Made by a program: the position numbers and the translations under genes. Below the pieces are notes generated by a model. It was given only the letters and a program-made list of their open reading frames with translations, did not search any database and had not been told where the DNA came from. A DNA stretch of 35,285 nucleotides from Acidimicrobiales bacterium. Its GTDB lineage: Bacteria; Actinomycetota; Acidimicrobiia; Acidimicrobiales; UBA8190. Below, in pieces: positions 1-35,285 of the stretch. The stretch is taken from assembly GCA_035531755.1 (NCBI GenBank), contig DATKSK010000052.1:1-35285 (forward strand), written 5' to 3'. Position 1 is the stretch's first letter; each line of letters starts with the position of its first letter.

Positions 1-1979
1 CCTCGGCCCAGGGGTGCCAGCGTGGCCGCGGCCGCCCCGGGGACCCGGTAGAGCTTCTCGCCGCCGACCGTGGCCACCAGCACGGTGCCACGGGGCTCGG
101 GCCCCCGCCCGTGCTCGAGGATGAAGCCGATGCCGTAGCGGCGGGCCGTGGCGGCGTCGCCCACGGCGGGGCACAGCGTGAGTGGGGCGCCCACCGCGCC
201 GGCCGGGCGGCCGGTGGCCGCCTTCAGGGAGCGGAAGGTGGCCTCGGGGACCATCGGGTCCCAATCGGCCAGTTCGTGCACCCGGTACACGACGTTGACG
301 TCCTGGTGGATCCCGAGGGTGGGCGGGACGTGGCAGTCGCGCGCCCCGAAAGCCACGAGCGCGGGCCCCACCGCCCGCTGCAGGGCCGCCTCGGCCGCGG
401 TGGGCGCCAGGAAGCCGGGGCTCGACGACACGAGCGGGGCGCCCGCCGCCACCAGGAAGGCGGTCTCGCACGCCAGGAGCACGACGCCGGCCCACCGTTC
501 GGGGCGGGCCCCGGCCCCGCCCGCGGCGCTGGTGGCGCTGGTGCCGGGGGAGTGCCGGCCCCGGCCTCGCCCGGCCGTCATGACCAGGGCGCCGATGACG
601 AGGAGGCCCACCCCGACGGAGACGGCCGGCCAGACGAAGCTCCGGGCCCGGATGGCCGCCTCGGCCGACGGGAGGCGCCCCCGGCCGGCCAGCCACATGA
701 GCGCCACCACGGCGCCCAGCGCGCCGAACGCCCCCGCCGCCCACCGCCGCACGGCGCGCCGTCGGTGGGCGGCGACCAGCGCGTCCATGCCCACCCCGGC
801 CAGGACGGCCAGGGCCAGGGCCATGGGCTGCACGGCGCGGTGCCAGGCCACGCTGCGCAGGCCGGTCACCGAGACGATGGCCGACACCACCGGTGACGCG
901 TAGGCGACGGCCGCCATGGCCAGGGCCACCGCCGCCAGGGCGGGGACCTCGGGCCGGCGCCGGCGGGTCCCGACGGCCACCACGGCCAGGGCCAGGGCCA
1001 CGACGCCGACGTAGGCGGCCGTCTCGGGGTAGATGGAGTTGCCGAACCAGCGATTGCCGGCCACCGGCAAGCCGTCGAACCCCTGGAAGAGGAGATGGCC
1101 CAGGTCGTGGGGGGCCAACGCGCCGTAGGTGCTCACCACCCGGACCACCGAGGTCGAGGCCAGCTGCAGGCCGGGCAGGGCCAGGGGGGCGGACAGCGCC
1201 GCCCCGGACAGCGCCGCCAGCACCAGGGCGCCGAGGGGGCGGAGCACGGGCGGCGCGCCCCCGGGGCGGCGGGCCCGGACGGTCAGGAAGACCGCCAGGA
1301 AGACGGCCAGGGCCATGCCCACCAGGACCACCGTCTCGGGCTGGCCGGCGTAGACGGCGGCCGCCAGCACGACGGCGAACAGCGCCACGTCCCGGGCCCG
1401 GTGGCGGCCGCGCACGATGAGCACGGCGGTGGCGAAGATCCACCCCGCCCACGACATCGCCGCCGCGTTGGGCCACCCCAGCCAGCCCATGAACGGCCCG
1501 CTCAGCTCGTAGACGGTGGCCGCCGTGGCCGCGCCCAGGGCCCCGAGGCGCAGCACCCGGCCGAGCACGAAGACGCCGGTCCCGGCGACGACCAGGGTGG
1601 CCACCTGGGCCACCGTGTAGGCCAGGCGGACCGGGGCGAGGTACCCGAGGAGGGCGGGGAGGCTGAAGGTGGCCGACTGCCAGTTGAAGGCCAGCGGCAT
1701 CCCCAGCGCGCTGTAGGGGTTCCACAGCGGGAGGTGGCCGGCGTGCACCTGGGTCCACGCCAGCGTGGTCCACGGGATGAGCATCTCGATCTGGTCGCCG
1801 GGGCCGTTGTAGTGGACGACCACCCCGGGCCGGCTCGACAGCCCGTAGCGCGACAGCTGGTCCAGGGGCCCGAGCGACGCCCCGTGGGCGAGGGCGGGGA
1901 CGAGGACCGCCACCGCGGCGGCGAGCACCCAGGCCACGCCGAGGGTGTCGGGCAGCCGTGGTGCCAGGCGCGCCCGCAT
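1..1979 (-). CDS. YfhO-type polytopic membrane protein, copy 1 (3' end cut by window edge)
   Basis: The reading frame is open from an ATG at 1979 to the left edge (about 659 residues, C-terminus missing). It opens with a hydrophobic segment and the pattern SLGPLDQLSRYGLS, then PLWNPYSALGMPLAFNWQS and YELSGPFMGWLGW, with many further membrane spans. A soluble-looking region near the cut end carries EKLYRVPGAAAATLAP. The same landmarks recur in order in the genes at 22638-25091 and 31867-34173, so this is one of three paralogues, closest to the 22638 copy. Full-length copies are 817 and 768 residues, so about 110-160 residues lie outside the window. YfhO proteins are predicted GT-C-fold glycosyltransferases that move sugar from a polyprenyl-phosphate carrier to an extracytoplasmic glycan. 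That role is inferred from the family. The acceptor is unknown. Confidence 0.8.
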   Translation of the reverse strand, partial: MRARLAPRLPDTLGVAWVLAAAVAVLVPALAHGASLGPLDQLSRYGLSSRPGVVVHYNGPGDQIEMLIPWTTLAWTQVHAGHLPLWNPYSALGMPLAFNWQSATFSLPALLGYLAPVRLAYTVAQVATLVVAGTGVFVLGRVLRLGALGAATAATVYELSGPFMGWLGWPNAAAMSWAGWIFATAVLIVRGRHRARDVALFAVVLAAAVYAGQPETVVLVGMALAVFLAVFLTVRARRPGGAPPVLRPLGALVLAALSGAALSAPLALPGLQLASTSVVRVVSTYGALAPHDLGHLLFQGFDGLPVAGNRWFGNSIYPETAAYVGVVALALAVVAVGTRRRRPEVPALAAVALAMAAVAYASPVVSAIVSVTGLRSVAWHRAVQPMALALAVLAGVGMDALVAAHRRRAVRRWAAGAFGALGAVVALMWLAGRGRLPSAEAAIRARSFVWPAVSVGVGLLVIGALVMTAGRGRGRHSPGTSATSAAGGAGARPERWAGVVLLACETAFLVAAGAPLVSSSPGFLAPTAAEAALQRAVGPALVAFGARDCHVPPTLGIHQDVNVVYRVHELADWDPMVPEATFRSLKAATGRPAGAVGAPLTLCPAVGDAATARRYGIGFILEHGRGPEPRGTVLVATVGGEKLYRVPGAAAATLAPLGR

Positions 1980-2044
1980 GGTCGTCACGGTCCGGCCGAG
2001 GGGTGGGGCGCGCCCCGGATCACGCGTGCGTGCCCCCGGCGCCT

Positions 2045-2066
2045 CGGCATGGCAGATGGTATGCCG
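2045..2066. promoter_or_regulatory. Small inverted repeat upstream of YfhO-type copy 1
   Basis: Arms CGGCAT (2045-2050) and ATGCCG (2061-2066) flank a 10-base centre, about 66 bases upstream of the ATG at 1979 (minus strand). It could be an operator or a weak hairpin. Six-base arms are easily found by chance in this composition. Confidence 0.2.
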
Positions 2067-2080
2067 CCGGGTCGCCGGCC

Positions 2081-2132
2081 CCGGGCCATGTCGTCGCCGT
2101 CCGGCGCCGGGCCATGTCGTCGCCGCCCGGCG
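2081..2132. repeat. 26-bp tandem duplication, two copies
   Basis: The copies at 2081-2106 and 2107-2132 differ at one base (T versus C at the 20th base) and abut directly. Both contain GGCCATGTCGTCGCCG. They lie in the 201-bp gap between the epimerase stop (2181) and the YfhO copy 1 start (1979), so they sit in the upstream region of the YfhO gene. I see no coding role. Confidence 0.8.
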
Positions 2133-2180
2133 CCGGCGGCGCCACCCCGGTGGGTCGGGGCGCCGTGCTCGGCGCGGGGC

Positions 2181-3161
2181 TCAGCGGGTTGCGGGTGCGG
2201 GGAGGGCCCCGGCGGCGCGGAACCAGTCGACCGTCGCCCGCAGCCCGTCCGCCAGCGTCACCGGCTCGACGTCGGGGAACAGCTCGCGCAGGCGTCGCTG
2301 GTCGGCCTGCGAGTCGCGCACGTCGCCGGCGCGTGCCGGCCCGTGGGCCAGGGTGAGCGGCCGGCCGACGACGTCGCCGAGGACGGCGGCCAGCTCGAGG
2401 AGCGAGGCCCGCCCGCCGAAGGCGAGGTTGACGGGGCCCGCGGCGGTGACGCCGCGGTCGACGGCGTCCGCCAGGATGCGCACCACGCTGCCCACGAAGG
2501 TGAAGTCCCGCGTCTGGCGGCCGTCGCCGTGCACGGGGAGCGGCTCACCCGCCAGGGCGGCGGACACGAACGTGGGCACGACCGCCGCGTAGGCGTGCCC
2601 GGCGCGCTGCAGCGGGCCGAAGACGTTGAAGAAGCGGAAGACGAGCACCGGCAGCCCGAACGACCGGGCGTACGCCAGGCAGTACCCCTCGGCGGCCAGC
2701 TTGCTCGCCGCGTAGGGGCTCAGGGGGAGCGGGGCCAGGTCCTCGCTCGCCGGTAGCGAGCGGTTGGCGCCGTAGACCGAAGAGGAGGACGCCACCACGA
2801 CCTGCGGCCCGCCGGCGTGCCGGGCCGCCTCGAGGACCCGGAGCGTCCCCGTGGCGTTGACCTCGTGGGTGGCGACGGGGTCCTCGAGCGACCGGGGCAC
2901 CGACGCCCGCGCCGCCAGGTGCACCACGGCGTCGGCCCCCTCGAACACCCGGGCGAGGAGCCCGACGTCGAGGATGGACCCTTCGACCACGTCGACGCCG
3001 TCGACCCCCGACAGGTTGTCGGCGTGGCCCGTCGTCAGGTCGTCGAGGGCCACCACGCGGGCGACGCTGGGGTCGGCCGACAAGGTGCGGCACAGGTTGG
3101 CGCCGATGAACCCGGCCCCGCCGGTCACGACCACCCGTCTGCGGTCGGTGGGCACGGTCAC
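2181..3161 (-). CDS. NAD-dependent NDP-sugar epimerase/dehydratase (extended SDR)
   Basis: This is a 326-residue extended short-chain dehydrogenase. The Rossmann motif TGGAGFIG lies close to the N-terminus. The catalytic Ser is in SSSSVYG and the YxxxK pair is in SPYAASKLAAEGY. RFFNVFGP and HGDGRQTRDF are typical of UDP-glucose and UDP-GlcNAc 4-epimerases (GalE/WbpP type). The likely reaction is C4 epimerisation of an NDP-sugar in the cytoplasm. Related dehydratases share the same fold, so the substrate is not certain. I chose the GTG at 3161 because it gives a normal family length and clears the upstream stop at 3196. An ATG at 3233 would add 24 residues of low-complexity Arg/Pro sequence and overlap the 4,6-dehydratase gene. 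It is probably co-transcribed with that gene. Confidence 0.85.
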   Translation of the reverse strand: MTVPTDRRRVVVTGGAGFIGANLCRTLSADPSVARVVALDDLTTGHADNLSGVDGVDVVEGSILDVGLLARVFEGADAVVHLAARASVPRSLEDPVATHEVNATGTLRVLEAARHAGGPQVVVASSSSVYGANRSLPASEDLAPLPLSPYAASKLAAEGYCLAYARSFGLPVLVFRFFNVFGPLQRAGHAYAAVVPTFVSAALAGEPLPVHGDGRQTRDFTFVGSVVRILADAVDRGVTAAGPVNLAFGGRASLLELAAVLGDVVGRPLTLAHGPARAGDVRDSQADQRRLRELFPDVEPVTLADGLRATVDWFRAAGALPAPATR

Positions 3162-3195
3162 TGGCTGCGGCCGGCGCCGGCCCGGCGCCCGGCCG

Positions 3196-5148
3196 TCACG
3201 CGGAGACGGGGTCCTGGTCGACGTCCACGGCATGGGCGTCGAGCGGGGACAGCCGGGGCTCCGGCATGGCCAGCTCGAACAGCAGCTCCCGCACCACCGG
3301 CGCGTCGCGGCGTACCGACGCGTCGCGCATGGCCCGCAGCCCCTCGGCCACCTCCTCCTCCGGCGAGCTCACCGGGACGAGGCGGTGGATGAAGGGATGC
3401 GAGGTGGGGCAGACCTCTTCGTCGGCGCTGTGGAGCTCCTCGTGCAGCTTCTCGCCCGGACGGCACCCGATCATGCGGATGGGGATGTCGGCGCCCTCAC
3501 CGGGGCCCGACAGCCGGATCATGCGCTGGGCCAGGTCGAGGATCCGCACCGGCTTGCCCATCTCGAGCATGAAGATCTCGCGTCCCTGCGACAGCACCGA
3601 GGCCTGCAGCACCAGCTGCACGGCCTCCTCGACGCTCATGAAGAAACGCGTCATGCGGGGGTCGGTCACGGTGATGGGGCCGCCGGCGGCGATCTGCCGG
3701 GCGAAGGTCGGGATCACGCTGCCGCGGCTGCCGAGCACGTTGCCGAAGCGGACCACGGAGTAGGCCGCCCCGGCGGGCGCGTGCGCCAGCACGACTTCCT
3801 CGGCGACCCGCTTGGACGCTCCCATGATGCTGATGGGGCGCACCGCCTTGTCGGTGGAGATGAGCACGAAGCGCGAGGCGCCCGCGGCCGCGGCCGCCTG
3901 GACGACGTTCTGCGTGCCGTAGACGTTGACGTTGACGGCTTCGACCGGGTGGGACTCCAGCACCGGGACGTGCTTGTGGGCCGCCGCGTGGAACACGACG
4001 TCGGGCCGGTGCCGCAGGAGCGCCTCGAACACCGCGGCCCGATCGGAGATGTCCACCAGGAGCTGCTCGCTGGCGCCCGGGAGGATGACGGCCGTGTCGT
4101 GGAGATGGGTTTCGTCGTGGTCGAGGAGCAGGAGCTTCTCGGGGTTGAACTCGGCCACCTGGCGGGCGATCTCGGAGCCGATGGAGCCGCCCGCGCCGGT
4201 GATGAGGACGCGCTGACCGGCGAGCGAGCGCCGCACGGCGGCGAGGTCCGTGCTCACCGTCGTGCGCCCCAGGAGGTCCTCGATGCGAGGCTCGCGCGCC
4301 AGGCGGAGGGGCGCGGTGTGCTCCTTGCCGATAGCCATGTCGCGCGCCGAGGGGAGGATCTTCATGGCCACGCCGGCGGCCTCGGAGGCCTTCAGGGCCC
4401 GTTCGACGAGTTCGGGGGCGGGGTTGGGGATGGCCAGCAGCACCTGCTGGATGGTGTAGCGGTTGGCCGCCGCGGGGATGTCCTCGATGCCGCCCACGAC
4501 GGGCACACCGATGAGCGACAGCCCGTGGCCCCGGCCGTCGTCGTCGAACACCGCCACCGGCACGAGACCGGCGACCGGCGTGCGCAGCATCTCGCGGATG
4601 GCCTCGGCGCCGGCGTCGCGGCTGCCGATGACCGCCACGCGCAGGCCCACGTGGTGCGTGCCGCGCTGCCACGCGAAGAGTCGGGAGTGGAACCGCAGCG
4701 CCCCCATGGCCATGGTGACGAACGCGCACCCCACCACGACGACCTGGAGCGGCACGCGCTCGAGGTCGACGAGCCGCCACAGCGGGCGCAGGGCGGCCAG
4801 GAGGACGAGCGCGGCCACCGCCGACAGCAGGACCTGGCGGGCCTCCTCGATGCCGGCGTAGCGCCAGATGCGGCCGTAGAGGCCGAAGACCCAGTTGGCG
4901 GTGAGGTGGACGACGAGGGCGAGGACGATGAACAGGGTGAAGTGCTGCCAGTAGAGCGCGGGCGGGCGGTCCCGGAAGTAGGTGACCATGGCCACGCCGT
5001 AGGCGGCCACCACGGCCACCACGTCGAGGACCATGAACAGGGCCCGCGCCCGGACGTGCGACGCCCGGGCTGCCAGCCGGTCGCCGCGCAGCGCCGGCCG
5101 CCTGCGCCTTCGTGTGTCGGATCCCCCCCGCCGAACCGCCATCGCCAT
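3196..5148 (-). CDS. Membrane-anchored NDP-sugar 4,6-dehydratase (CapD/WbpM/PglF type)
   Basis: The 650-residue protein has the classic long-form layout. An Arg-rich N-terminus is followed by about four membrane spans (near residues 38-57, 69-88, 107-121, 134-150), a nucleotide-binding-like domain (170-300), and a C-terminal SDR domain. The SDR domain has TGAGGSIGSEIARQ at 317-330, HAAAHKHVPVLE at 387-398, and STDKAVRPISIMGASKR at 431-447. In this family Met replaces the usual catalytic Tyr, and MGASK fits the S/M/K triad. The family converts UDP-GlcNAc to 4-keto-6-deoxy sugars, the first step to bacillosamine, QuiNAc or FucNAc-type residues. It heads a leftward operon with the epimerase, 34 bp away. 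The ATG at 5148 faces the divergent Wzz-like gene across a 231-bp region with a palindrome and a hairpin. Confidence 0.93.
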   Translation of the reverse strand: MAMAVRRGGSDTRRRRRPALRGDRLAARASHVRARALFMVLDVVAVVAAYGVAMVTYFRDRPPALYWQHFTLFIVLALVVHLTANWVFGLYGRIWRYAGIEEARQVLLSAVAALVLLAALRPLWRLVDLERVPLQVVVVGCAFVTMAMGALRFHSRLFAWQRGTHHVGLRVAVIGSRDAGAEAIREMLRTPVAGLVPVAVFDDDGRGHGLSLIGVPVVGGIEDIPAAANRYTIQQVLLAIPNPAPELVERALKASEAAGVAMKILPSARDMAIGKEHTAPLRLAREPRIEDLLGRTTVSTDLAAVRRSLAGQRVLITGAGGSIGSEIARQVAEFNPEKLLLLDHDETHLHDTAVILPGASEQLLVDISDRAAVFEALLRHRPDVVFHAAAHKHVPVLESHPVEAVNVNVYGTQNVVQAAAAAGASRFVLISTDKAVRPISIMGASKRVAEEVVLAHAPAGAAYSVVRFGNVLGSRGSVIPTFARQIAAGGPITVTDPRMTRFFMSVEEAVQLVLQASVLSQGREIFMLEMGKPVRILDLAQRMIRLSGPGEGADIPIRMIGCRPGEKLHEELHSADEEVCPTSHPFIHRLVPVSSPEEEVAEGLRAMRDASVRRDAPVVRELLFELAMPEPRLSPLDAHAVDVDQDPVSA

Positions 5149-5243
5149 GCGATCTGCCCCCCAGGCTCAGGCCCGTGAATCCAAATGCGAGCGCGCCCCC
5201 GCTGGCCCCTCCAGCACGTTATGAGACTACGCTCGAAACCGGC

Positions 5244-5261
5244 ATCGTCACTATTGACGAT
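5244..5261. promoter_or_regulatory. Palindrome ATCGTCA-N4-TGACGAT, candidate operator
   Basis: These are perfect 7-bp arms with a 4-bp centre, in the divergent gap between the 4,6-dehydratase (start 5148) and the Wzz-like gene (start 5380). The inner core TCGTCA-N4-TGACGA recurs at 18964-18979 upstream of the LAFTG-anchored protein. The right arm overlaps a possible -35 (TTGACG, 5254-5259), as an operator would. The regulator is unknown. Confidence 0.5.
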
Positions 5262-5283
5262 TCGCTCAGCGGGAATTCAGGCT
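5254..5283 (+). promoter_or_regulatory. Possible promoter for the Wzz-like gene
   Basis: TTGACG (5254-5259), an 18-base spacer and CAGGCT (5278-5283) resemble an actinobacterial housekeeping promoter; the -10 differs by one base from the TAGGCT seen at 25261. It overlaps both the palindrome and the hairpin next to it. It lies about 97 bp before the start at 5380. Confidence 0.35.
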
Positions 5284-5295
5284 TTCCTGATTCCC
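5271..5295. promoter_or_regulatory. Near-perfect hairpin/inverted repeat in the divergent gap
   Basis: GGGAATTCAGG (5271-5281), loop CTTT, CCTGATTCCC (5286-5295) can form a 10-bp stem with one bulged T. It sits 10 bp from the 5244-5261 palindrome. It could be a second operator, or a structure in the 5' leader if transcription starts upstream of it. There is no T-tract, so I do not call a terminator. Confidence 0.45.
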
Positions 5296-5379
5296 GGGGC
5301 GCGAATACGCTGACACGGGGTAATGTGGGCTGGTCGGCCCAGAGGCCAGAGGGCGGTCGACCGGGGAAAGATGGCAGCG

Positions 5380-7278
5380 ATGGACTTCAGGGGGGCAGTG
5401 CTTCGCGGCTGGCGTCTCCTCGTCCTGCTCGGGATCCTGGGGGCGGTTGCGGGGTATTTCTCCGCGCCGGCGCCCCCGACCGGGGGGGCGGCAGCCGGGA
5501 CGCGGTTCTACGTGGGCACCGCCGTCATCGCGCCCACGATCGGCAAGGGCGGCATCAGCATGGGCCGGCTCTACCTCGACGTCAAGAGCCCGCAGGTGCT
5601 GGGGATCGCGGCCGCCAGCGCCAACGTCGGCGTTCCCGCCACCCAGCTGTTGGGTCAGGTCACCGTCGAGAACGGGCGGGCCGCCCTCGGCCTCGGCAAG
5701 CGCGGCAACCGCGGCATCCCGATCCATGCGCTCGGCGTCTCGGTGTCGTGGTTCACGCCCGCGGCGGCGACGCTCGCCAACGCGGTGGCGGCCGCGGTGT
5801 CCACGTACATCAACCAACAGGCGGAGTCCGCCTACGCCGTCGACGTGGCGAAGGTGTCGAAAGACGTCGACGCCCTGAAGGCCCAGCTCAACACCGTCGA
5901 CACGCAGATCGCCGCGGCCGGTTCCGGGGACGGTTCGCTCCCGCTGCTCGAGACGCAGCGACGCGTGCTCGCCGCGGAATTGAAGAACCAGGTCAGCCAG
6001 CAGGTCCTGCAGCAGGTCGACGGGCCGAAGGTCCCCGGGTACAACGTGCTGCGGCCGGCCGTCGCCATCCCCGTGGTGGCGGGCAAGCTGACGGTGGCGT
6101 CGGTGGTGAGCCACCGGTCGACGCGCATCCTCGGTGGGTTCGCAGTGGGGCTCGTGGTGGCCGTCGGGATCATCCTCCTCGTCGAGGTCCTGGACCGGAG
6201 CCTGCGCACCGTGCGCGCCACGGAGGAGGCCTTCGACCTTCCGGTGGTGGCGGAGATCCCCGCCCGCGGCATCGGGAGGCCGTCGCTGCAGCGAGCCGTC
6301 GTCGAGGCGCGCCTCGAGGTCGTCGCCGACCCGTTGTCCCCGGCCGCCGAGGCCTACCGGCGGTTGCACACCGCGGTGCTGTTCGAGCCGCTGGCGGCGG
6401 AGATGGCGTTGATCGGCAACGGCAACGGCTACGCCAACGGCAACGGCAACGGCAACGGGAATGGCCACGGCAACGGCCACGGGAACGGGAACGGGAACGG
6501 GAACGGGAACGGGAACGGCTACACGCAGTGGACGCCCGGACAGGGAGCCGGCCCCGGCCAGGCCGTCCAGCCGGCGTACCCGACCGATCCCGCCAACGGG
6601 GGCGAGCTCGTCTACGAGGGCAACGGTCGCAGGTCGCGGCGCCAGGTGATCCTGGTGGTGTCGCCGGGCACCGAGAACACCCGCTCCACGGTGGTCGCCA
6701 ACCTGGCCGCGGTGTACGCCGAAGCCGGCGCGCAGGCGCTCGTGGTCAGCATGGGGGACCTCCGCTGGGGGCGGGCGTCGCCCACGTCGGTGTCGGCGTC
6801 CGAGGGTGAGAAGGACATCGACCCCGAGGACCTCGTCCCGCTGTCCACGCCGTCCGCGGTCGACGGCGTGGCGCGCCTGCAGTTCGACCAGCTGCTCGCC
6901 AGCCGCGGCCAGGTGGTCACCCAGGGCCCGGCCATCATCACCGCGGCGCGTCAGGTGGCCGACACGGTGCTCATCGACGCCCCGTCGCTGCTGCGGGCCC
7001 ACGACGCCATCGCCCTGCTGCCCGCCGTCGACGTCGTGCTGCTCGTGGCGCAGTACTCGGTGACACGGTCCGACGAGGCCCGCGAAGCCGGGGACATGCT
7101 GCGCCGTTTCCGGGCGCCGGTGCTCGGCGTGGCCTTCACGAACGTCCCCGGCCGGACGCGCGGTCCGCGGGTGAAGGACGTCGAGCCCCAGGACGCGCCC
7201 CGCGAGGTCGTGCTGGAGAGCTACGACGCCCCGCAGCCCGCGCCGACCGCGACAGCGACCGGCAGGCTCTGGCTCTGA
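5380..7278 (+). CDS. Wzz-like chain-length/BY-kinase-type protein with degenerate ATPase domain
   Basis: The 632-residue protein has a membrane span near residues 10-26, an extracytoplasmic region with helical segments (about 27-245), and a second span near 248-272. This is the Wzz/CpsC layout. Its cytoplasmic part aligns with the CpsD/BY-kinase fold, with VILVV (423-427) leading into the loop and VLIDAPSLL (530-538) at the Walker B place. The P-loop is gone: SPGTENTRST (428-437) stands where an intact GxGKST would be, and the Walker A' Asp pair is replaced by VVSMGD. There is no C-terminal tyrosine cluster. A 35-residue Gly/Asn repeat (346-380) separates the membrane and kinase-like parts. 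It probably regulates polymer length without kinase activity. The ATG at 5380 is chosen because GGGGAAAG lies 9 bases upstream; an ATG at 5371 is the alternative. Confidence 0.8.
   Translation: MDFRGAVLRGWRLLVLLGILGAVAGYFSAPAPPTGGAAAGTRFYVGTAVIAPTIGKGGISMGRLYLDVKSPQVLGIAAASANVGVPATQLLGQVTVENGRAALGLGKRGNRGIPIHALGVSVSWFTPAAATLANAVAAAVSTYINQQAESAYAVDVAKVSKDVDALKAQLNTVDTQIAAAGSGDGSLPLLETQRRVLAAELKNQVSQQVLQQVDGPKVPGYNVLRPAVAIPVVAGKLTVASVVSHRSTRILGGFAVGLVVAVGIILLVEVLDRSLRTVRATEEAFDLPVVAEIPARGIGRPSLQRAVVEARLEVVADPLSPAAEAYRRLHTAVLFEPLAAEMALIGNGNGYANGNGNGNGNGHGNGHGNGNGNGNGNGNGYTQWTPGQGAGPGQAVQPAYPTDPANGGELVYEGNGRRSRRQVILVVSPGTENTRSTVVANLAAVYAEAGAQALVVSMGDLRWGRASPTSVSASEGEKDIDPEDLVPLSTPSAVDGVARLQFDQLLASRGQVVTQGPAIITAARQVADTVLIDAPSLLRAHDAIALLPAVDVVLLVAQYSVTRSDEAREAGDMLRRFRAPVLGVAFTNVPGRTRGPRVKDVEPQDAPREVVLESYDAPQPAPTATATGRLWL
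6415..6519 (+). repeat. In-frame hexanucleotide repeat encoding a Gly-Asn tract
   Basis: About 17 imperfect six-base units (GGCAAC, then GGGAAC) encode alternating Gly and Asn, broken by a few Tyr, Ala and His. The downstream run of near-identical GGGAAC units (6481-6516) suggests recent slippage growth. Because units are six bases, gain or loss keeps the frame and only changes linker length. Confidence 0.9.
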
Positions 7279-7312
7279 TCGCGCTCGTCGCGACCGACCC
7301 TGCCCGCCCGCC

Positions 7313-8602
7313 ATGGTCCACTCCAACCCGCTGGTCGCACTGCCACTGGCGGTGCTCCTCGCCCTCGTAACCGTCCCCATCGCCCGCAACATGGCGGCGC
7401 GCGAGCGCGACCCGCGCCTGTTCCGGCTGCTCATGGTGGCGGTGGTGACCCACCTGGTGTTCAGCTCGGTCCAGCTGTGGGTGGTCGACCACATCTACCA
7501 CGGGGTCACCGACTACACGCGCTACATCAACCAGGGCGCCCGGCTGGCCAAGCGCTACGACTCGTTCAACTTCTCGACCGCCGGGATCAACCCGCCGGTG
7601 AAGATCCTCGGCCAGGGCTCGGTGTCGATCGCCGCCGGCGTCGTCATGGCCATCATCGGCGTCAACAAGCTGGGCCTGTTCTACGTGTTCAGCTGGTTGT
7701 CGTTCCTGGCCACCCTCGGCTTCTACCGGGCGTTCTGCGTCACGTTTCCCGAGGGCAGCCACCGCCGCTACGCCCTCATGGTCTTCTTCCTGCCCTCGCT
7801 GCTGTTCTGGACGGCGGGGATCAGCAAGGAGACGATGATGTACCTGTCGATGGGCATGGGCGCCTACGGCGCCGCCCGCATCCTGGCGCACCAGCGCGGC
7901 GGGGCGGTGCTCCTCGTGATCGGGACGGTCGTCGGTGTGTACGTCCGGCCCCAGGAGCTCCTGCTGTTCCTGAGCGCCTTCGCCGTGGCGGGCCTGTTCC
8001 GCCGGCGCGGCGCGGGGAAGTCGCTGCGGGGGCTGCGCCGCATCGCCGTGATGGGGCTCCAGGCCGCCCTGCTGCTGGCGGCGGTGTCGTTGTCGCAGCA
8101 ATTGGCCAAGCATGCGCCCGTCTTCAACCTGACGCAGCTCGCCCGGAACAACGTCGGCCAGGCCAGCAGCGTCAACTACCACCCCGGGCCCGCGGGGTAC
8201 CCGCGCGACATCTACACCGTGCTGTTCGACCCCCTGCCCTTCAACGCCCACGGGACGGCCCAGCGCGTGGCCGCCTTCGAGAACCTGGTGATCATCGTCC
8301 TCATCCTGGCGTCGCTGCGCCGGCTGCGCCGCGTGCCGCGCGCCGCGTTCGTCCGGCCCTACGTGCTGCTGTGCGTCATGTACTCGACCGCGTTCCCCTA
8401 CGCTTTCGCCGCGCTCAACAATCTCGGGCTCATCGACCGCGAGCGCGTCCTGCTGATGCCGTTCTTCCTCGTCCCGCTGGCGATCCCGGTCTCGCCCCGG
8501 GGCAGCCCACCCGCATATCCGTGGGAGTACAGCGAAGGCAAGCGCAAGCGCCAGTCCCGCCAGACACGGTGGGGCGCGGCACCGGCCGGGGCGCGGCGCT
8601 AG
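7313..8602 (+). CDS. Polytopic membrane protein, candidate Wzy-like polymerase
   Basis: This 429-residue, strongly hydrophobic protein has about nine or ten predicted spans. A larger loop in the first third contains DHIYHGVTDYTRY and FNFSTAGINPP. Another extracytoplasmic-looking loop contains NYHPGPAGYPRD. FLPSLLFWTAGISKE is a pattern common in bacterial surface-polysaccharide membrane proteins. The tail is basic (KRKRQSRQTR). It begins 34 bp after the Wzz-like gene and is probably co-transcribed with it. Wzz and Wzy normally work together, so a polymerase role is reasonable. Wzy proteins have little conserved sequence, so a GT-C enzyme or another membrane protein remains possible. The ATG at 7313 lacks a clear ribosome-binding site. 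Confidence 0.65.
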   Translation: MVHSNPLVALPLAVLLALVTVPIARNMAARERDPRLFRLLMVAVVTHLVFSSVQLWVVDHIYHGVTDYTRYINQGARLAKRYDSFNFSTAGINPPVKILGQGSVSIAAGVVMAIIGVNKLGLFYVFSWLSFLATLGFYRAFCVTFPEGSHRRYALMVFFLPSLLFWTAGISKETMMYLSMGMGAYGAARILAHQRGGAVLLVIGTVVGVYVRPQELLLFLSAFAVAGLFRRRGAGKSLRGLRRIAVMGLQAALLLAAVSLSQQLAKHAPVFNLTQLARNNVGQASSVNYHPGPAGYPRDIYTVLFDPLPFNAHGTAQRVAAFENLVIIVLILASLRRLRRVPRAAFVRPYVLLCVMYSTAFPYAFAALNNLGLIDRERVLLMPFFLVPLAIPVSPRGSPPAYPWEYSEGKRKRQSRQTRWGAAPAGARR

Positions 8603-8652
8603 GGGCGAGGCGCCAGGGACGCAGCGCGCCCCGGCGGCGGCCGGCCCTCGCC
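8603..8652. terminator. Possible bidirectional terminator between convergent genes
   Basis: GGCGAGG (8604-8610) and CCTCGCC (8646-8652) are complementary and fill the short gap between the Wzy-like stop and the amidotransferase stop. The 35-base loop is itself very GC-rich and can fold. No T-tract is present. Support is weak. Confidence 0.25.
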
Positions 8653-10623
8653 TCAGGCGCCGGGCGGGCGGGACTGGGCGCCCAGCCACGCCTGGAACAT
8701 GAGCACGTCCCACAGCTCGAACTGCCGGTCGCGCCGCCCTGACAGGTGCTCGCCCCACAGCTCCTGGACGACCGCGGGGGCGAGCAGCCCCTCGTCCCCC
8801 ATGCGCCGAGGGTCGAGCAGCTCCTCGGCCCAGGGCCGCAACGGGCCCCGGAGCCAGTCGCCCACGGGGATGCCGAAGCCGGCCTTGGGGCGCTCGACGA
8901 GGGCGGGGGGGACGTAGCGGTGCAGCAACCGGCGCAGCAGCCACTTGCCCGTGCCGCCCCGGACCTTCATGTCGGTGGGCAGGCGCCAGGCCAGCGCGGC
9001 CACGGCGGGGTCGAGGAAGGGCATGCGCCCCTCGAGGCTCGAGGCCATCGTGGCCCGGTCCACCTTGGTGAGGATGTCGTCGGGGAGATAGGTCATGGTG
9101 TCGAGGAACATCATCCGCTCGACGCCGTCCGCGTTCGCCGGCCATTGCTCGGGCCGGGTGAGCAGCGTGGGCGGTTCGACCGCTCCGGGCACCAGCCGGC
9201 CCGGGTCCTGCAGGTGCGAGGCCAGGGCCACGTAGGTGGCGTGCAGGTCGGCGGCCGGCAGCACCTGGGCCACTTTCGCCAGCTTCGTGCCCGGCATGCG
9301 GACACCGCCCACCCGCGGCACGACGCGCCCGGCGCCGGCGAAGGCGCGGTCCCACCAGCCCGGGGGGACGGCGCCGAGCGCGGCCGCCGCCGCCCGGCGC
9401 AGCGGCCGGGGGACGGGCTCGACGCGCCGCCAGAACCGCTCGGCCCAGGCGTAGCGGTTGTAGCCGCCGAACAGCTCGTCGCCGCCGTCGCCGGAGAGGG
9501 CCACGGTGACGTGCGTGCGGGTCAGCCGGGCCAGGACCGCCGTCGGGATCTGCGAGGAGTCGGCGAAGGGCTCGTCGTAGACGTCGGGCAGGAGCGCGAC
9601 GACGTCGAGGGCGTCGGCCGCGGTCACGAGCAGCTCGTGGTGCTCGGTGCCCAGGTGGCCGGCGACGGCGCGGGCCTCGTCGGCCTCGTCGTAGGCGGCG
9701 TCGTCGAAGGCGATGGTGAACGTCCGCACCGGTGCGGTCGCCTGGGCCTGCATGAGCGCCACCACGAGCGACGAGTCGATGCCCCCCGACAGGAAGGCGC
9801 CGAGGGGGACGTCGGCGTGCATGCGCAGGCGCACGGCGTCGCGCAGCACCGTGTCGAGCTGGTCGGTGACGGCGTCCACCGACCCGGTGACCCGGTCCGC
9901 CGCCCCGGCCTCGGCCACGGCGCGCAGGGACCAGAAGGGCTCGGGCGTGGGCATGGTCCCCGGTGCCGCGGCGGCCTCGAGCGTGACGATCGAGGCGACC
10001 GGGAGCTTGGCGATGCCCCGGTAGATGGAGAAGGGAGCGGGCACGCAGTTGTGGCGGAAGTACAGCGCCACCACGTCGCGGTCGACCTCGGCGGCGAAGG
10101 CCGGATGGGCGCGCAGGGCCTTGAGCTCGGAGCCGAAGAGGAAGGCCCCGCGCGACCAGCCGTAGTACAGGGGCTTCTCCCCGAACCGGTCGCGGGCCAG
10201 GTGCAGGCGCCGCTCGCGCCGGTCCCACAGGGCCAGGGCGAACATCCCGTTGCAGCGCACCAGCGCCTGGCGCAGGCCCCACGCCTGCACGGCGGTCACG
10301 AGCACCTCGGTGTCGGAGGTGCCCCGGAAGCGCGTGCCGGTGGCCTCGAGCTCGGCGCGCAGGTCGGCGAAGTTGTAGATCTCACCGTTGAAGGCGAGGA
10401 CGAAGCGCCCGTCGGGCGACACCATGGGCTGGTGCCCGTGCTCGGACAGGTCCACGATGGCGAGGCGCCGCGCCCCCAGGGCCAGCCCGGCGGCCTCCTC
10501 CACGAAGTCGCCGGCGTCGTCGGGGCCGCGATGGCGCAAGGTGTCGGTCATGGCCACGATGCGGCGCCCGGCCTCGTCGGCCCCGGCCGGGCCGCGGTCC
10601 CAGAAGCCCGCTATCCCGCACAT
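8653..10623 (-). CDS. asnB: Asparagine synthase-type glutamine amidotransferase
   Basis: The 656-residue protein starts MCGIAGF, so Cys2 is the nucleophile of the class II glutaminase domain. RHRGPDDAG and FNGEIYNF follow, as in AsnB. The synthetase domain has the PP-loop SGGIDSSLVVALM, ALSGDGGDELFGGYNRY, and DTMTYLPDDILTKVDRATM. The length is normal for AsnB. The basic reaction is ATP-dependent amide formation from aspartate and glutamine. AsnB homologues inside polysaccharide loci are often thought to amidate uronic acids in the glycan, which would suit this context. The sequence alone cannot separate the two roles. The start is fixed by the required Met-Cys; in-frame sequence upstream of it is not part of the enzyme. 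Confidence 0.95.
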   Translation of the reverse strand: MCGIAGFWDRGPAGADEAGRRIVAMTDTLRHRGPDDAGDFVEEAAGLALGARRLAIVDLSEHGHQPMVSPDGRFVLAFNGEIYNFADLRAELEATGTRFRGTSDTEVLVTAVQAWGLRQALVRCNGMFALALWDRRERRLHLARDRFGEKPLYYGWSRGAFLFGSELKALRAHPAFAAEVDRDVVALYFRHNCVPAPFSIYRGIAKLPVASIVTLEAAAAPGTMPTPEPFWSLRAVAEAGAADRVTGSVDAVTDQLDTVLRDAVRLRMHADVPLGAFLSGGIDSSLVVALMQAQATAPVRTFTIAFDDAAYDEADEARAVAGHLGTEHHELLVTAADALDVVALLPDVYDEPFADSSQIPTAVLARLTRTHVTVALSGDGGDELFGGYNRYAWAERFWRRVEPVPRPLRRAAAAALGAVPPGWWDRAFAGAGRVVPRVGGVRMPGTKLAKVAQVLPAADLHATYVALASHLQDPGRLVPGAVEPPTLLTRPEQWPANADGVERMMFLDTMTYLPDDILTKVDRATMASSLEGRMPFLDPAVAALAWRLPTDMKVRGGTGKWLLRRLLHRYVPPALVERPKAGFGIPVGDWLRGPLRPWAEELLDPRRMGDEGLLAPAVVQELWGEHLSGRRDRQFELWDVLMFQAWLGAQSRPPGA

Positions 10624-10673
10624 GGGCCAGGGGTGCGGGTGCGCATCATCGGTCCGTGCGCCCCCACCCTTTG

Positions 10674-10679
10674 TAGGAT
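10674..10679 (+). promoter_or_regulatory. TAGGAT -10-like box upstream of the GT4/deacetylase operon
   Basis: TAGGAT lies in the 135-bp divergent gap, about 80 bp before the GT4 start at 10759. The same hexamer lies upstream of the exporter operon (15526). I see no good -35 partner at 16-18 bp. Confidence 0.35.
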
Positions 10680-10758
10680 AGGCGGCGCACCACGAGCACA
10701 GACGGGCTCGGGCGGGCCGGGAGCCTCCCGGTGGGCCGCCCACCCGGTGGGGGGACGG

Positions 10759-11862
10759 GTGGAGCAGCGGACGGGGGTGTCGGTCGCCCTGCGGGGGTGC
10801 CGCGTCGTGACCACGTCCATGTCGGCCCGGCTCCTGCTGGGCCACCAGCTGCGCGCCCTCGACGACGTGACCTGGAGCGTGGTCAGCGGCGACGCCTACG
10901 ACGACCCTCCCGGCAACGTGGCCGTGGAGGTGGTGCCCATCCGGCGGGAGTTCGCCCTCTCCGACGTGGTGGCCTTCGCCCGGCTGTGGCGCACCTTCCG
11001 CCGCCGCCGCTTCGACTTCGTCCAGACCCACACGCCCAAGGCCTCCTTCCTGGGCCTGCCGGCCGCCCGCCTGAGCGGGACCACCGCCATCTACACCATC
11101 CACGGCGCCCTCTACTTCCGGGACAACGGCCGGGTGGCCAACGCCATGGGCTGGCTGTTCGAACGGTGGTGCTGCGCCTGGGCCGACCTCGTGCTGGTGC
11201 AGAGCCGCGAGGACGAGCAGGTGCTGCCGCGGGCCCGGGTGTGCCGGGCGGGCAAGATCCGCTACGTCGGCAACGGGGTGGTGCTCGACCGGTTCACGGC
11301 GCCGGTGGCGCCGGCCCGGCGATCGGCGCGGCCCATCGTGGTGATGGTCAGCCGCCTGGTGCGCGAGAAGGGCTGCCTCGACTTCCTCGCCCTCGCCCGG
11401 GCGCTGCACGGCCGGGCCGACTTCGTCCACGTCGGGCCCGTCGAGCACGACCAGCGCGACGCCGTGTCGGGCGCCGACATCGCCGCCGCGGCCGCCGACG
11501 TGTCGTTCGTGGGGGCGGTCGACGACGTGCGGCCCTACCTGGCTTGCGCCGACGTCGTCGTGCTGCCGTCGTACCGCGAGGGCGTGCCCCGGGTGGCCAT
11601 GGAGGCCGCCGCCGCGGGCCGTCCGGTGGTGGCCTACGACGTGCGCGGCGTACGCGAGGTCGTCGACCCCGCCACGGGTCTGCTCGTGGCACGCGGCGAC
11701 ACCACCGCGCTGACCAATGTCGTGGCGGGGCTCCTGGAGCACCCCGAGCGGCGCGCCGCGCTGGGCGAGGCCTGCCGGGCGCACGTGGTGCGCACCTTTT
11801 CGGAGGACGACGTGATCATCCGGCTGCGCGCCGTGTACGCCGAGCTGGCGGGGGCCGCGTGA
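10759..11862 (+). CDS. Glycosyltransferase family 4
   Basis: This is a 367-residue GT-B enzyme. The N-terminal domain has TTSMSARLLLGHQLRAL near the start, then FVQTHTPKASFLG and IYTIHGALYF. The C-terminal donor-binding domain has VMVSRLVREKGCLDFL, SFVGAVDDVRPYLACADVVVLPS, and the EX7E signature in EGVPRVAMEA. The overall pattern resembles PglA/TuaC-type enzymes that add a hexosamine or hexose to an undecaprenyl-diphosphate-linked sugar. Donor and acceptor are not determined. I chose the GTG at 10759, preceded by a G-rich stretch; a GTG at 10777 is possible. Its stop overlaps the start of the deacetylase (GTGA), so translation is likely coupled. Confidence 0.9.
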   Translation: MEQRTGVSVALRGCRVVTTSMSARLLLGHQLRALDDVTWSVVSGDAYDDPPGNVAVEVVPIRREFALSDVVAFARLWRTFRRRRFDFVQTHTPKASFLGLPAARLSGTTAIYTIHGALYFRDNGRVANAMGWLFERWCCAWADLVLVQSREDEQVLPRARVCRAGKIRYVGNGVVLDRFTAPVAPARRSARPIVVMVSRLVREKGCLDFLALARALHGRADFVHVGPVEHDQRDAVSGADIAAAAADVSFVGAVDDVRPYLACADVVVLPSYREGVPRVAMEAAAAGRPVVAYDVRGVREVVDPATGLLVARGDTTALTNVVAGLLEHPERRAALGEACRAHVVRTFSEDDVIIRLRAVYAELAGAA

Positions 11863-12602
11863 GAGACGCCGTGTGCGTGACCGTCGACGTCGAGGACTTC
11901 TACGACGGCATGGCCGTCCTCGGCCACCACGTGGCGCGCCCACCCGGCGCCCGCAGCGGGCTGGCCCCGCTGCTCGAGCGCCTCGACGCCCAGCCCTCCA
12001 AGCCCAAGGTCACGCTCTTCGTGGTGGCCAACTACGCCCCGGCCGTGCGCGGGGACCTGGCCGCCTTCGCGGCGGCCGGCCACGAGATCGCCAGCCACGG
12101 CCCGGACCACGGGCGGCTCCCCACCAGCGGGGTGGTGGAGTGGCTGCGCACGGGCCGCCAGATGCTCGAGGACCTCCTCGGCGTCCCCGTGCGGGGCTTC
12201 CGGTCGCCGCGTTTCGACGTCCCCGCCCACGGCGGGCTGCCCCGGTACCGCGACGAGCTGGCGGCGGCCGGGTACCAGTACGTCTCCGACGCCTCGCGGC
12301 TCGGGACGCGTTCGCCGGTGTGCGAGGTCCCGGTGCTGTCGTGGCGGGGCCTGCGGGTGGGCGGGGGCAGCTACCAGCGGCTGCTGCCGTTCTCGGCGGT
12401 GGCGGCCGCCGCCCAGCGCTGCCGGGGGCCCGCGGTGCTCTACTACCACTCCTACGACTTCGACGGCACGCTGCCCGGCCCGGGCGCCATGCGGTCGCCC
12501 ATGCTCGCCCGCCAGCTGCTCGGCCGGGGCCGCATCGCGCCGATCGTGTGGCGGCTCACCGAGCGCTTCGGCAGTGAGACCTGCGTCCATGCCACCCGCT
12601 GA
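11859..12602 (+). CDS. Polysaccharide deacetylase (NodB/CE4 fold)
   Basis: This 247-residue protein opens with VTVDVEDFYDG, in which the Asp pair (D10, D13) supplies the base and a metal ligand. SHGPDH (79-84) gives the two metal-binding His residues, and RGFRSPRFD (112-120) is the third motif. The short DVED form is typical of deacetylases in bacterial exopolysaccharide loci. The likely role is removal of N-acetyl groups from a hexosamine in the glycan or its lipid-linked precursor. There is no signal peptide, so it would act in the cytoplasm or on the membrane inner face. It starts inside the stop codon of the GT4 gene and its own end overlaps the methyltransferase start. Confidence 0.9.
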   Translation: MRDAVCVTVDVEDFYDGMAVLGHHVARPPGARSGLAPLLERLDAQPSKPKVTLFVVANYAPAVRGDLAAFAAAGHEIASHGPDHGRLPTSGVVEWLRTGRQMLEDLLGVPVRGFRSPRFDVPAHGGLPRYRDELAAAGYQYVSDASRLGTRSPVCEVPVLSWRGLRVGGGSYQRLLPFSAVAAAAQRCRGPAVLYYHSYDFDGTLPGPGAMRSPMLARQLLGRGRIAPIVWRLTERFGSETCVHATR

Positions 12603-13215
12603 GTTCGGCACCTACTTCCACCGGCGTGCCTCGCGTTTCGCGGCGTTCTACCGCAGCGAGCCCGTGGCCCGCGCCCTGGGCCGCGGTCCGCTGTTCGACC
12701 GTCTGAACGGCTGCGTCGACATCGTCGCCACCCTCGGGGCGCGACGTGTCCTCGACGTGGGATGCGGGAGCGGCCCGTTGTTCGCGCCCCTGGCGGCGCG
12801 GGGGATCCACGTCACCGGCATCGACCCCGCGCCGGCCATGGTGGCGCTGGCGCGCGCCGAGGCGGCCCGGCACCCGGGCCTCGTGACGGTCCACGAGCGG
12901 GGGTGGGAGGCCCTGCAGGAGGTCGACGCCTACGACGCCGCCGCCGCCCTCGGCGTCTTCGACTACGTCGACGACCCTGGCGACCTGCTGCGCCGGATGG
13001 GTCGTGCCGCACCCCATGCGGTGGCCTCCTTCCCGGCGCCGGGGCTCCGGCTCGAGCTGCGCAAGGTGCGCTACGGCGCCCGCGGCGTGCACGTGCACGG
13101 CTACCGGCCCGACGACCTGCGGCGCCTGGCGGCCGAGAGCGGTGTCGAGGTGGCCGAGCTCAGGCCACTGGGCCGGGCCGGCTTCCTGGTGCATTTCGCC
13201 CGCGCCGGGCGCTGA
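12589..13215 (+). CDS. SAM-dependent methyltransferase (class I)
   Basis: This is a compact 208-residue class I methyltransferase. Motif I is VLDVGCGSGPLFAPLAARG, followed by VTGIDPAPAMVALAR. The post-I acidic loop reads ALGVFDYVDDPGDLLR. It overlaps the deacetylase by 14 bp and is the third gene of that operon. It probably O- or N-methylates a sugar or a lipid-linked intermediate, but the substrate cannot be read from sequence. I chose the ATG at 12589; a GTG at 12574 in the same frame would add five residues. The last 56 bp overlap the convergent GT4 gene on the other strand. Confidence 0.85.
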   Translation: MPPAEFGTYFHRRASRFAAFYRSEPVARALGRGPLFDRLNGCVDIVATLGARRVLDVGCGSGPLFAPLAARGIHVTGIDPAPAMVALARAEAARHPGLVTVHERGWEALQEVDAYDAAAALGVFDYVDDPGDLLRRMGRAAPHAVASFPAPGLRLELRKVRYGARGVHVHGYRPDDLRRLAAESGVEVAELRPLGRAGFLVHFARAGR

Positions 13216-14299
13216 CCCCCCGCTCGACCAGCGGGTCCAGGAACGCCGTCCAGCACGCGGCCACGGCCGCCAGGCTGAACCGGGCCGTGCAGCGCTCGCG
13301 ACCGGCCTCGCCCACGCGCCGGCGCAGGTCCGGGTCGGCCACCAGCCGCGCCGTGGCCTCGACCATGGCGTCGACGTCGTCGACGTCGACCACGAAGCCG
13401 CTCGTGCCGTCCTCGACGATCGTGCGCACGCCGGGCACGGCCGTGGCCACCACCGCCAGCCCCGTCAGGCCGGCCTCGATCAGCACGCCGGGCATGCCCT
13501 CACCGGTGGGCCGGCTCGTGAAGACGAACACGTCGGCGCCCCGCAGGACCTCGGCCACGTCGTCGCGTGACCCGAGGAGCTCGACCCCGGCGGCCGCCGC
13601 CGGCCCGGCGAGCTCGGGCCCGAGGGGCCCGTCGCCGCACGCCACGGCGCGTAGCGCCACACCGCGCCGGCGCAGGGCGCCGACGACCTCCACGAAGCGG
13701 TCGGGGCGCTTGCCGGTGGTGAACGCCCCCACGAAGGCGAGCACGGGCACGTCGCGGGCGGCCGTGGCCTGCGGCGGATGGAACTCCTCGGGGTCGCGGC
13801 CGTTGGGGGCGAGGACGGAGCGGGACTCGGGTACGCCGAGCAGGCGGCGGCACTGCTCGAGTACTTCCTCGCCCTCGGCCGCCACCACGTCGGCGCGCCG
13901 GACGAGGGTGCGCCACACAGCCACCCGCGCCGGGCGCGCCGCGTGCTCGAAGGTGCCCGTGGCGTAGTACGCCAACGGCCGGCGCCGTCCCCACATGGCG
14001 GGCACCAGGTACTTGAGGGGGTCGCCGCCGTGGGCGACGAGCACCGTCGGGTCCAGGCGGCGCAGCTCGGCGCGCAGGCGGGCCACCAGGCGGGGGTCGA
14101 AGCCTTGGGCGGGGCGGTCGCCGCCGGGGTGGCCGAGGGCGACGTCCACCGGGACCTGGTCGGGCCCGGCGAACAGGCTCAGCAGGCGGTGATGGCGCAC
14201 GCCGGGCAGGTCGAGCCGGGTGGCGAGGGCGCGCGCCTCGCGCTGCGCCCCCCGGGCCGTGCCGGTGGGGATGACGTGCAGGACCACGGGGGTGCTCAC
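13160..14299 (-). CDS. Glycosyltransferase family 4
   Basis: This 379-residue GT-B enzyme starts VVLHVIPTGTARGAQREA, the usual first strand and Gly-rich loop. Later landmarks are LAPNGRDPEEFHPP, AFVGAFTTGKRPDRFVEV, and ADVFVFTSRPTGEGMPGVLIEA, where EGMPGVLIE is the EX7E signature. It begins at a GTG at 14299 that overlaps the stop of the next GT4 gene, so the two form an operon. Its C-terminal Arg/Gly/Pro-rich tail (about the last 20 residues) encodes the convergent overlap with the methyltransferase gene and may be dispensable. The sugar specificity is unknown. Confidence 0.88.
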   Translation of the reverse strand: MSTPVVLHVIPTGTARGAQREARALATRLDLPGVRHHRLLSLFAGPDQVPVDVALGHPGGDRPAQGFDPRLVARLRAELRRLDPTVLVAHGGDPLKYLVPAMWGRRRPLAYYATGTFEHAARPARVAVWRTLVRRADVVAAEGEEVLEQCRRLLGVPESRSVLAPNGRDPEEFHPPQATAARDVPVLAFVGAFTTGKRPDRFVEVVGALRRRGVALRAVACGDGPLGPELAGPAAAAGVELLGSRDDVAEVLRGADVFVFTSRPTGEGMPGVLIEAGLTGLAVVATAVPGVRTIVEDGTSGFVVDVDDVDAMVEATARLVADPDLRRRVGEAGRERCTARFSLAAVAACWTAFLDPLVERGVSARRGRNAPGSRPGPVA

Positions 14300-15453
14300 C
14301 GGCGCCTGCTCGCCAGCAGCTCGTCGTACACCGACTCGATGGCCCGCGCCGCGCCGCCCACGTCGAAGACGGCGCTGCGCGCCAGCGAGGCCGCCGCCAG
14401 CCCGGCGCGCAGCGAGGCGTCACGGGCGAGACGCCCCACCGCCGCGGCGAGCAGGTCGGGGCGTCCCGGTGGCACCAGCAGGCCCTCCACGCCGTCGGTG
14501 ACCACGTCGGGCACGCCGCCGACGGCCGTGGCCACCACGGGCAGCCCGGCGGTCATGGCCTCCATGAGCGCCACCGGCAGGCCCTCCTGGTGGGAGGGCA
14601 GCACGAAGACATCGGCGCCCGTCATGAGCCGGGCGGTGTCGGTGCGCGGGCCGAGGAAGTGGAACCGCCCGGCCAGGGTGGCCTGGCGCGCCGCCGCGAC
14701 GAGCTCGGCCTCGAGCGGCCCGCGCCCCACCGCCACGAAGGCGACGGGGTCCTGCGCCGCGGCGGACAGGCGGGCCGCCGCCAGCAGCACGTCGTAGCCC
14801 TTTTCGCTGCGCACGTTGGCGACGGTGAGCGCCAGCGCGTCGCCGTCGGCGACGCCGATCTCGGCGCGCACCTCGCGCCGCACGGCGTCGCCCTGCCGGC
14901 GCAGCGCCACGAAGGGCGCCGGGTCGACCCCGTGGACGATGACCCGCGCCCGGGCGCGCAGGGACCGGGGCAGGGCGTCGCGCGCCGCCGCCGACACCAC
15001 CACGAGCGCCCGGTCGGCCCCCACGGTGGCGCGGTTGAGGGCCTTGGTGAGCAGGGCCGCCTTGTTCCACAGGCTGTGCTCGGTGTACACGAGCACGGGG
15101 CGGCGTCGGCGGGGGAGGCTCAGGGCCACCAGGCGCCCGAAGGCGGCGGTGTAGGGCAGGTGGGCGTGGAGCACGTCGTAGCGACCCGTGCGCAGGAGCC
15201 GGCGCAGTGCGAGCGTCCAGCGCAGGTCCGCGCTGGCCGTGCCGCCCAGGGCGTGCACGGGCACGCCGGCGGCCTCGACCGCCGGGACCAGGGCGTCCTG
15301 GTCGGTGAGGACGTAGGCCACCTCGTAGTCGAAGCGGTCGCGGTCGGCGGCGGCCACGACGCCGGTGAGGAGGCGCTCGGCGCCGCCCATGCCGAGGCCC
15401 TTGATGAGCAGGAGGACCCGGGGACGAGGCCCGGCGGCCCCGCGGGCGGGCAT
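14296..15453 (-). CDS. Glycosyltransferase family 4
   Basis: This is a GT-B enzyme of about 385 residues. LLLIKGLGMGGAERLL near the N-terminus is the standard GT4 entry motif, followed by DVLHAHLPYTAAFG and YTEHSLWNKA. The donor domain has TVANVRSEKGYDVLL, FHFLGPRTDTARLM, and SHQEGLPVALMEAM with the EX7E pair. I chose the ATG at 15453, with AGGGGA just upstream; a GTG at 15468 would add five residues. It is divergent from the exporter gene at 15579. It is the first gene of a two-GT operon and presumably adds one sugar of the repeat unit. Confidence 0.88.
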   Translation of the reverse strand: MPARGAAGPRPRVLLLIKGLGMGGAERLLTGVVAAADRDRFDYEVAYVLTDQDALVPAVEAAGVPVHALGGTASADLRWTLALRRLLRTGRYDVLHAHLPYTAAFGRLVALSLPRRRRPVLVYTEHSLWNKAALLTKALNRATVGADRALVVVSAAARDALPRSLRARARVIVHGVDPAPFVALRRQGDAVRREVRAEIGVADGDALALTVANVRSEKGYDVLLAAARLSAAAQDPVAFVAVGRGPLEAELVAAARQATLAGRFHFLGPRTDTARLMTGADVFVLPSHQEGLPVALMEAMTAGLPVVATAVGGVPDVVTDGVEGLLVPPGRPDLLAAAVGRLARDASLRAGLAAASLARSAVFDVGGAARAIESVYDELLASRRR

Positions 15454-15620
15454 TTCCCCTGGTCGCACCGGGCGATGGTAGCGGCGACGGGCCGCCGACT
15501 GTCGCCAATGGGCCCGGGGCGGAACTAGGATGGCCAGGCGGGTTGGCGGAGCACGAGGCGGAACCGGGGGGAATCGCGATGTCAGCCATAACGGCGCCGC
15601 TGTCCGGCGAGGAGGGCGCG
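15451..15620 (+). repeat. Duplicated promoter/leader/5'-coding segment, copy A
   Basis: This segment matches 25189-25352 along most of its length. Shared blocks in the same order are CTGGTCGCAC, ACTAGG, GGGTTGGCGGAGCA, GCGGAACCGGGGGGA and GTGTCAGCC/ATGTCAGCC, with near-equal spacing (63 versus 64 bp between the first two, 55 versus 58 bp from ACTAGG to the start codon). Here it drives the exporter permease gene. Similarity continues into the first dozen codons and then fades. Confidence 0.85.
15526..15531 (+). promoter_or_regulatory. TAGGAT -10-like box of the exporter operon
   Basis: TAGGAT lies 53 bp before the ATG at 15579 inside the duplicated leader, and its counterpart at 25261-25266 is TAGGCT. 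Preservation in both copies supports a promoter role. The -35 is not clear. Confidence 0.5.
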
Positions 15621-16517
15621 CTCAAGGTCTTCGACGTGTCGCTGGTGCCGGCCGACCCGCCGGCGGAGCTCGTCTACCAGCACAAGCCCGACCTCCTGCG
15701 CTCGGCGCGCGAGCTCCTGCGGCGCGGCGAGGTGATCTTCACCCTGGCCGAGCGCGACATCCGCGCCCAGTACAAGCAGGCCGTCCTGGGCGTGGCCTGG
15801 GCCCTGCTGACCCCGCTCGTCAGCCTGGGCATGTTGTTCCTGCTGGCCAAGAACGTGAAGGGCTTCTCCATCGGGGGGAACGTGCCCCTCATGCTCAACA
15901 TGTACGTGGGCCTGGTCACCTGGGGGCTCTTCGGCGGCGCCATCGGCGGTGGCGCCAACTCGCTCGTGTCGAACAAGTCGCTCATGGCCAAGAGCCACTT
16001 CCCCCGGGAGTGCTTCCCGCTGTCGCAGATCCTCGGATCGGCCTTCACCTCCCTGATGGCCACCGTGCCGCTGGCCGTCCTCTTCGCCGTGTACGGCTTC
16101 GCGCCGCGGGCCGCGTCCATGTGGGCGCCGGTGTACCTGCTCATCGAGGTCCCCATGACCGTGGGGCTGGTCCTGTTGGTGTCCTCGGTCATCGTGCAGA
16201 TGCGCGACCTCCAGCAGATCATCCCCATCCTGATGCCGCTGGTCATGATCATCAGCGTCATCAAGCCCATGTCGGTGGAGACCCACCACGCCCTGCACGC
16301 CAGCCCCACGTTCTTCGTGCACGGCTGGCTGCGCCTCGCCTACTGCGTGGTGAACCCGATGGCGCCGGTCATCGACAACATGCGGGCGTCGGTGCTGCTC
16401 GGGTTCGGGCCCCAGTGGTCGATGCTGCTGTGCGCGGCGATCGGGGCGTGTGTCTACCTGGTCGGGGGCTACGTCATCTTCAAGAAGCTCGAGGTGAACT
16501 TTGCCGACCTTTCCTAA
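15579..16517 (+). CDS. wzm: ABC-2 type polysaccharide export permease (Wzm-like)
   Basis: This 312-residue protein has a cytoplasmic N-terminus carrying RDIRAQYKQAVLGVAWALLTPL, the amphipathic helix and first span typical of Wzm/TagG permeases; five more spans follow. NKSLMAKSHFPRECFPLSQI is the conserved cytoplasmic loop that meets the ATPase, and MRDLQQIIPILMPL lies in the later half. It forms the membrane channel that exports a lipid-linked polysaccharide across the inner membrane. The ATG at 15579 is preceded by GGGGGGA at 7 bp; an upstream ATG at 15543 would include the leader. The ATPase gene starts 17 bp before this stop. Confidence 0.93.
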   Translation: MSAITAPLSGEEGALKVFDVSLVPADPPAELVYQHKPDLLRSARELLRRGEVIFTLAERDIRAQYKQAVLGVAWALLTPLVSLGMLFLLAKNVKGFSIGGNVPLMLNMYVGLVTWGLFGGAIGGGANSLVSNKSLMAKSHFPRECFPLSQILGSAFTSLMATVPLAVLFAVYGFAPRAASMWAPVYLLIEVPMTVGLVLLVSSVIVQMRDLQQIIPILMPLVMIISVIKPMSVETHHALHASPTFFVHGWLRLAYCVVNPMAPVIDNMRASVLLGFGPQWSMLLCAAIGACVYLVGGYVIFKKLEVNFADLS

Positions 16518-17691
16518 GGGGACGGTCCACGCCGAGCAGGTCTGGAAGCGCTTCCGCGCCGATCGCACCCTGCCGCTGTTCCAGGAGCAGATCAAGCTCT
16601 TCGGGCGCTGGCTGAAGGGCGAGCGCCGCGACTTCCGGTGGGTGCTGCGCGACATCAACCTGCACGTGGAGCCGGGCAAGACCCACGGGATCATCGGCGT
16701 GAACGGCTCGGGCAAGTCCACCCTGCTGAAGATGATCTGCCAGACGACGTTCCCGTCGGCCGGCTCGATCACGTCGGTGGGCCGCATCGGAGCGCTCCTC
16801 GAGGTGCGCTCCGGCATCCACCCGGACCTGTCGGGCCGGCAGAACGTCTTCCTCTACGGGAACATCCTGGGCCTGAGCCGGACCGAGATCGCCGCCAAGT
16901 TCGACGACATCGTCGACTTCGCCGAGATCGGCGACGCCATCGACCGCCAGGTGAAGTTCTACTCGACCGGTATGGCCATCCGACTGGGCTTCGCCATCGC
17001 CGCCTTCCTCGAGCCCGACATCCTGCTCGTGGACGAGGTGCTGGCGGTCGGCGACGCCCGTTTCCAGCAGAAGTGCCTGGAGCGCATCAGCCAGGTCGTC
17101 GCCAACGGGACGACCCTGTTCTACGTGTCGCACGACCTGCCCACCGTCGAGGCCGTGTGCGACCAGGCCATGTGGCTCGCCGACAGCTTCGTGCGGGCCG
17201 ACGGGCCGGCGCGCGACGTGGTCAACCTGTATCGGGCGTCGGTGGAGGAGCAGGCGTCGATGGCGGTGTCGAACGACACCGGCGTGCGCGTGCTCAAGGT
17301 CGAGGTGACCGGGCCCGACGGCGGCCAGGCGCGGTCGGGCGAGGAGGTGCACATCCGCATCGTGGCCGAGTCGGAGCAGGCCATGTTCGGGGCCTTCCAT
17401 CTCGGGGTGTCCCAGGGCACGGCCATGCCCGTGTTCGTCCTGCGCTACGCCAGCTCGTTCCCCGAGGGCCAGTTCGAGCTGCGCTGCCGGCTCCAGAGCC
17501 TGCCCCTGCCCAAGGGCCGCTACTCGCTGTGGGGGGCGATGCGCGCCCCCAAGGGGAGCGGGCCCACGGCCATGCTGCCGTGGCAGCCGCTGACGTCGTT
17601 CGAGGCCTTCGGCCCCGACGCCATCAGGGCGCCGTCGGGCGTGATGGTGTTGTCGCCGGTGTACGTCCCCGCCGACTGGGAGCTGTCCTGA
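16501..17691 (+). CDS. wzt: ABC exporter ATPase (Wzt-like) with C-terminal extension
   Basis: This 396-residue protein has Walker A GVNGSGKST (66-74), GRIGALLEVRSGIHPDLSGR (94-113), the signature YSTGMAIRLGF (154-164), and Walker B ILLVDEV (174-180) followed by the conserved LAVGDARFQ. This is the TagH/Wzt pattern. Residues from about 240 form a second domain with beta-rich sequence, in the place where Wzt proteins carry a glycan-recognition domain. That domain may read a terminal modification before export. It starts at a TTG (16501), with GAGGTG close upstream, overlapping the permease by 17 bp. No better start exists before the conserved region. Confidence 0.93.
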   Translation: MPTFPKGTVHAEQVWKRFRADRTLPLFQEQIKLFGRWLKGERRDFRWVLRDINLHVEPGKTHGIIGVNGSGKSTLLKMICQTTFPSAGSITSVGRIGALLEVRSGIHPDLSGRQNVFLYGNILGLSRTEIAAKFDDIVDFAEIGDAIDRQVKFYSTGMAIRLGFAIAAFLEPDILLVDEVLAVGDARFQQKCLERISQVVANGTTLFYVSHDLPTVEAVCDQAMWLADSFVRADGPARDVVNLYRASVEEQASMAVSNDTGVRVLKVEVTGPDGGQARSGEEVHIRIVAESEQAMFGAFHLGVSQGTAMPVFVLRYASSFPEGQFELRCRLQSLPLPKGRYSLWGAMRAPKGSGPTAMLPWQPLTSFEAFGPDAIRAPSGVMVLSPVYVPADWELS

Positions 17692-17749
17692 TCCCAGGCG
17701 CACCACCCGGCCGCGCCGCGCCGGCCACGGTCGCCTGTGCACCGGGCTG

Positions 17750-18691
17750 ATGACGGCGCCGTCCCCCTCGTGCCGCATCGCGGTGCACATCGGCTACCAC
17801 AAGACCGCCACGACGTGGTTCCAGCAGATCGCCCTCGGCAGCCACCCCGCCATCACCCCGCTGCTCGGGGGCAGTGAGTTCGGCGTGGTGGCGTCCGACG
17901 CCTTCGTCCGCCAGCTCGTCTTCGCCCGCGACAGCGAGTTCGACGCCGGCGACGCCCGCCGGCTGTTCACCGAGCGGGCCGGCGCCGCCGCCACCGACCC
18001 GGGCCGTACCGTCGTGGTGTCGGCCGAGCGCCTGTCGGGGCACGCCGCCAGCGGGGGGTACGACAGCATCAGGATCGCCGACCGGGTCCACGCCACGCTG
18101 CCCGAGGCGAAGGTCTTCTGGATGCTGCGCCACCAGGCCGAGGCCATCCGCTCGGAGTACAAGCAGATCGTGGTGGCCGGGTGGCCCGGCGCCGTCGCCG
18201 CCACGCTCGCCCCCGAGCCGCGCATGAAGACGACCGGCATCGACCTCGCCTACTGGGAGTACGACCGCCTGCTGTCGGCCTACGCGCGGCGCTTCGGCCG
18301 GGACAACGTCAAGGTCGTCGACTACGGGGAGTTCACCCGCGACCCGGGGGCCGTGCTGGCGCGGTTGGCGGCCTTCCTGGAGGTCGCCCCCTGGGACCTG
18401 TCGGCCGAGGAGATGGCGACGCGCGTCAACGAGGGGGAGTCGGACCGCGAGACGCGCACGCGCCAACGGCTGAACCACGTCACCAGGACGGAGCTGAACC
18501 CGTACCCGCCCGTGGACGTCCCGAACCGGGTGTCGGCGCGCATCGTCAAGCTCAGCCGGGCGCTGCCGGGCGGCCGGCCCCTGTTCCCGGCGGGGTTCGA
18601 CGACTGGGTGGGCGAGCGCTACCGGGAATCGAACCGCCGGTTGGCCGACGACTGGGGGGTCGTCCTGACGCGCTCGGGGCCGGCCGCCTGA
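17750..18691 (+). CDS. Sulfotransferase-like protein 1
   Basis: The 313-residue protein has a PAPS 5'-phosphate loop, GYHKTATTWFQ, near residues 15-25. The 3'-phosphate segment WMLRHQAEAIRSEYKQ lies at about 124-139. DYGEFTRDPGAVLARLAAFL fits the later part of the fold. It would move sulfate from PAPS to a sugar hydroxyl in the cytoplasm, before or during glycan assembly. It follows the exporter pair after 58 bp and is probably in that operon. It is only distantly like the three other sulfotransferases at 27350-30206. The target sugar is unknown. Confidence 0.75.
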   Translation: MTAPSPSCRIAVHIGYHKTATTWFQQIALGSHPAITPLLGGSEFGVVASDAFVRQLVFARDSEFDAGDARRLFTERAGAAATDPGRTVVVSAERLSGHAASGGYDSIRIADRVHATLPEAKVFWMLRHQAEAIRSEYKQIVVAGWPGAVAATLAPEPRMKTTGIDLAYWEYDRLLSAYARRFGRDNVKVVDYGEFTRDPGAVLARLAAFLEVAPWDLSAEEMATRVNEGESDRETRTRQRLNHVTRTELNPYPPVDVPNRVSARIVKLSRALPGGRPLFPAGFDDWVGERYRESNRRLADDWGVVLTRSGPAA

Positions 18692-18887
18692 CGCCCACCT
18701 GACCTCCGTCACCGTGGGTCACGGCGCAGCCCGTCGCGTGACGGGGACGTCGGGTGGCTGGGCCTGCACGGTGCGCGCTATGTTTCCACCACTGGCGGAC
18801 ATGAGGAGAGTGGGGGGCATGTCGGGCGGACGAGATCCCTCGTTCGGGGATGGCCGGGCGGCGCGTCCCGGTGTGGCAGGGACTCGC

Positions 18888-18904
18888 ACCGGCGCAGCGC
18901 CGGT
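18888..18904 (+). promoter_or_regulatory. Short hairpin ACCGGCG-CAG-CGCCGGT
   Basis: A perfect 7-bp stem with a 3-base loop lies in the gap after the exporter/sulfotransferase genes. It could end transcription from 15579-18691 or be a leader structure. There is no T-tract. Confidence 0.3.
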
Positions 18905-18963
18905 CCGGCGGACCATGTCGGATCGGGGCGCCGGAGCGGTCGTCCCGACGGACGGAGCACCGG

Positions 18964-18979
18964 TCGTCAATTCTGACGA
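18964..18979. promoter_or_regulatory. Palindrome TCGTCA-N4-TGACGA, candidate operator (second copy)
   Basis: Both arms are identical to the core of the 5244-5261 palindrome, with the same 4-bp spacing. It ends 96 bp before the GTG at 19075. The first copy ends a nearly equal distance before the dehydratase start at 5148, so one regulator may control both. Confidence 0.5.
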
Positions 18980-19074
18980 TGAAGCCACTGTCCTGCGCCT
19001 CTATGGTTTCCTCCGGGGGTGGAGATGATCATGCTCAGAACCCTGGGGCATGTCGACGGCCGGAAGAGCTTGCG

Positions 19075-19986
19075 GTGAGAGGGCGCCCACGTCGTCGCGC
19101 CATGGCGGCGGGCGTCGTCGTCGCGCTCGGCGTGGCCATGCTCACCTTGGGGGCGAGCGCCGCCTTCGCCAACACACCGAATCCCGTGGACTCGCCGCCC
19201 CCCACCGGCAGCATCACCATGAATTCCAACGGCTCGGTGACGCTGAACGTCAGCGGCACGTGGGTGTGGCCCTATTCCAATTCGTACAAGGACACCCAGG
19301 GCATCCACGCCATGGTGAACCACCCCTGCGACCGCCGCATCGGCGGGGGATGGGGCATCACCTGGAACGACCCCAACGACACGGGGACCACCGAGACGTA
19401 CACGGTCGGCACTCTCTCCGCCACCGTGAACCTCGGATCGCGCGGCACGGACCTGCACAACACCGACAACACGGTGACGTGGAACCACGCCGACCCCTGC
19501 GGCACGTTCGTGGAGACCGACACCCCCGTCCCCGGCGCCGGGTACGTCACCGGCTCGTGGGGCGGTTCGCACACCTACGCGGGCGCGGCGTCACTGCCGT
19601 CGCAGGTGTGCGTGGTGATGTACGACCTCGGCTCCGGCGGGGGCCACCACCCCAAGGCCAAGTTCCGGAAGTTCTCCAACCAGGACAACACCGTGGCGTG
19701 GACGTTGGTCAAACAGGGCAGTTGGCCCGGCCCCGGCCAGTGCGTGTCCACGAACGGCCTGCCGCAGACGGTGGCAGCCGTGCCGACCACGACGGCCGCG
19801 CCCGCCAAGGTCGTCGCCAACACCCCGCCGGCGCCGGTCACCAAGCCGAGCGGGTCGCTCGCCTTCACCGGGCTCGGGCCGTTCGGCCGGATCGTGGCCG
19901 TCCTGGGGGCGTTGCTGGTCATCGTGGGCGCCGTCGTCTACTTCGTGGACGTGCGGAAACTCGCGCTGTGGCTCCTCGGGCTGTAG
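19075..19986 (+). CDS. Secreted cell-wall-anchored protein with LAFTG sorting signal
   Basis: The 303-residue precursor begins with basic residues, then a hydrophobic stretch ending ASAAFA, so signal peptidase would cut near residue 32. The mature part (about 33-225) has repeated aromatic patterns such as SGTWVWPYSN, GGGWGITWNDPND and TVTWNHADPCG, and four Cys that could form disulfides. I do not recognise the domain. A Thr/Pro/Ala/Val linker leads to LAFTG at 262-266, a membrane span (about 272-290) and a short tail with Arg-Lys. LAxTG is the motif used by actinobacterial class E sortases. GTG at 19075 is chosen because GGAAGAG lies 6 bases upstream and the signal peptide then starts properly. 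No sortase gene is in the window. Confidence 0.82.
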   Translation: MRGRPRRRAMAAGVVVALGVAMLTLGASAAFANTPNPVDSPPPTGSITMNSNGSVTLNVSGTWVWPYSNSYKDTQGIHAMVNHPCDRRIGGGWGITWNDPNDTGTTETYTVGTLSATVNLGSRGTDLHNTDNTVTWNHADPCGTFVETDTPVPGAGYVTGSWGGSHTYAGAASLPSQVCVVMYDLGSGGGHHPKAKFRKFSNQDNTVAWTLVKQGSWPGPGQCVSTNGLPQTVAAVPTTTAAPAKVVANTPPAPVTKPSGSLAFTGLGPFGRIVAVLGALLVIVGAVVYFVDVRKLALWLLGL

Positions 19987-20004
19987 CCCCTCCGCCGCGC
20001 CGCC

Positions 20005-20991
20005 GTGTCGTCCACGGGGAGGTCGCCTAGGGCCCTGACGTCGGCGCGTGCCCGGGACGGGTCGCGAGCCGACGGCGCGGTGCCCGGGGCCGGGCTCCCA
20101 CGCCACCACGTCTCGCCGCGACGGTTGCTGGCCCGCCACCTCGCCGGGTCGGGGCTCGAGCTGGGCCCGGGCCACCACCCCTTCGTGCTCCCGCTGCCCG
20201 GTGTGACGGTCAGGTACGTGGACCGCTGGACCCCCGACGAGGCGCGCCGGCTGTTCCCGGCCATGGGGCCGTACGCGGGCCAGCCCGACGTGATCGCCGA
20301 CTTCAACACCGAGCGCCTCGACCCGGTCGCCGATGCCAGCCAGGACTTCCTCATCGCCAGCCACGTCCTGGAGCACCTGGCGGAGCCGCTGGGGTTCATG
20401 GCGGAGATGCACCGGGTCCTGCGTCGCGGTGGCGTGGCGCTCGTGTTGCTGCCCGACCGCCACCGGACCCGGGACCGCAACCGGGCGCCCACGCCTCTCG
20501 ACCATCTCGTCGGCGAGTACCGCGCCGGGGTGCGCGAGGTGAGCGACGACCATCTCCTGGAGTTCCTGGCCGCCCGGGGCGAGCCTGTGCCCCCCGCCGG
20601 CGAGGAGCGCCGCCGGGTGCTCGACCGGCACCGGCGGCGGTCGGTCCACGTCCATTGCTGGGACGCCGGGGAGTTCGCCGACGTGATCCGCTGGGGGATC
20701 GAGAACCTGGCCGAGCAGTGGGAGTTCGTCGACGGCTGTCTGCCCTTCGACGGGGTCCCCCCGGCCGACATCGAGTTCGGCTTCGTGCTGCGGCGCTCGG
20801 ACGTCGACCTCGACGGCCCCACCCGCAGCCGACGGTTCGAGGCGTCGTGGACGGCGTGGTGCGACGTCCAGCGCGCCCTGTTGCCCGCCGCCGGTGCGGC
20901 CGACCTCCTGGGACGGGCCTACCAACGGGCCCGCCACGGCCTCTACCGCCAGGTCGTCCGCCGCGTGCGCCACCCCCCGACACCTGAGTGA
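20005..20991 (+). CDS. SAM-dependent methyltransferase domain protein
   Basis: The 328-residue protein has a short motif I, GLELGPGHHPF, and a post-motif region ASQDFLIASHVLEHLAEPLGF that matches class I methyltransferases of the type 11/13 groups. EMHRVLRRGGVALVLLPDRHRT is the usual motif III area. The C-terminal 150 residues (HVHCWDAGEFADVIRW, DIEFGFVLRRSDVD) have no obvious catalytic motif. The N-terminal 25 residues are Arg/Ala-rich and may not be translated; the GTG at 20005 is uncertain. Its substrate is unknown, but glycan methylation fits the setting. Confidence 0.75.
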   Translation: MSSTGRSPRALTSARARDGSRADGAVPGAGLPRHHVSPRRLLARHLAGSGLELGPGHHPFVLPLPGVTVRYVDRWTPDEARRLFPAMGPYAGQPDVIADFNTERLDPVADASQDFLIASHVLEHLAEPLGFMAEMHRVLRRGGVALVLLPDRHRTRDRNRAPTPLDHLVGEYRAGVREVSDDHLLEFLAARGEPVPPAGEERRRVLDRHRRRSVHVHCWDAGEFADVIRWGIENLAEQWEFVDGCLPFDGVPPADIEFGFVLRRSDVDLDGPTRSRRFEASWTAWCDVQRALLPAAGAADLLGRAYQRARHGLYRQVVRRVRHPPTPE

Positions 20992-21040
20992 GGGGACTGC
21001 GCCCCGGGGCTGCAACACGGGGCCAGCCCGGGCTACGTCC

Positions 21041-21115
21041 GCCACGCCCGCGCCAACGCCACGCCCGCGCCAGCGCCACGCCCGCGCCACGCCCGCGCCA
21101 GCGCCACGCCCCGGC
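21041..21115. repeat. 17-bp imperfect tandem repeat between convergent genes
   Basis: Units GCCACGCCCGCGCCARC start at 21041, 21058 and 21086, with shortened units at 21075 and 21103. GGCTACG flanks the array on both sides (21031 and 21113). It fills most of the 123-bp gap between the methyltransferase stop and the sulfatase stop. Confidence 0.8.
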
Positions 21116-22626
21116 TACGGCTCGGCGCCGCCCTCCCCGGCCGGGGCGGGCGGGCCCGCCCCCGGGACGCCGCGGCGCCCGAGCCGCGCCCAGGAGCGCG
21201 GGCCCTTGCCCAGGAGACGGCGTGTCAACGAGGCCACCGTGCGCGACGGGGGAGGCGCGCCGAACACCGGGGTGCGCGACGAGGTGCGGACCAGCCGCTG
21301 CAGCAGGCGCGCCTCGAGGTCGCGCTGCACGTCGGCGAACTCCCCGGCGCCGGCGAGGTTGACCGACTCGTCCGCGGACCGGTCGAAGAGGAGATAGGTC
21401 TCGCCCGCGGCGTTGAGGGCGATCTTCCAGTCGGCGGTGGCCAGCATCACCTCGCCGTCGTGCTCGCACAGGGCGTCGGTCCGCGGCGGGCCCGCCACGC
21501 CCCCCCGCACGGCGGCCGCCAGGGAAACGCCCATGCGGAAGGCGCCGGCATCGGCCATGCCGGCGAGGTCGAGGACCGTCGCCCCCACGTCCATCAGCTC
21601 GACGGGGCGGTCGACGACGCCCGGCGGGCTCCCCGGGTCGCGGACGATGAGCGGGACGCGGGCCGCACCGTCGAGGAACACCTTCTTGTAGAGCAGGCCG
21701 GCGTCCCCGTTCATCTCCCCGTGGTCGGAGGTGAACACGACGACGGTGCGGTCCCACTCGCCCCGGTCGCGCACGGCCTGTACCAGCTCGCCGACGAGGT
21801 GGTCGATGAGGCTGACTTCGCCGGCGTAGTCGGCCCGCAGGGCCGCGATCTCGACCGCGCTGAGCGGCGGGCGCCGCCCGATGCGGGCGTCGAGGTCGCC
21901 CGACGGGCGCTCGGCGAGCGACCGCGGCGCGTCCCGGGGCGGCGGCATGGCCGCCGGGTCGTACGCGGTCGCCCACGGCGCGGGCGTGTCCCAGGGCTCG
22001 TGCGGTCCGGGGAACCCCACGTAGCAGCACCACGGCTCGGGCTTGTCGTACTCGCGCAGGTAGCGGGCCGCGCTCCTGGCCACATAGGTGTCGTAGTAGA
22101 GGTCGAGGCCCACGGGCGTCGGGCGCACGAGCCACGGGGTGGTCCGCAGGCGCTCGGCCACGTCGTCGCGGTAGGCGCGTCGGACCCCGTGGCGGTCCCA
22201 CAGGTCGGTGAGGTTGGCCGTGCAGGTCTGCAGGGCACGTGGGCCACCGACCTCGTCGACCTCGTCGAAGCCCAGGCGGTTGAGCAGGCCCGTGCTGGCG
22301 CGCAGGTCCCCGCCGTCGGGGTGCAGGTGGTTCTTGCCGAACATGCTGGTGCGGTAGCCGTTGCGCCGGAGCCTGCCGAACCACGTCTCCAACCAGGCGG
22401 GGTACGTCACGATGCGGTTCGCCTGGACGCCGAGGTTGTGGGGATAGAGACCCGACGCCAGGCTGAAGCGGGCGGGGACGCACACGGGCGAGGTCGTGAA
22501 GCAGTCGGTGAACAGCGTGCCCGCACCGGCCAGGGCGTCGAGGTTGGGCGTCGCGCTCCAGCCGTTGACCACGCCGAGGCTGTCGGCGCGCTGCTGGTCG
22601 GTGAGGATGAAGAGGATGTTGTCCAC
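21115..22626 (-). CDS. Sulfatase (Cys-type, formylglycine-dependent family)
   Basis: The 503-residue protein starts DNILFILTDQQRADSLG, giving the metal-binding Asp near the N-terminus. TSPVCVPARFSLASG (about 45-59) holds CxPxR with Cys49, the residue converted to formylglycine. FGKNHLHPDGG and FTSDHGEMNGDAGLLYKK are also family hallmarks. It would hydrolyse sulfate esters. No signal peptide is visible, so it is probably cytoplasmic unless exported by another route. It starts at a GTG 11 bp after the YfhO-type gene upstream and should be co-transcribed with it. The alkaline-phosphatase superfamily also includes phosphodiesterases, but CxPxR favours a sulfatase. The C-terminal Gly/Ala/Pro tail runs into the tandem repeat. 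Confidence 0.9.
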   Translation of the reverse strand: MDNILFILTDQQRADSLGVVNGWSATPNLDALAGAGTLFTDCFTTSPVCVPARFSLASGLYPHNLGVQANRIVTYPAWLETWFGRLRRNGYRTSMFGKNHLHPDGGDLRASTGLLNRLGFDEVDEVGGPRALQTCTANLTDLWDRHGVRRAYRDDVAERLRTTPWLVRPTPVGLDLYYDTYVARSAARYLREYDKPEPWCCYVGFPGPHEPWDTPAPWATAYDPAAMPPPRDAPRSLAERPSGDLDARIGRRPPLSAVEIAALRADYAGEVSLIDHLVGELVQAVRDRGEWDRTVVVFTSDHGEMNGDAGLLYKKVFLDGAARVPLIVRDPGSPPGVVDRPVELMDVGATVLDLAGMADAGAFRMGVSLAAAVRGGVAGPPRTDALCEHDGEVMLATADWKIALNAAGETYLLFDRSADESVNLAGAGEFADVQRDLEARLLQRLVRTSSRTPVFGAPPPSRTVASLTRRLLGKGPRSWARLGRRGVPGAGPPAPAGEGGAEP

Positions 22627-22637
22627 GCCCCACCCCG

Positions 22638-25091
22638 TCAGCGGTCGGGGGCGTGGATCGTCGGTCCCCGCCCGCCGACGCCCGTGTCGGGCGGCGCCTC
22701 GGCCGGGCTCACGGGGGCGACGATACCGTGCGGGGCCGGCGGCTCCGTGGACACCCCGGCGTCACCGGGCCCGGCGCCGGCGGGCCGTCGTCTCGACACC
22801 ACGAGGGCACCTGCCAGGCCCAGCGCGGCGACGAGGGCGAGCCCGATGCCGACGGAGAAGGCGCGCGGCCAGTAGTGCAGCTCCACGATGTGCCGGCCCG
22901 CCGGGACGCGTGCCTGGAGCATGGCGCCCGCCAGGGTGTGCAACGGCAGCGGCCGGCCGTCGATGGTGCCGTGCCAGCCGGGGACGCCGGTGAGGTGCAG
23001 GCGCAGCGTCTGCGGCGTGTCGGCGTCGACGACGACCCTCCACGACGCCGGGCCCGGGTGGCCGACGGTCACCGGCGTGCCGTCGTCGTGCCCCGACGCC
23101 GGCGACGACCCGCCCGACACGGGCGTCAGGGTGGCGGCGGCGGCGCCGGGGATGCGGTACAGCGACTCGTCGCCCACGCGCCGGTCGAAGACGCCCCCGC
23201 CCGGCCCGCGCGCCCCGGCGGGCTCGAGGACGAAGCCGACGCCGTAGCGACGGGCCACGGCGGCCGACGTCACCGCCGGGCAGAAGACGGAGATGGGGTT
23301 GCCGAGGCCGCCGGGCTGCCCGGTGGCGGCCTGCCAGGAGCGGAAGAGGGCCCGGGGGGCGACGGGGTCGTAGACGTCGAGCTCCTGGACCGCGAACGCC
23401 ACGTTGACGTCCTGCACGATCCCCAGGTCGCCGGGCACCGAGCACGACCGCGCGCCGAAGCCCACGACGGCGCTCCCCACCGCCTGCTTCAGGGCCACCT
23501 CCGCCGGGGTCGGCGCCAGGAACGACGGGCTCGACGACCACAGCGGCGCTCCGGCGGTCACGAGGAAGGCCGTCTCGCAGGCCAGCAGCACGGCGACGAC
23601 CCCGGTCCCGGTCCCGAGAGCGAACCGGCGACGGCGCGCCGGGCGCGGCGCAGGGCGTCGGCGCCGGCCCGCCACCACGAGCGTGCCGGCGACACCGAGG
23701 CCCGCGGCCGTCTGCACCCCCGGCCACACGAAGCTCCCCGCCCGCACGGCGGCGTCGGCCGGAGGCAGGTGCCCGCGGCCGAGCGCCCATACCATCGCCA
23801 GGACGACCGCGGCCAGCGCGAAGCCGCCACCCAACCATCGCCGGACCCGCACGTCGCGCCACGAGCGCACCACGGCGTCGGCGCCCACGCCCGCCAGCAC
23901 CGCCACCGCGAACGCGAACAGGATGGTGCTGCGGTGCCAGCGCACCTTGCCCAGCGCCCCGACGAGGGGCGGGCTGAACATGAGCACGATCATGACGGCG
24001 GTGACGGCACCGAGCGCGACGACCTCGGGGTGCCGGCGGCGCATGGCCAGGGCCGTCGCCGCCAGGACGACGGCGATCACCCCGACGTAGACGGCCGACT
24101 CCAGGTAGCTGGCGTTGCCCGACAGGTGCCCGAACCAGTGGCTCCCCGCCACCGGCAACCCGTCGAACCCCTGGAACACCACGGAGCCGATGTCGTGCAG
24201 GGGCAGCGTCGGTGTGCCGCCCTTGGCCGTCCTGATCCCCGCCGCGGTGACCTGGAGCCCGGGAAGAAGCAGTGGAGCGCCCAGCGCCGCCCCGACCGCG
24301 GTGGCCAGCACCAGGTCCACGGCGGGGCGCAGGACGGGGCCCGAGCCCCCGAACGCCGGGGTGCGCAGGGCCAGCAGGACGGCGACGAAGACGCCGAGGC
24401 CGAGGGCCATGACCACGAGCGCGTCGGGCTGCCCGGCGTAGATGGTCAGGGCCAGCACGACGGCGAAGAACGTGACGGTCCGGGCCCGCCGGTGCCCACG
24501 CACCACCAGCACGGCGGCGGCGAACAGCCAGCCCGCCCAGGACATGACCGACGCCACCGGCCAGCCCAGCCACCCGAAGAACGGACCGCTGAGCTCGTAG
24601 ACGGTGCCGGCCATGACGGCGCCGAGCAGGCCCAGGCGCAGCGAGCGCCCGAGCACGTACACGCCGGTCCCCGCGATGACGATCGTCGTCCACACCTGGA
24701 CCGTGAAGGCCAGGCGCAGGGGGACCAGATAGCCCACCAGCGTCGGCAGGCTGAAGGTCGCCGACTGCCAGTTGAACGCCAGGGGCATGCCGAGGGCGCT
24801 GTAGGGATTCCACAGCGGCAGGTGCCCGTGGTGCACCTGGGTCCAGGCCTGGGCCGTCCAGGGGATCATCTCGGTGATGAGGTCGGCGGTCTGGGGGTTG
24901 TGGACCACGACCCCGGGCTGCTTCGACAGACCCTGGCGCGACAGGATGTCGAACGGTCCCAGGGAGGCGCCGTGCGCCAGCGCCGGCGCCATGACGGCGA
25001 TGGCCGCCGCCACCAGCCAGGCGATGCCCACCAGGTCCCCGACGCCGAACGCCGGCACCTGCCGCGGCTCGTTCGGAGGGGCGGCGGGCAT
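22638..25091 (-). CDS. YfhO-type polytopic membrane protein, copy 2
   Basis: This 817-residue protein begins with a membrane span, then SLGPFDILSRQGLSKQPGVVVHN, PLWNPYSALGMPLAFNWQS and YELSGPFFGWLGW. About a dozen spans follow. The non-membrane C-terminal part has LYRIPGAAAATLTPV and VPGWHGTIDGRPLPLH, the PGWxxxxDG motif common near the end of YfhO proteins. A last span precedes a Pro/Gly-rich tail. It is most like the partial copy at 1-1979. The family is linked to glycosylation of cell-envelope polymers outside the membrane. I chose the ATG at 25091, where similarity to the other copies begins soon after; an in-frame start at 25202 would add only Arg/Pro-rich sequence. It is followed by the sulfatase. 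Confidence 0.85.
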   Translation of the reverse strand: MPAAPPNEPRQVPAFGVGDLVGIAWLVAAAIAVMAPALAHGASLGPFDILSRQGLSKQPGVVVHNPQTADLITEMIPWTAQAWTQVHHGHLPLWNPYSALGMPLAFNWQSATFSLPTLVGYLVPLRLAFTVQVWTTIVIAGTGVYVLGRSLRLGLLGAVMAGTVYELSGPFFGWLGWPVASVMSWAGWLFAAAVLVVRGHRRARTVTFFAVVLALTIYAGQPDALVVMALGLGVFVAVLLALRTPAFGGSGPVLRPAVDLVLATAVGAALGAPLLLPGLQVTAAGIRTAKGGTPTLPLHDIGSVVFQGFDGLPVAGSHWFGHLSGNASYLESAVYVGVIAVVLAATALAMRRRHPEVVALGAVTAVMIVLMFSPPLVGALGKVRWHRSTILFAFAVAVLAGVGADAVVRSWRDVRVRRWLGGGFALAAVVLAMVWALGRGHLPPADAAVRAGSFVWPGVQTAAGLGVAGTLVVAGRRRRPAPRPARRRRFALGTGTGVVAVLLACETAFLVTAGAPLWSSSPSFLAPTPAEVALKQAVGSAVVGFGARSCSVPGDLGIVQDVNVAFAVQELDVYDPVAPRALFRSWQAATGQPGGLGNPISVFCPAVTSAAVARRYGVGFVLEPAGARGPGGGVFDRRVGDESLYRIPGAAAATLTPVSGGSSPASGHDDGTPVTVGHPGPASWRVVVDADTPQTLRLHLTGVPGWHGTIDGRPLPLHTLAGAMLQARVPAGRHIVELHYWPRAFSVGIGLALVAALGLAGALVVSRRRPAGAGPGDAGVSTEPPAPHGIVAPVSPAEAPPDTGVGGRGPTIHAPDR

Positions 25092-25188
25092 CCCCCAGGG
25101 TAGCGCCGGCTCGTCGTGCGCCGCCCGTGGGCCCGCCCTGGGACCGGGGCGCAGTCCCCGGGGCCGTGCGCAACCGCCGGCCCGCCTT

Positions 25189-25352
25189 TTCCCTGGTCGC
25201 ACGGGCCGGAGTCCTGTTCCGCCGCGCAGCGTCCTGTTCCGATTGGGGGACGGCTCGCACTAGGCTTGCCAACGGGTTGGCGGAGCAGGAGCCGAGCGGA
25301 ACCGGGGGGACTCGCGGTGTCAGCCAGTGCGCAGCCGCTCTCCGAGGAGAGC
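25189..25352 (+). repeat. Duplicated promoter/leader/5'-coding segment, copy B
   Basis: This is the partner of 15451-15620. Both copies end in a short coding start, here GTGTCAGCC at 25317. Beyond about 13 codons the similarity to the permease gene stops, and after the short frame ends the two-domain GT2 begins. The segment looks like the 5' part of an exporter permease gene placed in front of a different gene. Confidence 0.85.
25261..25266 (+). promoter_or_regulatory. TAGGCT -10-like box of the GT2/sulfotransferase operon
   Basis: This is the counterpart of TAGGAT at 15526 within the duplicated leader. It lies 51 bp before the short frame at 25317. The -35 is not clear. Confidence 0.45.
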
Positions 25353-25427
25353 GGACGGGTCGTTGTGTGCCGGTCGGGAAGCTCGCCCGACCGTGTCGTG
25401 TGCCGGTCGGGCGGGGACCCGTCCTGA
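25317..25427 (+). CDS. 36-codon leader frame, remnant of an exporter permease N-terminus
   Basis: It begins at a GTG with the same GGGGGGA ribosome-binding site, 7 bases upstream, as the permease gene. The first residues, MSASAQPLSEESG, match the permease start MSAITAPLSGEEG. The rest includes VVCRSG twice and has no known domain. It ends 8 bp before the GT2 start at 25436, so translation of it could feed the GT2 gene. It may be a functional leader peptide or only a scar. Confidence 0.45.
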   Translation: MSASAQPLSEESGRVVVCRSGSSPDRVVCRSGGDPS

Positions 25428-25435
25428 CCCCCGCC

Positions 25436-27346
25436 GTGACTCCCGGTCTCGACGGCGTGACCGCCGTCGTGGTGACCCACCTCCGGCCCCGGCTGGCCGG
25501 CGCCACGGTGCGGTCACTGCTCGACGTGGAGGGCTTCGCCCCCCGGCAGGTGGTGGTCGTGGTGAACGGCGAGGGCGGTCTCGACGACCCCGAGCTGGAG
25601 CGAGCCGTGCGCATGGTGCGCCTGCCGTCCAACACCGGGCCCGCCGGCGGCTTCCGTGCCGGGCTGGTCGAGGCCTTCGCCGACGCCACCACCAGGTGGG
25701 CGTACCTGTGCGAGGACGACATGGTGTTGCTGCACCTGCCCGTGCCGCGGGTGGCCGGGCTCCTGGCCCGGGTGCAGGACCGCGCGCGCACCGGGGTCGA
25801 CGCCGGGCGCCGCGTGGGCGCGGTGACCGCGTTCGGGCGCGTGTTCGTCCCCCGGTCGGGCCACACCGTCAACACCGTCCCCCGGCGCGGCCAACCCGGG
25901 GACTTGGCCCCGGTCGACGTCACGACGTGGGGCGCGACACTCGTGTCGCGCGACGTGGTGGACGTCGGCGCGCTGCCCGACCCCGACCTGTTCTTCGGGT
26001 TCGAGGACTTCGACTTCTACTGCCGCGTGCGCGCCGCGGGGCTCTCGGTGCTCGTGGACGTGCCCTGTGCCCGGCGGGTGGCGCACCGCCAGACCCTGGC
26101 CGGCCGCGACGCCGCGCTGCGCGACCATCGACCCGTCGACGCCGACGAGCCGTGGCGCGCCTACTACCAGGCCCGGAATTTCTTCGCCCTCGCTCGCCGC
26201 CACGGCCGGCGGAGCTGGCTGGCCTGGCACCTCGTGTACTCGGTGCGGCGGTTCCAGCTCGCCTCGGGCACCCCCGAACGCCTCGCCATCGTGCGGGGGT
26301 TCCTCGACGGGGCCCGGGGGAGGCTCGGGATCGAGCCCCGGTACCGGCGCCAGGTCGGGGAGCGGGCGCTCTCCGCCGCCGGCTCGACAGACGCCGTCGG
26401 CGGCGTCGGCACTGCGGGCACTGCGGGCACTGCCGACACTGCGGTGGGAACCGACGCCACGCGCGGGACCGGCACCCCCGTCCCGGCGCGGGAGCTGGGG
26501 CCCGCGGTGGTGGCGCTGGTCCTGTCGCACAACGCGCCCCGCTCGCTGGCGCGGTGCCTGGAGGCGATCGCCGCGCAGACGGTGCCGCCCGGCGAGGTCG
26601 TGGTGGTGGACAACGCCAGCGAGCCGCCGGTGCAGGCCGGCGCGCTCCGTGCGGCCCTCGGCCCCGGCGCCCCCCCCGTGTCGGTGGTGCGCTCGGACAC
26701 CAACGGCGGTCCCGCCGGTGGCTGGGCCCTCGCCTTCGAGGAGCTCCTGGCCCGACCCGACGACTTCGCCTGGGTGCTCGACGACGACATCCTCCCCGAC
26801 CCCGAGTGCCTCGAGACGTTGCTCGGCGAGGCCGGCACGGACCCCAAGGCGGCGTTCTGCTTCCCCCGTGCCGTGCAGCCCGACGGCTCGGTCGGCGAGT
26901 GGGGATCGTGGTGCGGCTTCGTCGTCTCGCGCCACATCGTGGAGCAGGTGGGCGTCCCGCGCGCCGAGCTGTTCTGGTGGGCCGAGGACAACGAGTACTG
27001 CCACTGGCGCATCCCGCAGGCCGGGTACCCGCGCCGGCTCGTGGACGGGGCCGTGGTCCAGCACGACGCCGTGCGCCAGGGGGCCCGGGTCCCGCTCTGG
27101 AAGTACTACTACGAGGCCCGCAACATGCTGTACCTCCACCTGCACGTCATGCACCGCGTCGGGTGGTACCCGCGCAACGTGACCAAGCTGGTGGCCCGGG
27201 CCGTGCTGCGCGAGCGCGGCCGGCGCATGGCGTGTCTCCGGACCATCGTGCTCGGCCTCTCCGACGGCGCCATGGGCAGGCTGGGCATCCGCTTCCCGGT
27301 GGACCCCATGCGCGAGCAGACGACCCCGGCGCGCGCCGCGCCCTGA
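25436..27346 (+). CDS. Two-domain glycosyltransferase family 2 protein
   Basis: The 636-residue protein carries two GT2-like modules. Module 1 has VTAVVVTHLRPRLAGATVRSL, NTGPAGGFRAGL and CEDDMVL. Module 2 has VALVLSHNAPRSLARCLEAI, NGGPAGGWALAF and LDDDILPDP, with WWAEDNEYCHWRI as the later acidic motif. Each ends with an ARN segment (ARNFFALARRHG, ARNMLYLHLHVMH) and a G..GRLGI motif, so the gene arose by internal duplication. NxGPAGG and DDD/EDD with W-x-x-D resemble galactofuranosyl- and rhamnosyltransferase-type GT2 enzymes. A Thr/Ala/Gly linker joins the modules. The GTG at 25436 is inferred from the first beta strand; a GTG at 25400 is possible. The first gene of a six-gene rightward operon that continues with sulfotransferases. 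Confidence 0.85.
   Translation: MTPGLDGVTAVVVTHLRPRLAGATVRSLLDVEGFAPRQVVVVVNGEGGLDDPELERAVRMVRLPSNTGPAGGFRAGLVEAFADATTRWAYLCEDDMVLLHLPVPRVAGLLARVQDRARTGVDAGRRVGAVTAFGRVFVPRSGHTVNTVPRRGQPGDLAPVDVTTWGATLVSRDVVDVGALPDPDLFFGFEDFDFYCRVRAAGLSVLVDVPCARRVAHRQTLAGRDAALRDHRPVDADEPWRAYYQARNFFALARRHGRRSWLAWHLVYSVRRFQLASGTPERLAIVRGFLDGARGRLGIEPRYRRQVGERALSAAGSTDAVGGVGTAGTAGTADTAVGTDATRGTGTPVPARELGPAVVALVLSHNAPRSLARCLEAIAAQTVPPGEVVVVDNASEPPVQAGALRAALGPGAPPVSVVRSDTNGGPAGGWALAFEELLARPDDFAWVLDDDILPDPECLETLLGEAGTDPKAAFCFPRAVQPDGSVGEWGSWCGFVVSRHIVEQVGVPRAELFWWAEDNEYCHWRIPQAGYPRRLVDGAVVQHDAVRQGARVPLWKYYYEARNMLYLHLHVMHRVGWYPRNVTKLVARAVLRERGRRMACLRTIVLGLSDGAMGRLGIRFPVDPMREQTTPARAAP
26411..26446 (+). repeat. 9-bp tandem repeat in the inter-domain linker
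   Basis: Four units (ACTGCGGGC twice, then two variants) encode Thr-Ala-Gly/Asp/Val steps between the two GT2 modules. It keeps frame and would vary linker length only. Confidence 0.8.
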
Positions 27347-27349
27347 GCC

Positions 27350-28381
27350 GTGGCGCCCGATCCCGGCACCGGGTCCAGCGCGCCGCGAGCCGCCGGCGAG
27401 GCGCGCCCCACCCCGAACCTGTTCATCGTGGGGGCGCCGAAGTCCGGCACCACCGCGCTCGCCACCTACCTGGGCAGCCACCCCGACGTGTTCGTGGCGG
27501 GGAAGGAGCTGACCTACTTCGGCGGCGACCTCGTCTTCCGGACCCGCAAGGGCGGCCGGTGGCAGATCGGCTACGACGCCTATCTGGGTTGGTTCGCGGA
27601 GCACGGTGCCGCCCGCTACCGCGCCGATCGGTCGGTCTTCTACCTCTACTCCTCGCAGGCGGCCGCCGAGATCCGCGCCTACGACCCCGACAGCCGCGTC
27701 GTCGCCCTGCTGCGCAACCCGGTCGACCAGATGCACTCGCAGCACAGCGAGATGCTGTTCCAGGGCGAGGAGGACATCGCGTCGTTCGGGGAGGCGGTGG
27801 CGGCCGAGGAGGCCCGCCGCCGCGGCGAGCGCGTGCCGCCGGGGTGCCAGAAGGTGTTCGGGCTCCTCTACCGTGACATCGCCCGCTATGGCGAGCAGGT
27901 CGAGCGCTACTTCTCCGCGTTCGGTCGCGACCGCGTGTGCGTGGTGCTCTACGACGACCTCGTGGCGGACGCCGACGCCGCCTACGGTCAGGTCCTGCGG
28001 TTCCTCGACGTCGACGCCGCCCACCGGCCCGAGTTCGGCGTGGTGAACGCCAACAAGGTGGTCCGCAGCCCGCGCGTGCGCGACCTCCTGCGCCATGCGC
28101 CGCCCGGGATCCGTCGGGTCGGTCGCCTGGTGGTCCCCGACGAGCACGCCCGGGCCGCCCTGCGGCGCCGCCTGCACACGCTCAACACCCGCCGCCAGGC
28201 CCGGCCGCCCATGGACCCCGAGCTGCGTGGCCGCCTGACCGCCGAGCTCGCCCCCGACATCCGCAGGCTCGAGGCCCTCCTCGACCGCGATCTCGGTGCC
28301 TGGCTGGCGCCCGCCGGCGGTGGCGCCGGTCCGGGCCGGGCGCCGCGCCCCGGCATCACCCTCGACGGACGGGCCCGATGA
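27350..28381 (+). CDS. Sulfotransferase 2
   Basis: The 343-residue protein shows a textbook PAPS-binding pair. FIVGAPKSGTTALATYLGSH near residues 24-43 is the 5'-phosphate loop. VVALLRNPVDQMHSQHSEML near 117-136 is the 3'-phosphate segment with its Arg and Ser. YADDL-like VVLYDDLVAD follows near 196. This pattern matches heparan-type and bacterial glycan sulfotransferases. It would add sulfate to a sugar hydroxyl or amine; the deacetylase in the locus could supply free amines, but that is speculation. GTG at 27350 lies 3 bp after the GT2 stop, so the two are coupled. The last 20 residues are Gly/Pro/Arg-rich. Confidence 0.92.
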   Translation: MAPDPGTGSSAPRAAGEARPTPNLFIVGAPKSGTTALATYLGSHPDVFVAGKELTYFGGDLVFRTRKGGRWQIGYDAYLGWFAEHGAARYRADRSVFYLYSSQAAAEIRAYDPDSRVVALLRNPVDQMHSQHSEMLFQGEEDIASFGEAVAAEEARRRGERVPPGCQKVFGLLYRDIARYGEQVERYFSAFGRDRVCVVLYDDLVADADAAYGQVLRFLDVDAAHRPEFGVVNANKVVRSPRVRDLLRHAPPGIRRVGRLVVPDEHARAALRRRLHTLNTRRQARPPMDPELRGRLTAELAPDIRRLEALLDRDLGAWLAPAGGGAGPGRAPRPGITLDGRAR

Positions 28382-29247
28382 CCGCGCCGGGGCCGGGACC
28401 CGGCGTCGTGGTCCTCGGGATGCACCGCAGCGGGACGTCGGCGGTGAGCCGGGTCCTCAACCTCCTGGGCGCCGACATCGGCCCCGCCGACGACCTGCTC
28501 ACCGAGTACGACAACCCCGGCGGGCACTGGGAGAGCAAAGCCCTGGTGGCGTGCAACGACCGCATCCTGGCCGCCTACGGGCGGTCGTGGGACTTCCCCC
28601 CGTGGCTGGCCCCGGGATGGGAGCACACCGAGCGGGCCACGCGCCTGCTGCCCGACCTGGCCGAGACGTTCGCGGCGGTCTACACGGGCGGCCCCTGGGT
28701 GTGGAAGGACCCGCGCACCTGCCTGACGTTCCCGCTGTGGCGTCGGGTGCTCGGCGACGGGGCCCGGGTCGTGCTCGTGCTGCGTGACCCCGGTGCGGTG
28801 GTGGCCTCGGTAAGGCGCCGCGACGGGATCCCGGCGTTCTACGGCGTGGGCCTGTGGCAGCACTACGTCCGGGCGTCGGTGGCGGCGTCGCGGGGCCTGC
28901 CCGTGGTCTGCCTGCGCTTCGAGGACCTGGTGGCCGCACCCGCGGAGACGGTGGCGACCCTCGCCGGCGACCTGCGGGCCCTCGGGGTGGACCTGGGCGG
29001 CGACCCGGGCGTGGCTGCCCGGGCGCTCGAGGGCCAGCTCGTGCACGGCGCCGCGCCCACGCCGACGGTCCGGCGGCTCACGGCGTCCACGCTGCGCGTG
29101 CTGCAGTCACTGCCGCGTCGCAGCGACGACTTCCAGCCCCCGACGTGGCGCGAGCCGCGCTGGGTGCGGCCCGTGCTCCTCGCCTACCGCGGCCCGTGGG
29201 CCGTGCGGGCGCGCGTCGGCCACCCCCTGCGCCCGGGGTTCGCGTGA
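28378..29247 (+). CDS. Sulfotransferase-family protein 3
   Basis: This 289-residue protein has the loop LGMHRSGTSAVSRVLNLLGA (13-32), the 5'-phosphate site. GPWVWKDPRTCLTFPLWRRV and VVLVLRDPGAVVASVRRRDG follow; the second is the 3'-phosphate segment. VCLRFEDLVAAP is typical of the fold. It starts with ATG inside the stop of sulfotransferase 2 (ATGA overlap). It is clearly a duplicate of the next gene: both share GMHRSGTSA, WVWKDPRT and the R(D/N)P segment in the same order. Substrate unknown. Confidence 0.85.
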   Translation: MTAPGPGPGVVVLGMHRSGTSAVSRVLNLLGADIGPADDLLTEYDNPGGHWESKALVACNDRILAAYGRSWDFPPWLAPGWEHTERATRLLPDLAETFAAVYTGGPWVWKDPRTCLTFPLWRRVLGDGARVVLVLRDPGAVVASVRRRDGIPAFYGVGLWQHYVRASVAASRGLPVVCLRFEDLVAAPAETVATLAGDLRALGVDLGGDPGVAARALEGQLVHGAAPTPTVRRLTASTLRVLQSLPRRSDDFQPPTWREPRWVRPVLLAYRGPWAVRARVGHPLRPGFA

Positions 29248-30206
29248 GCGGCCCGGCGGGGGTGGCGGCCCCCCGGCCGCGCGGCGGCGCCCCGTGGCGC
29301 CGCACGACGCCTCGGGGCGTGCTCGTGCTCGGCATGCACCGCAGCGGCACGTCGGCGGCCACGCGCCTGGTCAACCTCCTCGGTCCCGCCACCTGCGCGC
29401 CCGGCGACATGGTGCGCGGGCCGTGGAACCCGAGCGGCCACTTCGAGAGCCGCTCGCTCATGCACCTGAACAACGCCTTGCTCACCCAGATGGGGCGGAC
29501 GTGGTGGTACCCGCCGCCGGCGGGCGCGGACTACGACGCCGTGGCCGCCGGGATCACCACGACGCCGGCCCAGGGCCGGCGGGCCTTCCGCCGCGCCCAT
29601 CGCTCCGAGCCGTGGGTGTGGAAGGACCCGCGCACCTCGGTGCTCCTGCCCTTCTGGCGGCGCGCCCTGGGCCCCCGGCTGGCCGCCGTGGTCGTGGTGC
29701 GCAACCCCCTCGAGGTGGCCAGGTCCCTGCAGCGTCGCCACGGGCTGCCCGTGGCCTTCGGCGTGGCCCTGTGGGAGCGCTACAACCGCCTGATCCTCGC
29801 CCACAGCGCGGGCATGCCCGTGCTGGTGACGCGCTACGCCGACCTGGTGGCCGACGCCGCCGGCTGGGCGGCGGGCACGCGGGACTTCCTGGCCGGACTG
29901 GGCATGCACCTGGCGCCCGACGACGCCGCGGTGGGGGACTTCGTCGACCCCGAGCTGCGCCACAGCGCGTTCTCGCGTGACGACGTGGCCGACGCCGCTC
30001 CCGAGGCGCTGGCGCTCGCCGACGCCCTCGAGTCCGCCGCCGGCCCGAACGCCTGCTTCGCCCCCCCGAGCCTCCCGCCCGAGCCTGCCGGCGTGGGAGC
30101 CGCCCTCGACACGGTCGGGCCCGGACGCGAGCCCGACTGGCGCCCGCCCCCGTGGGCGGCCGATGCCCGGGGGGCGCCGGCCGCCGGGACGGACTGCCAG
30201 CCGTGA
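29244..30206 (+). CDS. Sulfotransferase-family protein 4
   Basis: The 320-residue protein has LGMHRSGTSAATRLVNLLG at 29-47, WVWKDPRTSVLLPFWRRAL, and VVVVRNPLEVARSLQRRHG as the 3'-phosphate segment, then VLVTRYADLVADAA. It is a tandem paralogue of the preceding gene, with an extra Gly/Pro/Arg-rich N-terminus of about 25 residues and a Pro-rich C-terminus. GTG at 29244 overlaps the previous stop (GTGA). The pair may sulfate two different positions. Confidence 0.85.
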   Translation: MSGPAGVAAPRPRGGAPWRRTTPRGVLVLGMHRSGTSAATRLVNLLGPATCAPGDMVRGPWNPSGHFESRSLMHLNNALLTQMGRTWWYPPPAGADYDAVAAGITTTPAQGRRAFRRAHRSEPWVWKDPRTSVLLPFWRRALGPRLAAVVVVRNPLEVARSLQRRHGLPVAFGVALWERYNRLILAHSAGMPVLVTRYADLVADAAGWAAGTRDFLAGLGMHLAPDDAAVGDFVDPELRHSAFSRDDVADAAPEALALADALESAAGPNACFAPPSLPPEPAGVGAALDTVGPGREPDWRPPPWAADARGAPAAGTDCQP

Positions 30207-30223
30207 TCGGCCCCCTCCCGCTC

Positions 30224-30261
30224 CCGCTCATGTCACCGCGCCCCGCTCATGTCACCGCGCC
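30224..30261. repeat. 19-bp perfect tandem duplication
   Basis: Copies at 30224-30242 and 30243-30261 are identical (CCGCTCATGTCACCGCGCC). They lie in the 73-bp gap between sulfotransferase 4 and the methyltransferase, just before the ribosome-binding G-run. Confidence 0.85.
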
Positions 30262-30279
30262 CCCGGGGGGATGCCGCCC

Positions 30280-31080
30280 ATGGACCTGATCGAGCGGAGC
30301 GGGGGCGTGACCCGCCGCCACCCCTGGGAGATCGCCCGCGCCACCTTCTTCCTCCGACTGGTCGAGCGGCTGGGGACGCTCGCCACGACCGACAGCTGGC
30401 TCGACGTCGGCGCCGGGGACGCCTGGTTCGCGCAGCAGCTGCGCGCCGTGCTCCCACCGGCGGCCCGGTTGGCGTGCTGGGACGTGCACTACCCGGCGGA
30501 CGGCCCCGAGGTCGCCACCGGCACCACGGGCATCGAGTTCAGCGCGCAGCGGCCCGGCGGCGTCTTCGGGGGGGTCCTCATGCTCGACGTGGTCGAACAC
30601 GTCGAGGACGACACCGCGTTCGTGCGCGAGGTCGTCGACGGCTCGCTCGCCCCCGGGGGCTGGGTCCTCGTGAGCGTGCCCGCGTACCAGGGCCTCTTCA
30701 GCGAGCACGACCGCGCCCTGAAGCACTTCCGCCGGTACTCGCCCGACGCCATCCGGACCGTGCTCGAGTCCGCCGGCCTGGCGGTGCAGGCGCGCGGCGG
30801 CCTGTTCCACGGCCTGCTCCCCGCCCGTGCCGCGCAGGTCCTGCGCGAGCGGCTCCGGCCGCCGCACCCCACGTCGACCGGGCGCGTGTCGCCGGACGGG
30901 CGCGAACCGTCGACGGGGATCGGGGACTGGCGGGGCGGGCCGCGCCTGACGACGGCCCTGACGGCCGTGCTCGGCGCCGACACCCGGGTCTCGCTCGCCC
31001 TGGCCACGCGGCGCCTGGCGCCGTTGCCGGGCCTGAGCACGTGGGCGTTCTGCCGTCGACGGGAACCGGGGCCCCGGTGA
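30280..31080 (+). CDS. SAM-dependent methyltransferase (class I)
   Basis: The 266-residue protein has WLDVGAGDAWFAQQL as motif I and VLMLDVVEHVEDDTAFVREV as the motif II region. GGWVLVSVPAYQGLFSEHD is followed by LKHFRRYSPDAI. The HDxxxxHFRRYS signature is frequent in methyltransferases next to DPM1-like GT2 genes in actinobacterial surface loci. I chose the ATG at 30280, nine bases after GGGGGG; an ATG at 30271 is in frame. Its stop overlaps the GT2 start. It may methylate a lipid-linked sugar; substrate unproven. Confidence 0.82.
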   Translation: MDLIERSGGVTRRHPWEIARATFFLRLVERLGTLATTDSWLDVGAGDAWFAQQLRAVLPPAARLACWDVHYPADGPEVATGTTGIEFSAQRPGGVFGGVLMLDVVEHVEDDTAFVREVVDGSLAPGGWVLVSVPAYQGLFSEHDRALKHFRRYSPDAIRTVLESAGLAVQARGGLFHGLLPARAAQVLRERLRPPHPTSTGRVSPDGREPSTGIGDWRGGPRLTTALTAVLGADTRVSLALATRRLAPLPGLSTWAFCRRREPGPR

Positions 31081-31934
31081 GCGCGCCGGGTCCCACGGTC
31101 GTCGTGGTGCCGTGCTTCAACGAGGAGCGGCGGCTCGACGAGCGCGCCTTCACGGACCTCGTGGCCGGCGACGAGGTCCGCCTGGTCTTCGTGGACGACG
31201 GCTCCACCGACGCCACGGGGCGCGTCCTCGACCGGCTGGCGGCGGGCTGCGAGGGGATCGAGGTGGTGAGCCTGGCGGCCAACACCGGCAAGGCCGAAGC
31301 GGTCCGGCGCGGGCTGCTGGTGGCCGTCCGGGGCGGGGCCGGCACCGTCGGCTACTACGACGCCGACCTGGCCACCCCGCCGGCCGAGCTCCTGCGGCTC
31401 ACGCGCCAGCTGCACGCCCGGCCCGAGCTGGCCGGGGTGTTCGGGAGCCGGGTGGCCCGGCTCGGCAGCTCCATCGAGCGCAAGGCGCTGCGCCACTACC
31501 TGGGGCGGGCCTATGCCACGGTGGCGTCGATCGCCCTCGGCGTGACGGTGTACGACACGCAGTGCGGGGCGAAGGTGTTCCGTGTCACCGACACCCTGGT
31601 CGCCGCGCTCGCCGAGCCCTTCCGGACGTCGTGGGCCTTCGACGTCGAGCTGCTCGACCGGTTGCTGCACGGGAGCGGCGACGTGCCCGGTGTCCCGGTG
31701 ACGCGTTTCCTCGAGGTGCCCCTCGAGACATGGCGCGACGTCACGGGCTCGAAACTGCGGGTGGCCCCGGCGTTCGACGCCTTCGTGGACCTCGTGACGA
31801 TCGCCCGCCGGCGCGCCCGGCGATCGCGCCCGCCCGGCGGGCCCGGGCCGGGCACCGCCGGCACGGTCAGGGCGCTGCGACCGCGGCCGGGCTCGGGGGA
31901 GCGCCGGGCGACGCCCGGCGACGTCGGGACGTGA
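31077..31934 (+). CDS. DPM1/ALG5-like GT2 (polyprenyl-phosphate glycosyltransferase)
   Basis: The 285-residue protein has VVVVPCFNEERRLDE, VFVDDGSTDAT, and YYDADLATPPAELL with the DAD metal site. DTQCGAKVF matches the DTQCGxK(L/V)F hallmark of dolichyl/polyprenyl-phosphate sugar synthases. SWAFDVELL and PLETWRDVTGSKLR complete the family pattern. It should make a polyprenyl-phosphate-linked monosaccharide on the cytoplasmic face. Such carriers feed GT-C enzymes, and a YfhO-type gene lies directly next to it on the other strand. CsbB-type relatives carry two C-terminal membrane spans; none is visible here. GTG at 31077 overlaps the previous stop. Its last 68 bp overlap the convergent YfhO gene. 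Confidence 0.9.
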   Translation: MSAPGPTVVVVPCFNEERRLDERAFTDLVAGDEVRLVFVDDGSTDATGRVLDRLAAGCEGIEVVSLAANTGKAEAVRRGLLVAVRGGAGTVGYYDADLATPPAELLRLTRQLHARPELAGVFGSRVARLGSSIERKALRHYLGRAYATVASIALGVTVYDTQCGAKVFRVTDTLVAALAEPFRTSWAFDVELLDRLLHGSGDVPGVPVTRFLEVPLETWRDVTGSKLRVAPAFDAFVDLVTIARRRARRSRPPGGPGPGTAGTVRALRPRPGSGERRATPGDVGT

Positions 31935-34173
31935 CGACGATCGCCACCGCGAAGCCGGCGAGCACCACCACCGCCACCCCCAGCCCCGCCGTGAACAGCC
32001 CCGGCCAGTAGCGCAGCTCCACCACGTGGTGGCCCGCCGGGACCCGCGCCTCGAGCATCGCCCCCGTGGCCCAGTGGCCCAGTGCGAGCGGCCGGCCGTC
32101 GATGGTGGCGTGCCAGCCGGGGAGCGCCGTCAGGCGCAGGCGCAGCACCTGGGCCGAGGTGGCGTCGGTGACCACCCGCGCCGTGGCGGCCGTCGGGCGC
32201 GTCATCGTCACCGCCGTCCCCGCCGCGTCCATCGGCAGGGTGGCGCCGCCCGGCGGCGCGGGTGACAGCGTCGCCTCGGCCGCGCCCGGCACCCGGTAGA
32301 GGGGCTCGCCGCCCACCGTCCCGACCCGCACCGTCCCCGCGGGTCGCCGGGTGTGCGGCGCCACGAGCACGTAGCGCACCCCGAACAGGCGGGCCTCGGC
32401 GGCCGTGGTGACCTGCGGGCAGAACAGCCCGACGCGGCGCAGGCTCGACGCCAGCTGCTGGCCGCTCACGGCGGACCAGGACGTGTAGTAGCTGGTGGGC
32501 AGCACCGGCTCGTACACCGCGAATTCGCGCACCCCGTAGGCGATGTTGGTGTTGGGGCGGATGCCGACCTCGGTGGAGTACGGGGCGGTGAAGGGCCGGG
32601 GCCGGCACGGGCCCATGGCCACCAGTGACGATCCCACGGCGTGGCGCAGGGCCGTGACAGCCGGGGTGGGGGAGAAGTAGGTGCCGCTGATCGACCAGAA
32701 CGAGGCGCCGGCCGCCACCAGGAAGGCGCTCTGGGCCACCAGGAACCCGACGGCCCCGGCCCGCCGTCGCCCCGGGGACGCCCCCGCGGCGTGCCGGCCC
32801 GGCTGCCGGCCGAGGCCCGAGGCGACGAGCAGCCCCATGCCCACGACCACCTCGGCCGCGGCCCAGGCGAGCCGGGCGCGCTCGCCGCCACCGGTCTTCT
32901 GTGCCCCCAGGGCGACCGCCAGCGACACCAGGGCCACGACGACGCCGGCGCCGCCCAGCGCGCCCAGGACCCAGCGGCGGGCGTTGGCCGGCGCCGTGCC
33001 CCGGAGGAGGGCGTCGAGCCCGGCGGCGGCCAGGACGGCCAGGGCCAGCGCCATCAGCATGACGTCGCGGTTCCAGGTGACCCGGCCGAGGACGGGCGCG
33101 CCCTGCACGATCGAGTACAGCGGGTTCTTGTAGGTCAGCACGGCGGCGATCACCGCCACCGCCGCCAGGCCGAGGATCTCCGCCCGGCGCCAGAAGAAGC
33201 GGACCGCCACCACGGCCAGGACGGCGGCCAGGACGCCCACATAGGGCGGCGGGACCCGGAAATCGGTGCCCTGCAGGCCCACCAGGAGGTCCGACAGGTG
33301 CGACACGGGGAAGGCGGCGCCGCCGGAGGCCGCGGCGCGCCCCGAGGCCTGCACCACCTGGAGCCCGGGCAGGACGAGCGGAGCACCGAGCCCCAGTCCG
33401 CACGCGCCCGCCACCACCAGGTCGACGACGGGGCGCCGCACCGGGCCGCCCGCGGTGTGCGCCCCGACCGCCAGGAGGACCGCCAGGAAGATCGCCAGGG
33501 AGACCCCCAGCACGGCCAGGCTCTCGGGATGGCCGCCGTAGACCGCGGCCGCCAGGACCGACGCCAGCGCGATGCCGTGGCGCAGCCGGTGCCGGCCCCG
33601 GACGAGGAGGACGGCGGCGGCGAAGATCCACCCCGCCCAGCACGTCACCCCGGTCATGGCCCAGCCCGAATAATGGAGCATGGGCCCCGACAGCTCGAAG
33701 ACCGTCCCCCCGAAGGCCGCGCTCAGCGGCCGCATGCCCAGCACGCGGCACAGGGCGTAGGCGCCGGTGCCGGCGATGACGAACTTGGCCAGCACGATCA
33801 CCGTGTAGGCGAGGTGGACCGGGGCCAGGTAGCTGAGGAGGACGGGCACGCTGAAGACGGCCGACTGCCAGCTGAAGGCGAGCGGCATGCCGAGCACGTT
33901 GTCCGGGTTCCACAGGGGCAGCTGGCCCTGGTGCACCTGGTGCCACGCCAGGTTCGTGAGGGGCAGGAAGTAGAGGATCTGGTCGGCCGGGAATTCGCTG
34001 TGCACGGCCACGCCGGCGTGATGGGTCAGCCCGATGCGTGACAGCAGGTCGAACGACCCGAGCGACACGCCGGGCCGCAGCACCGGCGCCATGACGGCGA
34101 CGGCGGCCAGCACGGTCCACGCCACGCCGAGGACGTCGGCTCCCCACCTGGCGGGTGCACCCCGGAGCCGCAT
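31867..34173 (-). CDS. YfhO-type polytopic membrane protein, copy 3
   Basis: This 768-residue protein shares the landmarks of the other copies: SLGSFDLLSRIGLTHHAG, PLWNPDNVLGMPLAFSWQS, FELSGPMLHYSGW, LYRVPGAEAATLSPA and LPGWHATIDGRPLALG, then a final span (near the last 40 residues) and a basic tail. It is the most divergent of the three. The first loop reads LYFLPLTNLAWHQVHQG. About a dozen spans surround a large C-terminal extracytoplasmic domain. As a GT-C-like enzyme it could accept a polyprenyl-phosphate sugar from the adjacent DPM1-like enzyme (inference). I chose the ATG at 34173, just before similarity starts; further upstream sequence is repeat-rich DNA. Confidence 0.85.
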   Translation of the reverse strand: MRLRGAPARWGADVLGVAWTVLAAVAVMAPVLRPGVSLGSFDLLSRIGLTHHAGVAVHSEFPADQILYFLPLTNLAWHQVHQGQLPLWNPDNVLGMPLAFSWQSAVFSVPVLLSYLAPVHLAYTVIVLAKFVIAGTGAYALCRVLGMRPLSAAFGGTVFELSGPMLHYSGWAMTGVTCWAGWIFAAAVLLVRGRHRLRHGIALASVLAAAVYGGHPESLAVLGVSLAIFLAVLLAVGAHTAGGPVRRPVVDLVVAGACGLGLGAPLVLPGLQVVQASGRAAASGGAAFPVSHLSDLLVGLQGTDFRVPPPYVGVLAAVLAVVAVRFFWRRAEILGLAAVAVIAAVLTYKNPLYSIVQGAPVLGRVTWNRDVMLMALALAVLAAAGLDALLRGTAPANARRWVLGALGGAGVVVALVSLAVALGAQKTGGGERARLAWAAAEVVVGMGLLVASGLGRQPGRHAAGASPGRRRAGAVGFLVAQSAFLVAAGASFWSISGTYFSPTPAVTALRHAVGSSLVAMGPCRPRPFTAPYSTEVGIRPNTNIAYGVREFAVYEPVLPTSYYTSWSAVSGQQLASSLRRVGLFCPQVTTAAEARLFGVRYVLVAPHTRRPAGTVRVGTVGGEPLYRVPGAAEATLSPAPPGGATLPMDAAGTAVTMTRPTAATARVVTDATSAQVLRLRLTALPGWHATIDGRPLALGHWATGAMLEARVPAGHHVVELRYWPGLFTAGLGVAVVVLAGFAVAIVVTSRRRRASPGAPPSPAAVAAP

Positions 34174-34197
34174 CGGGGGCAGTGTAATTGGGAGTGC

Positions 34198-34241
34198 AAT
34201 TGTGGGCCGGGTGCCCCGTTGTAATTGTGGGCCGGGTGCCC
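34198..34241. repeat. Pair of 19-bp direct repeats in a divergent promoter region
   Basis: AATTGTGGGCCGGGTGCCC occurs at 34198-34216 and 34223-34241, 25 bp apart. A related TAATTGGG is at 34185-34192. The gap is between YfhO copy 3 (start 34173) and the lipoprotein (start 34338). A protein bound to both, or a small duplication, could explain it. Confidence 0.75.
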
Positions 34242-34301
34242 ATCGTGCTCCCGGCCGGGCGCCCGCCAGGCGCGAATCGCCATCGCACCAGGTGGATCGC
34301 C

Positions 34302-34307
34302 TAATAT
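34302..34307 (+). promoter_or_regulatory. TAATAT -10-like box of the lipoprotein gene
   Basis: TAATAT lies 31 bp before the GTG at 34338 in otherwise GC-rich sequence. No clear -35 is visible. Confidence 0.4.
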
Positions 34308-34337
34308 GGCCGCTGGTCAATCCTTGGGGGGTCACAC

Positions 34338-34853
34338 GTGGGCAAGCTTCTGGCGGCAGCAGGATCTCTGGCACTCGTCGGCCTGGCGGCCGGTTGCTCG
34401 AGCTCGACCACGGTGGTCGACCATCCGGCGGGGTCTTCGAGCATCGCCCACGTGGGAGACACCCTCGACCTGAAGACGGCCTCGGGCCGGCCCTTCCAGG
34501 TCGCCGTCACGCAGGTCGTCGACCCCGCCCACGGCACGGGGAGCGCCAAGGCCGGCAACGACAGGCGCTTCGTGGCCGCCCTGTTCACGGTCACCGATAC
34601 GTCGGACCAGGCCATCTCGGGGGACGCCAACGCCGACGCCAACCTGGTGGGGTCCGACGGCCAGACCTTCCTGCCGAGCCGCGACAGCCTGAGCGAGTGC
34701 GCCAGCCACTCCACCAAGTACCAGGTGGCCGCGGGGAAGTCGGCCACGAGCTGCGTGGCGTTCGCCATCAAGACCACGGCCAAGATCACCAAGGTGCAGT
34801 TCTTCCCGGCAGCGGGTTCGGCGAGCGTCTACGGCGAGTGGCTGGTTCCCTGA
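34338..34853 (+). CDS. Small secreted lipoprotein, DUF4352-like
   Basis: The 171-residue precursor has a lipoprotein signal with lipobox LAAGC; the Cys at residue 20 is the anchor. A Ser/Thr stretch leads to an Ig-like domain that begins HVGDTLDLKTASG and runs through VTQVVDPAHG, RFVAALFTVTDTSDQ and LVGSDGQTFLPS, to CVAFAIKTTAKITKVQFFP. This pattern fits the DUF4352/telomere-repeat-factor-like domain of extracellular lipoproteins. Two Cys (in SECASH and TSCVAF) could form a disulfide. Function unknown. The GTG at 34338 follows GGGGGGT at 6 bp. It may be unrelated to the glycan genes. Confidence 0.85.
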   Translation: MGKLLAAAGSLALVGLAAGCSSSTTVVDHPAGSSSIAHVGDTLDLKTASGRPFQVAVTQVVDPAHGTGSAKAGNDRRFVAALFTVTDTSDQAISGDANADANLVGSDGQTFLPSRDSLSECASHSTKYQVAAGKSATSCVAFAIKTTAKITKVQFFPAAGSASVYGEWLVP

Positions 34854-34930
34854 CCCTCCGCTCTCGCCCCCGACCACAGAGCGAACCGGACAGCGTGCGT
34901 TGGGGGGCCCGCCTGCCCTGAGGGCCGCGG

Positions 34931-34960
34931 GCGCCCCGACCGGCTCAACCGGGCGGGCGC
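34931..34960 (+). terminator. GC-rich hairpin after the lipoprotein gene
   Basis: GCGCCCCGACCGG, loop CTCAA, CCGGGCGGGCGC can pair over 11 bp with one mismatch and one bulge. It lies between the lipoprotein stop (34853) and the next gene (34977). No T-tract, as is common in this group. Confidence 0.35.
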
Positions 34961-34976
34961 CACCGGTCGTCTGACC

Positions 34977-35285
34977 GTGGACACCAAGAATGCACCGCCG
35001 ACCGAACCGGCCACCGGCGGCACCGCGCCCCGAGCACCGCGGGGCATCGCCGTGTTCCTCGGGCGCGCCGCGCTCGCCGTGGTGGTGGCAGGCGCACTGT
35101 GCGAGGCGCTGTGGCGCCTGGTCCCGCAGCACCTGTCGGTGACCACGGACATCGTCGGCTATCCGATCTTCGCCGACTTCGCGCTCAACCGGTACTTCGA
35201 CGCCTTCTATCTGCTCGGCCTGGCCCTCCCGCTCCTGGCGGTGGTGCTCTACGCCGTCCTCCCTGTCGGCCGGCCCCGGAGGGCG
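34977..35285 (+). CDS. N-terminal part of a membrane protein (cut by window edge)
   Basis: From a GTG at 34977 the frame stays open to the right edge (103 codons). About 28 hydrophilic residues precede a membrane span (AVFLGRAALAVVVAGALCEA). A loop with VTTDIVGYPIFADFALNRYF and a second span (AFYLLGLALPLLAVVLYAVL) follow. The layout suits a GT-C or other polytopic envelope enzyme, but the family cannot be told from this part. The ribosome-binding site is weak, so the exact start is uncertain. Confidence 0.6.
   Translation, partial: MDTKNAPPTEPATGGTAPRAPRGIAVFLGRAALAVVVAGALCEALWRLVPQHLSVTTDIVGYPIFADFALNRYFDAFYLLGLALPLLAVVLYAVLPVGRPRRA

Follow-up and report, generated by a model that had tools for sequence, protein, structure and literature searches.

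In the current model, PCP-2 co-polymerases need cycles of tyrosine phosphorylation. Wzc, VpsO, Etk and CapAB have the catalytic motifs of BY kinases (BYKs) and a tyrosine tail; the protein described here has the same fold, interface-helix position and co-polymerase link, and lacks both. According to PMC12004946, EcpK (with EpsV) of Myxococcus xanthus and HfsB (with HfsA) of Caulobacter likewise have the BYK fold without Walker A, Walker A' or the Tyr tail. These two proteins speak for the existence, in Gram-negative bacteria, of a phosphorylation-free branch, and a scaffold role has been proposed for them. The same text, after Cuthbertson et al., describes SMc01795 and others as Gram-negative fused co-polymerases with a degenerate kinase part, and PMC4182512 describes PssP2 of Rhizobium leguminosarum, also Gram-negative, as a co-polymerase without Walker A, A', B or Tyr cluster; we liken SMc01795 and PssP2 to our protein by description only. 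CapB1 of Staphylococcus aureus is a BYK that is reported to be inactive in vitro and is discussed as a pseudokinase (PMC3795738). It differs from our protein in that its structure was solved with ADP-Mg bound (4jlv, by its title), so that CapB1 keeps its nucleotide site.

BY pseudokinases, fused ones included, are therefore already in print for Gram-negative bacteria. Here we describe a fused actinobacterial clade with a fixed replacement motif, a joint loss of the tail, a probable loss of kinase function in place and an ABC-exporter setting; none of the titles and abstract openings listed in our searches of open-licence literature shows an actinobacterial BY pseudokinase. EcpK and HfsB resemble our protein in being tied to a PCP-2 co-polymerase within a polysaccharide locus (PMC12004946). 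They differ in being stand-alone proteins of Gram-negative Wzx/Wzy pathways, whereas ours is fused and actinobacterial; EcpK also lacks Walker B, whereas the present clade keeps the Walker B acid; and the present clade has a new invariant motif, an interface helix in most members, and a split gene in G397 only. We consider it reasonably likely that the protein is a phosphorylation-independent BY pseudokinase scaffold, fused to a co-polymerase and serving co-polymerase assembly.

The window, that is, the whole stretch of DNA analysed (35,285 nucleotides), is an entire contig (C52) of a 3.28 Mb Acidimicrobiales genome with a completeness of 96%. An ORF at 5323-7278 on the forward strand is open throughout and has candidate starts at ATG 5371 and ATG 5380; most relatives begin with MEPI[DSN][FY] or similar at the same point. 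The predicted order of domains is a first transmembrane helix, an extracytoplasmic region, a second transmembrane helix, a juxtamembrane stretch, an interface helix, a linker, a P-loop-fold domain and a short tail. The features are:

5371 to 7278, forward strand: fused co-polymerase-like/BY pseudokinase gene, 635 aa (632 aa from ATG 5380)
5392 to 5475, forward strand: first transmembrane helix, from hydropathy (helix 6-30 in the low-confidence model)
6118 to 6207, forward strand: second transmembrane helix and DRSLRT juxtamembrane stretch, from hydropathy
6349 to 6369, forward strand: EAYRRLH, by sequence comparison the counterpart of the EX2RX2R ring-interface motif, with the last Arg changed to His
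6414 to 6519, forward strand: (Gly-Asn)n low-complexity linker, from sequence (model pLDDT <50)
6661 to 6690, forward strand: SPGTENTRST, the former Walker A, its S, E and R invariant in 16/16 clade members
6739 to 6765, forward strand: LVVSMGDLR, the former Walker A', with one residue inserted, from alignment with relatives
6967 to 6984, forward strand: VLIDAP, the Walker B position, Asp in the window protein
7150 to 7275, forward strand: C-terminal tail without a Tyr cluster, 1 Tyr per 42 residues

The first-pass annotation had said that the chain-length half looks normal, which needs correcting. Two transmembrane helices flank an extracytoplasmic region as in PCP-2a, judged by hydropathy, and Foldseek rows 1-34 for a model of this half are all co-polymerase entries (Wzc, Wzz/FepE, KpsE). 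The Pfam evidence does not follow: the half has no Pfam Wzz match, 0/13 clade members match Pfam Wzz at E<=0.1, and in the window's own genome PF02706 gives no match on it at E<=1. The region of the second helix gives weak, below-cut-off matches to the chain-length family models TIGR01006 and TIGR03007. The model is poor (pLDDT 49), and its comparison with Wzc and KpsE by VIA gives Z <=12.4 at an rmsd of 10-16 Å, a weak grade for helical models. The probable co-polymerase identity of the half rests on the two hydrophobic helices, the chain-length matches and this low-confidence model. KpsE is a PCP-3 protein of ABC-dependent capsule export, and the window contig also has an ABC exporter (see below). 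Our protein differs from KpsE in its kinase-like cytoplasmic domain, which the PCP-3 family is not known to have.

Between the interface helix and the P-loop domain sits the (Gly-Asn)n linker; helix and linker both went unmentioned in the first-pass annotation. In CapB, the EX2RX2R motif accounts for half of the octamer interface (PMC3795738). The form EX2RX2[RK] is present in 12 of the 14 clade members whose region is read in a single frame, and departures are seen in the window (EAYRRLH), in one of the two G456 copies (EAYQMLR) and in the split G397 copy (EAYRMLW).

No Pfam family matches the window protein above its own cut-off, and the NCBIfam BYK model TIGR01007 matches the C-terminal part at E 2.7e-9 with 33-37 bits against a cut-off of 108. 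TIGR01007 also matches 13/13 clade members, weakly (best E 7.7e-12), and AAA_31 matches 2/13 (best E 0.064). A phmmer search of the PDB places MinD first (E 0.00069) with Wzc close behind (0.00086). The fold model, built from 5 sequences, has a mean pLDDT of 54 and a pTM of 0.53, with the core mostly at 70-90 and the linker disordered, and its best Foldseek match is Wzc (3la6, E 1.1e-9). VIA comparison gives VpsO at Z 16.3 (163 aligned, 3.3 Å), Wzc at Z 16.0 (173 aligned, 3.0 Å), CapA1B1 at Z 15.3 (171 aligned, 3.0 Å) and the first ParA at Z 13.8 (167 aligned, 3.1 Å); ParA and MinD appear in both methods, scoring below Wzc, Etk, VpsO and CapB. Judged by this model, the domain has a BYK-type P-loop fold, in agreement with the earlier view that the fold is kept around the lost motifs.

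The Walker A motif GxGK[ST] is absent from the window protein and from 16/16 members of the clade to which it belongs. SPGTENTRST had been proposed as its replacement, and it aligns at equal length with, for example, SPGPSEGKTT of intact relatives, so that the P-loop Lys has become Arg and the preceding Gly has become Thr, without deletion. The Walker A' Asp, also reported as out of place, is indeed gone: the first Asp is missing and DLR lies one residue out of register in LVVSMGDLR. VLIDAP, reported as kept, does retain Walker B. All 16 clade genes have Arg for the P-loop Lys and fit the pattern S-x3-E-x2-R-x5-N-L, with Ser or Thr before the Arg in 15/16. The sequences point to a catalytically inactive domain. 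A cryptic kinase or NTPase, with the Arg and the displaced acids taking over the catalysis in some other way, would gain from the conservative nature of a Lys to Arg change and from the Walker B acid, present in 16/16 (Glu in 12; Asp in 4, the window protein and 3 others). We regard it as very improbable, since the Gly before the Lys, the register of the A' Asp and the Tyr substrate tail are all lost, and since even L130 and L065, relatives with only the GK to GR change, lack a Tyr cluster.

The tail has gone together with the P-loop. We defined a Tyr cluster as >=2 Tyr within 15 residues and counted 83 of the 102 domains in our tree (see below), dropping 19 with <30 residues past the domain. 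The tail of the window protein, with its single Tyr, had been reported as lacking the Tyr cluster, and this holds for the clade: a cluster is present in 1/16 members (the exception, L003, has two Tyr within 15 residues), against 34/34 intact members on the clade's side of the tree. Among the other intact members a cluster is found in 27/28 with a long enough tail, the row without one being L066; 18 more lie outside the count. Further BYK-like proteins with an altered Walker A are L064 (Catellatospora), L031 (G033), L071 (G106), L180 (G397), L130 (G025) and L065 (a Dehalococcoidia MAG). Outside the clade, 0/5 degenerate proteins with a tail have a Tyr cluster, two of them, L130 and L065, being those in which only GK to GR has changed. 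P-loop loss and tail loss are concordant in 2/2 independent pairs on supported branches (5 pairs when all branches are used), too few for significance. That the P-loop Lys and the Tyr tail are lost together points to a simple, low-cost rule for recognising BY pseudokinases missed by automatic annotation.

How widely is the loss shared? A scan of genome contigs with the single window protein found no relative, and search profiles were built from the first relatives. With these, the degenerate gene was found in 3/17 sampled genomes of the window's own family. Among 397 sampled genomes of the order, 46 matched at 1e-15 and one further clade member was found; 4 matching genomes belong to the clade as far as read. 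Of the 53 matches there, 23 had no locus attached; the P-loops of 4 of them were read from loci retrieved earlier, which leaves 19/53 P-loops unread. The family of that further member has the gene in 12/172 genomes, with 13 genes, all degenerate. At class level, 395 sampled genomes yielded matches in 18, of which 4 belong to the clade, and scores show a gap between 182 bits in the clade and 106 bits outside it. Of the 15 matches outside the clade, 14 have GK[ST] and one, L130, has GR. The lowest score of a clade member is that of G397, 126 bits in the second-family search. In all, 16 degenerate genes are present in 15 genomes from two families of one order, and the relatives include MAGs of Acidimicrobiales and Acidimicrobiaceae.

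In a tree of the 102 domains, from which the P-loop columns were left out, these 16 genes form one clade with support 100/99. The loss is thus shared by a clade, an alignment-based check that the first-pass annotation had itself suggested. A degenerate protein of G106 (SPSSETETGG) is the sister of the clade with moderate support (94/86), and its 5.8 kb contig has none of four marker neighbours of the pseudokinase gene. Across the tree the P-loop state changes >=5 times, with GR scored as lost.

Three members have unusual gene structures. G456 carries a tandem pair of pseudokinase genes (L143:8041-12522), with GNGNGH repeats abundant in one tail. In G016 the gene is split over two contigs, and the C-terminal contig, L107 (G016:C92), starts inside the (Gly-Asn)n linker. 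In G397 the co-polymerase ORF stops soon past the interface helix, L151:8593-10379 spans both ORFs, and an ATGA overlap at L151:9504-9507 offers a start for the pseudokinase ORF. The G397 arrangement looks like a natural two-protein version within the clade, similar to PCP-2b or EcpK/EpsV, although it comes from a single assembly in which an error is possible.

The degenerate genes are under constraint. Averaged over 120 pairs, the differences at codon positions 1, 2 and 3 amount to 0.386, 0.302 and 0.578 for the whole domain, and to 0.297, 0.198 and 0.56 for the 18 codons around the former P-loop. The former P-loop stretch varies less than the domain average, and the remodelled pocket is constrained. 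That motifs known as essential in BYKs have gone might suggest a decaying pseudogene, which we find hardly credible and reject: across 15 genomes the frames are open, the neighbours are shared and the codons are constrained. An assembly or frameshift artefact as the source of the motif is also rejected, as many genomes have the motif in common.

Constraint on the pocket raises the idea of a sensor, in which the remodelled site binds another ligand (such as a second messenger, a nucleotide sugar or the head group of a lipid) through its fixed Glu and Arg and switches assembly on binding. Instead of eroding, the former P-loop has gained a Glu and an Arg that are invariant, and its first and second codon positions vary less than those of the domain on average. 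A salt bridge with a structural role, or a contact surface for another protein, would be expected to be just as invariant, however, and we found neither ligand nor precedent; we therefore consider a sensor unlikely. The preferred reading remains that of a scaffold, and the domain is probably not an enzyme.

The genes around the pseudokinase bear on its origin and its pathway. The main ones are:

3196 to 5148, reverse strand: PglF/FlaA1-like nucleotide-sugar dehydratase, a divergent, conserved neighbour (Polysacc_synt_2, 3.7e-105)
2181 to 3233, reverse strand: NAD-dependent epimerase, a frequent neighbour (Epimerase, 8.5e-58; 11/14 relatives' loci)
7313 to 8602, forward strand: conserved multi-pass membrane protein directly downstream (44-54% identity)
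15543 to 16517, forward strand: Wzm-like ABC-2 exporter permease (NF050109, E 6.8e-8, below cut-off)
16501 to 17691, forward strand: Wzt/TagH-like exporter ATPase with a C-terminal extension (ABC_tran; PDB ABC and TagH/TarH chains)

The PglF-like dehydratase is found in 12/14 relatives' loci at 62-66% identity, the other two stretches ending at a contig end. A homologue of the membrane protein is present in 14/14 (non-adjacent in G002). The window copy of this protein has no Pfam, NCBIfam or PDB match; PMT_2 matches 2/12 of its homologues, and it is possibly a polymerase or a GT-C enzyme. For the exporter, the L185 homologue of the permease passes ABC2_membrane, and the NCBIfam TagH and Wzt models match the ATPase below cut-off.

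We compared these loci with 11 loci from 10 genomes of sister lineages, 10 with an intact BYK and one with GR. The membrane protein has a homologue in 11/11 (27-38% identity) and the PglF-like enzyme in 8/11 (51-57%). Sister lineages thus keep an intact, Tyr-tailed BYK among homologous neighbours. By contrast, the other intact-BYK loci of G000, G002, G016 and G345 have none of the four marker neighbours in the stretches examined. Given these two observations, loss in place is the simplest reading: kinase function was probably lost at the locus itself. The tree rejects a recent origin of the pseudokinase from the intact kinase of the same genome.

Could the pseudokinase instead be an inactive partner or inhibitor of an intact BYK in the same genome, acting through mixed rings? 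It is true that 13/15 pseudokinase genomes also carry a BYK with GK[ST]. In the window genome it lies on another contig, C46; the window ORFs scanned include no second intact BYK, the window annotation being partial. But an intact BYK is also present in 4/5 sampled genomes of genus g189 that lack the pseudokinase. The intact BYKs fall in other, distant parts of the tree, the four loci above share none of the four marker neighbours, and two pseudokinase genomes, G410 (98% complete) and G409 (69% complete), have no intact BYK at E<=1e-8. Co-occurrence counts, tree and neighbours together disfavour a partnership, which we consider quite improbable.

The scaffold reading has to be set in its export pathway. 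A Wzm/Wzt-like pair lies on the pseudokinase contig in the window and, about 5-21 kb away, in 9/14 relatives; contigs with Wzm- and/or Wzt-like genes are L106, L143, L147, L150/L201, L151, L152, L195, L199 and L200. In G405 such genes are absent from the roughly 60 kb examined, and the contigs of G410, G412, G415 and G016 are short or break off close to the gene in the direction examined. PF01943, the flippase family, and PF02397, that of the initiating transferase, both lack a match on the pseudokinase contig in 7 pseudokinase genomes, an absence that holds for the contig only, contigs being fragments. On the intact-BYK contig, both are found in G000 and G002, PF01943 in G456, PF02397 in G345 and G405, and neither in G404; G410 has no PF02397 match. 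The first-pass annotation had proposed a pseudokinase kept for a structural or sensing role in polymer length control. The structural role gains from the 16-gene clade, the motif, the constraint and the fold; polymer length control is uncertain, because PF01943 and PF02397 are missing from those seven pseudokinase contigs and the window contig has a Wzm/Wzt-like exporter.

The sister loci suggest that this setting is old. PF01943 is found on the locus contig in 0/10 sister genomes, PF02397 in 5/10, and some intact sister loci also have ABC genes: L185 has both Wzm and Wzt, L186 and L188 have Wzm, and L184 and L192 give weak Wzt-like matches at 28-30% identity. Since PF01943 is absent from the sister-locus contigs too, a setting without Wzx seems to predate the loss of the kinase, and this co-polymerase lineage may work with ABC export at pseudokinase and intact loci alike. 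The idea that the kinase was lost because of a change to ABC export is unsupported, given that some intact sister loci have such genes and that none of the ten sister contigs has PF01943.

We propose the following for the scaffold. An ordinary BYK at the locus would have lost its nucleotide-chemistry residues and its Tyr tail at the base of the clade or slightly deeper, and the remodelled pocket would have been fixed after that loss. What the domain would keep is the structural side of BYK function: its interface helix and its former active-site face may form or stabilise a ring under the membrane, which would hold the extracytoplasmic co-polymerase cage together and dock partner proteins of the glycan machinery, with assembly controlled without tyrosine phosphorylation. 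A non-catalytic role is supported by the clade-wide loss, the invariant motif, the constraint, the mostly kept interface helix, the loss of the tail and the BYK fold. Homology, the fold match, shared loss, constraint and shared neighbours are computed results; from them we infer catalytic inactivity, ring formation and an action on the glycan pathway, in export or in length.

Several points count against a scaffold. In Wzc, the Tyr tail is reported to dock in the adjacent active site and to contribute to holding the octamer, so that loss of the tail might weaken the ring. The ABC-type exporter on the contig is a second point, since textbook accounts of ABC-type export do not call for a ring around Wzy. 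The near tie of MinD and Wzc in phmmer, the departures from the interface motif, and the poor models of the co-polymerase half and, from 5 sequences, of the kinase domain also weigh on that side.

A bolder version combines pathway and pocket: a co-polymerase lineage of this order (and class) uses a Wzm/Wzt-type ABC exporter without Wzx, and in one clade the Glu/Arg pair replaces ATP and locks the assembled ring. We offer this as a doubtful idea. If true, it would be a phosphorylation-free, ATP-free co-polymerase in the ABC-dependent glycan export of an actinobacterium, and no description of one came up among the papers listed or read in our searches. The clade itself adds an actinobacterial fused case to the phosphorylation-free branch, and sister lineages with an intact kinase allow relatives to be compared for what the fold does without the chemistry.

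The rest of the window has further genes of a glycan locus. Sulfotransferase-like genes lie at 17750-18691, 27350-28381 and 28854-30206 on the forward strand, the third below the Pfam cut-off, and a sulfatase lies at 21115-22626 on the reverse strand. Judged by its gene content, the locus may make a sulfated glycan. Two large YfhO-type membrane proteins, at 22638-25202 and 31870-34506 on the reverse strand, flank glycosyltransferase-2 genes.
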